Source of the DNA: Myxosarcina sp. GI1
GTDB taxonomy: Bacteria; Cyanobacteriota; Cyanobacteriia; Cyanobacteriales; Xenococcaceae
Reading direction: 5' to 3'
Assembly: GCF_000756305.1 (NCBI RefSeq)
Contig: NZ_JRFE01000014.1
Span: 62,001-126,000 of the forward strand
Length of the DNA: 64,000 nucleotides
The notes below the pieces were generated by a model. It saw nothing but the letters and a program-made list of their open reading frames with translations. It made no database searches and was not told the origin of the DNA. This document shows positions 1-64,000 of the stretch, in pieces (positions within the stretch are counted from its first letter, which is position 1; every line of letters starts with the position of its first letter). The translations under genes and the position numbers were made by a program.

Positions 1-210
1 GCAGAATTGGCTGCTGTCTGTGCCTTATTAGGTAAGATTCCCACAGTTGAAGAATATATGGCAATCGTGAACGAAAAAGTCGATCCCTTTGCTGGCGAAC
101 TGTATCGCTATCTCAACTTCGACCAAATAGACAATTTTGAAGATGAAGGCAGGGTAATTCCCATCGAAGAAATGCCAAAAATCGAAGATATTTTAGGTAT
201 GCCCGTTTAG
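1..210 (+). CDS. acnB: Aconitate hydratase B, C-terminal fragment (5' end outside window)
   Basis: The frame is open from base 1 and ends at a TAG at 208-210, leaving the last 69 residues of a longer protein. The fragment carries the segments LLGKIPTVEEYM, DPFAGELYRYLNF and EDEGRVIP, which I recognise as the C-terminus of the cyanobacterial bifunctional aconitase B / 2-methylisocitrate dehydratase. That enzyme is cytosolic, uses a 4Fe-4S cluster and interconverts citrate and isocitrate. The iron-sulfur cysteines lie upstream and cannot be checked here. A strong intrinsic terminator follows 24 bases after the stop. The call rests on remembered C-terminal sequence rather than on catalytic residues. 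Confidence 0.85.
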   Translation, partial: AELAAVCALLGKIPTVEEYMAIVNEKVDPFAGELYRYLNFDQIDNFEDEGRVIPIEEMPKIEDILGMPV

Positions 211-234
211 TAAAGTGTGTACGTGTTTTGAATT

Positions 235-261
235 CAGCTACTGTTACAGTAGCTGTTTTTT
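235..261 (+). terminator. Rho-independent terminator of acnB
   Basis: A perfect 9-bp stem, CAGCTACTG paired with CAGTAGCTG across a TTA loop, is followed directly by six T residues on the plus strand. It lies 24 bases after the acnB stop and also separates acnB from the minus-strand gene that ends at 345. Confidence 0.9.
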
Positions 262-344
262 ATTTACTGATTCTAATTCCGAGCGATTATAAGATTTTAC
301 ACAAGTGTATTATGAGATCGCACAACGTAACAAAGCACCTATAA

Positions 345-1046
345 TTAACTTAATGGAGCATTCTTTTGATACTTCCAAATTTCGTGGTCGAGTTGTCGTA
401 GTGTTAAATTGGGAAAATTACTTTTCAGAGTTTTATATGCTTCTTTTAGCAATTCAGTAGCTTCGTGGATATTTATACTTTTTCCAATACATGATTCAAT
501 AAATCTAATTATCATTCTGTCTGGCTTAATAAAATTTTCTTCTCCTGCAAGCATATAAAAGTAACTCGTCGATATTCCGCTTTTTTGACCTGGTATCTGT
601 TTAATAGAATATTCAAATTCTTTATTACCAATAAAATCAGGTAAATCTTGAAAAAAGTTTATTTCATATTTATATAAAACTTCGCTAAATTTAAAAACTG
701 CTTCTGTCTTTAAAATTCCGTTACGAGAAGAAGTTCTACATCTATTTTTGAAAAAGTTATTAGCCAATTCTTCGATGCTATAGTTTTCATACAAACTAAG
801 AAACTCTCTAATAGAAAACTGCTGTTTTTTGTCAGGGTACAGGCTGCCATATTCTCTTAGACGTTTGATTTTCTGGCGATTGCAAAAATTTATGACTACT
901 CGTCGAGTTGTAGAATACCTAATTCCTATAGAAAAAACGGCATCGATAACACACAACGGAAGACTACTATAATAGTATTCTTCACTTAACTGAGCGTTAC
1001 GCAAATCTAGAAGTTGTTTGCAGCAATTAGATAAAATTGTTTCCAT
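345..1046 (-). CDS. Conserved hypothetical protein, possibly helix-hairpin-helix-like
   Basis: I do not recognise a named gene. The 233-residue product has no signal peptide or membrane segment and is rich in Lys, Arg, Phe and Tyr. Two stretches look like conserved family signatures: VIDAVFSIGIRYSTTRRVV near residues 33-51, and IPGQKSGISTSYFYMLAG followed by KPDRMI near residues 151-180. The second has the shape of a helix-hairpin-helix element as found in DNA glycosylase-fold proteins, but no catalytic Asp can be assigned. The ATG at 1044-1046 is the natural start. It is transcribed away from the VOC gene, with a shared 200-base upstream region. DNA binding is inference only; the gene itself is convincing by length and codon use. 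Confidence 0.6.
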   Translation of the reverse strand: METILSNCCKQLLDLRNAQLSEEYYYSSLPLCVIDAVFSIGIRYSTTRRVVINFCNRQKIKRLREYGSLYPDKKQQFSIREFLSLYENYSIEELANNFFKNRCRTSSRNGILKTEAVFKFSEVLYKYEINFFQDLPDFIGNKEFEYSIKQIPGQKSGISTSYFYMLAGEENFIKPDRMIIRFIESCIGKSINIHEATELLKEAYKTLKSNFPNLTLRQLDHEIWKYQKNAPLS

Positions 1047-1106
1047 ACGTTAAATATACTTTTAGAATATCAAAAAAAATATTTGCGGCAGACTTAATAA
1101 TCTTGA

Positions 1107-1149
1107 GTATGTTGATGTACTTGGAAACTAAGTCTAGCTTACGTAAAAT
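1107..1149 (+). promoter_or_regulatory. Putative NtcA-activated promoter of the VOC gene
   Basis: GTA-N8-TAC occurs at 1107-1120 and is followed, 23 bases later, by TAAAAT at 1144-1149, which fits the TAN3T -10 box. Both the half-sites and the spacing match the class of cyanobacterial promoters activated by the nitrogen regulator NtcA, and the site lies about 95 bases upstream of the VOC ATG. A GTA-N8-TAC match alone is common by chance in AT-rich DNA; the added -10 box at the right distance makes it worth recording. Confidence 0.35.
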
Positions 1150-1244
1150 TGTGTTTTTTATCAGTCAAAAACAATTGAAATTTTCAAAGTTTGAGGCTGT
1201 TGCGATATGATATTTTCAGCGATCGACAACCAACAATAGCAATA

Positions 1245-1625
1245 ATGAAAATTACTAGCTGTCTTCATACGGCTATTTTAGTATCCGATCTCAACAAGGC
1301 AGAGCAATTTTATGGCAATATTTTAGGCTTATCTAAATCTTCTAAGCGTACTTCAAACTTTCTCGGTGCTTGGTATCAAATTGGCGAACATCAGCTTCAT
1401 ATCATCGTGCGACCTGATTTTGAAGCCAAAATACATAACATGGAAAAATGGGGCAGAAATGCTCATGTAGCCTTTACAGTAGACGATTTAAACACTGCCA
1501 AACAAAAGTTACAAGACCAAGGACATCCCATTCAGATGAGTTCCTCTGGACGTGCGGCATTTTTTACTCTAGACCCAGATAATAATATTATCGAACTCAG
1601 TCAAGTAAATCAAAATTCTAAATAA
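1245..1625 (+). CDS. VOC (glyoxalase/bleomycin-resistance) family protein
   Basis: The 126-residue product is the size of a typical two-module vicinal oxygen chelate protein. The first module opens with LHTAILVSDLNKAEQFYGNI and the second has HVAFTVDDLNTAKQKLQDQG, ending in FFTLDPDNNIIELSQ. His at the start of each beta-alpha-beta-beta-beta module and the Glu in NIIEL are the usual metal ligands. The frame is open further upstream to a TTG at 1191, but the ATG at 1245 puts the start right before the first conserved strand, so I chose it. Members are lyases, isomerases, dioxygenases or binding proteins; the substrate cannot be told from sequence. A possible NtcA promoter lies upstream, and the MEKHLA gene follows after 41 bases. 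Confidence 0.8.
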   Translation: MKITSCLHTAILVSDLNKAEQFYGNILGLSKSSKRTSNFLGAWYQIGEHQLHIIVRPDFEAKIHNMEKWGRNAHVAFTVDDLNTAKQKLQDQGHPIQMSSSGRAAFFTLDPDNNIIELSQVNQNSK

Positions 1626-1666
1626 AGCGATCGCTCTTAAATATTATTCGCAGCTAAAAGTAATCG

Positions 1667-2140
1667 ATGTCTTTACCCATTTGGCAACAGCCAGCAACTA
1701 TTGTTCGATCGCAAATTTTAGTTAACAGTTTTCGCCGTACGGTTGGTAAAGAACTAATTTCAGCCACAAATAATCCCGAAATACTGGCAAAAAATTTATT
1801 TTTCGCGCCTTTTGTTCTCGTTTCTCATGGCACACAAAAAGATCCCGTACTTAATTACGGCAATAAACTCGCTTTAAAACTGTGGGAAATGCCCTGGGAA
1901 ACATTTACCCAAACGCCATCGAGACTGACAGCAGAAAGAGAAAATCGAGAAACCAGAAAAATGATGTTAGAGCGAGTAACCCAACAGGGATATATTGACG
2001 ACTATAAGGGGATAAGAATTTCTAGCAAGGGAACCAGGTTTTTAATTAAAAAGGCGATTGTGTGGAATTTGCAAGATAAAACAGGGGAACTTTGTGGTCA
2101 AGCTGCAACTTTTTCTAAATGGTCTGTCCTTGAAGCTTAG
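1667..2140 (+). CDS. MEKHLA domain protein
   Basis: A 157-residue soluble protein that resembles the MEKHLA domain family, PAS-related and found in cyanobacteria and at the C-terminus of plant HD-ZIP III regulators. Supporting segments are HGTQKDPVLNYGNKLALKLW (about residues 54-73), the following MPWETFTQTPSRLTAE and the GIRISSKGTRFLIKKAIVW strand. The family is thought to sense or bind a small ligand; no enzyme motif is visible. It starts at an ATG 41 bases after the VOC gene on the same strand, so the two may be cotranscribed. No operator is evident between them. Confidence 0.75.
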   Translation: MSLPIWQQPATIVRSQILVNSFRRTVGKELISATNNPEILAKNLFFAPFVLVSHGTQKDPVLNYGNKLALKLWEMPWETFTQTPSRLTAERENRETRKMMLERVTQQGYIDDYKGIRISSKGTRFLIKKAIVWNLQDKTGELCGQAATFSKWSVLEA

Positions 2141-2402
2141 GGCAAATTTGTTTATCGTCACTGCGATCGCTCTATAAAATACTAAACATTTTGTTAATCA
2201 AAAATAATAACAGCTTGAGCTTGTGCGAGAATTATAGCGGTTTTCAGATTGATTAAGTACCAATTTAGCTCGAACTAAAATCGCTGAAACTCTTAGTGTT
2301 TGGCATCTTGACAGTTTAAGTATACTTAGGAGATCGCGCCAGCTGCTGTATATGGTTAATATATAGTTAACTCAAACAAATTTATTTAACTTTTAATATC
2401 TA

Positions 2403-2939
2403 ATGATGGATGGTAATTTACCTTTAATATATATCTCGGCTTTACTAGCAATCTTGATTTTTGCCGCTATTTTTATTTTAAGAGAAGTAATTAAAACTCG
2501 TCGTCAAGAAAGCAAATTTTCTCGTTTACAAAATAAACTGAAAAAAGAAGCAGGAACCGCTCAGGAATACTATCAACTCGGTAGTCTTTACTTAGACAAA
2601 AAACTATTCGTACAGTCTATCAATTTGTTCAAAAAAGCTTTAAAAGCAGATAAAAAACTCGAACCAGAAAACGAAGCTCTCATCCACAATGCTATGGGTT
2701 ACGCTTATTTTGGACAAGAACAATACGACATTGCTATTCGCCAATATAAAGAAGCTTTAAAAATTTATCCCGAATACGTAGTTGCTTTAAATAATTTAGC
2801 TAATGTTTACGAGAAAAAACAAATGGTAGTAAAAGCTGTAGAAACATATAAAGAAGTATTAAACATAGACCCAGAAAATAAAACCGCACAGCAACGTACT
2901 AAGTCACTAGAAAAACGTTTGGTTTCTTCTAATTCTTGA
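2403..2939 (+). CDS. ycf37: Ycf37-like TPR protein, photosystem I assembly factor
   Basis: The 178-residue product has one N-terminal membrane segment (about residues 6-26), a short basic linker and three tetratricopeptide repeats at roughly residues 53-87, 91-125 and 126-159, each with the expected W/LG-Y-A-F-A-P pattern. This layout and size match cyanobacterial and algal Ycf37, a thylakoid protein that helps assemble or stabilise photosystem I trimers. Two ATG codons are adjacent; the first is used here. The preceding 262 bases hold no gene. The identification is by architecture and N-terminal resemblance, and a generic membrane-anchored TPR protein remains possible. Confidence 0.7.
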   Translation: MMDGNLPLIYISALLAILIFAAIFILREVIKTRRQESKFSRLQNKLKKEAGTAQEYYQLGSLYLDKKLFVQSINLFKKALKADKKLEPENEALIHNAMGYAYFGQEQYDIAIRQYKEALKIYPEYVVALNNLANVYEKKQMVVKAVETYKEVLNIDPENKTAQQRTKSLEKRLVSSNS

Positions 2940-2954
2940 TTTTTGTCGAACAAA

Positions 2955-2979
2955 AGAGCTAAAAAAAATAGATAGCTCT
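2955..2979. terminator. Possible bidirectional terminator between ycf37 and rnhA
   Basis: AGAGCT at 2955-2960 pairs with AGCTCT at 2974-2979 around an A-rich loop. On the plus strand a CAATTTTT tract follows, and on the minus strand TTTTG follows. It lies between two convergent genes. The stem is only 6 bp. Confidence 0.45.
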
Positions 2980-3006
2980 CAATTTTTAATACTCAATACT
3001 TGTTTG

Positions 3007-3615
3007 TTAGCAATATCCTGCATCTGGTGGTAAGTTAGGCTGTTGGGCTGCGGCAACGGCAAGCGCGTCGCATCTTTCATTTTCGGCGATACCCGCATGA
3101 CCTTTAACCCAAACAAATTCTACCTGATGTTTTTGGCATAAATTGAGTAATTCTTGCCAAAGATCGGGGTTTTTGGCTGCTTCTTTTTTGTTGCGCTTCC
3201 AGCCGTTAGCCTGCCAGCGTTTTGCCCAACCTTTGTTTACAGCATCGACAATATATTTAGAGTCACTGTGTAGAGTTACAGTACATTGGTTTTTTAATGC
3301 TTTTAATGCTGCGATCGCTGCCATCATTTCCATGCGATTATTAGTAGTAAGCCGATAACCGCCAGCAATTTCCTTGCGATGTTCCCCATAAATTAACACC
3401 GCACCGTAACCGCCAGCACCAGGGTTGCCCGTACAGGCTCCATCTGTATAAATAATGACTCGATCGGAGAGAGTTTTTGTTATAGCTATTGGCGTAACTG
3501 GCGATTGCGTTTGTTGGGGTTTACGCTGCAAAGACTGGATAAAGTCTCGTACTTCAGGCAATAGAGATTCGGGAATTGCTTCAATCTGGCGAATAATTGC
3601 CTCTCTGTCATTCAT
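3007..3615 (-). CDS. rnhA: Ribonuclease HI with an N-terminal extension
   Basis: The protein degrades the RNA strand of RNA-DNA hybrids. Residues 52-200 form the RNase HI fold with all four catalytic acids visible: D58 (YTDGAC), E96 (NRMEMMA), D118 (HSDSKY) and D183 (ERCDALA), plus H173 in KGHAG. The full length of 202 residues exceeds the usual 150-160. The extra N-terminal 50 residues begin [19 protein letters not shown], which resembles the short helical DUF2281-type sequence found on small cyanobacterial antitoxin-like proteins, not the hybrid-binding domain of eukaryotic RNase H1. The start is the only ATG upstream of the domain. It is the last gene of the long minus-strand block, 54 bases after ydcF. 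Confidence 0.9.
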
Positions 3616-3669
3616 TACTGCTCGATAATAAGTTGCGGTTGATTTTAAAATTATACAAACAAGCTATAT

Positions 3670-4251
3670 TTAACGTGTCTTTAAACTAGAGCCGGTATGT
3701 CTGGTAAATAACCACAATAAAGCCCTGGCAGTATCGCGCCGAATTTTTATTTTAGCTTCAGGAGGCTCTTCGCTAGCCACTGCTATTGGAGTAAAAGCAA
3801 TTCCCTGACTGCCTAGAACGATGTAGCCGATCGCTTTAGCTCTGGGCAGATGATAATCCGAAGTAATTAAATAGAGATGCTGGATATTTTGACTTTTGAA
3901 ATCTGCTACTAAAGTAGTAAAGTTAGTTACCGTATCCGTAGCGCGATTATCTAGGTGTACTCTTTCTGAGGAAATACCAGCATCGCGAAAGATTTGTCGC
4001 GAGACAGCTTCGCTAAAACCACTAGAAACCCAAATAGGTAAAGAGGGATAGAACTGTGCAAACCAAGCAGTAAATTCTTCTCGCTGCGGACTTCCCCCTA
4101 GAGTAAGTATGGCTTGCGGTTGAGGCTGAAAAAAACGGGCGGTCGCAATTCTAATAGTAATGCTGGTAAAGATAAATAAACCTGCACTGAAAATAATTAC
4201 TATGAATATAGCAAGATATCGCAAATAATATTTTGGTTGTTTGAATTTCAT
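3670..4251 (-). CDS. YdcF/ElyC-family membrane-anchored protein (DUF218)
   Basis: The 193-residue product has one N-terminal membrane segment (about residues 11-33) and a DUF218 domain. The domain opens with AILTLGGSP, has YLITSDYHLPRAKAIGYIVLG near residues 130-150 and the WVSSGFSEAV segment. SanA, ElyC and YdcF of this family act at the cell envelope, where ElyC affects peptidoglycan and lipid-carrier metabolism; the biochemical activity is not settled. The DYHLPRA motif typical of the family is intact. It follows the glycosyltransferase gene after 125 bases in the same direction, which suits a role in envelope polysaccharide work, but it could equally be an independent gene. Confidence 0.75.
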   Translation of the reverse strand: MKFKQPKYYLRYLAIFIVIIFSAGLFIFTSITIRIATARFFQPQPQAILTLGGSPQREEFTAWFAQFYPSLPIWVSSGFSEAVSRQIFRDAGISSERVHLDNRATDTVTNFTTLVADFKSQNIQHLYLITSDYHLPRAKAIGYIVLGSQGIAFTPIAVASEEPPEAKIKIRRDTARALLWLFTRHTGSSLKTR

Positions 4252-4376
4252 CCCAACCTTAAAGTCGTAGTTCTCGGTCGAAGGCTAGTATTTTACTTCA
4301 ACCATATCTTACAGATTTATATGAGGCAATAAATAGTTTTGGTTCTTTTAGTAATCGAGGTAATGCTCGCATTTAT

Positions 4377-5588
4377 TTAAGTTTCGTAAGACAGATCCTT
4401 TAAATCTGGAGTTAAAGTGTTGCGGTCGATAATTTCCGAATAATGGTCGATTAGTTTTGTAGAAATCGCCTGCCAGGAGTATTTCTCGGTAGTCAAATTA
4501 CGAGCATTGTTACCCATTCGCGATCGCAACTGTGGCAAATTTAATAAATTGGCGATCGCTTGAGTCAATTCAGTCTTCTCTCCTTGAATGACAAAACCCG
4601 CTTCTGCCGCAGCAATTTCGGGGGCAATTTGCACTCCTGAAGTAACGACTACGGGCAAACCAGCAGCCATAGCTTCGGCAACGGCAATGCCAAAGTTTTC
4701 GGAAAAAGAGGGTAAGGCAAATATATCCGCACCCTGTAACAATAAATCTTTATCCCTTCCCGAAACAAAACCGACAAAAGAAGTGCGATCGCTCAAACCC
4801 AGTTTTATCACTAAATTTTGTAGGTAATCGATATAGTTTTGCTCTCCCGTACCCGCCAGAATCAGATGAAAATCAGAATTGCTGTCATTTAATCTGCTAA
4901 GAGATTCAATTAGTAAATCGGGACGTTTTTTGTAATGTAGTCGCGATAAAAATAAAATTATCTTTCTCTGTGGAGGTATTTGATAGAGACTGTTCAACTC
5001 GGCTCTCGCTGTAGGCAAGCTTGCTGGAGGCAATACTCCTAAAGGTAAAGTTATAGTTGGAGTTTCAATACCAAAGTTTCGCACATCTTCGGCTTCTCCT
5101 AAAGCGGTACAGTGTATTGCGGCGGCTCGTTGAAGATTGTGACGTTCGATTACAGCCGTGTATATTTGTTTTTTCAAATGGCTTTGAGCTAAAGCCCAAG
5201 GAGTAAGCTGACCAATGGTTCTAACAATGTAGGGAATCTGTCGCCGCCTAGCAATCGCGCCCGCACAAGTAGAGGCATAAGAAAAGAGATAATGGGTATG
5301 TAGCAAATTATATTCTGAAGCGTGTTGCCATAACCAGCGAGTAAGAGCCGCAGAGAAAATAAATTCTTTGATTGGCGGTGTAAAACGCGGCAAAAACCAG
5401 ACGGGAACTTGCTCGTAAACTACACGACGATTTAAGGGAACATCTAAAAGCTCTACTCCATTATCGTTAGTCGTAACGATTTCAGCTTCTACCCCCAAGC
5501 TGCGTAGAGCTTTGACCATATTCAATACGGCTTGTGTCGGTCCACCTAAAGTAGGACTGAGAGAGGGAATGACATGCAATACTTTCAT
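4377..5588 (-). CDS. Glycosyltransferase family 4
   Basis: A 403-residue GT-B retaining glycosyltransferase of the cytosol or inner face of the plasma membrane. The N-terminal Rossmann half starts with VIPSLSPTLGGPTQAV, with the Gly-rich acceptor-side loop. The C-terminal half has ILFLSRLHYKKRPDLLIES (about residues 210-228) and the nucleotide-sugar signature SENFGIAVAEAMAAGLPVVV, which supplies the E-x7-E pair. The start ATG directly abuts the TAG of the upstream glycosyltransferase, so translation is likely coupled. Sugar donor and acceptor cannot be predicted. It is the last glycosyltransferase of the polysaccharide block. Confidence 0.88.
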   Translation of the reverse strand: MKVLHVIPSLSPTLGGPTQAVLNMVKALRSLGVEAEIVTTNDNGVELLDVPLNRRVVYEQVPVWFLPRFTPPIKEFIFSAALTRWLWQHASEYNLLHTHYLFSYASTCAGAIARRRQIPYIVRTIGQLTPWALAQSHLKKQIYTAVIERHNLQRAAAIHCTALGEAEDVRNFGIETPTITLPLGVLPPASLPTARAELNSLYQIPPQRKIILFLSRLHYKKRPDLLIESLSRLNDSNSDFHLILAGTGEQNYIDYLQNLVIKLGLSDRTSFVGFVSGRDKDLLLQGADIFALPSFSENFGIAVAEAMAAGLPVVVTSGVQIAPEIAAAEAGFVIQGEKTELTQAIANLLNLPQLRSRMGNNARNLTTEKYSWQAISTKLIDHYSEIIDRNTLTPDLKDLSYET

Positions 5589-6755
5589 CTAACCGATTTC
5601 CTTCGCATGGGTTTGCAATAGTCGAGCGAGTCTGGTTTGAAACCGAGCAAATCCAAATTCCTCAATTACTTTCTGCCTTAAAGTCTCAGGTTGATAAATT
5701 AAGGAATGGGGGTGGGTTCTCTGTAAAATAGAGATTAGAGTTTGTGAAATCTCTCCTAAGTCGTCGGGATCGACCAGTACCCCTAGTTCACCGTTACAGA
5801 GAGCATCGACTGCCCCGTCGCGATTGCCTCCCAAAGTTGGTTTACCACAGGCTAATGCTTCTAAATAAACAATGCCAAAACCTTCCCCCTTACTAGGCAT
5901 GGCAAACACATCACAGAGATTATAGTGGTCGTTGAGTTCTTCGTCAGGAACGAAACCCGCTAGAGTTACGCAGTCTTGTAACTTAAGTTCGGCAATTAAC
6001 CGTTCGAGTCTGGGGCGATCTCTGCCTTTACCAGCGATAATATAACGAACGTCGGGACAAAAGGCGCGAATTTGCGGTAGTACTTGTATAATTTGGTCGT
6101 AACCTTTAGCACGCTCCAAGCTGTCTAGCCTGGCTACGGTTAAAATTACAGGCTGTTCCTTAGTTAAATGATAGCGTTCTAGTAAATATTGAGGTTTGGA
6201 AGCAATTTTAAAACGGCTAGCATCAAAAGTATTTGGTAATAAAGAAATGCGCTTGGGATCGAGATTTTGTTCGGCAATCAGGCGATCTCTTGTATAGCTA
6301 CTTACTGCCAAAATGCGATCGGCAGACTTAAGAGCATTTTGTAAAGTTGGATTTTTAATATCCCAAGCATCGACTCCATGTGCTACCGTCCAGTAAGGTA
6401 TGCCAGATAAGCGTTTGAGCCAGTAGGCAGCAACGGCAAAATTTAAATGAGTTGCCAGCACGATTTTAGGACGCTGCCACAGTCCGTAGCCGATAAGCTG
6501 ACAGGCAAACATCAAAGTCCTTAACTTAGCAGTCCACTTGCCGCTAAAGTGAAAGCGAGTTTGGGGTAAAAAGTTAATTTCCTCTATAAAACGAGTATCG
6601 TGTTTGAGAAAAACATCGTAACTTTGTTGGGGATAGATCTTTTGCAAGGCTTCTAACAAAAAAGCCGAGTATACCTGAATACCTCCTTTAAACTCGAAAA
6701 TATTAGGAAACCATAAGTGAAAACCAGAACGCGATGCAGCGTAATTCATAATCAA
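5589..6755 (-). CDS. Glycosyltransferase family 4
   Basis: A 388-residue GT-B enzyme. The N-terminal half contains FKGGIQVYSAFLLEAL, the Gly-rich loop, and VAHGVDAWDI. The donor half begins at ILTVARLDSLERAKGYDQII and carries SKGEGFGIVYLEALACGKPT, with the E-x7-E pair and the conserved AxGKP turn. It probably adds one sugar to a lipid-linked or nascent glycan in the cytoplasm. It sits 12 bases downstream of the next glycosyltransferase and abuts the following one stop-to-start, so all three are likely one transcription unit. I used the ORF start (ATG ATG AAT); the second ATG would be equally good. Confidence 0.88.
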   Translation of the reverse strand: MIMNYAASRSGFHLWFPNIFEFKGGIQVYSAFLLEALQKIYPQQSYDVFLKHDTRFIEEINFLPQTRFHFSGKWTAKLRTLMFACQLIGYGLWQRPKIVLATHLNFAVAAYWLKRLSGIPYWTVAHGVDAWDIKNPTLQNALKSADRILAVSSYTRDRLIAEQNLDPKRISLLPNTFDASRFKIASKPQYLLERYHLTKEQPVILTVARLDSLERAKGYDQIIQVLPQIRAFCPDVRYIIAGKGRDRPRLERLIAELKLQDCVTLAGFVPDEELNDHYNLCDVFAMPSKGEGFGIVYLEALACGKPTLGGNRDGAVDALCNGELGVLVDPDDLGEISQTLISILQRTHPHSLIYQPETLRQKVIEEFGFARFQTRLARLLQTHAKEIG

Positions 6756-6767
6756 TACTTAGTGAGT

Positions 6768-8042
6768 TTAAAGTCTTGCTAAAACCTCTTTTACCTCAGT
6801 CGATAACCGCTGGCGGTACAGATCCCATGTTAATCGTTCTGCCTGTTGACGCGCCGCTCGTCCCATAGCCTTCAACTCTTTAGGATGGCGGTAGCACCAC
6901 TCTAGTTTTTCTTTAAGAGCATCATTATCACGAATGGGAACGATAAAACCTTCTACCCCATCGGTAATAATATCTGGTCCTGCGGTATTAGGAGTGGTAA
7001 TAATGGGAATACCACAAGCCATAGCCTCTAGCAATACCAGTCCAAAACCTTCAACTAAAGAAGGAAATACAAAAACGTCGGCTGAATTATAGTATTGACT
7101 CAACTGTTGATGGGGAACGGAAGGAACGTGACGCACACCTTGCCAATCTCGATGTAAATAGCCTGGAGGAAATTCATCAACTCCCACCAATAATAACTCT
7201 GCATCTGGCAAATGTAGCTCCTGCCAAGCTGGTAGTAAATAATGGACTCCCTTACGCAAACCCACACGCCCAACAAATAAAGCGCGAAACTTGCTATGAC
7301 TTTTGGGCTGTGGCTGAAAATAGTCTACGGGCGCACCATAGGGAATCACGCTGATTTTTGAGGCTGCAATTCCAATATCTAGCAGCGATCTTTTAGTCAT
7401 TGAAGATGCTACAAAAATATGGTCTGCTAGTTGGACTTCTCTTTCTTTGCGCTCTAATTTCCAGGCGGGTTCCCTAACTACTTTTAGAGTAGTAGCCAAA
7501 TTGGGAAACAGTTCTGCTTCTTCGGCTTGAATCTGCCTGCTCGTTTGATAAAAAGGAATTGGCAAGTCATACAAACAAAAGATATTTTGCTGATGAGCTG
7601 CTTGAAAGGTATCTGCTGCCCCATCTTCATAAGCATATACCGCATCGATTTCATGCAGATGATGTTGGGCAACAGTGCGATCTAATGTCGTATAGACCCG
7701 ATCTATAGGACCAGAAATACCCATACCCAACGAGCGGCTCAGACCAGATTTAACCAATGCCATCCGCAGAATTTCTGCTTGGGGATAGCTATTTAGAGTC
7801 ACGTTCTGCGGCGGAATCCAAGTTCGCCGTTCTAATTCGCGACAGAGTTGGTTTGAGCCATTGCCAGGTAGTTTTGCCAATAGGTTGGCAACTTTTCCCT
7901 GGGGATTATAGGCAAAAGAAGTCACAATTTCTTTGAGCCAGTTTACCTCTGCCAGAGCTATAGCTGCATGGCGGGAAAAAGGATTACTGGTGGGATGGAT
8001 TAGTGAAATTCGCTTAGGCGCGATCGCAGTATTGAGCGACAT
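6768..8042 (-). CDS. Glycosyltransferase family 4
   Basis: A 424-residue GT-B glycosyltransferase. The central IFVASSMTKRSLLDIGI and the donor-half segments RALFVGRVGLRKGVHYLLPA and PSLVEGFGLVLLEAMACGIP show the usual fold and the E-x7-E pair. The first 60 residues lack the common GG loop, as in some family members that begin with an ISLIHPTSNPF-type strand. Its start lies inside a 100-bp tandem duplication (7981-8180). The copy that holds this start is the downstream one, while the other copy now supplies the C-terminus of the neighbouring ligase/polymerase gene. Before the duplication the two genes overlapped by about 29 bases. Confidence 0.86.
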   Translation of the reverse strand: MSLNTAIAPKRISLIHPTSNPFSRHAAIALAEVNWLKEIVTSFAYNPQGKVANLLAKLPGNGSNQLCRELERRTWIPPQNVTLNSYPQAEILRMALVKSGLSRSLGMGISGPIDRVYTTLDRTVAQHHLHEIDAVYAYEDGAADTFQAAHQQNIFCLYDLPIPFYQTSRQIQAEEAELFPNLATTLKVVREPAWKLERKEREVQLADHIFVASSMTKRSLLDIGIAASKISVIPYGAPVDYFQPQPKSHSKFRALFVGRVGLRKGVHYLLPAWQELHLPDAELLLVGVDEFPPGYLHRDWQGVRHVPSVPHQQLSQYYNSADVFVFPSLVEGFGLVLLEAMACGIPIITTPNTAGPDIITDGVEGFIVPIRDNDALKEKLEWCYRHPKELKAMGRAARQQAERLTWDLYRQRLSTEVKEVLARL

Positions 8043-8180
8043 AATAATTACGATTCCAAATTTTAATTCTTTCTAAGCAAGGATTACTGGTGGGATGGAT
8101 CGGTGAAATTCGCTTCAGTGCGATCGCAGTATTGAGCGACATAATAATTATGTTTCCAAATTTCAATTCTTTCTAGGTGA
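7981..8180. repeat. 100-bp tandem duplication at a gene junction
   Basis: Bases 7981-8080 and 8081-8180 are head-to-tail copies of exactly 100 bp with about 11 mismatches. The copy at 7981-8080 holds the first 21 codons and upstream region of the glycosyltransferase that starts at 8042. The copy at 8081-8180 holds the last codons and stop of the upstream membrane protein and a relic of the same glycosyltransferase start (ATG at 8142-8140). In the 7981-8080 copy the old frame of the membrane protein still reads YYVAQYCDRA and then TAA at 8016-8014. In the other copy that TAA has become GAA and translation continues to a new stop. Confidence 0.95.
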
Positions 8181-9490
8181 GGTAACAAAAAAATAAAGCC
8201 GTTTAAAAACCAGTAATATAAATTGGTGACGTGATTGAAAACTATCTGTCCGATCGAGTTGATGACTAGAAATACCAGTATGCTATATCCCAAACGCCTC
8301 AAAAAAGGTCTATTCAACTTTTGGCAGACTCTCCACATAGCAACTAGCAAAACGATTTTTAAGCCGTACCACAAGACAAACCCAACCATACCCAACTCTA
8401 ATGTTACTCTTCCTGGTTCTGCTTCGTAATAGACCCGAATAGCTTGTCCTTGTGGTAAGTGCAGCAAACTGCGAATGACTGCATTAGCCTGAAAAGTCGC
8501 TCCACTGCCATAGCCGTATGGTGTCAGCCCCATAAAGCGAAAGGGTTCGGTAAAAATATTTATAATTCTCGGTACGATGTCATCACTTTTAGCGGCGCGG
8601 GCTTCAAACGTATTTACTGCTGTGGCGAATTTGATTGTGACGACTGCAAAAGCTGCAATCGCAGGAACGAGAAACTTTTTAAAAGAATTTATTAAATCGG
8701 TAATATTTTTAGATGCTTCTAGATAAAAGTATCCAGCTAATAACAAAATACTTAAGATAATCAAAGCCCGCGAACCCGTCATCAAGCTAGTAATTGCGAT
8801 TAACATTATTTCAATAATAGTCAACCACTCCCATAATCGTGTTTGCCTTCTACTAATCATAGGAATTAACAAGCACAGACAGGTCATTAAGTATGTCGTA
8901 TAGCCTCCAATATAGGAAAAAGTTCCAGTTACTCTAACCGCGCCTCCCGACAGAGCTATTTCTTGTTCCATATCTGCCGCATAGACGTTTAGTGGACTAC
9001 TAGGAGGGCTAAAGTATTGAGCGATCGCTAGTAAGCCCACGGGAATGAGTAACAACAAGTAAGCTCGCAAATATTTATATAATTCTTCTTCAGAAGCAAA
9101 TAGAGAAGGCAGCATCCACATTAGGGGAACGTAAATCAAATAATTCCTGATGCCAAAAAAACCTATAATAGGCGAACCTAAAGCAGGATTGAAGGCTTGA
9201 AATAAACACCAGATAGTAGTGATATATACGAACCCCTCAATAGTACGATTTTTGACCGCAAAGTGATGGTTTGAGCGAGAACCAGCAAAAAAATAGGATA
9301 AATAAGCCCCAATGAGAATAAAGTCTTTAAGAAAGTAAATTAATTGACTGGCTTGAGGTAAGCCCCATTTACGTAATGCTCCTTCAATGACTACTATGAC
9401 TAGTGCTGTTTTCACCGACAAACGCCAGTTTTGTGCTGCCAAACAAATTACGACAGAAGCTCCTAAAAAACCGATAATTAATAAGTCCAA
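8084..9490 (-). CDS. Wzy/WaaL-like polysaccharide polymerase or O-antigen ligase, polytopic
   Basis: The 468-residue product has about 11-12 hydrophobic segments, starting with LIIGFLGASVVICLAAQ, and a large extracytoplasmic loop near residues 285-355. That loop includes RAAKSDDIVPRIINIF and YGYGSGATFQAN. GT-C enzymes of the Wzy (repeat-unit polymerase) and WaaL (ligase) groups look like this, and their primary sequences are too diverse to separate by eye. Its position between glycosyltransferase genes supports a polysaccharide role at the plasma membrane. The last 30 residues are encoded by the duplicated 100-bp copy. The final 11 or so are out-of-frame sequence from the start of the next gene, so the present C-terminus is a recent product of the duplication. 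Confidence 0.75.
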   Translation of the reverse strand: MDLLIIGFLGASVVICLAAQNWRLSVKTALVIVVIEGALRKWGLPQASQLIYFLKDFILIGAYLSYFFAGSRSNHHFAVKNRTIEGFVYITTIWCLFQAFNPALGSPIIGFFGIRNYLIYVPLMWMLPSLFASEEELYKYLRAYLLLLIPVGLLAIAQYFSPPSSPLNVYAADMEQEIALSGGAVRVTGTFSYIGGYTTYLMTCLCLLIPMISRRQTRLWEWLTIIEIMLIAITSLMTGSRALIILSILLLAGYFYLEASKNITDLINSFKKFLVPAIAAFAVVTIKFATAVNTFEARAAKSDDIVPRIINIFTEPFRFMGLTPYGYGSGATFQANAVIRSLLHLPQGQAIRVYYEAEPGRVTLELGMVGFVLWYGLKIVLLVAMWRVCQKLNRPFLRRLGYSILVFLVINSIGQIVFNHVTNLYYWFLNGFIFLLPHLERIEIWKHNYYVAQYCDRTEANFTDPSHQ

Positions 9491-9543
9491 AACAAAGTCT
9501 CCAATGACAAATAAGTTTCGTTTATGTTCTGCATTGAATGAGT

Positions 9544-10554
9544 TTAACCAACCGCCTGCTCGAAAACTCGTAAATAGGCTTGTGCCACTTCAGTTTGTTG
9601 GTGACGCGACAAGTGGACTTCAGAGTCTTGTCGATAGAGAGATAGGCGACTGGGATCTTTTAGCAATTCCGCTAATCTTTGAGTTAAAGCCGAGACATTG
9701 CCATTGGGGAAAGTAATTCCACATTGACCGATAGCATCCTTTAAGCCTCCTCCTTCCGAGCCAACTACAACACAACCACAAGCAATTCCTTCTAATGCCA
9801 CGATGCCAAAAGGTTCGTGCCACAGGGAGGGAACGACCATAATTTGATGGGCATTTAGTAACTCGACTAACTCTCGTCCAGTTTTTACGCCAACAAAATT
9901 AACTTGCTCTAATATGTTTAAATCTCGTGCCTGTCTTCGGAGATTATTTTCTTCTGCTCCCTTGCCAATAATTGTTAATTTGGGATACAACCCATACTCT
10001 TTAAGATTGGCTAGAGCCTGTAGCAGTAGACCTACTCCTTTATCAGAAACCAAACGCCCCAAAAATATTAATTCGCGATCGCGCTTTATCTCTGGTATTA
10101 GTTTAAAAGTATCGGCTCGGTAGGAATTGGGAATTACTGAAGATTTAACGGGAAGATGGCTCGCTATGGCATGACTGACAGAGACATTAGTGGCAAACAG
10201 ACTCACCAAATTTTTGAGATAGTCTTGCCAACTCTTGCTGCCATTGGCACGACGATACCAAGTATGATGGCTGGCAACATAAGGTTTGCGTATGGCGAGT
10301 AAGGGCATAATTCCTTTAAGACTGATACAGCCTTGAAAGTAGACATCACACCAGCGCATTAAATTTATTAAATCTCTCGTTTTTGGTTGGCGAATTACTT
10401 CAAAAGTAAATTGCTCTGCATCCCTGTTTGGTGTCAGGGAAACCAATTTTACTAAGTGTCCCTGCTGGCTAAATTCGGTTGCCAGAGTTGCAACAATTGT
10501 TTCTATACCACCGACATTGGGATAAAAAGATGGCGAATAAATTAAAATCTTCAT
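9544..10554 (-). CDS. Glycosyltransferase family 4
   Basis: A 336-residue GT-B enzyme, short for the family but complete. It opens with ILIYSPSFYPNVGGIETIV, the typical Gly-Gly acceptor-side loop. The donor half has LIFLGRLVSDKGVGLLLQAL and PSLWHEPFGIVALEGIACG, with the E-x7-E pair. It lies 53 bases upstream of the ligase/polymerase gene and 97 bases downstream of the next transferase-like gene, all in one direction. Cytosolic or membrane-peripheral action on a lipid-linked glycan is expected. Specificity is unknown. Confidence 0.88.
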   Translation of the reverse strand: MKILIYSPSFYPNVGGIETIVATLATEFSQQGHLVKLVSLTPNRDAEQFTFEVIRQPKTRDLINLMRWCDVYFQGCISLKGIMPLLAIRKPYVASHHTWYRRANGSKSWQDYLKNLVSLFATNVSVSHAIASHLPVKSSVIPNSYRADTFKLIPEIKRDRELIFLGRLVSDKGVGLLLQALANLKEYGLYPKLTIIGKGAEENNLRRQARDLNILEQVNFVGVKTGRELVELLNAHQIMVVPSLWHEPFGIVALEGIACGCVVVGSEGGGLKDAIGQCGITFPNGNVSALTQRLAELLKDPSRLSLYRQDSEVHLSRHQQTEVAQAYLRVFEQAVG

Positions 10555-10651
10555 TATCTTCTAAATGTTAACTATGGTTTCTTTCGATAATGAATTTCGT
10601 ATTTTTGTAGTCAGCCCACCTGCTACGCTAAATCTATATTAAAACTGGCAA

Positions 10652-11755
10652 TTATAGACTGTGGCATAGGCTCATTTGAGAGGCAAAAACCTGGGCTTGA
10701 GAAGCTAAATTGTGAGTTTGATACCAGCCATAGGCGCGATCGGCTATAGCCTGTAATTCATTCATTCCTCCTTGAAGTTCGAGCGAGCAATTGGCTACTA
10801 AATAATGTCTTCCCGATTTTATGCCATCAATTTCTAAATGGCTACCTTTGGCATTGAAGGGTACTAATCCATAAGCACAGTAAGCCGCAAAGATACCAGA
10901 TTTTGCCAAATATTCGGGATTATAATCTAAAAATCCGCCACGTGATTTTAAGAAAATTCGATTTATTTCATCTTTGGGCAGTTTGCCCTTCTCTATTATT
11001 GGAATGCCATTGAGATCGCTCAAAGATAATCCAGTAGGAGTGCCAATATCGATAATTTGCTCGATACCTAAAATTTGACAAACGAGGCTAATTTTAGAGT
11101 GAGATTCTAAATAGGCTTTTTTACGATTATTTCTACCACCGAAGACAACCAGCCAAGGCTGACGTTCCGATAGACGAGATAGTTGCCTGGCTTCACCAAT
11201 GTTAGAAAAAACGGGTAGTGCTGGAATATCTAAATGTTTACCCCGACTCAAGCCGTTCAAAATTTGACTGTAGAGCTTTTTATTAGTTAAAACGCGATCG
11301 CTCAATTGCACGAGCCTGGCAGCCAATTTTTTTTGCAGCCAAAATAGCCAAAAAGCACTCGTCCATGGTGGTTCTCCTGCGGCATAAACTTCATGAAACA
11401 TGGTTACTAGCTGGCTTTTAGGACTAAAATCGCGCCAGTTTTGTAAACCATTTACCAACCAAGTCGGACAGCCTCTTTTGGCATAACCATAACCAACGTA
11501 GTGCAGTAAAATTGCCTCTGCTTGCTTTTGGGATAGCGCGAACGATAAAGATTTAGCAGTAGAAGATGTTAACTTGCTAATCGAAAAACCTTCAAGAGTA
11601 TTTGCTCCAGTCCAAGTGCGATCGCCAACGATAAAATGGGTATCGATCTCGCGATCCTGGCGAAGTTTCCGAGCTAAGTTAAGAGCATAATCTCCAACAC
11701 CATCAGTTGCTGGAGGAACGCGAGGAACGATTTGAATTATTTTAGCGATCGCCAT
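10652..11755 (-). CDS. Glycosyltransferase-like protein (GT-B fold, divergent)
   Basis: The 367-residue product begins IIQIVPRVPPATDGVGDYAL, resembling the N-terminal nucleotide-binding half of GT4 enzymes, including the GVGDYALNLA loop seen in several cyanobacterial glycosyltransferases. The expected E-x7-E donor motif is not visible in the C-terminal half; the region around GGFLDYNPEYLAKSGIFAAY takes its place. It may be a divergent or inactive transferase, or a partner protein. Context within the polysaccharide block supports a glycan role. The start is the ATG at 11755. Confidence 0.6.
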   Translation of the reverse strand: MAIAKIIQIVPRVPPATDGVGDYALNLARKLRQDREIDTHFIVGDRTWTGANTLEGFSISKLTSSTAKSLSFALSQKQAEAILLHYVGYGYAKRGCPTWLVNGLQNWRDFSPKSQLVTMFHEVYAAGEPPWTSAFWLFWLQKKLAARLVQLSDRVLTNKKLYSQILNGLSRGKHLDIPALPVFSNIGEARQLSRLSERQPWLVVFGGRNNRKKAYLESHSKISLVCQILGIEQIIDIGTPTGLSLSDLNGIPIIEKGKLPKDEINRIFLKSRGGFLDYNPEYLAKSGIFAAYCAYGLVPFNAKGSHLEIDGIKSGRHYLVANCSLELQGGMNELQAIADRAYGWYQTHNLASQAQVFASQMSLCHSL

Positions 11756-11873
11756 ACCTATCTATTTTTGCTGTAATTTTTCGAGCGACTCGATCGCCTA
11801 TCTAATAGCTAAATCGAAGATTTTTAGCAACTTTTAATCTAAGTTAAAAAATGATTTGCCAAGGGTAATATCT

Positions 11874-12740
11874 CTAAAACTCTAGTTTTCTATCCAAAGG
11901 CGGTTTGACTAACAACATATTTTCTAAAAATAGCCAAAGCTTGAGCAAAGCAAAAGTTGCACCTGCGCCGCGATATTTTAAGATACCTGGTATGATTTCT
12001 AAAATTAAATCTTTTAAAAAAGCTCTAAGATAATATACTTTGTTGAGTCTATTTGATTCTTCAGGATGTATGGACAAATAAATTAATGTCGATTTTTGAT
12101 GCTGTTTTAATTTCTGCCATTCTCCCATTTTTCTCCAAGGATGACAAACAGAGGCACTATTAACAAAAAATGATTTATATCCTTCTTTTGTTAACCTGTA
12201 GTTTAGATCGACATCTTCCATTGCTGCATAAGGAAATCGCTCGTCAAAACCATCAATCGACTCAAATAGTCTTCTTTCGATGGCAAAGTTACACGACCAT
12301 AAATATCCTCCTGTCTCGTTAATAGGAGAGACTTCAGATAAACTTTTTTTAGGACGATTTACATAAGTTCTGCCTTCAAAAACTTGATAATTAGATTCAT
12401 CAACTATAGCTTTAGCATAAGCTTCTAGCCAGTGGCGATCGGGCAAACAATCGTCATCCGTAAATACTAACCATTTTCCTCTAGCATATTTAGCTCCGTT
12501 ATTACGATTGGCTGCTGGACCTTTGCGAGAACCTGAAACCCATTTTGCCCACGGATATCGCTCGCGAATTAGCCCCTCGGCAGTAGTATTAAAACCGTCG
12601 TCAGTTACAATTACTTCATAGCTTTCGGTTGATAATGTTTGAACATTAGGAGCCAAGCAATCCAAACATTTTGCTAATAAATCATTGCGCTGATAGGTAG
12701 GAATAATAACTGAAAATAAAGGAATTATCGTTGGATTCAT
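11874..12740 (-). CDS. Glycosyltransferase family 2
   Basis: A 288-residue GT-A inverting glycosyltransferase. It shows FSVIIPTYQRNDLLAKCLDC at the N-terminus, the first Asp pair VTDDGF and the metal-binding D-x-D in VFTDDDCLPDRHWL near residue 95. PYAAMEDVDLNYRLTKEGY (about residues 170-188) provides the ED catalytic-base region. There is no membrane span beyond a mildly hydrophobic C-terminus, so it is likely peripheral to the cytoplasmic membrane. It ends 119 bases before the next gene and starts 13 bases after the sulfotransferase, so those two are probably coupled. The sugar is unknown. Confidence 0.88.
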   Translation of the reverse strand: MNPTIIPLFSVIIPTYQRNDLLAKCLDCLAPNVQTLSTESYEVIVTDDGFNTTAEGLIRERYPWAKWVSGSRKGPAANRNNGAKYARGKWLVFTDDDCLPDRHWLEAYAKAIVDESNYQVFEGRTYVNRPKKSLSEVSPINETGGYLWSCNFAIERRLFESIDGFDERFPYAAMEDVDLNYRLTKEGYKSFFVNSASVCHPWRKMGEWQKLKQHQKSTLIYLSIHPEESNRLNKVYYLRAFLKDLILEIIPGILKYRGAGATFALLKLWLFLENMLLVKPPLDRKLEF

Positions 12741-12753
12741 AGTTTGTATATAG

Positions 12754-13455
12754 CTAAACTTTTAAATTGCTTAACTGCTGCTCGAATTTGGCTGTAGCAT
12801 ATTCGTAAAGTTTTAAGTCTAAAACGTGGGACTGATGAAGAGATTCCAAAACATTTGCATCGAGATCTTCAATTTTACTTTTTACTAAAGTTTTCTTTTC
12901 TAGATAATCTCGATCTTTTACTTGCTTCCAGTCAAAATAGTTTTGAAAGCAACACAATGATTCATCAAATCTTTCTTTAATTCCAATAACTTTATAACAT
13001 TTATCTAAATTTTCTATTGCTTTGTCCAACAGTTTTTCGGAATTGCCAATTATTTTGTCATATCCATAACCAGCAATAAACCTAGTTTGTAAATTATCTC
13101 TATACTTTAGTTTAAAAAAATCCTGTAATGGCAAATTCTCAACTAGTGCATGGTCGGGATGAGTATAAGTAGAATATTTTGACTGTTTGATAAAAAAGTA
13201 TTCTGAAATGGCTCTTTGAATTGGATCTCTGAAAAAAGTTATATATATAGGTCTGCAGGCAATATAACGATGAATACCAAACCTAATATGTCCCTGGATA
13301 ATTTTAATTTTTCTCTTATTTAGTTTAGTAATTAAAGCTAGCCTACCTTTACCTTCATAAATTTCTCTAGCATCAAAATTGGGATCGATTGAATGTTTTC
13401 TAAAAGAAGTGCCACTAGTTTTAGGAATATGAGTAAAAATAATAGTACCGTTCAT
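12754..13455 (-). CDS. Sulfotransferase, heparan-sulfate 2-O-sulfotransferase-like
   Basis: A 233-residue protein of the sulfotransferase family 2 type. The PAPS 5'-phosphosulfate loop is FTHIPKTSGTSFRKH (about residues 7-21). The 3'-phosphate site is ITFFRDPIQRAISEYFF (about residues 73-89), with the Arg and Ser that bind PAPS. HIPKTSGT instead of PRSGTT separates it from the other three sulfotransferases of this block. It would transfer sulfate from PAPS to a hydroxyl of a sugar. It lacks the Golgi-type membrane anchor of eukaryotic relatives, so sulfation would occur in the cytoplasm before export. The acceptor is unknown. Confidence 0.85.
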   Translation of the reverse strand: MNGTIIFTHIPKTSGTSFRKHSIDPNFDAREIYEGKGRLALITKLNKRKIKIIQGHIRFGIHRYIACRPIYITFFRDPIQRAISEYFFIKQSKYSTYTHPDHALVENLPLQDFFKLKYRDNLQTRFIAGYGYDKIIGNSEKLLDKAIENLDKCYKVIGIKERFDESLCCFQNYFDWKQVKDRDYLEKKTLVKSKIEDLDANVLESLHQSHVLDLKLYEYATAKFEQQLSNLKV

Positions 13456-13624
13456 TTCTATTTATAATAAACTGCAAATTAATTCGTATAGTGCTTTTTT
13501 ATTGCAAATCTTAACTTGCAAACATAAAATTACATTTGTTTTAATGCTATTTTAAAACCTACTACAATATCAGCATTAATTTTTTTTGTCTTTTCGACCG
13601 CGATCTAGTTTGTTTATTAATAAT

Positions 13625-14938
13625 TCATGGTTTGCTTGGAATATTCCCTTTTAAAAAGTAATCAGCTTTATTTAGTAATTCAGATAATTTTTTAATAGGA
13701 ATTAATAAATTTTGTTGTCTGGCAGCATAGTCATCAGATTCATCTACACTTTGTTCTACTTCACCGATCGCATAATAGTAGTCTAAGTTGAGAATATTGC
13801 ACAGACCCCAATAGGTTAATTTGACATAGTCTTGAGGAAAGATTTCAATTACCTTCGTTCCTTCTCGGCAAAATACAACATTAGTCAATCCAGCACCATG
13901 AACTGCTACTACAGCCGATGCAGAATTTAGCAGTTTTGCCTGTTCGGCAATGGAAAATTCAGCCAAGTCAACAGTCTCAAAACCATGTTCGGTCAAAAAT
14001 TCAATGACTTCTGGTTCGTTGAGAACTTTTCTTATTGAGGTTTTACGGGTAATATAAATTTTTCTACTTTTTGGAGTAGGAGAAGCAAAAGCAGTTGACG
14101 GCAAAAAGAGTTTTCTGACAAAGTCACAAGCCCAACGGGGAACGTTTCCCGTAAAACTGCCATATTTTTTATAGCGTAAAACATCTTCTGACGTTGGCTC
14201 TGCTGGCAAACAAAGACCATGGGGAATTACTAGATGCTCTACCTTGGCATGAAATTGCCAATCTGCAAGAATTATTTTTTCTTGAGAGATATTTAAAGCA
14301 TTAAGTGTTTCTAAATGGAATTTAGTATGACAATTTTTACTTAAAATAAAACGATCTATGGAATTTAAATCGACTCCTCCAGCCTCTAATAAATGAAAAC
14401 GAGGCAAAGTATTCAACATCCAATGAAAATAGCTATGGCTTCCAGGTGCCGACAAGACAGCTACCTTACCTTTTATCTCTGACAAAGGCGGCAATCGCCA
14501 CTGTAAAAATACCGAATGGTCGTAACCCTGAGTAGGATCGACATAAAATTCACCTGGAGAATCTACTACCAACTTATTATCTGGAGTAATTACTGCCCCA
14601 TTAGGTCCCCATAATTTAAATCCATCGGTTGTTTTAGCTTCAATTAGAGATACAGAAGCACTCTCAAATGAATAGTTAACATTACTAATTGCAAAATTTT
14701 TATGAATGGTCGATTCAATAGTTTTTGGCTGCGAGCGAAAAATTTTATGTCGTGAGTAAATTTCTTGGCAATTTACTGTTGTATTGTCGTCAGTCTGAAT
14801 TTGTTGAATCCAATCGATAAACGAAGCATAAAAGCCCGATGGTAAACCAATACTATTTCTGACTCCTGGTATAGAGTGATATAGCTTTACCAAAGAATTA
14901 CGAGTAGAGCCAATTAAAGGAGAAAACGTCTGATTCAT
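13625..14938 (-). CDS. Glycosyltransferase family 61 (DUF563)
   Basis: The 437-residue product carries the DUF563/GT61 domain in its C-terminal two thirds: SAPGSHSYFHWMLNTLPRF (about residues 164-182), RKIYITRKTSIRKVLNEPEV and AVVAVHGAGLTNVVFCREGT near residues 343-362. The HGAGLTN motif is diagnostic. GT61 includes plant xylosyl- and eukaryotic GlcNAc-transferases; bacterial members occur in capsule and exopolysaccharide clusters. No signal peptide or membrane span is evident. It starts 18 bases after the FkbM methyltransferase gene and is followed by 169 bases without a gene. Confidence 0.85.
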   Translation of the reverse strand: MNQTFSPLIGSTRNSLVKLYHSIPGVRNSIGLPSGFYASFIDWIQQIQTDDNTTVNCQEIYSRHKIFRSQPKTIESTIHKNFAISNVNYSFESASVSLIEAKTTDGFKLWGPNGAVITPDNKLVVDSPGEFYVDPTQGYDHSVFLQWRLPPLSEIKGKVAVLSAPGSHSYFHWMLNTLPRFHLLEAGGVDLNSIDRFILSKNCHTKFHLETLNALNISQEKIILADWQFHAKVEHLVIPHGLCLPAEPTSEDVLRYKKYGSFTGNVPRWACDFVRKLFLPSTAFASPTPKSRKIYITRKTSIRKVLNEPEVIEFLTEHGFETVDLAEFSIAEQAKLLNSASAVVAVHGAGLTNVVFCREGTKVIEIFPQDYVKLTYWGLCNILNLDYYYAIGEVEQSVDESDDYAARQQNLLIPIKKLSELLNKADYFLKGNIPSKP

Positions 14939-14956
14939 AAAAATTAAAGTATAAAA

Positions 14957-15763
14957 TTAAATAACTAACTTTTTGTCGATCGCTAAGTAGATTGTCGTTT
15001 GATATATTTCAATTTTTCCGTCATATTTAGATATTTTTTGAATACCATCTTTTAGAAGTCTATATATATCGTAGCGGTCGCCTAAAAGATCGAAAAAATC
15101 TTTCATAAACACTTTAGCAATAGCATTAACATTGCCAAATTCAAACTGTATTATTTCGATCTTGTTATTTTGCAAAGCATGTTTAGCACCCTGTAAAATA
15201 CTAAATTCATGTCCTTCTACATCTATTTTCAGGTAATGGATTTTAGAAATTTGTTTTTTTTCAACAAAATCGTCTATAGTAGTTAGCTCGATTTCCAATC
15301 GCTCTTTGTCAAATTTTGGCTCGTATAAAGCATCAGTTGTATACAAAGAGGAAAGAGTTGAAATTTCATTGTTTTGAAAAAAAGTTTTTTTACCTTTAGT
15401 ATCGCTAAAACCATAGTTATAGACTGCGACATTAGAGCTTTTTATATTTTCTTTGAAGTTTGTATATGCTTCCTTTTGAGGCTCGAAAGCAAAAATTTTT
15501 AACTTACGTTTGATTTTTTTTAATCCCGACAAAACAGCCTTGGTAAATTCCCCCTGATTAGCTCCAACATCAAATACTATTACAAATTCTTCCTCTTGAA
15601 ATTTTTCTAGGATTAAAGAAATAGCAAAAAGTTCACCGCTAGTTTTTACATCAGTAGGCGAACCAATATTCATTCCATACAAAGAAATGAAATGCAGTTT
15701 TTCAAATAGAGGCTGAAAAGCTTTTTTGCCATACACCACATTATTAACGAGACTTTTTATCAT
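14957..15763 (-). CDS. FkbM family SAM-dependent methyltransferase
   Basis: A 268-residue class I methyltransferase with VFDVGANQGEFTKAVL (SAM-binding motif I, about residues 82-97), IFAFEPQKEAYTNFKENI (motif II) and LKIDVEGHEFSILQGAKHAL near residues 193-212, the characteristic KIDVEG motif of FkbM proteins. Members O-methylate sugars or polyketides. In this locus a role in capping or decorating the polysaccharide with methyl groups is the natural inference. It is packed between a glycosyltransferase (12 bases upstream) and a GT61 gene (18 bases downstream). Confidence 0.88.
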   Translation of the reverse strand: MIKSLVNNVVYGKKAFQPLFEKLHFISLYGMNIGSPTDVKTSGELFAISLILEKFQEEEFVIVFDVGANQGEFTKAVLSGLKKIKRKLKIFAFEPQKEAYTNFKENIKSSNVAVYNYGFSDTKGKKTFFQNNEISTLSSLYTTDALYEPKFDKERLEIELTTIDDFVEKKQISKIHYLKIDVEGHEFSILQGAKHALQNNKIEIIQFEFGNVNAIAKVFMKDFFDLLGDRYDIYRLLKDGIQKISKYDGKIEIYQTTIYLAIDKKLVI

Positions 15764-15775
15764 TTTTTATTTTTC

Positions 15776-17011
15776 TCAGTAATTGTATTGTTTTTTGGCG
15801 TTATTACTTAAGCTTTTAATAAACTCATAGAGTCTTTGACTAACTCGCTGTTTTTCAAATTTTTCTTCGAGAACTTTAAAAGCAGTAGCCGCATATTTTT
15901 GATTTAGCTGCTGATTTGATATTTGTTCTAGAAGATATTTTTTAACTTCTGATACTTTATTAGTTTCGCAAACCAAACCGCAATCATGTTTTTTAATAAA
16001 ATTATTGCAGGCTGAATAATTAGGTCCACTAGCAAAAATTGGTGTTCCAGATGCCATATAGTCAGTAATTTTGGTTTGTACCGAACTATTAGTCATATAC
16101 TTATGCTCTGGCAAAAATGAGGAAGCAACTAATAGTAAATTTCCTTGTTGTAGGCACTGATTTAACTGTTCGTAAGGAATAAAGCCACCTTTTGTTACTT
16201 GCCATTTGTGCCAACTATCCTGGTACTGCTGCCAGAATTTTTCAGAAGTATGAAGAACGAGTTCGATATCTTTTCCTTCTTGCCTCAAATGATAGATTGC
16301 TTCGGCTATAACGGCTATGGCATCGTAGTGCATAGCGAAAATTGAACCTGCATAAAGTACTTTAAATGTAGTTGCTTGCGAAATCTCAAAGTCGGGCGTT
16401 TGTTTATCGGATAAATCGACGGGATTGTGTACGATCTCCGACTGCTGGGGTACGATTTGATATCGCTTGGACAAACTATCTTGAAGTTGCTCGCTAATCA
16501 TTAGCCAACCAGTCGATTCAGCTAACAGCCAATCAGAAAGCTTCTGTACTCCGCTAGATAACCATGATGTGCGATCGGTTGCGATCCAGTCATCCATAAA
16601 GTAAATCGCAAATGGGCAATCGAAATACATAGCTACTTTATAGCCCATCAGCAGACAGCGAGTCGTAATCGGACAAATTAAGATTACTTCTGGTCTAAAA
16701 TCTTCAAGACTTTCTCGATTTTCAATTGGCAACCAATCGAGTAACTGTAAATTAATGGCTGTAATTAGAGGATTGATAAATTTACCAAGACGATTGCGAA
16801 CGGGTGGTAAAAAAGACCCTTTAAAAGAGTTAGAACGCGAGGCAAGTCGAGTAGATGTCGGTTCGTTTTTTAGTTGCTCGGCAGGAGCATAAACCATGAG
16901 GCGATCGCGAGGATAATTCTCAAATAGATTAGCCAGCGTTCGGTTCGCTCCTCTGCTATCTTCACTTAATGTTGCTTCGCTGACTATTAAAAGCCGAGGT
17001 AGATCGTTCAT
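15776..17011 (-). CDS. Glycosyltransferase, GT4-like, divergent donor motif
   Basis: A 411-residue GT-B protein. The N-terminal half begins LLIVSEATLSEDSRGANRTL. The donor half has FKVLYAGSIFAMHYDAIAVI and SVQTKITDYMASGTPIFASG. The last segment aligns with the second half of the usual E-x7-E region, but the acidic pair is replaced by Ser/Lys-Thr-Asp, as in several GT4 relatives that handle modified sugars. Activity is likely but the donor is unclear. It starts 24 bases after the epimerase gene and ends 12 bases before the methyltransferase gene, so it is firmly part of the operon. Confidence 0.75.
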   Translation of the reverse strand: MNDLPRLLIVSEATLSEDSRGANRTLANLFENYPRDRLMVYAPAEQLKNEPTSTRLASRSNSFKGSFLPPVRNRLGKFINPLITAINLQLLDWLPIENRESLEDFRPEVILICPITTRCLLMGYKVAMYFDCPFAIYFMDDWIATDRTSWLSSGVQKLSDWLLAESTGWLMISEQLQDSLSKRYQIVPQQSEIVHNPVDLSDKQTPDFEISQATTFKVLYAGSIFAMHYDAIAVIAEAIYHLRQEGKDIELVLHTSEKFWQQYQDSWHKWQVTKGGFIPYEQLNQCLQQGNLLLVASSFLPEHKYMTNSSVQTKITDYMASGTPIFASGPNYSACNNFIKKHDCGLVCETNKVSEVKKYLLEQISNQQLNQKYAATAFKVLEEKFEKQRVSQRLYEFIKSLSNNAKKQYNY

Positions 17012-17035
17012 AAATTTTGTTTATGCTGGTTGTAT

Positions 17036-18100
17036 TTATGCTTTGGCATACTGAAGTCTGCTCGACCAACCCGTAACAATTTCAGCAAAAATTGTATCTA
17101 AAGGCTTGGTAATCGACCAGTTGGGATAGTGGTCTTTGATTTTCCTCAAATCGCTGTAGTAACAAATGTGATCGCCTTCGCGATTTAAGGCTAAATATTC
17201 GTACTGCATTTTTTTATTGGTAAGGCTTTCTACCATAGCAAAGGCTTCTAAAATCGAACAGGTATTGTCTTTGCCACCACCTAAGTTATAGACTTCTCCA
17301 CTACGAGGATTGGCGATAAATTCTTCAATAAAACGAGCGACATCATAAGAGTGAATGTTGTCTCTCACCTGTTTTCCCTTGTAGCCAAAGATTTTATAGG
17401 TACGACCTTCTAAATTAGATTTGACTAAATAGCTTAAGAAACCGTGAAGCTCTACGCCACTATGATTGGGACCTGTAAGACAGCCACCACGCAAACAGCA
17501 GGTTTTAAGCCCAAAGTAGCGACCGTACTCTTGCACCATAATATCTGCCGCTACTTTTGAGGCTCCAAACAGTGAATGTTTGGACTGGTCGATGCGAAAA
17601 GTTTCGGGAATACCCTGTTCGTAAGTGGGATCGCTATAGCACCAACGAGTTTCTGTCTCGTTCATAGAAATTTCATTGGGAGCATCGCCATAGACTTTGT
17701 TAGTAGACAAATGTACGAAGGGAATGTCAGGAACGAATCTACGAGTTGCTTCGAGTAAATTTAAAGTACCTACGGCATTAGTATCAAAGTCATCATAAGG
17801 GATCGCCGCAGCGCGGTCGTGACTGGGTTGGGCGGCAGTGTGGACGATCGCATCGGGACGCAAGCTTTCAAATAACTCTAGAATACCTTGGCGATCGCGA
17901 ATATCTAGTTCGTGATGGGTGAAATTTTTAATAGACGATTGTAATCTCTGTTGATTCCAGCGAGTATCTCCTTGAGAACCAAAAAAGACCGCTCTTTGAT
18001 TATTATCAATACCGTGAATTGCCCATCCTTGACTGGCAAAGTAAATACAAACTTCCGAACCGATTAAACCTGAAGATCCAGTAACTAGTAGTTTTTTCAT
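17036..18100 (-). CDS. NAD-dependent epimerase/dehydratase, CDP-paratose 2-epimerase-like
   Basis: A 354-residue extended short-chain dehydrogenase. The N-terminal NAD-binding motif TGSSGLIG is at residues 7-14. [20 protein letters not shown] resembles the RfbE (CDP-tyvelose/paratose epimerase) group, and [20 protein letters not shown] and [14 protein letters not shown] mark the sugar-nucleotide side. At the catalytic Tyr-x3-Lys the sequence is F178-GAS-K182: Phe stands where the acid/base Tyr is expected. I recall SLFGASK as common to a subfamily, so this may be an alternative mechanism rather than damage. It would supply a modified nucleotide sugar to the adjacent transferases. Confidence 0.78.
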
Positions 18101-18156
18101 GTGATTTGCACCAATAAATTTCTAATTTTCAATCAATTCAGCATTAATACATGTAT

Positions 18157-19377
18157 TCAATTTTGCAAAGCTTGTTGATATAGCCGAACATATCTTTGAA
18201 CTTGAAGTTCGAGGGAATATTCTGAAAGCGCGATCGCCCGACAATTTTGACTCATACGTTCTCTTAAGAGATCGTCTTGAAGTAATTGCTTTATACCGTT
18301 ACCAAAATCTCGTTCGTCTTCGGGAGTAGCTGAATAACCTGTGATGCCATGACGTACTAAATCCGGAACACCGCCAACTTTAAAAGATACCATCGGGGTA
18401 CCGCAAGCCATGCTTTCTTGCAAAGTCAAAGGAAGATTATCAGCACGAGTGGGAAAGACAAATAACTCGGCAGCAGAATAGGCAATGGCTTTTAAGCGAT
18501 CGCTACTGATGTAACCCAGATTGACAGTGGAAATGCCAATAGTTGATTCTATAGTTTCGCCACCGCTACCAATAGTTAGCAATACAGCTTCTTTTTTAAG
18601 CTCGGCAGGTAGGTTTTGCAAAGCTGTGATTAACAAATCTTTACCTTTGCGCGAATCTTTAAGGCTATCTGCGCCAAACATCAGCACTTTTTTAAATTTT
18701 GGAATTCCCAATACAGATTTACATTGTTCGGAATCTATTGGTTGGTAGACTTCGGTATCAATTCCATTAGGAATGTGATGTATCTCAAAGCGAGCGAGCA
18801 TACTTTGTTTAGCTTGCTCTGACAGCCATTTGCTCGGAGTAACTATGACTAGATTAGAACGACTATATACCCAATTTTTAAGCTTCCATTCCCAGTTAGT
18901 ATTATCTCTACGTATGGAGGGATAGCTATTTAAATAAGGACATTTGCCGCAACCGTGTTTCCAACGATCGCAATCATAGCTATAGATACAATGCCCCGTA
19001 AAACTCCACATATCGTGGAGAGTAAAAATAGCTGGTTTGTGTTTAGTTAAAGCAGGAACAGTTAGATAATTGAAATAACCAGTATGCAAATTATGAAAGT
19101 TAAGAATATCTGCATCTTGATAAAAGTTGTGCTGTGGAATATTGAAACTACCGATAACATTGAGATAGTTGAGTCCCAAAGGGCGAGTAAAACGAGATAA
19201 TTGGTTGTCCCAACGCTGTTTTAGAGGAACTGTAGCGACGCGATCGCTTTTTGTTTGAGCTTTTCCTACTAGCAGACGAGAATCAATGCCGTGTTCTAGT
19301 AACTCTTGGTGAAGTCTATATCCTGCGATCGCAGCACCGCCAGTAATATCTGATTGATTGATATGCAGAACTTTCAT
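18157..19377 (-). CDS. Glycosyltransferase family 4 (WcaC/PssF-like)
   Basis: A 406-residue GT-B enzyme. It opens VLHINQSDITGGAAIAGYRL, with the Gly-Gly loop, then IFTLHDMWSFTGHC and a Cys-rich patch CDRWKHGCGKCPYL (about residues 134-147) seen in the colanic-acid WcaC-like branch. The donor half has VLMFGADSLKDSRKGKDLLI and ADNLPLTLQESMACGTPMVS, which carries Asp instead of the first Glu and keeps the second Glu. It lies 56 bases upstream of the epimerase. Likely cytosolic; the sugar is unknown. Confidence 0.85.
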   Translation of the reverse strand: MKVLHINQSDITGGAAIAGYRLHQELLEHGIDSRLLVGKAQTKSDRVATVPLKQRWDNQLSRFTRPLGLNYLNVIGSFNIPQHNFYQDADILNFHNLHTGYFNYLTVPALTKHKPAIFTLHDMWSFTGHCIYSYDCDRWKHGCGKCPYLNSYPSIRRDNTNWEWKLKNWVYSRSNLVIVTPSKWLSEQAKQSMLARFEIHHIPNGIDTEVYQPIDSEQCKSVLGIPKFKKVLMFGADSLKDSRKGKDLLITALQNLPAELKKEAVLLTIGSGGETIESTIGISTVNLGYISSDRLKAIAYSAAELFVFPTRADNLPLTLQESMACGTPMVSFKVGGVPDLVRHGITGYSATPEDERDFGNGIKQLLQDDLLRERMSQNCRAIALSEYSLELQVQRYVRLYQQALQN

Positions 19378-19409
19378 GGTTAGAGTTTGTTGATAAATAC
19401 AGCGAGCGC

Positions 19410-20546
19410 TTAAATTCTGTCAATTTTAGGTTTTAGAAAATGATGATTTCTATAAAATCGATTTATCTGTTTTATACCTGGAAGATATGGTTTAATTAAA
19501 GCTTTTATAGTAGTGTTCCATTGAATAGATATATTTAATTTAGTTTTTAAAATCCATAACAACTGCAATCCAACTAAAGTTTGTCTGCTACGTAAAAGAT
19601 GATTGCTTAATTGATAAAATCTAGTTCCCCAAATCTTGGTTCCCGCAGGACGATTGACCAATAGATTCCAAAACGGTTTTAGGCACCTAAAATCTTGCTG
19701 TTGAAGCAAACCGCTTTTTCCGCGTTCGTCATACCACCACTTTTTGTAAGATTGCCTATCTATCAGTTCTAAATATGTCCACCATAGTCGTTCGTGAGCT
19801 TTTTCGTTCAAAGATGATAAATCTCGATCTTGCAAACATTGATTTATAGCTTTATAAGAAATTTGTTGGGAACACTGTAGCTGTTTTTTGCGTTTGAGCT
19901 TGGTAATAGCAGCAGAATTGTCTTGTCTGTAATGTAGGAGAACATCGGGAAGTGTTGCCAAACAAGAGTTACAACTTATCCGCCACCAAAGATCGTAATC
20001 TTCTGCATGAAGCATCTGCTCGTTATATCCTCCCAATTCTTTAAGGAGACTATTTCTAACTGTCATTGATGAATGCCACAAACAGTTATTAATTAAAAGC
20101 AAACTTTGTAAGCTGTCATGGTCTTCAGGTAAGTTTTGTTTGCTTAATACTTTACCCTGGCGATCGATAAATTCTATAGAAGATCCTACGGCTCCAACTT
20201 GTTGATGTGTATCTAAAAAGTTTACTTGTAGTTGTAAACGCTCTGGAAAGGAAATATCATCCGCGTCCTGTCGGGCAAGATATTTTCCTGTAGTTGCAGC
20301 TAATCCTTTATTTAAAGATTTTTCTAAACCAAGGTTTTCTTGATTCTGAACGAGGACAATGCGAGAATCTTTAATACTATACTCGTTAAGAATTTGCCAA
20401 CTGCTATCTGTCGAACCATCATCCACAATAACAAATTCAAAGTCTTTGAAAGTTTGCTTTAGAATACTGTTTACAGCTTCTTTCAGATGAGTTTCCCCAT
20501 TGTAAACACACATCAAAACACTGACTTTTGGAATTGGTTTATTCAT
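19410..20546 (-). CDS. Glycosyltransferase family 2
   Basis: A 378-residue GT-A enzyme. Motifs in order: VSVLMCVYNGETHLKEAVNS (about residues 8-27), FVIVDDGSTDSSW (residues 37-49) and YLARQDADDISFPERLQLQV near residues 88-107, where DAD is the metal-binding D-x-D. AEDYDLWWRISCNSCLATLP supplies the ED base region. The C-terminal 150 residues are basic and lack recognisable domains, which is common in EpsE-like transferases. It ends 32 bases before the GT4 gene downstream. Confidence 0.88.
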   Translation of the reverse strand: MNKPIPKVSVLMCVYNGETHLKEAVNSILKQTFKDFEFVIVDDGSTDSSWQILNEYSIKDSRIVLVQNQENLGLEKSLNKGLAATTGKYLARQDADDISFPERLQLQVNFLDTHQQVGAVGSSIEFIDRQGKVLSKQNLPEDHDSLQSLLLINNCLWHSSMTVRNSLLKELGGYNEQMLHAEDYDLWWRISCNSCLATLPDVLLHYRQDNSAAITKLKRKKQLQCSQQISYKAINQCLQDRDLSSLNEKAHERLWWTYLELIDRQSYKKWWYDERGKSGLLQQQDFRCLKPFWNLLVNRPAGTKIWGTRFYQLSNHLLRSRQTLVGLQLLWILKTKLNISIQWNTTIKALIKPYLPGIKQINRFYRNHHFLKPKIDRI

Positions 20547-20660
20547 AAAGCTATTTAATAATTAACAATATATTTTTAAATTGTTAAAGTAATTGTTTAT
20601 ATTTAATACAATTCGCGTGTATTTATTTTTATATATATAGTCGCTTATTCTTAGTTGTTT

Positions 20661-21632
20661 TCAAGGAAAAACCGTTTTTCTTAATGAATTTAGTTTGCGT
20701 AATGTTTTAATCTTTCCCAACCATAACCGAGCAGTAACTATGATAAAATATTTTCCAGAAATCAAACGATGTATTAATGCTTGGCAAAATATTATTTGAC
20801 AATATAATTTTCTTGTTTTACTCTGAATTAAAAACGGAATAACTTTATCTAATAAAAAAGCAGTAGCAGCTTTAGATGAAACATAGACTCGACATTGATT
20901 AATAAAGCTTTCCGAAAGTCGATAATCAGATATTCTGCCAACGTGTTCTAAATTGGGATCGCCATTCCAAATAACAAGCGGTTTTTGTATAAAAGAAAAA
21001 ATTGCTCCTGCGGCTTCCAGTCGCAGACAAAAATCCCAATCTTGATGTTTTCTCAAGCTTTCTCGAAAACGGGTAGCCAGTGCCAAAGATCTATGCATTA
21101 GTAAAGTGCTGGTTTGCGCTATACCTCGATCGCAGAACAAGTAATCTCCCAGAGATTCAGTTGATTTTTTACCTCGTTTAGGAAAGATAAAACGCTCGTC
21201 AAAAGAGGTAAAAGTAGATTCGGAAATACCAGATGCGCTATTAAAAACTTGAGTATAACTTATTATTTTTTCTGGACAATCAAATTTTTGAATCGCAGCA
21301 AGTTGCAGTTCTAGTTTGTTAGCAACCCAAGCATCATCTGAATCTAAAAAAGCAATATATTCTCCTTTAGCTGCTTCAATACCCATATTACGTGCTGCTG
21401 CACCTCCTTTATTTGTTGAATGGCAAAAATAACGAATTCTAGAATCGTTTATACTGCTAACAACTGTTTCGGTATTATCTGTAGAGCGATCGTCAACTAT
21501 GATAATTTCTAAATTTTGATGCGTTTGTTTTAGTACGCTATTTACTGTCTGACTGAGTATATTGGCGCGGTTATAAGTAGGAATAACCACGCTAACAATA
21601 ATATTTTCTAATTCTTTTTTGCTGTAATTCAT
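20661..21632 (-). CDS. Glycosyltransferase family 2
   Basis: A 323-residue GT-A enzyme with VSVVIPTYNRANILSQTVNS, IIIVDDRSTDNTETVVSS and the metal-binding segment EYIAFLDSDDAWVANKLELQ (D-x-D within LDSDD, about residues 90-109). RKHQDWDFCLRLEAAGAIF gives the W/ED base region. A hydrophobic C-terminal tail may attach it to the membrane. It lies between another GT2 gene (114 bases downstream) and a sulfotransferase gene (35 bases upstream). The sugar donor is unknown. Confidence 0.87.
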   Translation of the reverse strand: MNYSKKELENIIVSVVIPTYNRANILSQTVNSVLKQTHQNLEIIIVDDRSTDNTETVVSSINDSRIRYFCHSTNKGGAAARNMGIEAAKGEYIAFLDSDDAWVANKLELQLAAIQKFDCPEKIISYTQVFNSASGISESTFTSFDERFIFPKRGKKSTESLGDYLFCDRGIAQTSTLLMHRSLALATRFRESLRKHQDWDFCLRLEAAGAIFSFIQKPLVIWNGDPNLEHVGRISDYRLSESFINQCRVYVSSKAATAFLLDKVIPFLIQSKTRKLYCQIIFCQALIHRLISGKYFIIVTARLWLGKIKTLRKLNSLRKTVFP

Positions 21633-21667
21633 TTTTTTATAGATTAAACATAAAAAATAAAAAAATA

Positions 21668-22687
21668 TTATGAGTTTTTTTCAATCCTTAAATGCTCAGT
21701 AATTTTAGATCTAAATTTTCTGTAAATCCCTTTAAAACCTAAATGTTTAATATCCAACCATTTATTCCATAAGTTCCACCAAAATTCGTTATCAAAATTA
21801 GTCTGTTGAGTATAGCCCAACATTTCCAAATAATTTCCAGCAATCCAGTTGAATCTTGTGTGCAGGCTTCGATCCCAGTTGCTATATCGAACTAAAGGAT
21901 TAAACTTTTGGCTTTTTTCTACTTTGTTCCAATGCACTTTTCCTGTCTTTTCTTTTAGTTCTGAAGAACCTCTAATTGGTAAATTCAATGCTTTTTCAAA
22001 ATCATAATTTTCTGCATTCAAGTCCAAGAAAGAAAAAATTTTGTTTAATTCTTGTTCTGTGTTAGTGAAAATTTCTTCGTATTTAACTATTAAATATTTG
22101 CGATTTAGTTTATCAAATTCAGACTTGGCTTGAATGATGGTACGAGCAGCTTCTGCCCAGGCTCTCATTTCATACTCATAACCTCTGTTGAAGGTTTTTA
22201 CACTCGATTCAACTACTGCACGTCCATCACGAACTATAATAAGTAAAGGAGAATTAGGAAAAAAATGAAAAAAGTGAGATAGATTTTTAACGCTAGGAGT
22301 TTTAGTTATTCTTCTTTTAGTGGATTTTGTAAAATCATTCAAATTCTCTGTTTTATTTTTATAGTCAATTAAATCACTTTTAGTTCCCTGAGAATTTAAA
22401 AAAGTAGATAGAGTATTGCCAAAAGATTCATATATTTTTTCTGGTGAACCTACAATTTTATCTATCTCCCAATATCGCAAATGGCGATCGAGGGAATTAG
22501 CAAATTTAATTAATAAATCGGCGTAAGCCATAAAAAAATCTTCTGGAATTAGTGTGGCATCACAATCTGGATGTAGAGCCAACAGATCGCTAACAAAGTT
22601 TGTGCCACTTCTTTGACTGATTCCTAAGATGAAAATTGGTTCATTTCTCGATGTGGATGTAGTATCTTTTTTAGCTTCAATTAGCAT
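21668..22687 (-). CDS. PAPS-dependent sulfotransferase
   Basis: A 339-residue protein of the sulfotransferase family. The 5'-phosphosulfate loop is ILGISQRSGTNFVSDLLALH (about residues 20-39). The 3'-phosphate binding element is LLIIVRDGRAVVESSVKTFN near residues 146-165, and the downstream LIVKYEEIFTNTEQELNKIF is typical of the fold. The ISQRSGTN loop departs slightly from the usual PRSGTT. It would transfer sulfate to a sugar hydroxyl in the cytoplasm. It is tightly packed with a GT4 gene (21 bases upstream) and a GT2 gene (35 bases downstream), which argues that its substrate is the glycan made here. Confidence 0.82.
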   Translation of the reverse strand: MLIEAKKDTTSTSRNEPIFILGISQRSGTNFVSDLLALHPDCDATLIPEDFFMAYADLLIKFANSLDRHLRYWEIDKIVGSPEKIYESFGNTLSTFLNSQGTKSDLIDYKNKTENLNDFTKSTKRRITKTPSVKNLSHFFHFFPNSPLLIIVRDGRAVVESSVKTFNRGYEYEMRAWAEAARTIIQAKSEFDKLNRKYLIVKYEEIFTNTEQELNKIFSFLDLNAENYDFEKALNLPIRGSSELKEKTGKVHWNKVEKSQKFNPLVRYSNWDRSLHTRFNWIAGNYLEMLGYTQQTNFDNEFWWNLWNKWLDIKHLGFKGIYRKFRSKITEHLRIEKNS

Positions 22688-22708
22688 TTCTTAAATCTCC
22701 TATTACTT

Positions 22709-23779
22709 TCAGTATGAATAAATTTGATAGAGTTGATATCCAATTTTCGACCAGTCATACTTTTGAGCAAGTGCATAAGCTTGAGTACACATTTCCTCCC
22801 ATTCTTCATCGGTAGTAGCTAAGGCATTATTAATCGTGGCTAAGAGATTGCAATCTTTGTCATAGCAATAACCCTGTTTTTTATTACTAATAAGTTCGGG
22901 AATACTTCCTTTTTGAGGAGCAATAACAGGTCGAGCAAATGATAATGCCAACAAAACCGAACCAGAGTTAAGTATTTTTTGATATGGTAAGACGACCCAG
23001 TCGCAAGCATTCATGTATATTTGTATATCCTCATCTGGAATATATTCGAGTCGAAGCTGAATTTTGGGATTTTTCCGAGCAGCTTGCTCGATTTCTGCAC
23101 ACAAATCGCGATCGAAAGGAATTCCCGCTATTAATAAAATCACATTTGGGTTTTCAATTTGATTAAATGCAGCGATTAAATTATTTATTCCTTTATAATG
23201 TCTCACCATCCCAAAATACAGTATTACTTTGCGCTTCGGAGCAATACCTAATCTGAGTCGAGCATCCGATCTACTAACTTGATTGGGATAAGAACCAATA
23301 TAGTTACCATGGGGAATTATGTGAACTTGTTTTGTTCGTCCATACATATGCGCAAATTCTTTTCGACTATACTCGCTCATTACAATAATGTCACTACAAA
23401 TGCGACTTAAAAACCAACGCAAAATATGTTCGAGAACTGGAAAATTGTTGTTATGTGTATGAGTATTATGAACAGTCCAAACTATTTTGTTGCCAAGGAG
23501 CCTAAGAGTAATAAGATTACGAATAGTTATAAGAAAATATATTAAAGTTTTATATTTATTTTTTGAGTCAAAAAAGCATAATACTCTAACCCAATGAAGA
23601 TGAATAATCTTATTGTGATGTTTCTCTAATAAAAGCTCAAAAAAACTACATAAAATTGAAAAAGCGTTAATCTGCACATTATAATCATTGAGAGAAGACC
23701 ATAAACAAGTCAAATATTTATTTTCATTTGATTGTAGGCGAGGTGTAAGAACTTCGATTTTAAGTTTAGAATTAACCAT
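22709..23779 (-). CDS. Glycosyltransferase, GT4-like
   Basis: A 356-residue GT-B protein. Recognisable segments are IIHLHWVRVLCFFDSKNKYK, KIVWTVHNTHTHNNNFPVLE, VILYFGMVRHYKGINNLIAA (donor-half strand) and SGSVLLALSFARPVIAPQKG near residues 272-291. The final segment aligns with the E-x7-E region but both acidic residues are missing (Asn-Ser-Gly start, Leu-Ser end). This resembles GumH/beta-1,4-mannosyltransferase-like branches where the motif is relaxed. Function as a transferase is likely by context. Upstream lies a 337-base gap, the largest inside the block. Confidence 0.75.
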   Translation of the reverse strand: MVNSKLKIEVLTPRLQSNENKYLTCLWSSLNDYNVQINAFSILCSFFELLLEKHHNKIIHLHWVRVLCFFDSKNKYKTLIYFLITIRNLITLRLLGNKIVWTVHNTHTHNNNFPVLEHILRWFLSRICSDIIVMSEYSRKEFAHMYGRTKQVHIIPHGNYIGSYPNQVSRSDARLRLGIAPKRKVILYFGMVRHYKGINNLIAAFNQIENPNVILLIAGIPFDRDLCAEIEQAARKNPKIQLRLEYIPDEDIQIYMNACDWVVLPYQKILNSGSVLLALSFARPVIAPQKGSIPELISNKKQGYCYDKDCNLLATINNALATTDEEWEEMCTQAYALAQKYDWSKIGYQLYQIYSY

Positions 23780-24116
23780 TTTACATTGTTTTTGTTTGAT
23801 AGAAATAAAATATATTTTTATTTTATTTACCGTGCAATAAATAATTGACTTTTGTTTTAAACTATAACTATTAAATTAATACATGTAAAAACACGAAACA
23901 AGCTATTTGTTTAATGTTGCAACGTCAAACACTAAGGTTTTAATCTTGACTCAATTTTAGAGTTGTAACCATGGTTATTTCATTCTAGTTTTGAGCAATA
24001 AATTTAGGTGCTTTAAGACACCGATAAACAAATACTAATGAAACTTAAAATAACGTATTTCCGTGAATGCATAAAATGTCGTAATTTAGAATAAAATAGC
24101 TGTACTTGGTTTGCTA
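23780..24116. other. 337-base non-coding gap inside the polysaccharide block
   Basis: AT-rich sequence between two minus-strand genes with no ORF of note. I see no clear terminator hairpin or RNA fold. It is the widest gap in the block and the likeliest place for an internal promoter serving the downstream half, but no convincing -10/-35 pair can be singled out. Confidence 0.4.
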
Positions 24117-24965
24117 TCACAAGCTCTTAATTTGTTTCTGGACAACTTCTAAATGTTTTAAAATATAGGACTTTTGTTCTGAAGAAAATAATTTATTAAA
24201 TTTTTGTCCATTTTTGTTATCAATAGCTTCTCCTACTGATATTTTCCAAGGCTCATTTTCTAAAACTATTTTTTTGGTAGCTATTGTATAGTTTTCTAGC
24301 ATTGCTTCATCAAAAGAAATGTTTATGAAGTCACAAATTTTATCAAGAACTAAGGCAGGATTATGTACCAACTGTTCATATTGAACTAAAACATGATTGA
24401 GTTTGTCTTGACAACTAAGGCTGATTTGTACATCTTGTTTCCATTGATTAATGCACTTATCTATACTCCAGGGTTCATGCCAAGTCTGTGGATATTTACG
24501 ACTTACTTCATATAGAGAAGATATTACATCTGTACCATTACGAATTATATGAATAAATTTGACTTCTTTAATGTATTTTTCAATGTAGTCAACATAGCGT
24601 ACATGACCTGGAGTTTTTTCAATCCAAATACTTTTTTCCTGTTGTTGAGTTGTTGTATCTAAAACGTTCAAAAATGCTTGAATATGCTGATATTGAAAAA
24701 TAGCAAATCGGGATAGGTATGAAAGCATATCTTCACGATCGATTTCTTTAAGAAATTCCTGAAATCTTATTCTAGCTTCAAGAGAAGCAATTCCTAATTT
24801 ATAACGTTTTGTGTTGTGCTTCGGAATAAGATACCTAAAAAAATGAGATTCAGGAAAAGAAGCAACCTGTGGATGTGCGGTTAAAAGACTTTGTAGAAGT
24901 GTTGTTCCCGAACGTGGACATCCAACTAAAAAAAATCTTCTTTTTGACGAACTAAATATCTTCAT
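24117..24965 (-). CDS. PAPS-dependent sulfotransferase
   Basis: A 282-residue sulfotransferase of the Sulfotransfer_1/3 type. The PAPS loop FLVGCPRSGTTLLQSLLTAH lies at about residues 12-31, followed by VASFPESHFFRYL. The 3'-phosphate site is VKFIHIIRNGTDVISSLYEV near residues 135-154. HVLVQYEQLVHNPALVLDKI near 207-226 matches the later conserved YE-x-L region. No membrane segment is evident. The gene stands alone between two gaps (166 and 337 bases) but runs in the direction of the block. Confidence 0.86.
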   Translation of the reverse strand: MKIFSSSKRRFFLVGCPRSGTTLLQSLLTAHPQVASFPESHFFRYLIPKHNTKRYKLGIASLEARIRFQEFLKEIDREDMLSYLSRFAIFQYQHIQAFLNVLDTTTQQQEKSIWIEKTPGHVRYVDYIEKYIKEVKFIHIIRNGTDVISSLYEVSRKYPQTWHEPWSIDKCINQWKQDVQISLSCQDKLNHVLVQYEQLVHNPALVLDKICDFINISFDEAMLENYTIATKKIVLENEPWKISVGEAIDNKNGQKFNKLFSSEQKSYILKHLEVVQKQIKSL

Positions 24966-25131
24966 TTATTGATTATTTGTCGATTTAATTTGTTTAAAAA
25001 TATGACTAAAAATTGTAAATAATAAATATTAAATAAGCTATTTGTTAACTATGATTAGCTCAGTTATAAGCCATTTTTATTGCTAGCTTAAAAAGCGATC
25101 GCTATAATTGTAAATATCTAATTATATTTCT

Positions 25132-26370
25132 TCAGATATGCTCTAGTATTTTTTGTACCTTAAGATTAACCGATTCCCAAGAATATTTTGCTTTAACAAG
25201 CTCATAAGCAGAATCAACCAATTTTTGTCTCAAAAAAGAATTAGACCAAAGCTGACTAACTCCTGCCACAATATCTTCAGTTGTATTTCTAATCAATAAA
25301 TGTTCTTCATCTTGCGCTGTTAAACCTTCTGCACCCTTAGAGGTACTTACCACTGGACGACCTGCAGCAAAGGCTTCTAAAATTTTGAAACGAGTTCCGC
25401 CTCCTTGGAGTAGAGGCACAACTGCTACACTCGCAGCAGCTAAATAAGGACGAATATCTGTAACTTTACCAGTTACTGTAATCCCAGGATTATTCTGTGC
25501 TGCTTGTTTCATCTGTTTAGTTGGTTCGCGACCGACTAACAGTAGATGGCAGTCTGAATAATTTTTCTGTAATTCAGGAAAAATTTGCTTTATTAGTATT
25601 TGGGCAGCTACAGCATTAGGTGTATAACTAAATGCACCAATAAAAATTATAGTATGAGGTGTAATTTGAAAGTTTTTAGGTAGAGGACAATTACCCAATT
25701 TTATAGTCTCATAGTCGGAAATATTAATTCCATTGGGAACTACTTGAGGGTGAGATTTTTTACCGTATAATTTTTGCATCAAAGCAGCATCATCATCACT
25801 ACATACCCAAACTCGATCGACTTGACGGACAAAACTAGACTCAATAGCTTTAACTTTAGTTAGCAAAAAAGCCGATTCGATCTTGGATTTAATACCTCGA
25901 ACCGAACCATATATTTGTTGTCTTAGAGATGCTTCTATATTATGAGTGTCGTATATAAAATAACATTTGTGTTTTTTCAGTCTTTTTAGATAAGGAAACA
26001 GCCAAAGTTCCTCAAAGACTATTATTTTAGGCTTGAATTTTCTTAATACATCTTCTAATTCTTGAGCTACTTTCTCTGAATAAAGTTTATTAGTCCAAGG
26101 ATGCGTTTTAGGCTGTAAAAACCATAATTTATTTTTGATTTTTTGCCAACCAGAGTTTTTTTGAGGAATTTGTGATACACAGTAATTTTTACATAAGCTA
26201 ACTTCAGGTGGATCGGGATACTTTGCATCATCTTTTGAATTATTCGCTTGGATAGAAATTACCCCTATTGAACCAAAATACAGCATAACATTTATATTTT
26301 GCCAATTGCGTAAAGCTGCTCCTCCCATGGGAGGATAAGGTAAATGACGAGTAATAAATAAAGTTTTCAT
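25132..26370 (-). CDS. Glycosyltransferase family 4 (sugar transferase, PEP-CTERM/EpsH1-associated type)
   Basis: The frame is open from a TTG at 26457, but the ATG at 26370 begins MKTLFITRHLPYPPMGGAAL, the natural start of a GT4 fold, so I place the start there (413 residues). Other motifs are VIFEELWLFPYLKRLKKHKC, CYFIYDTHNIEASLRQQIYG, VWVCSDDDAALMQ, TIIFIGAFSYTPNAVAAQIL and GGGTRFKILEAFAAGRPVVS near residues 333-352, which has the second Glu of the donor motif. The TRHLPYPP-type N-terminus is seen in transferases that accompany exosortase systems, consistent with the exosortase at the head of this block. The donor sugar is unknown. Confidence 0.8.
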   Translation of the reverse strand: MKTLFITRHLPYPPMGGAALRNWQNINVMLYFGSIGVISIQANNSKDDAKYPDPPEVSLCKNYCVSQIPQKNSGWQKIKNKLWFLQPKTHPWTNKLYSEKVAQELEDVLRKFKPKIIVFEELWLFPYLKRLKKHKCYFIYDTHNIEASLRQQIYGSVRGIKSKIESAFLLTKVKAIESSFVRQVDRVWVCSDDDAALMQKLYGKKSHPQVVPNGINISDYETIKLGNCPLPKNFQITPHTIIFIGAFSYTPNAVAAQILIKQIFPELQKNYSDCHLLLVGREPTKQMKQAAQNNPGITVTGKVTDIRPYLAAASVAVVPLLQGGGTRFKILEAFAAGRPVVSTSKGAEGLTAQDEEHLLIRNTTEDIVAGVSQLWSNSFLRQKLVDSAYELVKAKYSWESVNLKVQKILEHI

Positions 26371-26462
26371 AGATTGTTTATTCACTTGAGAAACTGTTTG
26401 TGAATTTATATTAAGCGAGATTAGTTGTAGAATCATACCCCGATTCAGCAACGCCAAAATAG

Positions 26463-27401
26463 CTAATCGAGATAACCTAATTTTTGTAGAATAGAGCCAG
26501 CCTCCATCTCAATTTGTTCGAGTTGTTGTGGCGATAATTCTTGTTGCCATCGACCTAACGAATTAGTATTGGCACGAGCAAATTCCTGATAGAGTAAATT
26601 TCGTGAATCGGAATCGACAATGTTTAAAAAGTTCAGTAAACGTTCGGCTTCTTCTTTTGGTTTGTTTACCAGGGCCTCATAACGCAGTTCGTAATATTGG
26701 GAATCTGGCAAATTAGCCGTTTGTGCCAATATGGCTTCAATATGACATCGCCATGTCCAAATGCAGCGATGAATATCGCTAGTTTCTTCAAACTCATGTT
26801 TGCGTTCTGCTTCGATCCAAAAACGAGCATAAGGACCGTGTAAATAACCAGCAGTTTCTCTTTTTCCAGATTTAGCTGAAGCAGCCTGCAACCAAGGTTT
26901 TTTGCTATGGGAAAGTGCAGCATCTCTGCCATCTCGAATTATATGTATAAACTTTGCATCTGGAAACGTTCGATACAAGAAGTCTATTAGAAAACAGTTT
27001 CGAGGAGTTTTTTCGGCAAATTGAAGGTCGCCATCAAAATGGAGTCGCATTAGCCAAGCATACACCGTACGATAAAACCATTTGGCTTTAATACTGTTCC
27101 ATTTATTTTCATAAACATATCGTGCTGCAGCTTTCGTAGCTACAGGCTCTAAATGATAAGAAATCTCTGGTAGTTCTGCTATACACGAGCCTAAAAATGT
27201 AGTACCAGAACGAGGAGAACCAACAATAAAAATTGGCTGTCGTAGATTTGGTTTTAACGTACACCAAAATCGACGAGCCGACATCGACCGACTTTTATAG
27301 CAGTATGTTCTCTTATCTTTGATAGCTGTTTCACGCGCCCAACTTAAAAAGTTGTACCAACTTATCGGCTTGACTCGTGTTGTTAGTTCGGAACTAGACA
27401 T
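26463..27401 (-). CDS. PAPS-dependent sulfotransferase
   Basis: A 312-residue sulfotransferase. The PAPS loop is IFIVGSPRSGTTFLGSCIAE (about residues 57-76). The 3'-phosphate element is DAKFIHIIRDGRDAALSHSK (about residues 149-168), and YYELRYEALVNKPKEEAERL comes near residues 240-260. A 50-residue N-terminal extension precedes the fold. All binding residues look intact. It lies close upstream of a GT4 gene and 110 bases downstream of the acyltransferase gene. With the three other sulfotransferases it suggests several distinct sulfation sites on one glycan. Confidence 0.87.
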   Translation of the reverse strand: MSSSELTTRVKPISWYNFLSWARETAIKDKRTYCYKSRSMSARRFWCTLKPNLRQPIFIVGSPRSGTTFLGSCIAELPEISYHLEPVATKAAARYVYENKWNSIKAKWFYRTVYAWLMRLHFDGDLQFAEKTPRNCFLIDFLYRTFPDAKFIHIIRDGRDAALSHSKKPWLQAASAKSGKRETAGYLHGPYARFWIEAERKHEFEETSDIHRCIWTWRCHIEAILAQTANLPDSQYYELRYEALVNKPKEEAERLLNFLNIVDSDSRNLLYQEFARANTNSLGRWQQELSPQQLEQIEMEAGSILQKLGYLD

Positions 27402-27511
27402 TGGATTATTTTTCTTATTTGAATAGTAATTTAATCGAGTAATGAAGTGGATAGATGAATTTGATGTGTACAGAATCTATGAGAAGAGCAAATTTTAGTT
27501 TTAACAATTAT

Positions 27512-28000
27512 TTATTCATCTTCTTTTTGTTGAATACGTTTTATAATTTTTGCTGGTACTCCCCCAACTACAGTAAAAGGCTCGACATTTTTTGTAACTA
27601 CGCTCCCAGCAGCGACTACAGCGTTTTTACCGATAATGCAAGGTCCGATTATAGTTGCATTAGTAGCAATCCAAACTCCTTTCTCGATTACTATATCTCT
27701 TCCCTCTTTGGGACTTGTCTTTCTTCTTTCATCTTCAAATTTGGTAAAGTCATGCGTACCAGTAATCAAGCACACGTTTTTGCCAAAAAAAACATAATCA
27801 TTTACGTACACCTCGCCAGAATTGGTATTTACCAGAAAATTATTTTTTTTTACGTTCTCTGATATATGCAGTCTTTCTTTCGGTCCTACAATCATTGGCT
27901 CGGTTAAAAATATGTTTTGTACTTCTTGTTTCAGTGCTTCAAAAAAAAAATTAATGAGCTTGTTTTTTATCTTGTGTTTAAAAGTTTTGAGTAAATTCAT
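27512..28000 (-). CDS. Hexapeptide-repeat acyltransferase (left-handed beta-helix)
   Basis: The 162-residue product has hexapeptide-type repeats of a left-handed parallel beta-helix: VWIATNATIIGPCIIGKNAV and VVAAGSVVTKNVEPFTVVGG, ending in VPAKIIKRI. The CLITGTHDF segment near residue 85 holds the His expected at the acyl-CoA/sugar active site of maltose O-acetyltransferase-like enzymes. It likely O-acetylates a sugar of the polysaccharide. The N-terminal 45 residues are helical and basic. It lies 72 bases after the Wzt ATPase gene. Confidence 0.85.
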   Translation of the reverse strand: MNLLKTFKHKIKNKLINFFFEALKQEVQNIFLTEPMIVGPKERLHISENVKKNNFLVNTNSGEVYVNDYVFFGKNVCLITGTHDFTKFEDERRKTSPKEGRDIVIEKGVWIATNATIIGPCIIGKNAVVAAGSVVTKNVEPFTVVGGVPAKIIKRIQQKEDE

Positions 28001-28072
28001 GTCATTTGTTATTCCTCTTTAAAAAAACAAAGTAAGTTAATTATTAATTTTTCTTGAATGAAAATGGTAGAA

Positions 28073-29356
28073 TCATCGTTTACATAAAACGCCCCATTCT
28101 CTTGGTTGATAGAATAGACATCTGCTCATACTTTCTCTTCCGATCACTTTGAATCTAAAAGATGGAACTTTATCTAAACCACAAATTGAACCTTCTTTAA
28201 TAGAAAAATCTAAATTGTATAGACCTGGTTTTAAGCCAAGATACGGTAAATGAAGTTGTATTTGGTGTTTTCCTACAGGTAAGGCTAGAGGTTTACCATC
28301 ATTAAAGCTACTTAGATGTAAAACCAGATCGTTTTCTCCCATCATTTCTTTAATAGCAATAAATAAATTTATATTGTTGCTTGCTTTATGAACTTTACAA
28401 CCTATAGATAAAGTGACCGATTCTCCACTTGTTAATGTCTCTATTGTGTTACCCGAATTGTCTTTAAACTGTACGGAGGTGACATCTAATCCCAAGCTTT
28501 CACTCTCCAGCTTTTCTGGTAAAAACATCGAACCAAAAGCTTTATCGCCGCCAATAAAAAACAGCTCTTCTTCGTATTTAGTAATTATTTCGTGGGTGTC
28601 GCCCGAGTCGATTAAATTACCTTTTGAAAGATATGCAGCCGATTGGCAGATGTTTAATATCGACTGAGAATTATGACTGACCAAGATAAAAGATTTGCCT
28701 GCTTGCAGCAAAGCGACTAGTTTACGTTGGCATTTGCGTCTGAACCTTATATCTCCTACTGCCAACACTTCATCAATCAAAAGAATATCTGGCTCGGTAT
28801 AAATTGCACTAGCAAAGCCTAGTCTAGCTGCCATTCCCGAACTATATGTCTGCACCGGTGAATCTATCGCTTCACTTATTTCGGCAAACTCAACCACGTC
28901 ATCAAAGCGTTCGTCGATCTCTTTCTTAGATAATCCTAAAATGGACATGTTGGCATAAATATTTTCTCTGCCTGTAAGAATAGGATTAAACCCCGCGCCT
29001 AGAGCAATTAGAGGTGCTACTCTACCTTTTACTCTAACCGTTCCTAGATCGGGTTTGATCAAGCCCGCAATAATTCGCAGTAGAGTCGATTTGCCGCTAC
29101 CGTTTTTGCCTATTAAACCTACCGACTCTCCTCGTCGTAACTCAAAACTAACATTATCTAGTGCCCAAAATTCGCTAGGTCTTAATTTATCGCTATTTTC
29201 TCTCAACCCTAATAAATCACTAGTAATGTCTTGTACTCCATAAAACAGAGAGCGTTTTAAGTCACGACAAAACTTTTTAGAAACACTTTCAACTTTGAGA
29301 ACGATGTCGTTATCTTGAAACTTTTGAGAAATATTGTGTTCTATAGTACTAGTCAT
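28073..29356 (-). CDS. wzt: ABC polysaccharide exporter ATPase with C-terminal Wzt-type domain
   Basis: The 427-residue product has a complete nucleotide-binding domain: Walker A GLIGKNGSGKST near residue 87, signature YSSGMAARLG near 172 and Walker B ILLIDEVLAVG near 195, with the switch His in LVSHN. From about residue 285 a separate beta-sandwich (LDVTSVQFKDNSGNTIETL to FRFKVIG) follows. It matches the Wzt C-terminal domain that, in ABC-type O-antigen export, recognises the finished chain end before transport. The start ATG overlaps the TAA of the permease gene by one base (TAATG), so the subunits are translationally coupled. Confidence 0.9.
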   Translation of the reverse strand: MTSTIEHNISQKFQDNDIVLKVESVSKKFCRDLKRSLFYGVQDITSDLLGLRENSDKLRPSEFWALDNVSFELRRGESVGLIGKNGSGKSTLLRIIAGLIKPDLGTVRVKGRVAPLIALGAGFNPILTGRENIYANMSILGLSKKEIDERFDDVVEFAEISEAIDSPVQTYSSGMAARLGFASAIYTEPDILLIDEVLAVGDIRFRRKCQRKLVALLQAGKSFILVSHNSQSILNICQSAAYLSKGNLIDSGDTHEIITKYEEELFFIGGDKAFGSMFLPEKLESESLGLDVTSVQFKDNSGNTIETLTSGESVTLSIGCKVHKASNNINLFIAIKEMMGENDLVLHLSSFNDGKPLALPVGKHQIQLHLPYLGLKPGLYNLDFSIKEGSICGLDKVPSFRFKVIGRESMSRCLFYQPREWGVLCKR

Positions 29357-30252
29357 TATGAACTTATCCTCTCAACTATATATGGTATTGACACACAGTA
29401 AGTCATCCAAGCGAATAGTAATCCTCCCAAACTGATTGCACTAACTACCCAAAAGCCAACTGGATCTGAAACAATGCCAGTAGTTGCCAGTTCTCTGGTA
29501 GTTACTAGTAATGGAGTTACTGGATTGAGATTGACAATGGTACCAAACAGTCCCTGTTTTGGCATTGGATAAACAACAGGAGTTAAAAATAGCCAAAATC
29601 CCGTAGCCAGGGTAATACCTTTAGAAAAGTCTTGATATAAAACTCCTAACGGTGCTATTAGCAAACCTATAAAAGTACCTAACAAAATTAAATGAATTAA
29701 AGCTACAGGTGCAATTATTACACTCCAACCTATAGGCATTTTGAACCAAATAAATAGCAAAATAATTAAAATTAGCTTGATTCCGAAATTAAAAAAGACT
29801 TCTCCTAGCTTGGTTAAAATCAACGCTTCACGAGGAAAATTAATTCTTGCTAACATAGATTTTCCCGAAGTTACGGCTTGCAGCGGACCGTTAAGAGCTT
29901 CAGTAAAAGTTTGCCACAAAGTCATACTAAACATGACATAAGCAGGATAGGGTAAGTCAGTTGCACCAATATTGACCACACCGCTTTCTCTGGCAAAAGT
30001 AAAGCTAGCTGCTGTCACTACAGCTGGGATAATAGCCCACAAAATTCCTAAAATTGACTGACGGTATTTAGCCTTAATATCTCTAACTAACAACCGCCAG
30101 GCTAACTCTCTAGATGCTAGCAAGTCTCGCCACATCTTATAAAACATTTGTTTGGGATGTCTAGTCAGACTTTCTGGTGTATAGATAACTTCCCGTGAAT
30201 TCCACTTATTTGTCAATTTTTTCGACACTTTTTTACTTCTCAATCTTTTCAT
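29356..30252 (-). CDS. wzm: ABC polysaccharide exporter permease
   Basis: A permease of the ABC-2 type with six hydrophobic segments. VRDIKAKYRQSILGILWAII (about residues 52-71) is the hallmark N-terminal interface helix of Wzm/TagG permeases, and TPVVYPMPKQGLFG lies between the later helices. With Wzt it moves lipid-linked polysaccharide across the plasma membrane. The frame is open to a TTG at 30276; I prefer the ATG eight codons further in (30252), which gives 298 residues. Neither has a strong ribosome binding site. It lies just downstream of the Wzc-like gene. Confidence 0.88.
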   Translation of the reverse strand: MKRLRSKKVSKKLTNKWNSREVIYTPESLTRHPKQMFYKMWRDLLASRELAWRLLVRDIKAKYRQSILGILWAIIPAVVTAASFTFARESGVVNIGATDLPYPAYVMFSMTLWQTFTEALNGPLQAVTSGKSMLARINFPREALILTKLGEVFFNFGIKLILIILLFIWFKMPIGWSVIIAPVALIHLILLGTFIGLLIAPLGVLYQDFSKGITLATGFWLFLTPVVYPMPKQGLFGTIVNLNPVTPLLVTTRELATTGIVSDPVGFWVVSAISLGGLLFAWMTYCVSIPYIVERISS

Positions 30253-30324
30253 GGCTTGGCTGAGTAAATTTTCCAAGAATTGAAGGTAATTTTGTTTGTG
30301 CTATGTATATTCTCAAGATGAAAA

Positions 30325-32727
30325 TTAACGGCGGCGGAACTGCTGCATAATGTTGCTAATTCTACTCTCTGATTCTTGTCTATCTTCATTACCATCAGCA
30401 TTTGAAGCTGATTGATTGTAGTAAGAATCATAGTAAGAGTAAGCATAGTAATCAAATTCAGGATCGACCATATTAGCTACAACTCCAGCAATGTTACATT
30501 GACTACTCCGTAAAATTTCTAAAGAGTTACCAATTGCCTTACGATTGACTCTTTGAATACCTGCAATAAAGAGAAAGCTATCTATTTGACTGGCAATACT
30601 TTTGGCATCGGCAATTACTCCAATAGGAGGTGTATCGAGAAGTACATAGTCATATGCTTGTTGCCACTGGTTAATTAACTGCTTCATTTTGTCGGAGTTT
30701 AATAAAGCAATTGGGTTGGGAGAAGTTTCTCCAGAGGTAATTATGCTGAGGTTTTCTACTGTACCTGTTTGCACGTAGTTAGTCCAGTCTTCTTCTTGAG
30801 TAATCGCATCGCTCAATCCACTTTGGTTTGGTAATTGAGCCAATTTGTGTATCTTTGGTTTACGCATATCTGCATCGACAATCAGTACTCGCAAACCAAA
30901 CTCAGCTAATACCAAGCCCAGGTTATGGGTAATCGTCGATTTACCCTCTGCCGAAGTAGAAGAAGTTATAGCCAAGGTTTTGATTCGACCAGTTTCAATC
31001 ATTAGGTAGCGTAGATTCATGGCTAAAGAACGCAGACCTTCGGTAAAAGATGAATAGTAAGAGTAAGATCTTCTAGTTGTGTGAATGTTGATGTCAATTT
31101 GTGGTTCGTCAACTCTAGGAATAATTCCCAATACGGGCAATTTAGTTAACTGTTTGACTTCTTCTACTTGTTTGACGCGCTGGTCGAGTTGTTGCAATAT
31201 GAAAGCTGTAGCAATTCCTAAAAAGACCCCAGCAGCAAGAGACATAAACAATCCTTGTTTGATGTCTGGAGAAACAGGTTTACTTGGTAAAAAAGGAGCA
31301 TTGAGAATACGCCAAGGTGCAGTTTCTCCAGCTTCGGCAATTTCCAATTCTTGTCGTCTTCCTAATAAATAGTTATATGCTTCAGATTTTAGTCCTAGTT
31401 GACGCTGTAGTTCTGTATAAGTTTGCTGGAGTTGGGGAATGCTTTGAAAAGTATTTTCTGCTTGTAGTTTGCTTTGTTTTAGACCTGCCAATTCACTTTG
31501 TAGAGTAGCAATTTCAGTTTCCAACCGTAGTTTTTGATTGGCAAAAGATAGCAGAATAGAACCCTCAGAATTAATGTCTTCTTGAGCGTTTTTCGCTGTC
31601 GTTCCTGAATCGGATTGAGAACTAGAGGCTGTGTTGTCAGCAGTTGCTGAAGCATCAGTCTGCGGTGTTAAAGCTGTATTATTATTTCCTTGAGCTAAAA
31701 CTACGCGATCGACTATGGCGGGAGAAACCGAATTTCCCAGAACTTGTCGCGCTCTTTCTTTTAATAGCTTTTTAAGTTCTTTTTGTCTTTCTTTTAGGTC
31801 TTCCATGACATAATAGCTGTCACGAAAGTTAACTTTACCCAAATTATATTGAGTTTCGATCTCTTTAAGCTCTGTAGCTAGATTGGTATAGACTCCGTCT
31901 TGTCCTAGTACTGATGCCGCTACCATAATTTCAGAGTCTTGACCCAGTTCTGCTAGCTGCTTTTCTAAAACTTTTACCTGTTTTTGCTTCAAATCTATGG
32001 CTATTTCTGTTCCCCGAATTTGTTCTTCTATAGTTAACTTGGTTCCCGTAGCTAAAGTTGCCGATGCTTCTGGGTCATTTATTTGATTTACCTGACGAAA
32101 CTGACGTAAAGCTTTAGCTGCATCGTCCAATTCTTCTTGAGCTTTGGGTAGTTGCGAGTTGATAAACTCAATTCCTTTAGTTGCCTGCGATCGCTGCTTT
32201 TCTAGACTATAATTTACATAAGTGGAGCCTAAAGCTTCCAAGACAGCCTTGGCTTTTTCAGGGTCGGCATCGGTATAGGAAACTACCAGTACATCAGTAG
32301 GTATTTCATTGGTTGCTGCTTGATAAATAGATAAATTACCAACAACTTGAGATACAGAAATATTAGGATAGCGATCTTTGAGATTATCTATTGCTCCTGC
32401 CACCATAGAATTACTGCGAAGCACAAAAATTTCAGTAGATAAATCTTTGATGCTGTAAAATTTGCTTGCAGGTGTTTCGGTTGGTGCTACGGAAGCTGCC
32501 TGTTGATTTTGAGGAGTTTCCAATAAAATTAGTGTCTCAGAGCGGTATTGAGGGGTTTTTAAAATAGTTGATAAAAAGAATCCCGTAAAAGCAACAATGC
32601 CTACTGCTAAAGCTGGTTTCCAACGACGATAAACGATTTGTTTTAAATCTACTAGGGAAAAACTTGTTTCCTGAGAATTTATGTTACTGAAATCGATGAT
32701 GTCTGGTCTAATTATGTTATTATTCAT
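30325..32727 (-). CDS. Wzc-type polysaccharide co-polymerase with bacterial tyrosine kinase domain
   Basis: The 800-residue product joins a Wzz chain-length domain and a BY-kinase. The first membrane segment is near residues 36-55. A long periplasmic coiled-coil region (about 180-450) includes an STAT/Gln-rich low-complexity insert near 350-385. The second membrane segment LFMSLAAGVFLGIATAFIL is near 490-510. The kinase has Walker A SSTSAEGKSTITHN near 590, Walker A' VLIVDADMRKP and Walker B LLDTPPIGV near 695. A Tyr-rich tail, FDYYAYSYYDSYYN, lies near 760, the expected autophosphorylation cluster. It controls polymer length and export and is normally countered by a low-molecular-weight phosphatase, which is not in this window. 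Confidence 0.92.
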   Translation of the reverse strand: MNNNIIRPDIIDFSNINSQETSFSLVDLKQIVYRRWKPALAVGIVAFTGFFLSTILKTPQYRSETLILLETPQNQQAASVAPTETPASKFYSIKDLSTEIFVLRSNSMVAGAIDNLKDRYPNISVSQVVGNLSIYQAATNEIPTDVLVVSYTDADPEKAKAVLEALGSTYVNYSLEKQRSQATKGIEFINSQLPKAQEELDDAAKALRQFRQVNQINDPEASATLATGTKLTIEEQIRGTEIAIDLKQKQVKVLEKQLAELGQDSEIMVAASVLGQDGVYTNLATELKEIETQYNLGKVNFRDSYYVMEDLKERQKELKKLLKERARQVLGNSVSPAIVDRVVLAQGNNNTALTPQTDASATADNTASSSQSDSGTTAKNAQEDINSEGSILLSFANQKLRLETEIATLQSELAGLKQSKLQAENTFQSIPQLQQTYTELQRQLGLKSEAYNYLLGRRQELEIAEAGETAPWRILNAPFLPSKPVSPDIKQGLFMSLAAGVFLGIATAFILQQLDQRVKQVEEVKQLTKLPVLGIIPRVDEPQIDINIHTTRRSYSYYSSFTEGLRSLAMNLRYLMIETGRIKTLAITSSTSAEGKSTITHNLGLVLAEFGLRVLIVDADMRKPKIHKLAQLPNQSGLSDAITQEEDWTNYVQTGTVENLSIITSGETSPNPIALLNSDKMKQLINQWQQAYDYVLLDTPPIGVIADAKSIASQIDSFLFIAGIQRVNRKAIGNSLEILRSSQCNIAGVVANMVDPEFDYYAYSYYDSYYNQSASNADGNEDRQESESRISNIMQQFRRR

Positions 32728-32960
32728 ATTTTGAATTTAGAGCTAGAAATCCGATCTTATTTGACAACTATAGTTACGAACTAAATGATAAATATACCGA
32801 GCATAAAAAAGCGATACAGGCTACTAGCTAGCTGTCTTATAGCAAAAGCAATCTGTAACTTTGCCCATTTATGCTAATTTTTTTTAGTATTTAAAGCTTC
32901 AGTATTTTTACTAATTTATCTTTCCTGTCATAAATAAGTAGATTGTCTAGTTAAATTCAA

Positions 32961-33668
32961 CTATGAATCTTCCATATTGGTTTCTAGACGTGCCCAAAGC
33001 GTACTTTTCCAAATAAAAAAGAATAACATTGAAGAAATTAAAGCACCGAGATTCCACTTAAAACAGCTTTTTAATAAAACCGAGCGTTTTTGCGAGCGTA
33101 AAGCTTGGGATTTGTTTCGTAACTCTATTTGTTTGTTTTGTAGTTTTTCGACAATTTCAGTTTTGAGTCGAGCGGGATTTATAGAATCAGTAATATTAAC
33201 TTTTTGACTGGCTTGCTGTTGTAAAATCGCTCCAATCTCGTTAGCAGAATTAGCTGACTTAATGCGTTCTTGAAAACTTTCCATAGCATCTATTTGTCCT
33301 ACAACACGACTATTTACTTCGGCGCTGTGCTGGTAATAAATACGAAAGCTATTAGTAATGCTTAGTGGAATCATGAGTAGCAAAACTATTGATGCGATTA
33401 AACATAGTCGAGACAACCACCTAAGTATCAAAAATTCTATAGGTGCGCGATCGCTTCTCTCGCCATAATAAACCAAAACTATGCCTAAAAGCGATACGGG
33501 AATTCGTTCGATAATTGCACCTATAGTTTGGAATTCCCAAACAGGGTTCATTAACTGTGGTGGAATTAGCAAAAAAAACAAGTCGATTAATGCCAAGATT
33601 AGTAAGCCATAGCCAACTAAGCGTAAAATTCCCGAAGAAAATATTTGTCGCTCCTGTGAAATATTCAT
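32961..33668 (-). CDS. HpsJ-like protein, cyanoexosortase-associated
   Basis: A 235-residue membrane protein with two N-terminal spans (about residues 14-37 and 48-68), a third near 84-105, a charged helical extracytoplasmic region (residues 110-200) and a final span near 205-222. IGAIIERIPVSLLGIVLVYY is the stretch I associate with HpsJ-family proteins, named after the hormogonium polysaccharide locus and often found beside cyanoexosortase A. The molecular role is unknown. It lies directly after the EpsI-like gene and before the Wzc gene, tying the exosortase trio to polysaccharide assembly. Confidence 0.7.
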   Translation of the reverse strand: MNISQERQIFSSGILRLVGYGLLILALIDLFFLLIPPQLMNPVWEFQTIGAIIERIPVSLLGIVLVYYGERSDRAPIEFLILRWLSRLCLIASIVLLLMIPLSITNSFRIYYQHSAEVNSRVVGQIDAMESFQERIKSANSANEIGAILQQQASQKVNITDSINPARLKTEIVEKLQNKQIELRNKSQALRSQKRSVLLKSCFKWNLGALISSMLFFFIWKSTLWARLETNMEDS

Positions 33669-33773
33669 GGTTAGTTTTTGTGCTTAACTAGTTAAGAATT
33701 TAAACTCGTCCAGTATAATGGCAAAATTTCTAAAGTAGGGATTGACAATTATAAAATAAAAATTATCTAGCGA

Positions 33774-34505
33774 TTACAAACCAGGAAAACGAGGCTGCCA
33801 CCAACGATACCATTCTATCCAAGCCGCTTCTAAAGTTTCATAAGCTGTCTGAAGATTAGTTTTGTCCTTTGACATAGATAGATGAGTCCACAAACAACGA
33901 CGGTCGCGAATACTAGCATTTCCCCAGAGCCAATTCCACCACACTTGAAGCTTGAGATCGTGTCGATAGCGATTGAGTGAAAATTGCTGGTGGGTAACAT
34001 TACTCTGGCTGCGGGGACTAATACAGCTACTAAGATAGGCGCGATCGCCACTGGTAAATAGGTAGTGATAGCCGATGTCTTCTAATCGTACTAGTTTACC
34101 TTTATCTACATCTTGGGACTTAGTATCCGTATAGCTAGCAATATACTTTTTTATATCTCCTCTAGTGCCCACGATATAACGTAGTTCTGCTTCCAGGTGA
34201 ACTAGATTTTTATATTTTCTAACTTCTGAATCGTCGGTATCGGATGCTTGACGACGGTAGTGATAGCTGGCTGCTACCGCAATCTCTTCATTATTATTAT
34301 CTGGCTCAGATGAGACCTTCAAAGTTTGACGAGCGGTTTGTTGCCACGAATTTAAAGCAATGCGGTTGGGCAATGCCATCGATTTTACCTGACGATTGCC
34401 TACTGTTGGTGTAAACAAACTAGATAAAACAATCGCGCCAAGACTAATACCAGTAGCAGCATGAATCAAACTGCGCCACTGATGTTTACCTACAATATTA
34501 TTCAT
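33774..34505 (-). CDS. Cyanoexosortase A system-associated protein (EpsI/DUF3485-like)
   Basis: The 243-residue product has one N-terminal membrane segment (about residues 14-34) and an extracytoplasmic domain. LRYIVGTRGDIKKYI and LEDIGYHYLFTSGDRAYLSS near residues 112-160, with a conserved Cys in LSSCISP, match the small exported protein that accompanies cyanoexosortase A. In other bacteria the equivalent EpsI is either fused to the exosortase or encoded next to it. The role is not known; it may present or process the sorted substrate. It begins 49 bases after the exosortase gene, so it is cotranscribed. Confidence 0.75.
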   Translation of the reverse strand: MNNIVGKHQWRSLIHAATGISLGAIVLSSLFTPTVGNRQVKSMALPNRIALNSWQQTARQTLKVSSEPDNNNEEIAVAASYHYRRQASDTDDSEVRKYKNLVHLEAELRYIVGTRGDIKKYIASYTDTKSQDVDKGKLVRLEDIGYHYLFTSGDRAYLSSCISPRSQSNVTHQQFSLNRYRHDLKLQVWWNWLWGNASIRDRRCLWTHLSMSKDKTNLQTAYETLEAAWIEWYRWWQPRFPGL

Positions 34506-34554
34506 CTTATTTGGGTGCTGTCTGCTAAAAATTTAAAGTTTAAAAAAGATATTT

Positions 34555-35418
34555 TTAGGTTTCAATTTTTAGTTCTCGCTGCTGCACTATCCAGTAGCAA
34601 AAGAGTGAAAAGATAACCACGGCTAAAGTAGAAAAGATTTGAGAACCTTCAGAACCATGCCAATAATCAAATTCAGCAGGTTTGGGAATTGCCAGGGTTA
34701 AAATACAAACTCGAATTACTCCCAAAATAAATCCGACCACTATCGAGATAACAGGTAAAAACAAGCGTTGCGTTTGTTCTAACGGCATCAAAATCGACAG
34801 CAGTAGAGCCAGCTTGAGCATCAAGAGAATCATTGGACCTCCAGTACACGGATAAAGTATAGTTGCTTGAAACTCTCCAAAATTGGGCAAAAAAAGCAGC
34901 ACTTCATTCCCCTGATTGGCAACATTAAAACCAAAATAATACAGTAGATAAGTAGCAACTTTGGCTGTCCAGAGGGAGATATCAGTCTGGCGATCGAGAA
35001 AATATCCCATCGCTCCCACAGGAAAAAAGAGGAACGCGGTAAAAAATAGTTCTCGCCAATACTGAAGTAATCCTTTAAATCCAGAAGCTATAACCGCTAG
35101 AGCGATCGCCGCACTAAAGGGAAGTATCGGTAGTAATGTCGATTCAAACCAAAACAAGGTAATAGTTTTTGTCATTACTATTGAAAGCCAAAACCAACCT
35201 ACAAAGCTTGAAATTAGACCGCTATCGTAACTGAATCGATCGCGCTTATACCAGAGCGACCATAGAATTACCGCCCAAAATAAACTATCTGTTGTTAGAC
35301 GATCTAGATCTGTAGTAGTTCTCCAGATTAAGTTGAGATAGAGAATACTCAGACTAATTAAGCTAAAAAACAGCCAGAAGCGATCGCGCTTTTGTCGTGT
35401 ATCGATCTTTGTAGTCAT
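34555..35418 (-). CDS. crtA: Cyanoexosortase A
   Basis: A 287-residue polytopic membrane protein with about eight hydrophobic segments. The transpeptidase-like active site can be read: C191 in ILYPCTGGP, R236 in GVIRVC and H254 in DYWHGSEG, the Cys-Arg-His set of exosortases. By family knowledge it recognises C-terminal PEP-CTERM signals, cleaves them and passes the protein on to an envelope or polysaccharide linkage. It is the first gene of the 32-kb minus-strand block and is divergent from the giant G8 protein gene. No protein with a PEP-CTERM tail is encoded in this window, so substrates must lie elsewhere. Confidence 0.88.
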   Translation of the reverse strand: MTTKIDTRQKRDRFWLFFSLISLSILYLNLIWRTTTDLDRLTTDSLFWAVILWSLWYKRDRFSYDSGLISSFVGWFWLSIVMTKTITLFWFESTLLPILPFSAAIALAVIASGFKGLLQYWRELFFTAFLFFPVGAMGYFLDRQTDISLWTAKVATYLLYYFGFNVANQGNEVLLFLPNFGEFQATILYPCTGGPMILLMLKLALLLSILMPLEQTQRLFLPVISIVVGFILGVIRVCILTLAIPKPAEFDYWHGSEGSQIFSTLAVVIFSLFCYWIVQQRELKIET

Positions 35419-36163
35419 ATTTACTTAATTAATTCTTTCTCATAAAGCGAGCCAAATTGTTTTGCAGTTGGAAAAACCAGAATGCGTTTGAGGAAGCTAT
35501 TGCTCATAAATGAAAGTTCAACTTAACTTAAGCTCTCGGAGCAAACAACTGTTGAGTTAAAAATTGGTCTTTAAAATTTTGGCATAACTCTACTGCATTT
35601 GTCGCGATCGATTTAATAACACTCTTAAGTAGATGAGTGAGACTAATTTTTCAGTAATGTTACTTTTACTGTTTCAATTTTGCCTATTACCAACACATAG
35701 AGCAACGAGCAGAACCTCTCTCGATAAATATATTCGAGAAAGCATAACTCAACGAAACTAGTCTGCTTATAACTAGTTGCTATAAATATTGAACTCGATC
35801 TTTGTACGGTATTTTTTTCTTTTAGAAGACTTCAGTGTTTTTGAGGATTAAAATACAAAACTTTCAATAGCCCACTTAATATAAATTTGATAAATACAAA
35901 GATAAATACGTAAATTTTTAATCGTTGCTTTAAATAATTATCGGTACTTTATCGGATTACCAAAATAACGACATAATCTTTAAACAAAAATACCTAAACT
36001 TTATTGCATATTTACATTTTAGACCTTTGTTTCTTTGATAATCAGCAATAGATAAGTAAAAACGCTATACAAAAAAAATCTAGTTATTTAATCAAATTAA
36101 GCGTTTTCAACTAATAAAACCATTATTTAAATCATTATTTATTGCTAATTACAGAGGATTATT
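35419..36163. promoter_or_regulatory. Divergent intergenic region between cyanoexosortase block and G8 protein gene
   Basis: A 745-base AT-rich region without a credible gene, which must hold the promoters of both the 32-kb minus-strand block and the giant protein. An inverted repeat, AAAACGCT at 36059-36066 and AGCGTTTT at 36100-36107, lies 57 bases before the plus-strand start codon and could be an operator. A ribosome binding site AGAGGA at 36153-36158 stands five bases before the ATG at 36164. Specific -10/-35 boxes cannot be chosen with confidence. Confidence 0.5.
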
Positions 36164-39100
36164 ATGGAAAATATGCAAGCTGGGCAAATGGCTCATCCCA
36201 ACGATACAAGCAAAGCCAACGAACATCAAGCCCTTTTAGATTTAGTTCCTACCGAGACTGCAACTCACACCGCTATTGCTAGCGGCAGCTGGTTCGATCC
36301 TAATACTTGGAAAGATGGTGTAGTTCCCACAGCAGGTGCAATTGTCCATATCCCAGAAAATATTAGCGTCACTTATGAGGGCTACTCCGATGCCCCAATT
36401 TTTGCCCTACGAGTAGATGGCAATTTAACTTTCACAGCAGAAAATGGTACAGATACCAAAATTGTTGTCGATACATTATATACAACTACTAAAAGTCATT
36501 TTGAAATTGATGCTGACGCTACTACTGATGGTACCGTCGATATCGAAATCCGCCCCTTTGATATTGAAGCTCATAAAGCAATGGGAGCATTAGGTTGGAA
36601 TATGGCAGCTATGCAACATTACAGTGATGGTGCTACTGTCACCGATACTGGTGCTGGCACTCGTCGCACCAGAGACTATGAAACAGTTGAGGATGGTGCT
36701 GGGGTTCTTGGCAGATATAACTGGGATCCCAAACAATTATCTCTCGGTATTGTTACTCATGGTGCTGTCCGTATAAATGGTCGGGAGAAACTTGCCAAAA
36801 CTACTGCATCCGAAGTTGCTATGACTGGAGATATCAGCATCGAACTGGGAGATGTTCCCAGTGGTTGGCAAGTCGGCGATCGAATTGTCATAGTTGGTAC
36901 ACACTATGTAGAACGCGAAGCTAATACAGGCGAATCTCTCGGTAGCCAGGATGAAATTCGCACAATTACTCAAATTGATGGTAATAAAATTACTTTCGAT
37001 CGCGCTTTAGATTTTAACCATGACACCCCTCGCGAGGGACTCGATGCCTATGTAACTAATTTAACCCGCAATATCAAAGTTCATAGTTCTACCGATATCT
37101 CAATTGAAGGCGTGCTTGAAGCTGATGATGTAGGTGATGTTGCCACTACCCTCGGTCATGTAATGTTCATGCACAATGAAGACGTGCAGGTAAGATATGC
37201 TGCCTTTGACGATTTAGGGCGCACTAATAAAAATGACGTTCTCGACGATTTTCAACGCCAAGGCTTCGATGGTCTAGATGCCGAGCGGAAAACTGAAAAC
37301 GGCGAGTGGGTAACAACCCCTGTCAATCAGATTACTAATATACGTGGTCGCTATGCCGTTCATTTACATCGTGCTGGAGCCACGGCAACCGATAGTACCG
37401 CTTTAATACAAGGTTCGGTAATTACTGGAGGTCCTGGTTGGGGCTTTGTCAGCCACGATAGCAGTGCTGATTTTTATGACAATATTACCTACGGCGTGTT
37501 GGGTACAGGTTTTATGGCTGAAACAGGTAATGAGACAGGTACCTGGGCTCGTAATATCGCCATCAACACTTATGGTGCCGATTACAACGACCGTATTTTT
37601 ACTCCTTCAGGCGATAAATATCTCTTTGAGAACAACAGCACCGATCTAACTACGATTCTCGAAAAACGCGGATCTTGGAAAAACCACGATATGGGTCACT
37701 TTGGCGATGGATTTTGGTTTCAGGGCAAGCTAATTAATGTTGTTGATAATGTTTCAGCTAACTCTGGATTAGACGGTTACTTTTACATGTTTCGTGCTCC
37801 AGATCAAATTAACGTCGATCCTAATGTTTTGGTAGAGCCATTATCCGTTCATAGTCCCGACGGCATCCATCCTTTTGCGCCAGGACTAAATGTTTTTGTA
37901 GGGAATGAGTCTATTGCCGATACTCGTGGCTTAGAAATGATCGGTATTGGCGGAGGGAGAACTAATGACGAACGTTCGGTAATTAATAATTTTACTGCCT
38001 GGGAAGTCGGAGATGTTGGTACGGGTGCTCAATATTATCCAGGCTATACCATTAAAAACTCTACCTTTATTGCTTCTACCAACCCTAAAGCTAATGCTGC
38101 CGATGGAGTTCTTTGGCGACAAGTACAAGTTGACACGGTGCTAGCTAATCTAGAAATTATCGGTTTTGACCAACAGTACGATCTACGTAAAAAGTGGTCT
38201 AGTGGCACTCTCAGTCAGCAAGGATTTGACGACCCTTACACTGTTATCAAAGAGGCTCTTGCTAATGGCGAACCCAATCCTCTACCCAATGGTTATGCTC
38301 ATGTTTTGATCGATTCTGGATTCACTGCTGCCCAAGCTTCACAGAGTCAGTTTATGGGTAGTACCTTCGATCGCAATTACGATTTAATTCTCACTAGTGC
38401 CGACTTAGAGATTGGACGTTTTGAGATCGAGCTAGACGATCGCTCGCTCAAAATAGACCTCGACAATAAAAACATTACTTATGGTACGGCTCCTGACGAT
38501 CCTGTCCGTCCTACTTTGCAAGAAGGTCATGTTTTGTTACTTAAAGGTACTAAAACAGATAGCATTGGCACTATTCCTATCGATTATCTTAACAACTCCT
38601 TAGTTTGGCATGAGGATGCGGTACAACATCGCCTTGAAACCTTTGGTTACCATCAGATGGCAAACGGATCTATTGGCGTTATTTTAGCCGAGCTATTCTC
38701 CGATCGCTACACTGCTGAAAAACATATCGTACAATTTGTTGCCGAGTTAGATCCCCGCTGGGAAATAATGGATGGTATTAATTTGGGAGTCTTCAATTCT
38801 GCTGACTATCCTAATGTTTATATACCTGAGTTTTTACTCAATCCCGAAGGTATTTCTTTATTCGCTCCAGCTACTTCTACTGATGGAATTTATCGAATTG
38901 CCGTTGGTGGTGGAGAATTTACCGATCTTAACGGAAAGGTTTGGGCTGCAGATTATGGATTCTCTGGAGGCACAGCTTATTACAAAGCTCAAGAAATTGC
39001 CAACACTGACAACGATAAAATTCACTATGGCAAGCGAGCTGGTAACAATTTTTCATATGATATCGAACTGTCTAACGGTACTTATGACGTAGCTCTACAC

Positions 39101-41341
39101 TTTATGGAGCCTAGAAGTGATGCTCAGATTGGTAGTCGCGTATTTGATGTCTATGCAGAAAATAACTTGATGCTCGACAACTATGACATAATGGTCGCGC
39201 TTGGTGCTGAAGCTGCTCCTCTGACAGCTATTACTACTACTTTGAGCAATATTAAAGTAGTTGATGGAATACTCGACCTCGACTTTTCTAATGTTGCTGG
39301 TCTACCCGTTACCCTTTCAGGTATCGAAATTTCTCCAGTCACTCCAGATGATACTCCTACAAATCTTCCCACCGTTGGCGAACAAATTGCTAAACTGACA
39401 GCTTCTGATGCAGCAGCAAACGATATGTTTGGTATGGCTGTGGCAATTGATGGCGAGACTATGGTTATTGGTGCTCTATTAGATGATGACAATGTTACCA
39501 ATAGCGGTTCGGCATATATCTTTACTAAAGATACAGATGGTAACTGGATAGAAACGGCTAAACTGACAGCTTCTGATGCAGCAAATAATGACCAGTTTGG
39601 TCGCAGTATCAGTATTGATAACGATACTATGGTTATTGGTGCTAGATATGATGACGATAACGGTAGCAATAGCGGCTCGGCATACATCTTTACTCGTCAA
39701 GCCAATGGCAATTGGACTCAGTCTGCCAAACTAACTGCTGCTGATGGTGCAAGGGGCGATGAATTTGGCTCTGTTTCTATTAGCGGCAATAATGTAGTCA
39801 TCGGTGCTTTTGGTGATGACGATAAGGGTAGTAATAGCGGTGCAGCATACATCTTTACCCAACAAGCAAATGGTAGCTGGACTCAGTCTGCTAAACTAAC
39901 TGCTGATGATGGAGAAAGTGGTGATGAACTTGGTCGTCGTTCGATTGCTATTAATGGCAATACAGCAATTGTTGGTGCTCGTGGCGATGACGACAACGGT
40001 AGTAACAGCGGCGCAGCATATATCTTTACCCAGCAAGCTAACGGCAGTTGGACTCAGACAGCCAAACTCAAAGCTGCTGATGCAGAAAGCAACGATTTAT
40101 TTGGGATGTCTGTTTCTATTGATGGTGATACCGCAGTTGTCGGTTCTCGATATGATGATGATAAGGGTAGTAATAGCGGCTCGGCATACATCTTTACTCG
40201 TCAAGCCAATGGTAATTGGACTCAAACTGCAAAATTGACTGCCGATGATGGAGAAAGTGGTGATGAATTTGGCTATTCTGTCTCTATCAAAGATGATACT
40301 TTAATTATCGGTGCTTGGCAGGATAAAGATGGTGCTAGCAATAACGGCTCGGCATACATTTTTACTCGTCAAGCCAATGGTAATTGGACTCAGACAGCCA
40401 AACTCAAAGCTGCTGATGGAGCAGATGGTGATAAGTTCGGCTATTCTGCTACTACTGATGGCAATAACGTAGTCGTTGGAGCTTTTGAAGATGATGGTAT
40501 TGGTAGTAATAGTGGCTCGGCATATGTCTTTTCACTAGGACACAATCCCTCTGATAATTTAACTCCTGTTGTCGTAGCCGACACCATTACCGTCGATGAA
40601 AACAGTACTAATAATGCTATTGATGTTCTGGCGAATGATACTAGTTTCGGTGATGGCTTGATGTCATTGAGTGCCGATCCTACTAGCATAAATGGCGGCA
40701 CTATCTCGATCGACGATCGAGGTACAACCGATGCTACTGACGATCTTCTTGTTTACACTCCCGCTACCGACTTTAGTGGTACCGATCTCTTTTCTTACAG
40801 TATTATTGACACCAACGGTGATGTAGCAACTACTGATGTAACGGTCACAATTAATCCAGATACATCAGAAAATTCTCCACTTCGGATTGACGTTGGCGGA
40901 CGTGGATTTACTGACATCAATGGCAATGTTTGGCAAGCTGATTATGGCTTCCAGGGGGGGTTAGATCATTATAGGACGCAGGAAATTGCTGGCACTGACA
41001 ACGATGAAATTTTCTATGGCAAACGTTATGGTAGAAATATCTCTTACGACATTGCTATGGAAAACGGTAATTACGATGTTGTAATTCATATGATGGAGCC
41101 ACAAAGTGATGCTGCGGTTGGTCGTCGGGTTTTTGATGTCTACGCCGAACAAGAATTGGCAATGGATAACTACGATATTTGGGCGGATATGGGAACTAAT
41201 GCTGCTCCTATAACTGCCGTATCTGTTACTTTACCTAATATTACCGTTACTGATGGCTCTCTTGACTTAGACTTCGCATCCGAAATTGACTCGTATCGTC
41301 CTGTTAATTTCGCTGGAATTGAAATATATTCTTCTATCTAA
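36164..41341 (+). CDS. Giant surface protein: G8, beta-helix, two malectin-like domains, seven-bladed FG-GAP propeller, cadherin-like domain
   Basis: A 1725-residue acidic protein. In order: a G8 domain (residues about 38-160, starting ASGSWFDPNTWKDG), and a probable right-handed beta-helix to about residue 680, with VHLHRAGATATDSTALIQGS and similar turns. This is followed by a region to 900, then a malectin-like domain (909-1059, YRIAVGGGEFTDLNGKVWAA) and seven FG-GAP repeats (1076-1459). A cadherin-like/VCBS domain (1467-1565) and a second malectin-like domain (1573-1725, LRIDVGGRGFTDINGNVW) close it. No N-terminal signal peptide, membrane segment or PEP-CTERM tail is visible, which points to non-classical export such as type I secretion. 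DDD-rich FG-GAP loops should bind calcium. An adhesin or carbohydrate-binding matrix protein is the best inference. A good ribosome binding site precedes the ATG. Confidence 0.85.
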   Translation: MENMQAGQMAHPNDTSKANEHQALLDLVPTETATHTAIASGSWFDPNTWKDGVVPTAGAIVHIPENISVTYEGYSDAPIFALRVDGNLTFTAENGTDTKIVVDTLYTTTKSHFEIDADATTDGTVDIEIRPFDIEAHKAMGALGWNMAAMQHYSDGATVTDTGAGTRRTRDYETVEDGAGVLGRYNWDPKQLSLGIVTHGAVRINGREKLAKTTASEVAMTGDISIELGDVPSGWQVGDRIVIVGTHYVEREANTGESLGSQDEIRTITQIDGNKITFDRALDFNHDTPREGLDAYVTNLTRNIKVHSSTDISIEGVLEADDVGDVATTLGHVMFMHNEDVQVRYAAFDDLGRTNKNDVLDDFQRQGFDGLDAERKTENGEWVTTPVNQITNIRGRYAVHLHRAGATATDSTALIQGSVITGGPGWGFVSHDSSADFYDNITYGVLGTGFMAETGNETGTWARNIAINTYGADYNDRIFTPSGDKYLFENNSTDLTTILEKRGSWKNHDMGHFGDGFWFQGKLINVVDNVSANSGLDGYFYMFRAPDQINVDPNVLVEPLSVHSPDGIHPFAPGLNVFVGNESIADTRGLEMIGIGGGRTNDERSVINNFTAWEVGDVGTGAQYYPGYTIKNSTFIASTNPKANAADGVLWRQVQVDTVLANLEIIGFDQQYDLRKKWSSGTLSQQGFDDPYTVIKEALANGEPNPLPNGYAHVLIDSGFTAAQASQSQFMGSTFDRNYDLILTSADLEIGRFEIELDDRSLKIDLDNKNITYGTAPDDPVRPTLQEGHVLLLKGTKTDSIGTIPIDYLNNSLVWHEDAVQHRLETFGYHQMANGSIGVILAELFSDRYTAEKHIVQFVAELDPRWEIMDGINLGVFNSADYPNVYIPEFLLNPEGISLFAPATSTDGIYRIAVGGGEFTDLNGKVWAADYGFSGGTAYYKAQEIANTDNDKIHYGKRAGNNFSYDIELSNGTYDVALHFMEPRSDAQIGSRVFDVYAENNLMLDNYDIMVALGAEAAPLTAITTTLSNIKVVDGILDLDFSNVAGLPVTLSGIEISPVTPDDTPTNLPTVGEQIAKLTASDAAANDMFGMAVAIDGETMVIGALLDDDNVTNSGSAYIFTKDTDGNWIETAKLTASDAANNDQFGRSISIDNDTMVIGARYDDDNGSNSGSAYIFTRQANGNWTQSAKLTAADGARGDEFGSVSISGNNVVIGAFGDDDKGSNSGAAYIFTQQANGSWTQSAKLTADDGESGDELGRRSIAINGNTAIVGARGDDDNGSNSGAAYIFTQQANGSWTQTAKLKAADAESNDLFGMSVSIDGDTAVVGSRYDDDKGSNSGSAYIFTRQANGNWTQTAKLTADDGESGDEFGYSVSIKDDTLIIGAWQDKDGASNNGSAYIFTRQANGNWTQTAKLKAADGADGDKFGYSATTDGNNVVVGAFEDDGIGSNSGSAYVFSLGHNPSDNLTPVVVADTITVDENSTNNAIDVLANDTSFGDGLMSLSADPTSINGGTISIDDRGTTDATDDLLVYTPATDFSGTDLFSYSIIDTNGDVATTDVTVTINPDTSENSPLRIDVGGRGFTDINGNVWQADYGFQGGLDHYRTQEIAGTDNDEIFYGKRYGRNISYDIAMENGNYDVVIHMMEPQSDAAVGRRVFDVYAEQELAMDNYDIWADMGTNAAPITAVSVTLPNITVTDGSLDLDFASEIDSYRPVNFAGIEIYSSI
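39389..40541 (+). repeat. Seven in-frame FG-GAP coding repeats of about 168 bp
   Basis: Repeat units begin at about 39389, 39557, 39725, 39890, 40061, 40229 and 40397, with lengths 168, 168, 165, 171, 168 and 168 bp plus a shorter last unit. Each encodes AKL-x-A-D/S-D, then FG, a D-x-DDD-type calcium loop, and GSAYIFT-x-Q-A-N-G-x-W. Blocks encoding SGSAYIFTRQANGNWTQ are nearly identical in DNA between units 2, 5 and 6. Seven units equal one closed integrin-type beta-propeller. Confidence 0.9.
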
Positions 41342-41662
41342 TAGTCTTCTATAGCTTTGCTAGATGTATTGCTATCGTATAAAATTGAAGCTTTTTTCAA
41401 ATAGATACAAGTTTTAATCGATTTAGCTTATATTCCTTGTCAAAAGTCTGGTTTTAAATCGTCCGCAGTCTAGTAATTATAAAGAAGGGTTGGGTCAGTT
41501 GCGATCGCAGTTTACTCAACTCTTTTTTTCGGCAAATTGCTGTACCTTAAATGAGCTTAGAAGAATTAAGTCTAAGAGAATTTTTCTTAACCAGCAATGC
41601 CACAATAGAACTAAAACTATTTATTTAACGATTATTTTAAATCGATCGATCGCTTGTGCATT
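41342..41662 (+). other. 321-base intergenic region before the ABC ATPase gene
   Basis: No gene seen. It contains a HIP1 octamer near 41502 and a run of overlapping ATCGATCG just before the start codon. A short palindrome TTGAAGCTTTTTTCAA near 41386 is too weak to call a terminator. Confidence 0.4.
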
Positions 41663-42409
41663 ATGAATACTTCAAATAATTCTAATAAACATCAATCGAA
41701 ACTTATCCGTCTCAAAGCAATCGAAAAAATCTATGGTAGCGGTAATACTGCCGTTCATGCTTTAGATAAGGTAGATCTGACTATCTTAAAGGGTGAGTAT
41801 TGCTCGATTATGGGTGCTTCTGGTTCTGGTAAATCTACGGTAATGAATATTATCGGTTGCTTAGATCGCCCTACTAAAGGCAATTACTATTTAGATAACG
41901 TAGCCGTCGCAAAACTTTCTGACGAAGAACTAGCCACGATTCGCAACCGTAAAATCGGTTTTGTCTTTCAACAGTTTCACTTACTGCCTCAAGTTAGCGC
42001 GTTGGAAAATGTGATGTTACCGATGGTATATGCAGGGGTATCTAGTCGAGAAAGACGCGATCGCGCTGTAGAAGCTCTAACTAAAGTTGGTTTAGGCAAT
42101 CGACTTCATAATAAACCCAATCAGCTTTCAGGAGGACAGCAACAGCGTGTGGCGATCGCTCGTGCGATCGTCAATCGTCCTTTGTTATTATTAGCCGACG
42201 AACCGACTGGTGCTTTAGATTCTCAGACTACCAAAGAAGTATTAAATATTTTTGGCGAACTTCACGACAGCGGTATTACTGTAGTTATGGTGACTCACGA
42301 ACCCGATGTAGCACGTTTGACCAAAAGAATTATTTGGTTTAAAGATGGACGGGTAACTCACAATCGTCTTAGTCCAGAGGAAATGCTAGAAGTAGCGGTT
42401 GCTTCCTAG
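41663..42409 (+). CDS. ABC transporter ATP-binding protein, MacB/LolD/DevA type
   Basis: The 248-residue ATPase has Walker [11 protein letters not shown]-loop [20 protein letters not shown], signature [14 protein letters not shown], Walker [15 protein letters not shown] and the switch His VMVTHE. Sequence character ([29 protein letters not shown]) places it with MacB, LolD and cyanobacterial DevA, ATPases of mechanotransmission exporters that work with a periplasmic adaptor and an outer-membrane channel. The frame is open to a TTG at 41654; the ATG at 41663 is preferred. No permease or adaptor gene is adjacent, so it is an orphan here. It follows the giant protein gene on the same strand and converges on ndhB. 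Confidence 0.88.
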
Positions 42410-42496
42410 AGTAAAGGCAACAGATAAGAGATTTAGACATATAAAAGATTTAGATGGTTTTAGCAATGCTGTATATCTGTATATCTTTAACAAGAT

Positions 42497-42530
42497 AAAA
42501 AAATAGGGACGTTGCTAAAAACGCCCCCCG
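42497..42530 (-). terminator. Rho-independent terminator of ndhB
   Basis: GGGACGTT at 42506-42513 pairs with AACGCCC near 42520-42526 (one bulged A). On the minus strand the hairpin is followed by a T-rich run (TATTTTTTTA at 42505-42496), 28 bases after the ndhB stop. Confidence 0.7.
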
Positions 42531-42557
42531 TATATATAAATTGCCTAGCTGTAAATT

Positions 42558-44156
42558 TTAGCGATCGCGTTCTGCTAGATCTTTACTCGATTTTTCAATC
42601 TCAATCGTAGATACCGCGAGTTTATTTTGTGGTGCCTGTTGGACAATCGCTGACTGGAGAATTGGAGTACTCGTAACTGAGTCGCTAGCAAGAGTAAATA
42701 GGGGATTGGATAAAATTCCTGCTAGAGAAGTAACTACTGTTGCCAGAACTATACCTACCTGCAAAGGACGCATTCCAGGAATATTCCAACGAATCGGCGG
42801 ATAGTTTTTTACCGACTCAGACATTTCATGAGGTTCTTTGACAACCATCATTTTGACAACGCGAATGTAGTAGTAAATTGACACTACACTAGCGATCAAG
42901 CCTAATAATACTAGGGTATACAAACCTGCTTGCCAGCCAGCCCAGAAAAGATAAATCTTACCGAAAAAGCCAGCTAATGGTGGAATTCCGCCTAAAGAAA
43001 GTAGACAGATACTCAAACACAGGGTTAGTAAGGGATCTTTTTGATATAGTCCTGCATATTCGCTAATTTGGTCGGTACCAGTACGAAGTGAAAAGAGAAT
43101 GATGCAGGTAAATGCCCCCAGATTCATAAACAGATAGACCAGCAAATAGAATATCATTGCTGAATAGCCAGTATCGGTACCCGCAATCAAACCAATCATA
43201 ATAAAACCAGCTTGAGCAATGGAAGAATAAGCCAGCATCCGCTTAATACTAGTTTGAGCCAAGGCTACAACATTACCTAAAATCAAACTGAGAAGTGCCA
43301 GGGCGGTAAAAATAAAGTGCCACTGTTCGGTAACTGCGCCATAAGCGGTAACTAACAAGCGAATTGCCAGGGCAAAACCCGCCGCTTTTGAACCAACAGA
43401 GAGAAACGCTACTACGGGTGTGGGAGAACCTTCATAGACATCTGGTGTCCACTGGTGGAAAGGAACGGCAGAAATTTTGAAGGCGATACCAGCAATAATA
43501 AAGACTAGAGAAATTGCCAATCCCAAGGAACGTCCAGAACTGATATCGGTAATTGCTGAGGCGATCGCATCGAGATTGGTTTCGCCTCCAGACAAACCAT
43601 ACAGCAACGAAATTCCATAGAGAAAAATTGCCGAACTAGAAGCCCCAATTAACAGATACTTTAACGCGGCTTCGTTAGAACGAGGGTCGCGTTTCATGTA
43701 TCCCGTCATCAGGTAAGAGGAAATACTCAACATCTCTAGGGAGATAAACACCATCGTTAGTTCGTTTGCCCCCGAAAGAAACATCCCGCCAATGGTTGCT
43801 GAGAGCAAAATGCCAATAAATTCGGCTAGAGATGTTCCTGACTGCTGAATATAGCGAATTGACATCGGGATAGTCACCGCAGCCGATAGAGCGACGATAC
43901 CGCGAAAGACAATACTAAAGTTATCGCTACTAAAAGAACCTAAAAAAGCAATAGGTTCGGGAGTGTCCCATTGGAAAACTAATGCCACGACTGAAGCCAG
44001 CAATCCTGCGATCGCCACATAGGGCAACCAGCGATAGGAACTACGTCCTGCAATTAAATCTCCGATTAAAATCACCATTAAGGTGGCAATGATAATACCT
44101 TCGGGTAAGATGGTTCCTGCGTTAAGCTGTGAAGCAATATTACTAGAAAAATCCAT
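42558..44156 (-). CDS. ndhB: NAD(P)H-quinone oxidoreductase subunit 2 (NdhB)
   Basis: The 532-residue product is a polytopic proton-pumping subunit of the cyanobacterial NDH-1 complex of the thylakoid membrane, homologous to NuoN/ND2. About 14 hydrophobic segments are visible. Supporting motifs are [40 protein letters not shown], the Lys and His-bearing [20 protein letters not shown] and [20 protein letters not shown]. Length is slightly above the usual 510-525 because of a hydrophilic C-terminal tail of about 40 residues. It functions in respiration and cyclic electron flow. It is divergent from topA and has its own terminator. Confidence 0.95.
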
Positions 44157-44540
44157 ATTGTTGGAATAGAGGAAAGTAAATAGGGTCGAATAATTACGAT
44201 CGAAAAGCTTTACAAAGGATTGTAACCTGCAAGCTGCTTGATTCTCTAGGGAATAATATCTGCTTGTCAGTAAAAAAAGAATAGAAACTTTAGATCGATT
44301 TTGGTTATGTTGAAATTAAACTTAGGTAAAAGAACTCATATTTTAAAACTTTAGGTTTGGAATGCAGAATGCGACTTTCATTGACACCGCCGTAAATAAC
44401 GGTGTAACTACGACTAAAAACCAATTTCGGTCTGGAGACTATATATTGGAGACTAGATAAGTCTATATATCTATATATCTGAAAATAAACCTCTATAAAA
44501 GATCGACCTCTGTTATTTTACTGCGTTAGCTCGATTTTCT
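44157..44540. promoter_or_regulatory. Divergent promoter region of ndhB and topA
   Basis: A 384-base region with no gene. It holds a short hairpin, ACACCG at about 44383 pairing with CGGTGT at about 44399, and a repeated TCTATATATCTATATATCT stretch near 44461-44480, AT-rich and about 60 bases upstream of topA. Promoters for both genes must lie here, but exact boxes cannot be fixed. Confidence 0.4.
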
Positions 44541-47189
44541 ATGTCAACTCTTGTTATTGTCGAATCACCTACTAAAGCTCGTACTATACGTAATTATTTA
44601 CCTTCCGACTATCAGGTACAAGCCTCGATGGGTCACGTGCGCGATTTGCCTCCCTCGGCAGATGAAATTCCTCCTGCCTATAAAGATAAAGAATGGAAAA
44701 ATTTGGGAGTAAACGTTGAAGATAAGTTTCAACCGATTTATGTCGTACCTAAGTCGAAAAAGAAAGTCGTCAGCGAACTTAAAGCTGCCCTAAAAGCTGC
44801 AGACGAATTGATACTGGCTACGGATGAAGACCGCGAAGGCGAAAGCATTAGCTGGCATCTACTAGAAATACTAAAGCCTAAGATCCCCGTCAAGCGTATG
44901 GTATTTCATGAAATTACTCGCGAAGCCATTCAACAGGCACTAAAAGACTGTCGCGATGTGGATGAAAATTTGGTCCACGCTCAAGAAACTCGCCGAATTT
45001 TAGACCGTCTGGTAGGTTATACTGTTTCCCCACTGCTGTGGAAAAAGATTTCTAAGGGACTGTCGGCAGGGAGAGTTCAGTCGGTAGCGGTACGTTTGTT
45101 AGTAGAGAGAGAAAGAGAACGCCGTGCTTTCCAGTCTGGAGGATATTGGGATTTAAAGGCTCTTTTGGAACAGGATAAAGACCCCTTTGAAGCTAAATTA
45201 ATTACCCTAGACGGCAAAAAACTGGCTACGGGTAGCGATTTCGACCCCGATACGGGAAAAATTGCCGAAGGTAAAGATGTGGTGCTGTTAGATGAAGCCG
45301 AGGCAAACAAGCTCAAAGATAGTCTGATTTCCAAGTCTTGGACGGTAAGCAACCGAGAAGAAAAGGCTACCAAACGCCGCCCCTCTTCTCCTTTTACTAC
45401 TTCGACTCTGCAACAGGAATCTAACCGCAAACTGGGAATTTCGGCTAGAGAAACGATGCGAATAGCTCAAAAGCTCTACGAACAAGGCTATATCACCTAT
45501 ATGCGAACCGATTCGGTTCACCTGTCCAAACAGGCGATCGCCGCTGCCCGTAGCTGTGTCGAAAATATGTATGGCAAAGAATATTTAAGTCCCAAAGCTC
45601 GTCAGTACAGCACTAAAAGCAAAGGGGCGCAGGAAGCACACGAAGCAATTCGTCCTGCGGGCAATACGTTTCGCACTCCCCGAGAAACTGGTTTGGGCGA
45701 TCGCGAATTTAAACTCTACGATCTAATTTGGAAGCGTACCGTCGCCTGTCAGATGGCAGATGCCAGATTGACTCAAATTGCCGTCGATATCGATGTCGAA
45801 AATGCCGTCTTTCGCGCTAACGGACAGCTAATCGATTTTCCTGGATTTTTCAGGGCATACGTCGAAGGTTCTGACGATCCCGATGCAGCTTTGGAAAACC
45901 GCGAATCACCTTTACCTCCTTTAAAAGTTGGCGATAAACCCGACTGTAAAGACATAGAAGCGATCGGACACGAAACCCAACCGCCAGCCAGATACACCGA
46001 GGCATCTTTGGTCAAAACTCTAGAAAAAGAAGGTATCGGTAGACCCAGTACGTACGCCAGCGTTATGGGAACCATTAGCGATCGCGGCTACGTACAGATG
46101 CGCGGTAAGGCATTGATCCCCACTTTTACCGCCTTTGCCGTTACCAGCCTATTAGAAGAACACTTCCCCGATCTGGTAGATACTGATTTTACTTCCAAAA
46201 TGGAAGAAACTTTAGACGAAATTGCTAGAGGCGGTGCGGAGTGGCTACCCTATCTGCAAAAATTCTATCAGGGAGATGAAGGCTTGCGGAATCAAATCGA
46301 TCTTAAAACCGAAGCCATCGATCCCGCTACGGCAAAAACTATCAAACTAGACAATCTAGATGCCCAAGTTCGCATCGGTCGTTATGGTCCCTATATCGAA
46401 ATTACTAACGGCGAAGAAGAACTAAAGGTTTCAATTCCTGTAGACCTTACTCCAGCCGATCTTAACCCCGAACAGGTAGAAACTCTCGTCCGCCAAAAAA
46501 TGGCAGGACCAGAAAAAGTAGGACTGCACCCCGAAACTGACGAACCAATCTATTTAAAGACAGGTCCCTATGGCGATTACGTCCAGTTAGGAGACAAAAC
46601 CGACGATCGCCCCAAACCCAAACAAATTTCCATACCTAAAAACGTCAAAAAAGAAGATGTCACTTTAGATATGGCAGTGGGCTTGTTATCTTTGCCCCGA
46701 CTGTTAGGAGAACATCCAGGTACGGGCGGTAAAATCAAAGCGGCGATCGGACGTTTTGGTCCTTATGTAGTTCACGAATTTAAAGACCCCGAAGAGAAAA
46801 AAATCAAAAGAGACTATCGTTCGTTAAAAGGCGAAGATGATGTTTTAACGGTTAGTTACGATCGCGCTATGGAATTATTATCTCAACCCAAGCGATCGCG
46901 TCGTGGCGGCACGAAAAAACCTCTCAGAGAGTTGGGAGAGCATCCAGAAGACAAAGAGCCAGTAAATGTCTATAAAGGACCTTACGGTAACTATGTCAAA
47001 CACGGCAAGATCAACGCTGGTCTGCCTAAAGATGAAACCGTAGAAGGTATTACTCTAGAAAAGGCTTTAAAACTACTAGCAGAAAAAGCAGCTACCAAAA
47101 ATACTCGCAAAACCACCAAAAAGAAAACTACTACTAAAAAAACTACAGCTAAGAAAAAGACTACCAAGACTAAAAAATCATCATCGTAA
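44541..47189 (+). CDS. topA: DNA topoisomerase I (type IA), zinc-finger-less with Lys/Thr-rich tail
   Basis: The enzyme relaxes negative supercoils. The 882-residue protein starts with the TOPRIM segment [17 protein letters not shown] and [17 protein letters not shown]. The catalytic tyrosine is Y320 in [13 protein letters not shown], and [20 protein letters not shown] and [20 protein letters not shown] complete the core. The C-terminus has several glycine-rich topoisomerase repeats ([43 protein letters not shown]) in place of the Cys4 zinc fingers of E. coli TopA. It ends in a 30-residue Lys/Thr tail that should bind DNA. This matches other cyanobacterial TopA proteins. Confidence 0.97.
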
Positions 47190-47290
47190 ATGTATTGTTT
47201 TTAATCTTTGCTATTTCCATAGCCTTACAAATCCAGCTTGCTCAAAATGACGGGCGTTTGTTAAAGCTAGTGAAAAACATATAATCGCAG

Positions 47291-47332
47291 GAGTGAAGAG
47301 AAAATAAGTTTAGTTATAATTCTCTTCTACTC
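47291..47332. terminator. Possible hairpin between convergent topA and flavin reductase genes
   Basis: GAGTGAAGAGAA at 47291-47302 pairs imperfectly with TTCTCTTCTACTC at about 47320-47332, giving a stem of about 10 bp around a 17-base loop. It lies between convergent genes, but neither strand has a proper T-tract after it, so termination is uncertain. Confidence 0.35.
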
Positions 47333-47359
47333 TTTGCTTCATGCTCGCCACTTATTGTA

Positions 47360-47842
47360 TTATCCGCCGTATTCCCAACCAGTGGTTTCGAGTAAAAGCT
47401 GCTTACCTTCGCGGTGTATGCCAGAAGCGACTACTTCTCCTACATAAACAGTATGATCGCCTTCTTCTACCGTACCCACGACATTACATTCAATGTAGCC
47501 TAGTGAATCTTTAATAATCGGACAGCCTGTAGCTTCACCCTGGTAAAATTCTACATCTTCAAATTTATTACCCACGCGAGATTTGGGTTTAAAAAAGGAA
47601 GCAGCTAAATCTTTTTGTCCTTCATCGAGAAAGCTGATAGCAAACACTCCAGTATTTTTAACCATCTCGTGAGAACCAGTACCTTTTTTGACGCAATTAA
47701 CTACTAAAGGTGGTTTAAATGAAGACTGCATCAACCAGCTTACGGTAAACCCATTCATTTCTTCCCCATCTTTGACACCACAGATATAAAGACCGTGAGG
47801 AATCTTGCGTAACATGGTTTTTTTTGCTTTTTCGTCTAGCAA
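47360..47842 (-). CDS. Flavin reductase family (FMN-binding split barrel) protein
   Basis: About 160 residues with LRKIPHGLYICGVKDGEEMN, GFTVSWLMQSSFKPPLVVNC (flavin phosphate-binding region), GVFAISFLDEGQKDLAASFF and GDHTVYVGEVVASGIHREGK. These are hallmarks of the flavin reductase-like/HpaC-type FMN-binding split barrel, including the His of GDHTVYVG. The frame is open to a TTG at 47857. By comparison with remembered homologues that begin LDEKAKKTML, the TTG at 47842 is a better start; the first ATG is nine codons further in. It would reduce free flavin with NAD(P)H, or act as an electron-transfer partner of a diiron or flavodiiron protein. Confidence 0.8.
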   Translation of the reverse strand: MLDEKAKKTMLRKIPHGLYICGVKDGEEMNGFTVSWLMQSSFKPPLVVNCVKKGTGSHEMVKNTGVFAISFLDEGQKDLAASFFKPKSRVGNKFEDVEFYQGEATGCPIIKDSLGYIECNVVGTVEEGDHTVYVGEVVASGIHREGKQLLLETTGWEYGG

Positions 47843-47984
47843 AATTATTACTCCCAATAATATGATTATGTTTGTGTTTCGACGATTAGTTTATCAAGCT
47901 TCAGCCTTACGGCAAACTCTACTTTAGTTATAAAGTGTTTTGGCTGTTTAGAAAGATAACTTCGCTGTGACGGAAGCTATATAT

Positions 47985-50255
47985 TTAATTTTTAGTCCGA
48001 GATCGATTGAGATAATATTCTCCTCTGGGAAATAAATCGGTATTGCGCGGTTGGGGTTTGCCGTCTTTGGCATGAGAAAACATACGGACGCTAGCATTTT
48101 TAATATCGCGGCGCATGGCGGCTAGATCGAATCCTGCCTTAGTTAAAAAATCTATGACTTTGGGGCGATCGAATTTAGCTAGTAGTCGATCTTTATTAAA
48201 CTCTACGGGATGTTCGCTGCCAATTAAAATCCAAAGATTGCCACCCATGCCAACTCTAGTAACATGGGGAAAAACGCTACGCATAGTTTGAAGTGTACCC
48301 GCTCCTACATCCCACTCGACAAAAAATCCCCCTGGTTTGAGGCGCGATCGCACTTCTTGGAAAAACTCAGCCGAATAAAGCATTCCCGCACGCGATCGCC
48401 AGGGCTGGATAGCATCAGCTTCAATAATATCGAATTTGCGCTCGGCGTGGATTAACTCTCTGCGTCCATCACCGATAATAATTTCATAACGCGGATCGGC
48501 AAACAAATAGCTGAGGGGTTTGCCAACAGGAGTGTGAGAATATTCTTTGAGTACGGGGAGTTCTGCACCTAAAAGCTCTACAATGCGGATATATTCAGTA
48601 TCGGGATTGACACCGATGGTATGAGGCGTACCACCAGAACCCAAACCGATTATCATGATTTCGGTTGGCTGAGGATGTAACAAAGCGGGTACGCTACCGA
48701 GTAAGCCATGCAGGTGTAAATAGGGAAAATTTGCCTGTATTTGCCCACTAGCGAACAGTACGGCTTTTTTATTTGGTTGGGTTTCGGCGATCGCCGCTAC
48801 GCTAGTAGAATCTTCGGCATGAATAAAGTAAGCATCAGGTTTGACTCCCTGCAAAGCAGCCCAAAGACGATTGTTATTGGGAAAAAAGATAATTGTAACT
48901 ATTAGAACTAGTGCCAAAACTGTAGTAAATTTAAACCGCAGCCACTTAGGACGCATAGCGATAATAAAGCCCAAGCCTAATACGGCTAAAAGTCTTAAAG
49001 AACCAGCAGTTCCTAACTTGTCTAGCAACAATAAACCCGTTGATAAACCTCCCGTCGTATTGCCCAAAATATTGAACAGCATCAAAAAACCTACTCGTCT
49101 GCCGATGCGATCGCGCTCTGTTTGTACGGCTTTTTGTACGATGGGAAAATAGAAGCCCAAGAGCAAATTAGGTATAACCATCATTACTGTAGGCACGACT
49201 AGATATTTAAACCATACTGCCCCGTCGAGATGATTGGGATCGATAAAACCAATGTCCGAGCGCAACCCTGGATGCTGCTGCCAATAGATACTAATACCCC
49301 AGATGGCGATCGCGCTATATGCCGCAACCATTCCTTGAATCAATAAAAATACCTTTTTTGGCTGACGAATGTGTTTAACCGCCCTCGCGCCCAACATACT
49401 GCCTACGGCATTACTAACTAAGACAAAAGCTAAGAGGTGAGCGTAAGTATAAGCATTAGACTGCAAGGCAATATCCAGCACCCGAAACCAAATAATTTCC
49501 AGGCTAATAGCTGCAAAACCCGAAAGAAAAACTAATAAATACCATTGTTTTGCCGAACGAGTTTGAGGCTGTATCTCAGAGTTTGCTAGCTTGGTGGTTT
49601 TTTGCCTTCGATCTTTAAACCAAAAACATAAAATTAATGCCGATATTCCTACTACAGCACTAGAAGTTGCTCCCAAATAGACCGTTCCTGCATAGCCTAG
49701 TGTGCCGACAATATACCAGCCAGAAATTAGAGTACCCAACCCCGAACCCAAAGTATTAACTCCATATAGCCAGCCAATACGGGAAGCCACTTTATTAGTA
49801 CTGTGGCTAACTGCCCTAGAGAGTAAAGGCAGAGAAATTCCCATTAGAGTTGTGGGAATTAATAGGCTGAAAAAAACGATTGCTAAAGTTATGGGTAAAG
49901 AGTCTGCTAGATAATTAAACTTAATAAACAACAAATCGTAAAATAACCAACGGCTAAAAACCGCAAAAGCAGCAATTCCCAAATTACAACAGCCATAAAT
50001 TCTTACCCGTTGACGATTGGTCAAAGAGTCGCCAATTATCCCACCCAAAGTATTACCTACCCCCAACCCCAACAAATAGGAAGTCACGATAATTGTTGCC
50101 GAACGTACGTCAGAACCAGAAAATAAGCCTAACATTCGCTGCCACGCAACTTGATACAGTAGGGCATTAAAGCCAGAGATAAAAAATAGAAAAAATAAAA
50201 CTGATAGTATTTTTGAGTCGCGCCTAGGAGCGATCGCCGTAAGTTTAGAAATCAT
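47985..50255 (-). CDS. Fused MFS-like membrane protein and spermidine synthase-like domain
   Basis: A 756-residue two-part protein. Residues about 1-460 form twelve or more hydrophobic segments in an MFS-like arrangement, beginning ILSVLFFLFFISGFNALLYQ. Residues about 490-730 form a spermidine synthase-like Rossmann domain: MIIGLGSGGTPHTIGVNP (SAM-binding), IIIGDGRRELIHAERKFDII, EADAIQPWRSRAG and LKPGGFFVEWDVG. The DA in EADAIQPW fits the position of the catalytic Asp. Such fusions are widespread but their substrate is not known; aminopropyl transfer coupled to transport is speculation. It is divergent from the antiporter gene. Confidence 0.85.
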   Translation of the reverse strand: MISKLTAIAPRRDSKILSVLFFLFFISGFNALLYQVAWQRMLGLFSGSDVRSATIIVTSYLLGLGVGNTLGGIIGDSLTNRQRVRIYGCCNLGIAAFAVFSRWLFYDLLFIKFNYLADSLPITLAIVFFSLLIPTTLMGISLPLLSRAVSHSTNKVASRIGWLYGVNTLGSGLGTLISGWYIVGTLGYAGTVYLGATSSAVVGISALILCFWFKDRRQKTTKLANSEIQPQTRSAKQWYLLVFLSGFAAISLEIIWFRVLDIALQSNAYTYAHLLAFVLVSNAVGSMLGARAVKHIRQPKKVFLLIQGMVAAYSAIAIWGISIYWQQHPGLRSDIGFIDPNHLDGAVWFKYLVVPTVMMVIPNLLLGFYFPIVQKAVQTERDRIGRRVGFLMLFNILGNTTGGLSTGLLLLDKLGTAGSLRLLAVLGLGFIIAMRPKWLRFKFTTVLALVLIVTIIFFPNNNRLWAALQGVKPDAYFIHAEDSTSVAAIAETQPNKKAVLFASGQIQANFPYLHLHGLLGSVPALLHPQPTEIMIIGLGSGGTPHTIGVNPDTEYIRIVELLGAELPVLKEYSHTPVGKPLSYLFADPRYEIIIGDGRRELIHAERKFDIIEADAIQPWRSRAGMLYSAEFFQEVRSRLKPGGFFVEWDVGAGTLQTMRSVFPHVTRVGMGGNLWILIGSEHPVEFNKDRLLAKFDRPKVIDFLTKAGFDLAAMRRDIKNASVRMFSHAKDGKPQPRNTDLFPRGEYYLNRSRTKN

Positions 50256-50588
50256 TAAAAGCTAATAGATACATAGACAATTACCGAGCGTTCTACTGAA
50301 CGGCAGTTTGCCATAAAGTTTTGATAGAGCTACTGGCGATCTAGCCCGCTTTCTACAGACAAAACACATAGATCTGCCAATTGAGACTTATATTTTAATA
50401 GGTTTTCAAAATCAGAATTGGTATGATTGCAAGAATTTTTTAGACAACTAAACACATAAACGTGTCGCTTCTAATCAATTGAGTGTTACTTGCTATTACT
50501 GTTAAATTCTGATTTTTAATAAACGAGCGAATACAATTGTCGGTTTTTAGACGATTATTAATAAATGAAATAATTTTAAAAAACTGCC
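50256..50588. promoter_or_regulatory. Divergent intergenic region, MFS/spermidine synthase and antiporter genes
   Basis: A 333-base region between diverging genes, AT-rich, without a supported gene or clear hairpin. A short ORF in the region overlaps the antiporter start out of frame and is not credible. Promoters of both genes are expected here but cannot be pinpointed. Confidence 0.35.
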
Positions 50589-52613
50589 ATGCCAATCTAT
50601 GCCATTTTGTCTTTAAAGCCGCTCAACGACCCCGTAGCGGTTTTTCTCTCGATTTTAGTGATTATGCTGATCGCGCCTTTATTGTTCGAGCGAATACAGC
50701 TTCCTGGAATTGTGGGTTTGATTATCGCAGGGGTAATTGTCGGTCCCGAAGGCATTGGTCTTTTAGAACGCAGTAGCAATATTATTCTTTTGGGTACGGT
50801 GGGCTTGCTGTTTCTGATGTTTATGGCAGGATTGGAAACTAGCTTAGACGACTTCAAAGAGAATGGCGATCGGGCAGCTATTTTTGGCATAGCAACATTT
50901 ATCGTACCGATGGTTATCGGGACACTCGCGATGATGATGGTAGGTTATGGTTTTCTGGCAGCTATTTTGGTAGCTTCCTGTTTTGCTTCCCATACTTTAC
51001 TAGCTTTACCCGTTCTCAATAAATTGGGTATTATGCGTACTCCTGCGGTCAATATGACTTTAGGAGGAACTTTAATTACCAATGTTTTAGCTTTATTGGT
51101 ACTGGCAGTTGTAGTCAAAGCTCATTCTGGAGAATTAACTCTTGGTTTTTGGCTGTTTCTCATTCCCGCACTAACTATTTATACCTTTGCCACCTTATGG
51201 GGCGTACCCAAAATTGGACGCTGGTTTTTTCATCGTTTCGGACACGACGAAAGTGCAGAATTTATTTTTGTACTAGCTAGTTTGTTTGTCGTTTCCTACA
51301 TTGCCAACTTAATCGAAATCGAACCCATTATCGGTGCATTTTTAGCAGGGATTGCTCTAACTCCTTTGATCCCCCAACTAAGTCCGTTAATGAATCGGAT
51401 TCAATTTATCGGCAACACTTTATTCGTGCCGTTTTTCTTGATTTCGGTAGGAATGTTAATCGATCCTAAAATTTTAATTAGCGAACCCAAATCGTTGCTA
51501 ATTGCAGCAGTAATGATTGTTGCCGAAGTAATTGCTAAGTTTATCGCTGCCTGGGGAACGGGCAAATGGTTTAAATTAAAGTTTCCCAGCATTATGGTAA
51601 TGTTTGGACTTTCCATCGCTCAAGCAGCTTCTACTCTGGCTGCGGCTACAGTAGCTTATGAAATAGAATTAATCGATCGCACCACAGTCAACGGCATTGT
51701 CGCGATGATTCTCTTTACCTGTATTGCTTCTCCCTGGATTACCGAAAAGTGGGGCAAACAAGTCAATTCCAGTACAGATAAAATTCCCGTAGCCAAGCAA
51801 AAATCATCAATTTCTCAACGAGTTTTGATTCCCGTTGCCAACCCCAACACCGAAGACAATTTGTTAAACTTGGCTTTAATTTTGTCTAAAGCAGCCCAGG
51901 GAACTCTTTTACCCCTTCATGTCTTAAGCGATCGTGACGTAATTGGGAACAATTCCGCAATTTCAGAAGCCAGAACTCAGCAGTCACAGTTGTTAGCTGC
52001 TGCTGAAACTATTGCCCATGCTGCCAATGCCGAGGTAGAAACCATCGGTAGAGTCGACGATCGCATCGATCGCGGTATTGTCCGTACGGCAGTAGAACGT
52101 CAGGCTTCACTAATTGTCTGTGGTTGGAAGGGCTATTCTACTTATAAAGAAAACTTTTTTGGAGGAACCCTCGATAATGTAGCAATAAAAGCTTCCGTAC
52201 CCGTTTTAATCGCTCGTTTTGCCCAACCTATTGCCACTACCGCCAGAGTTTTTCTAGCAGTAACCAAACGTCAGGCTTTTTCTACAGAATTTAAGTCAAT
52301 CCTGGAAATTGCCCAATTGATGTCTGCCGAACTCAAAGCCAGTCTTCAGGTTTTATTGGTAATTAGTGACAAGCAAAGCAAATTATCAGAGACAGAAATA
52401 ACTCGACTTGCCACAGATACTTTAATCGCTCAGACACAAGGTAATTTAATCAAAGAAGTTTCTCAGAGAATACACCGCAACGATTTATTGCTATTGGTAG
52501 TTAACACTTCCAAACAAAAGTTACAGAGTAGATCGGCGGTAGGCACGATTCCCGAAATAATTGCCCGTTCGCATCAAGATACCTCCGTTTTAGTGCTGCA
52601 TTTTCCCAATTGA
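50589..52613 (+). CDS. CPA2-type cation:proton antiporter with universal stress protein domains
   Basis: The 674-residue product has a 12-13 span Na+/H+ exchanger domain (residues about 10-400). Signature segments are ERIQLPGIVGLIIAGVIVGP, LLFLMFMAGLETSLDDFKEN, ASCFASHTLLALPVLNKLGI and EPIIGAFLAGIALTPLIPQL. The cytoplasmic C-terminus has a universal stress protein domain (ISQRVLIPVANPNTEDNLLN to ASVPVLIAR, about 410-545) and a degenerate second one after it. This layout matches cyanobacterial NhaS/KefB-like antiporters for Na+ or K+ homeostasis. The transported ion cannot be determined from sequence. The ATG at 50589 directly precedes the first span. Confidence 0.9.
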   Translation: MPIYAILSLKPLNDPVAVFLSILVIMLIAPLLFERIQLPGIVGLIIAGVIVGPEGIGLLERSSNIILLGTVGLLFLMFMAGLETSLDDFKENGDRAAIFGIATFIVPMVIGTLAMMMVGYGFLAAILVASCFASHTLLALPVLNKLGIMRTPAVNMTLGGTLITNVLALLVLAVVVKAHSGELTLGFWLFLIPALTIYTFATLWGVPKIGRWFFHRFGHDESAEFIFVLASLFVVSYIANLIEIEPIIGAFLAGIALTPLIPQLSPLMNRIQFIGNTLFVPFFLISVGMLIDPKILISEPKSLLIAAVMIVAEVIAKFIAAWGTGKWFKLKFPSIMVMFGLSIAQAASTLAAATVAYEIELIDRTTVNGIVAMILFTCIASPWITEKWGKQVNSSTDKIPVAKQKSSISQRVLIPVANPNTEDNLLNLALILSKAAQGTLLPLHVLSDRDVIGNNSAISEARTQQSQLLAAAETIAHAANAEVETIGRVDDRIDRGIVRTAVERQASLIVCGWKGYSTYKENFFGGTLDNVAIKASVPVLIARFAQPIATTARVFLAVTKRQAFSTEFKSILEIAQLMSAELKASLQVLLVISDKQSKLSETEITRLATDTLIAQTQGNLIKEVSQRIHRNDLLLLVVNTSKQKLQSRSAVGTIPEIIARSHQDTSVLVLHFPN

Positions 52614-53172
52614 TTGCCACAGTTTTTTAAAAGCCTCTATTTGCCAGAAAAAATAGACGGTACATCTCTAAATAAGCAAATAATACCGATAAAAATTTAC
52701 TATAGCGATAAGTTTATTCAATTGTAAGTGGTCAATTTGCGATCGCTCGCACAAAAAATAGTCGTGGCTAGAAAACTGTTGGTTTTTAAGTAGAAAACAA
52801 GTTTAACTTATCATTTTTCAAGCATTTCAGTAGTGTTTTTTTGCTTATTTGTTAATTATATAAATTGCATTTTTGAATTCTAGCGATTAAAGTTCCCTAA
52901 AATTATAAGGTTAATTATGGTGGAGATAACAAGAGGCAAGATATTAGGCTTTTAAAATGGAGCAGCGATTTATTAAAGAAAATTTTGGCAAAATCAAGTC
53001 AAAGATATAAATAAAGAAATAAAAAATAGAGGTTTTTGAGGTCAACCCAAAATTATTCAGATCGAATCAAAATTTTAGACGAATTTTGGGAATTTTAAAT
53101 GTAGCCGAACATAGATCTGGCGATCGCTAGCTCTGTATAAAGCTAAAAAAATTTTAAAAATGCTCGTTTAAT
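52614..53172 (+). other. 559-base intergenic region
   Basis: Long AT-rich gap between two plus-strand genes. It contains one HIP1-like GCGATCGC near 52739 and another near 53120. No ORF, terminator hairpin or recognisable RNA was found; a small RNA cannot be excluded by eye. The downstream kinase promoter must lie here. Confidence 0.35.
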
Positions 53173-55698
53173 ATGATAAATGACACCGTTTTATCCCAAA
53201 ATCGAAAGCTGACTCAAAGTTCTCGTATCAGCCTGCGCTCCGCGTCGTTTCTTCTAGCTTCTATAGTCATAGGTATCGGCTGTCTAGTTATCTGTGGTTG
53301 GCTTTTCGACATACCGATTTTAAAGAGTCTGCTTCCAGGTCGGGTAACTATGAAAATCAGTACTGCTCTGGGCTTTATTTTAAGCAGTATTTCTCTATTA
53401 CTATGGCATCTAAAACAAAATAACTCCTCAAATCCGAGCGATAACAACAACTTCAATCTACTAGTTGGTGGTTGCCTGTATCTTTTGCCAACTATATCGA
53501 TTGTCTTTACTATTTTGACTTTTATTGAATATGGCTTTCAAGTAAATTTAGGTACTACTATACTTTCTTTTCCCGAAACTGCCGACGCTGTAGATGCAGT
53601 TGTTAATGGGCGAATGTCTCCCAATACAGCATTAGGTTTTCTTTGGTTTAATGGAGCCATTTTGCTGTCGATCGGGAAATATTATCTTACTGCCCAACTA
53701 TCGGCATTGATAGTTATAGGGTTTGCTCTAACATCCCTACTCGGTCATATTTACAATCTTTCGGCGTTATACGGCATGAACTCTGGGACGGGAATGGCAA
53801 TTCATACTGCTACCTGCTTTATATTACTAGGTTTGGCTTTATTAGGAACTCGTAGCGATCGAGGCTTGATGAGAATTATTACTGCAGATGAAGCAGGAGG
53901 AACGATGGCGCAATGGTTGCTTCCTTTAGTAACGTTAGTGCCAATACTATTGGGGTGGTTATTTTGGTCGTTTTTTGCCAACTTCGATCTAACTCCAGAA
54001 ACTAGAATTGCCCTCAGAATTTTATTAGAAATAATTATTTTAGACGCAGTAGTTTTATGGGCTGCACGTAAATTGAATAAGGTAGATCGCCTGCGTCAAA
54101 GTTCTGTTCGCCAACAGCAAGAACAGGAGCAGCAGTTACGTTTGGCTTTTGAGTTCGCAGCAATTGGTAAGGCATTAATATCTAAAGAAGGTCAATTTCT
54201 CAAAGTTAATCCCGCTCTCTGCCAGCTTACTGGTTATAGTGAAGACGAAATGCTGCAACTATTGTTTCAAGATATTACCCATGATGATGATTTAGATACC
54301 CATTTAAAATTTGTTCGGAAATTTTTGGCAAATGAAATCGATAATTGTCAGTTTGAAAAACGTTACCTCCACAAATCGGGTCGAGTAATTTGGATTTCTC
54401 TTAACGTTACTTTAGCCAAAGACAATTTGGGCACACCAAAATATTTTATCGCTCAGATGCAGGATATTACCGTTCGCAAACAGGCTGAGGCTGAGATTCT
54501 GCGGCTCAATGAAGAGCTAGAATCAAGAGTCAAACAACGCACTGCCGAATTAGAGGCAGAAATTGTCGAACGTCAAAAGATTGAAGATTCCTTACGCTTA
54601 CTTTCGGTAAAAAATCAAGCCTTACTCAAAGCTATACCCGATTGGATATTTTCTTTAGAACACGATGGCAAACTAGTCGATTTTAAAGCTCCCAGAAAAA
54701 TTAAAGCTCCCCTAGTTCACAAAAAATTTATTGGGAAAAGACTAGATAAAGTTTTGCCCCCAGAAGTTTCGGCGGTAATGATAAAGGCAATTTCAGCAGC
54801 AGTAAATACCAAAGAAGTTCAAATCTGTGAATATCAATTAGAGAGAAAAGCGACCCTGAGAGATTATGAAGCCCGTATTGCTATCTGCGATTGCCAGGAA
54901 GTTATGGCGATTGTGCGTGACGTTACAGAACGCAAACAGGTAGAAAGAGATATTCGTCAGGCACTAGAAATTGAAAAAAATCTCAACGAGCTTAAAAACC
55001 GTTTTGTAACCATAACTTCCCATGAATTTCGCACGCCGCTAGCCTCAATATTATCTTCTTCAGAACTGCTCGAACATTACAGCTATAAATGGAATGAAGA
55101 TAGAAAACTCAATCATCTGCACCGTATTCAATCATCGGTAAAGCACATGACAGATTTATTAAATGATGTCTTGCTACTAGGTAAAGCTGATGCAGGAAGG
55201 TTAGAGTTAAGTCCAACCAAATTCGATCTGTATCGATTTTGCCGAGAATATGTTGAAGAAATGCAGCTTATTGTTGATACCCATCAAATTGTTTTTAGTT
55301 TCAATACTCACTCTGACAGCAATTTTGATTCAAAATCGCAAGAATATCCCGTTGCTATGGATGAAATACTACTGCGTCATGTATTGAACAATTTACTTTC
55401 TAATGCAATCAAATTTTCACCCAATAGCGACAAAGTATATTTAGACGTAGAATACGATTTGGAGCGAGCTAGATTTCAAATTCGAGATACAGGAGTTGGT
55501 GTTCCTGTAGAAGAACGAGAACGATTATTTGAATCTTTTCATCGATTTAGCAATGCTAGCTCCATTCCTGGCACTGGTTTGGGATTGGCAATTGCCAAAA
55601 AAACCGTAGATTTACATGGTGGAAAGATTGCTATGGAGAGTCAATTAGGGCAAGGGACTACTTTTACCGTTACCTTACCCTACTTAACACAAGAATAG
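53173..55698 (+). CDS. Membrane-bound PAS domain sensor histidine kinase
   Basis: An 841-residue kinase. Residues about 20-300 form roughly eight membrane spans of an unassigned integral-membrane sensor. A PAS domain follows (about 320-440, with GQFLKVNPALCQLTGYSEDE and a PAC segment), then a coiled coil and a second, more divergent PAS (about 490-595). The HisKA domain has H617 in ITSHEFRTPLAS. The ATPase has NNLLSNAIKFSPN (N box), IRDTGVGVP (G1) and GTGLGLAIAKKTVDLHGGKI (G2). No receiver domain is fused and no partner is encoded on the same strand. Its stop lies only six bases from the stop of a convergent response regulator gene. Confidence 0.9.
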   Translation: MINDTVLSQNRKLTQSSRISLRSASFLLASIVIGIGCLVICGWLFDIPILKSLLPGRVTMKISTALGFILSSISLLLWHLKQNNSSNPSDNNNFNLLVGGCLYLLPTISIVFTILTFIEYGFQVNLGTTILSFPETADAVDAVVNGRMSPNTALGFLWFNGAILLSIGKYYLTAQLSALIVIGFALTSLLGHIYNLSALYGMNSGTGMAIHTATCFILLGLALLGTRSDRGLMRIITADEAGGTMAQWLLPLVTLVPILLGWLFWSFFANFDLTPETRIALRILLEIIILDAVVLWAARKLNKVDRLRQSSVRQQQEQEQQLRLAFEFAAIGKALISKEGQFLKVNPALCQLTGYSEDEMLQLLFQDITHDDDLDTHLKFVRKFLANEIDNCQFEKRYLHKSGRVIWISLNVTLAKDNLGTPKYFIAQMQDITVRKQAEAEILRLNEELESRVKQRTAELEAEIVERQKIEDSLRLLSVKNQALLKAIPDWIFSLEHDGKLVDFKAPRKIKAPLVHKKFIGKRLDKVLPPEVSAVMIKAISAAVNTKEVQICEYQLERKATLRDYEARIAICDCQEVMAIVRDVTERKQVERDIRQALEIEKNLNELKNRFVTITSHEFRTPLASILSSSELLEHYSYKWNEDRKLNHLHRIQSSVKHMTDLLNDVLLLGKADAGRLELSPTKFDLYRFCREYVEEMQLIVDTHQIVFSFNTHSDSNFDSKSQEYPVAMDEILLRHVLNNLLSNAIKFSPNSDKVYLDVEYDLERARFQIRDTGVGVPVEERERLFESFHRFSNASSIPGTGLGLAIAKKTVDLHGGKIAMESQLGQGTTFTVTLPYLTQE

Positions 55699-55704
55699 AT
55701 CGAA

Positions 55705-56358
55705 TTAAAAACTAGGTCGATCGCCAACATTACTGGTAGCGCGATTGAGATTGTCTTGAGCTTGTCGATCGCTAGGGTCTAAGCTAATAGCAACACGATA
55801 ATTTTTAATGGCACTGGTAAAATCTCCCATAGTTTCTTGAAGCTGTCCTAAAAAATTAAACGCTTCGGGACGAGAAGGATCGCATCCAATGGCTTTCTTA
55901 ACTTGAGCGATCGCACCATCAAAGTCTCGTTGTCTGGCTAGTTGCTTGGAGGCTTTCAAACTAGATTTGTATTCCGACTCACTATGTTCTGAAGGCTCCT
56001 CCAAAACGTTGTGAACGACATTTCTTAGTTCTTTAGGAGTAAATGGTTTTTGTAAAAAATCTACCGCTCCCAACTTCATTGCCTCTACTGCATTGTCTAC
56101 CGTTCCGTGAGCGGTAATCAAAACAATTTTAATCTGAGGATATTCGGCGATCGCTTTTTTTAACAGTTCGATACCGTCCATACCAGGCATTTTTAAATCG
56201 GTAACAATCAGATCGTATTTATCCCCCGTCAATTGCAACATAGCATCTTTGCCATCGAAAGCAGTATGCACTCCGTAGTCTAAAGACTCTAAAGCCATTG
56301 TGACAGTACGTCTAATATTTTTATCGTCATCAACCACTAAAATTTTTGCCTTAGACAT
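55705..56358 (-). CDS. Response regulator with C-terminal TPR domain
   Basis: The 217-residue protein has a complete receiver domain: acidic pair D10-D11, phospho-acceptor D54 in VTDLKMPGMDG, T82 in ITAHG and K104 in FLQKPF. Residues about 132-210 hold two TPR units (QLARQRDFDGAIAQVKKAIG and AFNFLGQLQETMGDFTSAIK) instead of a DNA-binding or enzymatic output, so signalling probably goes through protein contact. It starts 30 bases after the histidine kinase gene, clearly a kinase-regulator pair. Confidence 0.9.
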   Translation of the reverse strand: MSKAKILVVDDDKNIRRTVTMALESLDYGVHTAFDGKDAMLQLTGDKYDLIVTDLKMPGMDGIELLKKAIAEYPQIKIVLITAHGTVDNAVEAMKLGAVDFLQKPFTPKELRNVVHNVLEEPSEHSESEYKSSLKASKQLARQRDFDGAIAQVKKAIGCDPSRPEAFNFLGQLQETMGDFTSAIKNYRVAISLDPSDRQAQDNLNRATSNVGDRPSF

Positions 56359-56388
56359 CGATTGAATTTCCTTTCCTTGTATTTATAA

Positions 56389-58212
56389 TTAACTGTTGCT
56401 AATAGGAACGGTAAATGTAAAAGTGCTACCCTTGCCTACAGTAGAATCAATCCAAATTCTACCTCCGTGAGCGCGAACCATTTCTTTACAAATAGCCAAT
56501 CCCAACCCACTGCCACCGACATCTTTTTCTGTTTCTACCTGGACGAATTTATCGAAGATTTTGCTTTGATACTCTAAAGGTATTCCCGCTCCTTCATCGG
56601 CGACGAAGATTTCTACCCAACTATTTCTAGCCGTCGCACCAATGGTGATTTTTCCTCCTGCTTCGCTGTAACGTAAGGCGTTAGCAATCAAATTAGTTAA
56701 TACCCAAACAATTTTATTAGCATCTATTTTTACATTTATATCTTCTGATAGAGATCGCTCGATTAATTTGATATCTTTTTGTTCGGCCTGTATTTTAAAA
56801 GCAGCTATTGCTTTATCCAACAAAAAATTAACTTCGACGGGAGTGTATTCTAGTTCTAATTTACCAGACTCAATTTTAGAGAGATCGAGTAGATCGTTAA
56901 CCAAACTGCGCAATCTTTCGACATCCTCTACCGCGCTTTCTAAAAGTTCTAATTCCGATTTTGATAATTTGTCGGCAGTAGTTTCGCTGAGTAAGTTGAG
57001 GCTCATCAATATCCCTGTAAGCGGGGTGCGTAGTTCGTGAGAAGCCGTAGCAACAAACTCGCTCTTTAGATTATCTAATTTTTTTAGCTTAGTGACGTTT
57101 TGCAATAACAGAATTGCTCCAATAACGCTATCGGTATCGCTAATTACTGGTGTAATAGCAAAGCGGTAATAAAGAGTATGTTCGCCTCGTTCGACGGTGA
57201 GGATTTCGCGCTCATCTTTTAATTCAGGTGGTTTGCCAGTTTGTGCAGCTTTTTTTAGATGCTCGTAAAGCGTGCGATCGCTAAAGACATCTAAAAAATG
57301 ATTGTCCCTAGCCAGTAAAGATTTGACGTTAGCAATATCTGCCGCAATGGGATTGATGGCAATAATTTTGAGTTCGCTATCGACGACAATAATACCATCG
57401 GCAATACTCTGCACGATCGCTTCACTACGTTGTTTTTCGGTAATTACCCTACCAACATTAAGCTCGTGAAATGCCTTGAGTTTTTGGCTCATGACGTTAA
57501 TTTCTCGCGCTAAAATTCCTAGTTCATCTTGAGATTTGACTTGTAAGGCAATGTCGTATTTTCCAGAGGCAATTTTACTAGTAGCATGAGTCATTGCCGT
57601 TAGCGGTTCGACGATGCGACGAGTCAGCAACAAGCTAAATGCCAACCCTACACCTGCGGCTGTAACTCCAGCGATCGCCGTCGACCAAATTGCCTGTTTT
57701 GATACTTCCTCAGCTTCTTCGGAAGTGGCTTCCATAGTTTCTTGATTGATGAGTCTCAATTCGATACAGGCGGCTTTAATATCGTCAAAAATTGGGACTA
57801 TAGTATCGTAATAATTTGTGGTAGTATGATTAGTTTGCTGCTGTAGACGAGCAAAAGCTGCTAGATAAGTTTCATAACGAGCTTCGATGCGATCGATAAT
57901 TTTGGCTTCTCCTAGAATGGTAATATTGCCCTCAGCTTTTCCCAGCCATTTTAAAAATTCAATTTGGTTTTGGCGAAACTGTTGCCTTCCCTGAATTTTG
58001 TTTTCTAATAAATACAGAAGTACTGCACTGTCCTGTCGTTCGAGAGCATCAATCGTGTTTCTTGCTGCTAGAATACTATGATAGTTTTCCTGCAAAATTG
58101 CTCCGCTAGCTTTTCCCAAACGCCTGAGATTGGCTATTCCTAAAATACCAACTAGAATAACCAAAGCCCAAGATAAACTGTAGCCAAGCAAAATTTTGCT
58201 TTTTAGCTTCAT
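56389..58212 (-). CDS. Sensor histidine kinase (four-helix sensor, HAMP, PAS, HisKA, HATPase)
   Basis: A 607-residue kinase with an N-terminal membrane span (about 10-28) and a periplasmic helical domain (about 30-170). A second span near 176-198 is followed by HAMP (about 199-250, RRIVEPLTAMTHATSKIASG) and PAS (about 260-375). HisKA has H392 in ATASHELRTPLTG, and the ATPase has LTNLIANALRYSEAGG, VADEGAGIP and GSGLGLAICKEMVRAHGGRI. The layout is KinB-like. The partner regulator (REC-TPR) follows 30 bases downstream in the same operon. The signal is unknown. Confidence 0.92.
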   Translation of the reverse strand: MKLKSKILLGYSLSWALVILVGILGIANLRRLGKASGAILQENYHSILAARNTIDALERQDSAVLLYLLENKIQGRQQFRQNQIEFLKWLGKAEGNITILGEAKIIDRIEARYETYLAAFARLQQQTNHTTTNYYDTIVPIFDDIKAACIELRLINQETMEATSEEAEEVSKQAIWSTAIAGVTAAGVGLAFSLLLTRRIVEPLTAMTHATSKIASGKYDIALQVKSQDELGILAREINVMSQKLKAFHELNVGRVITEKQRSEAIVQSIADGIIVVDSELKIIAINPIAADIANVKSLLARDNHFLDVFSDRTLYEHLKKAAQTGKPPELKDEREILTVERGEHTLYYRFAITPVISDTDSVIGAILLLQNVTKLKKLDNLKSEFVATASHELRTPLTGILMSLNLLSETTADKLSKSELELLESAVEDVERLRSLVNDLLDLSKIESGKLELEYTPVEVNFLLDKAIAAFKIQAEQKDIKLIERSLSEDINVKIDANKIVWVLTNLIANALRYSEAGGKITIGATARNSWVEIFVADEGAGIPLEYQSKIFDKFVQVETEKDVGGSGLGLAICKEMVRAHGGRIWIDSTVGKGSTFTFTVPISNS

Positions 58213-58364
58213 AGCTAATTAGATAGCCGATTAATTAAACTCAATTTTAGATTGTAATTGAGTTTGAGAGTTAGAGAAATATTTTTTTGGCAAGCGATCG
58301 CTATTTCACTACACCAAAACAATATTGCTAAAATTAATTCAAAATAAAGAAAAAACTCTAAAAA

Positions 58365-58934
58365 ATGGCTCGAATTGCTGAAAAAGTATTTTGGACAATT
58401 AGAGATATACCACTTCTTCCTCAAAATGATTCGGTTAATTATGAAATCATTGATAGAGAACTGTTTGTAACTAGATCGCCCCATCATCTACATCAAAGAG
58501 TTTGTGGTAAGTTGTTTCGCTATCTCGATGAATGGTCTGAAAGCAGTGGTTTAGGAGAGACAATTATCGCACCTGTAGTAATTTTATCTGACATTGATAG
58601 TGTAATTCCCGATGTGGTTTGGATAAGTCAAGAAAGATTAGCTCAAGTTGAAGACAAAGCGGGACATTTGTTAAGCGCGCCTGAGTTAGTAATTGAAGTG
58701 TTACCTCCAGGAAAAAACAACGAAGACAGAAATAAAGAAGCTAAGTTGAAACTATACTCTCTTCATGGTGTTTCCGAATATTGGATTTGCGACAGATTGT
58801 CCAAACAAGTTGCTATTTATAGTCGGAAAAATGCGCGATTGATATTAGTAACTACCTTATTAGAAAATGATATTATTACTTTTTCTCTATTACCAAACTT
58901 TAGCTGTTTAGTCAGTCAATTGTTTGTATTGTAG
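58365..58934 (+). CDS. Uma2 family (DUF820) PD-(D/E)XK nuclease-like protein
   Basis: A 189-residue protein of the family that is highly amplified in cyanobacteria. The nuclease-fold residues can be read: Asp in IPDVVWIS, Glu in PELVIEVLPPGK, and Lys in EAKLKLYSLHGVSEYWICDR. Family members are predicted restriction-like endonucleases, often linked to mobile DNA, and their function is not established. The start ATG follows an A-rich leader without a clear Shine-Dalgarno sequence. It diverges from the histidine kinase operon. Confidence 0.88.
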   Translation: MARIAEKVFWTIRDIPLLPQNDSVNYEIIDRELFVTRSPHHLHQRVCGKLFRYLDEWSESSGLGETIIAPVVILSDIDSVIPDVVWISQERLAQVEDKAGHLLSAPELVIEVLPPGKNNEDRNKEAKLKLYSLHGVSEYWICDRLSKQVAIYSRKNARLILVTTLLENDIITFSLLPNFSCLVSQLFVL

Positions 58935-59552
58935 ATTAAATTCAATTCGACTCTTTAATAGTGGTAGTGTAATTAAAGTTAATTATCGCGATCGCAATAA
59001 TTATAGTAGTAAGTCTTCGCAATGCGTTTCACTTAGCAGACAAGCAGTAAAGTTTTATGTGTAGTAAGTAGATTTAAACGACAAGATACATTTATTAGCA
59101 ATTGGAATCAAAAATAGACAGTTGTGCGTCATTGATACTTTAAGTTTTATTTTTGTTTTATATGAGTAATGTATTTTAAATTTATAGTCAAAATTGCTGC
59201 TGCAACTTCTATATTTAGTCTGTCAAGTATCTCTACGTATAATCTACTAAGTCATGGAAACACTGTTTCTGAACTAAAAAACAATGAAAGAAAGTCTAAT
59301 TGGGATATTTATACTAATAATTTGTCAACTCAACTTATCCTAGACGATGCTGAAGCTTACAATAATCGCGGTAAAGTTTATCGCGAGCGAGGAAAACTGA
59401 ATTTGGCTCTAATTAGCTTTAACCGCGCTCTCGAACTCAATCCTAACTATGTCTCTGCTTATTATAATCGAGGTATTGTTTACCACTATATGGAAAAACT
59501 AGGTTTAGCCTTAGCTGACTTTAATACAGCTCTCGAACTAAATCCTGAATTT

Positions 59553-59960
59553 GCAGAAGCTTATTACGGTCGAGGTCTTATTTATTTTTATCAGAAAAAA
59601 TCAGGATTAGCTCTAGCGGATTTTAAATACGCTCTCATACTTAATCCTAAATTAGCAGAAGCTTATTACGGTCGAGGTCTTATTTACGCAGAGCGAGAAA
59701 AATTTGAATTAGCTCTAGCGGATTTTAAATACGCTCTCACACTTAATCCTAAATTAGCAGAAGCTTATTACGGTCGAGGTCTTGTTCGTGCAGAGCATAA
59801 GAAATCTGAAGCAGCTCTGTCAGACTACAATCGCGCTCTCGAACTTAAGCCCAACCTAGCTCAAGCTTATTATGGTCGAGGTCTTATTTACGCAGATCGA
59901 GGAAAATTTGAATTAGCTCTAGCGGATTTTAACCGCGCTCTTAAGCTTTTTCCTAACTAT
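59553..59960 (+). repeat. Near-identical 102-bp TPR coding repeats
   Basis: Units start at 59553, 59655, 59757 and 59859, exactly 102 bp (34 codons) apart, each beginning with the codons for AEAYYGRGL or AQAYYGRGL. Units 2 and 3 share long stretches with one or two mismatches, showing recent tandem amplification. Confidence 0.85.
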
Positions 59961-60299
59961 ACACCCGTATACTTCGATCGAGGGCTTCTATACGAAAAGC
60001 AAGGCAAAACCGAACCTGCACTAGCAGACTATAGTCGCGCCATCGAACTAGACGCTGAATCAGTCAAAGCACATGTTAATCGCGGTGTTCTTTATAAAGA
60101 GCAAGGCAAAACCGAACTGGCACTAGCAGACTATAATCGCGCTCTCGAACTAGACCCTGAATTAGACGAAGTGTATATGAATCGCGGTGTGGCTTATGCC
60201 GAACAAAAAAAAATTTGAGTTGGCTTTAACAGATTTCAACCGCGCTTTAGAACTAAATTCCGAACTACCTAAAGCTTACTTTAATAGAGGTCTTGTTTA

Positions 60300-60305
60300 C
60301 TATAA
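60300..60305. repeat. Left target site duplication of the insertion sequence
   Basis: CTATAA immediately outside the left inverted repeat; the same six bases are at 61646-61651. Removing one copy and the element restores the TPR reading frame. Confidence 0.85.
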
Positions 60306-61645
60306 CAATGGTTCGGACAAAACTAAGCAGCTATAGTTCCATAGTCATAAAGGTTGTAGTAATTGGGATGGGATTTAATCAAAGTTGGCTCAAGACCTAA
60401 CTGGTCAATAAATAGTTCGAGTAAATGATGATTGAGCGCACGCCGTTTATAACTTGCCATTGAAAAGACAAAATCGGTATCACAATCATGTTGTTGAACA
60501 GCATCCCATTTAGCAAGATTAAGAGCAGTCAAAGAACTATTAAAATGAAAATCAAGTTTGGCGCGATCGCGAGCCTGACAATCGGCTAAACCAGTAAATT
60601 GCTTGCTGTCACGAAACAAAAACTCAATTTGAAAGCGAGCCTTATAGTAGAGATAAATAGAGTAAGCATCTAGTTTGAGGTCGGTGGAGAATAAAACTGC
60701 ATAACTGCTGGAGCTTGATTCAGAAGTTCTAAGTAGATAAACCAAGCGAATTTTGCGTTTGAGACTAATTGACCAGACAACAGCAGTGTATAACTCCATA
60801 TCATCTGTTAATTGAGTTACCCACTCAAAGTTGCTGTAGTCAGTCAAATCGACTTTGCCAGCATATTTACGAGGTCTACCTCGTCGAGAGTACTCACCTT
60901 GATCTGGGTAACGTAAATCGGCATCTCGACGCAATTTACCAATTGCTTCTAGTTCTAAATCTGTAACTCCGTTGACCCACTTGATTTTACTGTAAAATCC
61001 ATCGGTAACTACATATTGTAGCGAGGGTGGAAGATAAGGGCGAGTTGCTGCTAGTTGTTGAAGATAGTGATTGATTCTAGTTGTTTCAGGTTGTTGACTC
61101 TTCTCTGATTTAGACTTTGTCTGAGCCTTTGATGTTGCTGGTGTTTGTCGAACACTAAGACTGTAGCTGATGTTATTGGTGACATCTACTACTGCCATTG
61201 CTGATATTTCCAGCCCTTTTTCTATTTTAGCTGCACTCCCATTGTAGAAGTAATCTAGACCATAAGTTTGTTTGCCACTCTTAGGGATAAATGAGCAGTC
61301 TACTGCCAAGATTATTTGAGAATGAGGTTCAATTGCTTGCTGAATTAATGTTTGATTGAATCTTATAAAGTTGAATGAACGCTGATACTGTCTTCGATAG
61401 GTACGCTCACAAATTTGACTGTAACGACTTAAGTTGGTGAAAGTAGCTCGTCCACAAACAATGATAAGAGTTGACAATAAGGTTATCAGAAATTTTTGTT
61501 GGGGTTTGCTAAATCACCCACTGAAACCAGTAGGCTTTGTATAATTATTTTGATGCTGTCCATTTGCGGTAATCATTCAATACTTTTACCTTATCTGATG
61601 GATAGCTTTTTTTTGTCTTCTTTCCTAAAATTGTCCGAACCATTG
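60306..61645 (-). mobile_element. Insertion sequence of the IS4-like (YREK) superfamily, 1340 bp
   Basis: Ends are defined by perfect 15-bp terminal inverted repeats, CAATGGTTCGGACAA at 60306-60320 and its complement at 61631-61645, flanked by 6-base CTATAA duplications. It contains one transposase gene on the minus strand, whose stop lies 3 bases inside the left repeat. Family assignment is from the transposase: DDE residues and a Y-x2-R-x3-E-x6-K signature. The subgroup is not determined. Confidence 0.92.
60323..61477 (-). CDS. IS4-superfamily transposase, 5' end probably frameshifted
   Basis: The 384-residue open frame contains the DDE triad: Asp in LAVDCSFIPKSGK, Asp in YVVTDGFYSKIKW and Glu in YYKARFQIEFLFRDSK, the last being a full Y-x2-R-x3-E-x6-K signature. 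No ATG starts the frame; an in-frame TAG lies at 61511-61509, and translation would need a TTG (61477) or similar. The only suitable ATG upstream inside the element, at 61563-61561, reads MDSIKIIIQSLLVSVGD in another frame and would need a net +1 shift near 61490-61515 to join. I infer a damaged gene, although an alternative start or recoding cannot be excluded. Confidence 0.8.
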   Translation of the reverse strand: MSTLIIVCGRATFTNLSRYSQICERTYRRQYQRSFNFIRFNQTLIQQAIEPHSQIILAVDCSFIPKSGKQTYGLDYFYNGSAAKIEKGLEISAMAVVDVTNNISYSLSVRQTPATSKAQTKSKSEKSQQPETTRINHYLQQLAATRPYLPPSLQYVVTDGFYSKIKWVNGVTDLELEAIGKLRRDADLRYPDQGEYSRRGRPRKYAGKVDLTDYSNFEWVTQLTDDMELYTAVVWSISLKRKIRLVYLLRTSESSSSSYAVLFSTDLKLDAYSIYLYYKARFQIEFLFRDSKQFTGLADCQARDRAKLDFHFNSSLTALNLAKWDAVQQHDCDTDFVFSMASYKRRALNHHLLELFIDQLGLEPTLIKSHPNYYNLYDYGTIAA

Positions 61646-61651
61646 CTATAA
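61646..61651. repeat. Right target site duplication of the insertion sequence
   Basis: CTATAA immediately after the right inverted repeat, matching 60300-60305. Confidence 0.85.
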
Positions 61652-61951
61652 ATAGAATAAATTCAAATTAGCTTTGGTGAACTACGATCGCGCCCTGAAA
61701 TTAGATTCTGAATTTGCTAAAGCTTACACTAACTTGGGTTTGTTGTATCTGGAAATAGGAAACTTTAAAGCAGCTAAAACTAACTTACAAAAAGCGCGAC
61801 GGTTGTTTCTTTCACAAGGTAAAATTGCCGAGGCAGAAAAAATTGAAAATCTTTTAAAACAGTTGCCTTACTTAAGACAATTACCCCATACTTCGATGCT
61901 AGATTAATTATTTATCATTTATAGTAAGCATCTCCTCTCGTCCCCGATAAC

Positions 61952-63709
61952 ATGACATCTATCCTAAAACAGCTTAAAACCTCAGTCAGTCAAGCTTTAG
62001 TTGCCGCTTTTGGTTCGGAATTAGCCGATACAGATCCATTAGTCGCCCCTGCAAGTAATCCCAAATTTGGCGATTATCAATCAAATGCGGCTTTGTCTCT
62101 GGCTAAAAAACTCAAGCGATCGCCGAGAGAAATCGCTCAATCTATTATTGATAAGCTGGAAGTAGATAGTATTTGCGAAACTCCTAACATAGCTGGTGCT
62201 GGTTTTATTAACTTCAGTATTAAGCCTAGCTATCTCGCCGCCCACTTAAGTAAGATTCAGAGTAGCGATCGCCTGGGAATCGAGCCTGTAACATTACCGC
62301 AAAAAGTAGTAGTAGATTTTTCCAGTCCTAACATTGCCAAAGAGATGCACGTCGGACACTTGCGATCGACGATTATTGGTGATGCGATCGCCCGTATTTT
62401 GGAATTCCGGGGACATGACGTTTTGCGTCTCAATCATATTGGTGATTGGGGAACTCAATTTGGGATGTTGATTGCTTACCTTAGAGAAACTTATCCCGAA
62501 GCCTTAACTACTGCCGATGCTTTAAATATTGGCGATTTGGTTTCGCTGTATAAAAAAGCCAAAGTCCGTTTTGATGAAGATCCAGAATTTAAAGAAACAG
62601 CCAGAAAAGAAGTAGTTAGATTGCAGGCAGGTGCCGAAGATAGTCGTCATGCCTGGCAGTTATTATGCGATCAATCGCGTCGTGAATTTCAGGTTATTTA
62701 CGATTTATTAGATATCAAACTAACCGAACGAGGAGAGTCTTTTTACAATCCTTTGCTGCTCGATATTGTCCAACAGTTAGAAGCAGAAAATCTGTTAGAG
62801 GAAAGTGAAGGTGCTAAATGTGTCTTTTTAGAAGGATTTACCAATAAAGACGGCGATCCTTTACCCTTAATCGTGCAAAAAACAGATGGGGGTTTTAACT
62901 ATGCCACTACCGATTTAGCTGCATTAAAATACCGAATTAAAGAAGATGAAGCCGATCGCATTATTTATGTCACCGATGCAGGACAAGCCAATCACTTTGC
63001 CGCAGTTTTTCAGGTAGCAAGAAGAGCGGGAATATTACCAGAACAAGTAGAAGTAGTTCACGTTCCGTTTGGTTTGGTTTTGGGCAAAGACGGTAAAAAG
63101 TTAAAGACGCGATCGGGTGAAACTATTAAATTAAAAGATTTACTCTCAGAAGCAGTAAACTGCACTCGCAAAGATTTAGAAACCAGACTGGCAGAAGAAG
63201 ACAGAAGCGAAACAGAGGAATTTATCAATAACGTTTCTCAGACAGTAGGTATAAGTGCGGTTAAATATGCCGATCTCAGTCAAAATCGTACCTCGGATTA
63301 CAAATTTGACTACGATAAGATGCTCGATCTTAAAGGTAACACCGCACCTTATTTACTTTATGCTTATGTCAGACCACAAGGCATTAGTCGCAAGGGAAAT
63401 ATTGACTTTGAACGGTTAGAGAGCGAACGCCAAATTTCTCTAACAGAAGATGCCGAACTGGTACTCGCCAAACATCTCTTACAGTTTGAAGAGGTTATTA
63501 AAGAGGTAGAAGCAAACTTACTACCAAATCGCATCTGCCAGTATTTATTTGAACTCAGTCAAAAGTTTAATAAATTCTACGAAGATTGCCCGATCTTAAA
63601 TTCGGTAGAACCCCAGCTTACTTCTCGCTTATTGTTAGCAGATTTAACCGCTCGTACTTTAAAACTAGGTTTATCTTTATTGGGAATTAAAGTTTTAGAG
63701 AGAATGTAG
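61952..63709 (+). CDS. argS: Arginyl-tRNA synthetase
   Basis: A 585-residue class I aminoacyl-tRNA synthetase that charges tRNA-Arg. The N-terminal Add1-type domain covers residues about 1-85 ([19 protein letters not shown]). The HIGH motif is in [20 protein letters not shown] near residues 123-142, the KMSKS-equivalent loop is in [20 protein letters not shown] near 376-395, and [15 protein letters not shown] is conserved. The C-terminal DALR anticodon-binding domain ends the protein ([20 protein letters not shown]). The length is normal. The start ATG lies 44 bases after the last TPR-remnant codon. No terminator is evident after it. Confidence 0.97.
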
Positions 63710-63852
63710 GCAAAATAGATTCTACTTTGATGATGCGATCGCACATTACGAACCGAATGAAAATTTTTCCTCAAGCAGTTGCTAAGATTTACTTAAGATC
63801 TAAATCACTGTGAACTTGAAAACTCGACCCATAGCAGTCGGCAATTTTAAAT

Positions 63853-64000
63853 ATGCTCTTAGAAATTAACCGTATCTGCGTACCCCCAGGACAAACAGTA
63901 CTGCTAGAAGATATTAGTTGGCAAGAGTTTGAGGCAATTTTAGCGGATTTGAAAGAACATCGCGCTTCCAGAATTGCTTACGACTGCGGCAGCTTAGAAA
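63853..64000 (+). CDS. Uma2 family protein, N-terminal fragment (3' end outside window)
   Basis: The frame is open from the ATG at 63853 to the window end (49 codons). VLLEDISWQEFEAILADL and ASRIAYDCGSLE match the usual Uma2/DUF820 N-terminus, in which SWxxFExIL is followed by R-x-AYDxGxLEI. The nuclease residues would lie beyond the window. A second Uma2 gene is at 58365, in line with the high copy number of this family in cyanobacteria. Confidence 0.75.
   Translation, partial: MLLEINRICVPPGQTVLLEDISWQEFEAILADLKEHRASRIAYDCGSLE

Follow-up and report, generated by a model that had tools for sequence, protein, structure and literature searches.

The open reading frame at 36164-41341 of the window (the whole stretch of 64,000 nucleotides that was analysed) encodes a protein with a core that belongs, as a divergent member, to the G8/CEMIP beta-helix superfamily and lacks the animal GG insert. 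Judged by sequence and predicted fold, this core is homologous to that of animal TMEM2. Two observations are new: a set of conserved residues common to the bacterial cores and TMEM2, and a recurring link of the G8 core to sulfated-polysaccharide loci in two phyla. We give roughly even chances to the reading that the gene is a secreted polysaccharide-processing accessory of the adjoining sulfated-exopolysaccharide locus.

The gene, its domains and its neighbours

The reading frame lies on the + strand, starts with ATG and encodes 1725 aa. An in-frame stop is found upstream, and the just five sense codons between this stop and the ATG exclude a longer N-terminus or a hidden upstream signal peptide. 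The protein is composed of the following parts:

36164-41341, + strand: G8 / beta-helix / malectin / FG-GAP propeller / Big_9 / malectin protein, 1725 aa (ORF, Pfam)
36305-36508, + strand: G8 domain, residues 48-115 (Pfam PF10162; matched by 27/27 relatives)
36731-38173, + strand: parallel beta-helix, about residues 190-670 (PF24606 at residues 393-544; model; best match 8c6i)
37067-37534, + strand: stretch of the candidate active site, nine invariant residues R302 to E457 (alignment of 27, remoter homologues, TMEM2)
38879-39343, + strand: malectin domain 1, about residues 906-1060 (Malectin stretch; placed by protein matches, C-terminal-half query 39-211)
39380-40534, + strand: seven-bladed FG-GAP propeller, about residues 1073-1457 (seven FG-GAP_2 stretches, model, fold search)
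40556-40849, + strand: Big_9 bacterial Ig / cadherin-like domain, residues 1465-1562 (Pfam PF17963; not confidently modelled)
40880-41284, + strand: malectin domain 2, residues 1573-1707 (Pfam PF11721)

An earlier note, made from the letters, had listed G8, beta-helix, two malectins and FG-GAP, and Pfam and the models recovered all of them. Pfam reported seven stretches of FG-GAP_2 (E 5e-141), two of Malectin (E 2e-44) and a Big_9 match (E 1e-10). The "cadherin" of that list was half right: a Big_9 Ig/cadherin-like domain is present, but Cadherin_5 scored 22.2, under its cut-off of 26.5, so that the region is better named a bacterial Ig/cadherin-like domain.

The core families score low in the window protein alone because this protein is divergent. 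G8 reached 20.3 bits against a cut-off of 22.9 (23.6 bits, above the cut-off, in the genome scan), and CEMIP_beta-hel reached 25.4 bits against 27.3. In the tree, the protein sits on a long branch. Alignment A1 comprises 27 bacterial cores, the window's included, and leaves out L024 (split reading frame), L070 and L071. All 27 members matched both G8 and CEMIP_beta-hel at E <= 0.01, with best E-values of 4e-28 and 2e-16, respectively. These sequence matches show a bacterial family with a conserved core made up of G8 and the beta-helix. The 7.07-Mb genome contains no second G8 match at E <= 0.001 besides the window gene. The same genome encodes a protein of 1518 aa (L067, contig C19, 5501-10057) which, like the window protein, has no obvious signal peptide and a malectin match near its C-terminus.

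Structure prediction had been named beforehand as the check, and it yielded both the beta-helix and a closed seven-bladed propeller. The core model (residues 1-912, from 21 eligible sequences) shows a clear beta-helix with 257 residues at pLDDT >= 90; its mean pLDDT is lowered to 63.9 by loops and the part beyond about residue 676. Low confidence is found mainly at residues 136-187, 474-506 and about 676-901, in the whole Big_9 region and in parts of malectin 2. The C-terminal model has seven propeller blades with block pLDDT values of 79-98; in the last blade, three strands are joined by the one at model residues 214-219, which is needed for closure. Its best PDB matches in Foldseek were integrin alpha chains, whose propeller likewise has seven FG-GAP blades; in the window protein the propeller is one module of a bacterial protein. 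Since only the fold is shared, this match tells nothing about integrin function.

The neighbouring genes on the opposite strand are the following:

34555-35418, - strand: cyanoexosortase A, divergent neighbour (TIGR03763, 164.8 bits, cut-off 150)
32961-34505, - strand: HpsJ-like protein (32961-33668) and cyanoexosortase A associated protein (33774-34505) (NF050013 and TIGR04153 above cut-off)
30325-32727, - strand: Wzc-like chain-length regulator with tyrosine autokinase (Wzz, GNVR; TIGR01007 above cut-off)
28073-30276, - strand: Wzt-like ATPase (28073-29356) and Wzm-like permease (29356-30276) (ABC_tran, Wzt_C and ABC2_membrane above cut-off)
26463-27401, - strand: sulfotransferase (PF13469, 100.1 bits)
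24117-24965, - strand: sulfotransferase (PF13469, 118.3 bits)
21668-22687, - strand: sulfotransferase (PF13469, 70.6 bits)
4377-26457, - strand: glycosyltransferase block (GT2, GT4-like, GT61) with a sugar epimerase and an FkbM methyltransferase (Pfam)

The divergent position next to an exosortase, read from the letters, was thus correct, with 745 bp between the window gene and a cyanoexosortase A gene whose product scores over the cut-off. The suggested tie to a sulfated-glycan locus also stood: the locus holds three sulfotransferases, and the link recurs in relatives well beyond the two controls described below. A lone MacB/LolD/DevA-like ABC ATPase (window 41654-42409) follows the G8 gene in the same orientation; the next gene, on the opposite strand, encodes an NDH subunit, and no permease gene intervenes. 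Cyanoexosortase A and a cyanobacterial-type NDH subunit among the protein families show the genome to be cyanobacterial.

Relation to TMEM2 and candidate active site

For the core model, human TMEM2 (8c6i) was the first match in Foldseek (2.7e-16, with a modest TM-score of 0.41 of the query and an rmsd of 8.0), ahead of phage depolymerase and capsule lyase matches at 4e-9 to 1e-8. VIA-align also placed 8c6i at the top (Z 24.4, 504 residues, 3.2 A, 19% identity). Next were the AlgE/AlgG alginate epimerases (Z about 20), then phage tailspikes, of which several scored Z about 18 to 20, and RbmB, the Vibrio lyase, at Z 18.5; polygalacturonases were also among these glycan-active beta-helix proteins. 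When a profile of the 27 cores was searched against all PDB sequences with E up to 1, a single chain was found, again human TMEM2 8c6i, with a whole-sequence E of 9.2e-12 and two matching stretches (E 0.003 and 0.0009). In this search, the alignment of the G8 stretch with TMEM2 was not significant.

TMEM2/CEMIP2, the human cell-surface hyaluronidase (8C6I), and its relative CEMIP/HYBID resemble the window core in the G8 start of the beta-helix. TMEM2/CEMIP2 has in common with the bacterial cores the beta-helix fold and five motifs, in the order LTRN, GHxM, GRYxxHxH, a His, and E-x-G-x-E. The GG lectin-like insert is a feature of animal CEMIP/TMEM2 and not of the bacterial cores: no GG-type family is among the Pfam matches of the window protein or the 27 cores, and the alignment shows short linkers. 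Unlike TMEM2, the window protein adds C-terminal malectin and FG-GAP modules and sits in a bacterial polysaccharide locus.

Nine residues (R302, N303, G331, H332, R396, H400, H431, E453 and E457) are invariant in all 27 cores of alignment A1. The same nine are kept in three remoter homologues (Croceibacterium and Planctomyces plasmids) and in human TMEM2. Near H332, M334 is found in 25 and M336 in 24 of the 27 cores. R353 is invariant in the 27 bacterial cores but changed in TMEM2. H402 and Y397 are present in 25/27 cores, and both exceptions (L030 and L031) come from one genome; there, Y397 is replaced by A and H402 by D, and a polysaccharide locus is not linked by the criteria used.

In the model, the strands at 296-299, 332-336, 399-402, 428-431 and 450-452 are the first strands of five successive helix turns. 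H332, H400/H402 and H431 lie within these first strands, and R302 and E453 just past them. With polar conserved residues at similar places in successive turns, the side chains would stack along one face of the helix, as deduced from the strand order. R302, H332, R396, H400/H402, H431, E453 and E457 are likely to form the active site, and we treat them as candidates for it.

The activity of TMEM2 itself is disputed (PMC10206443 and PMC10276149 versus PMC10474455). In the structure paper, activity was not detected and an active site could not be located (PMC10206443), whereas a second paper reports intrinsic activity (PMC10474455). A third describes human TMEM2 as inactive and mouse TMEM2 and HYBID as active and stresses the GG domain (PMC10276149); the mutations it lists fall in the GG insert. 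Our proposal, tentative and somewhat short of an even chance, is that bacterial G8 proteins are exopolysaccharide-locus enzymes of the kind ancestral to animal CEMIP/TMEM2, and that the row of Arg, His and Glu, rather than the GG lectin domain, is the active site throughout the family, TMEM2 and CEMIP included.

The absence of activity in the structure paper (PMC10206443) also suits a non-catalytic matrix protein, in which the sulfated polysaccharide would only be bound and cross-linked by beta-helix, propeller and malectins, or attached by them to the cell in the manner of an adhesin. At least three likely glycan- or protein-binding modules around the core fit such a role. However, the flanking modules vary between relatives and the core alone is kept, and its Arg, His and Glu are invariant over the 27 relatives, the three remoter homologues and TMEM2. 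We therefore consider a purely binding function unlikely, if still the strongest competitor of the enzyme reading.

Polysaccharide loci of the relatives

Core relatives are rare and patchily distributed. The genomes that carry one, with the window genome counted in each set, number 5 of 386 in the phylum sample, 6 of 150 among the relatives and 19 of 388 in the order sample. A scan of named genomes with a few short peptide patterns yielded one Bacteroidia locus. Plasmids contributed 8 matches in 72,556 records. A phage origin was rejected, with no relatives among 50,697 phage records.

To label neighbouring genes, phmmer was run against 66 reference proteins from the window and annotated plasmids. 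The cyanobacterial set of 19 loci omits the window's own locus, the Bacteroidia locus (L002), the fragment L034 (G409) and the fragment G596. A sulfotransferase or export gene was found near the G8 gene in 10/19 loci versus 1/40 random regions (p 1e-5). The random regions were drawn from 7 of the 17 case genomes, and one genus supplies four of the 19 loci. Sulfotransferases alone gave 7/19 versus 0/40, and two or more neighbour classes gave 9/19 versus 0/40. Some contigs are short, both among the cases (L057, 6.1 kb, and L059, 13.3 kb) and among the C-terminal-half controls described next (L160, 3.1 kb, and L162, 10.8 kb). Counted by genus, the link is present in 5 of 12, and the p-values thus overstate the independence of the loci.

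Regions around matches to the C-terminal half served as a second control, a stand-in for large modular secreted proteins, chosen by their match to this half alone. Here, a sulfotransferase or export gene was found in 2 of 20 regions (p 0.005 versus the G8 loci) and a sulfotransferase in none of them. The same matches bear on the domain mix that the earlier note had called unusual. The mix is indeed present, but it is less special than supposed, as the malectin/FG-GAP half by itself has matches in 31 of 120 related genomes; with these counts, and no sulfotransferase near the 20 regions, the domain mix was rejected as the oddity of this protein.

In five loci (L028, L061, L063, L065 and L066), a Wzx-type flippase lies directly beside the G8 gene in divergent orientation, and in two (L029 and L064) a Wzm/Wzt pair does; the G8 gene thus keeps its divergent position although the type of export differs. 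These seven loci represent three genera of one family. Pfam confirmed all five flippases and both permeases, and it also bore out the sulfotransferase in every one of the 7 loci scored for it; the reference "Wzx" is annotated as "lipopolysaccharide biosynthesis protein", and its identity was likewise confirmed by Pfam. In L029 and L064, Wzt_C is under its cut-off, and ABC_tran and ABC2_membrane are over theirs.

By the criteria used, 9 of the 19 cyanobacterial loci lack sulfotransferase or export neighbours, L062 being scored as unlinked despite a glycosyltransferase-4 protein and another GT4-like protein beside its G8 gene. Other unlinked G8 loci adjoin MauG and MbnP (L032, 12671-14854), polyphosphate kinase (L031), or an aldolase and a pectate-lyase-like protein (L055; Pect-lyase_RHGA_epim, 6210-8006, divergent from the G8 gene). 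A single origin of the polysaccharide link was also considered and rejected: the link would have to change 6 times on the tree (bootstrap range 5-7), a number no higher in 64 of 500 shuffles.

These unlinked loci, the Bacteroidia relative without such neighbours by the same reference set, and the presence in just 19 of 388 order-sample genomes would be expected of a secreted enzyme directed against the polysaccharides of other organisms (in feeding, competition or the invasion of mixed biofilms), with its proximity to the locus reflecting a common variable surface region. Such an explanation does not fit well with seven loci in which the G8 gene is divergent from a flippase or an ABC exporter, nor with sulfotransferases in 7/19 loci versus 0/60 control regions, and we rate it as more doubtful than the binding function. 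Improbable, finally, is a metal-binding or metal-dependent oxidative protein whose His, Met and Glu hold copper or another metal and whose polysaccharide link is secondary: H332 with M334 and M336, H400/H402, H431, E453 and E457 are conserved, metal genes occur in three loci (MauG and MbnP in L032, a CusA-type efflux pump with its adaptor in L071, a P-type ATPase in L070), 1 of the 27 relatives has a NosD match and NosD chains reach Z 19.0-19.5 against the core model, but those three loci are few and were chosen after the fact, and the families identified next to the window gene include no metal gene.

The link to polysaccharide loci also occurs on plasmids. Rhodobacteraceae account for seven of the eight plasmid matches, and each of these seven is surrounded by glycosyltransferases and by genes for the export or modification of polysaccharides; three of them (L026, L068 and L069) are close kin. 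Their "G8 domain-containing" proteins have the same core (28-34% identity) in a similar setting, and differ from the window protein by added RTX tails or annotated LamG or PA14 domains. Annotated sulfotransferases occur in 5/7 of these loci (L023, L025, L026, L068 and L069). Control stretches of 40 kb from six of these plasmids (the Leisingera M527 plasmid is not among them) contained a sulfotransferase in 0/6 and glycosyltransferases in 3/6, counts that depend on incomplete PLSDB gene tables. Glycosyltransferases were thus discarded as a sign of the link on plasmids. No such polysaccharide loci surround the genes of the eighth plasmid match, from Planctomyces, or of the still remoter Croceibacterium relative.

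Export and proposed function

The earlier note had also called the protein devoid of a signal peptide. By eye, its N-terminus is polar and shows no clear signal peptide, and the in-frame stop excludes an upstream extension, so this view was upheld. The closer relatives, except the Bacteroidia member, likewise lack a clear signal peptide by eye, where some starts, set by a first-codon rule, may be too long; the Croceibacterium and Planctomyces relatives start with a signal peptide (again by eye). RTX nonapeptides were counted by pattern in the proteins of 11 of the 27 cores, and at least three others (L031, L057 and L065) are cut by contig ends. The window protein ends in a malectin domain and has no RTX family among its Pfam matches. 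On one Leisingera plasmid, a G8 gene and a type I exporter occur together. In the window genome, a type I exporter is indicated by HlyD alone, which is over its cut-off on contig C1 and not adjacent to the gene. From the RTX-tailed relatives, the Leisingera exporter and the HlyD of the genome, we infer by analogy that type I secretion is the likely route.

Cargo of the neighbouring exosortase was considered and rejected, as no PEP-CTERM model matched at E <= 0.1 (NCBIfam) or 0.5 (Pfam). The C-terminus has no hydrophobic stretch with a basic tail. The suggestion that the protein anchors the glycan to the cell found no specific support, with neither an anchor nor a PEP-CTERM model among the matches.

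The TMEM2-like core, as modelled, suggests a slime-processing enzyme. We know of no activity for any bacterial G8 member. Most likely, the G8/beta-helix core acts on the acidic, sulfated polysaccharide of the cell itself, either cutting it (as a lyase or hydrolase) or modifying it in another way; trimming of the glycan had also been suggested in the earlier note. The groove of the beta-helix with its conserved Arg, His and Glu would bind the acidic sulfated polymer made by the neighbouring genes and cut or modify it there, and the malectins and the integrin-like propeller would probably hold the enzyme on the glycan or the matrix.

The closest parallels are the alginate epimerases AlgG/AlgE and RbmB. 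Both algG and rbmB are located among matrix genes. Their products have the right-handed beta-helix in common with the window core (Z about 18 to 20), a likeness of fold and working and not of family, and RbmB is much shorter. No epimerase or lyase family is among the Pfam/NCBIfam matches of the window protein or in the tallies of the 27 cores. RbmB is reported to be secreted and to act as a lyase on the biofilm polysaccharide of its own producer (PMC11637428). Like the action of RbmB on Vibrio polysaccharide, trimming by the window protein would set the chain length, release or dispersal of the polymer.

In the literature searched, no paper joined "G8 domain" and "exopolysaccharide", and none was recognisable as being about bacterial G8 proteins. 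The synechan paper regards sulfated polysaccharides as exclusive to cyanobacteria among bacteria, its authors being aware of no sulfotransferases in the polysaccharide clusters of other bacteria (PMC8205485); the term "G8 domain" is absent from it. The Rhodobacteraceae loci run against this view and indicate that sulfated slime gene clusters may extend beyond cyanobacteria.

For the family as a whole, the nine residues shared with TMEM2 in bacterial cores that lack the GG domain provide a short test list and an approachable bacterial system, in which the cores adjoin the genes of a likely substrate. The findings suggest a kind of enzyme that is specific to acidic or sulfated polymers and that shapes the slime of cyanobacteria and marine biofilms.
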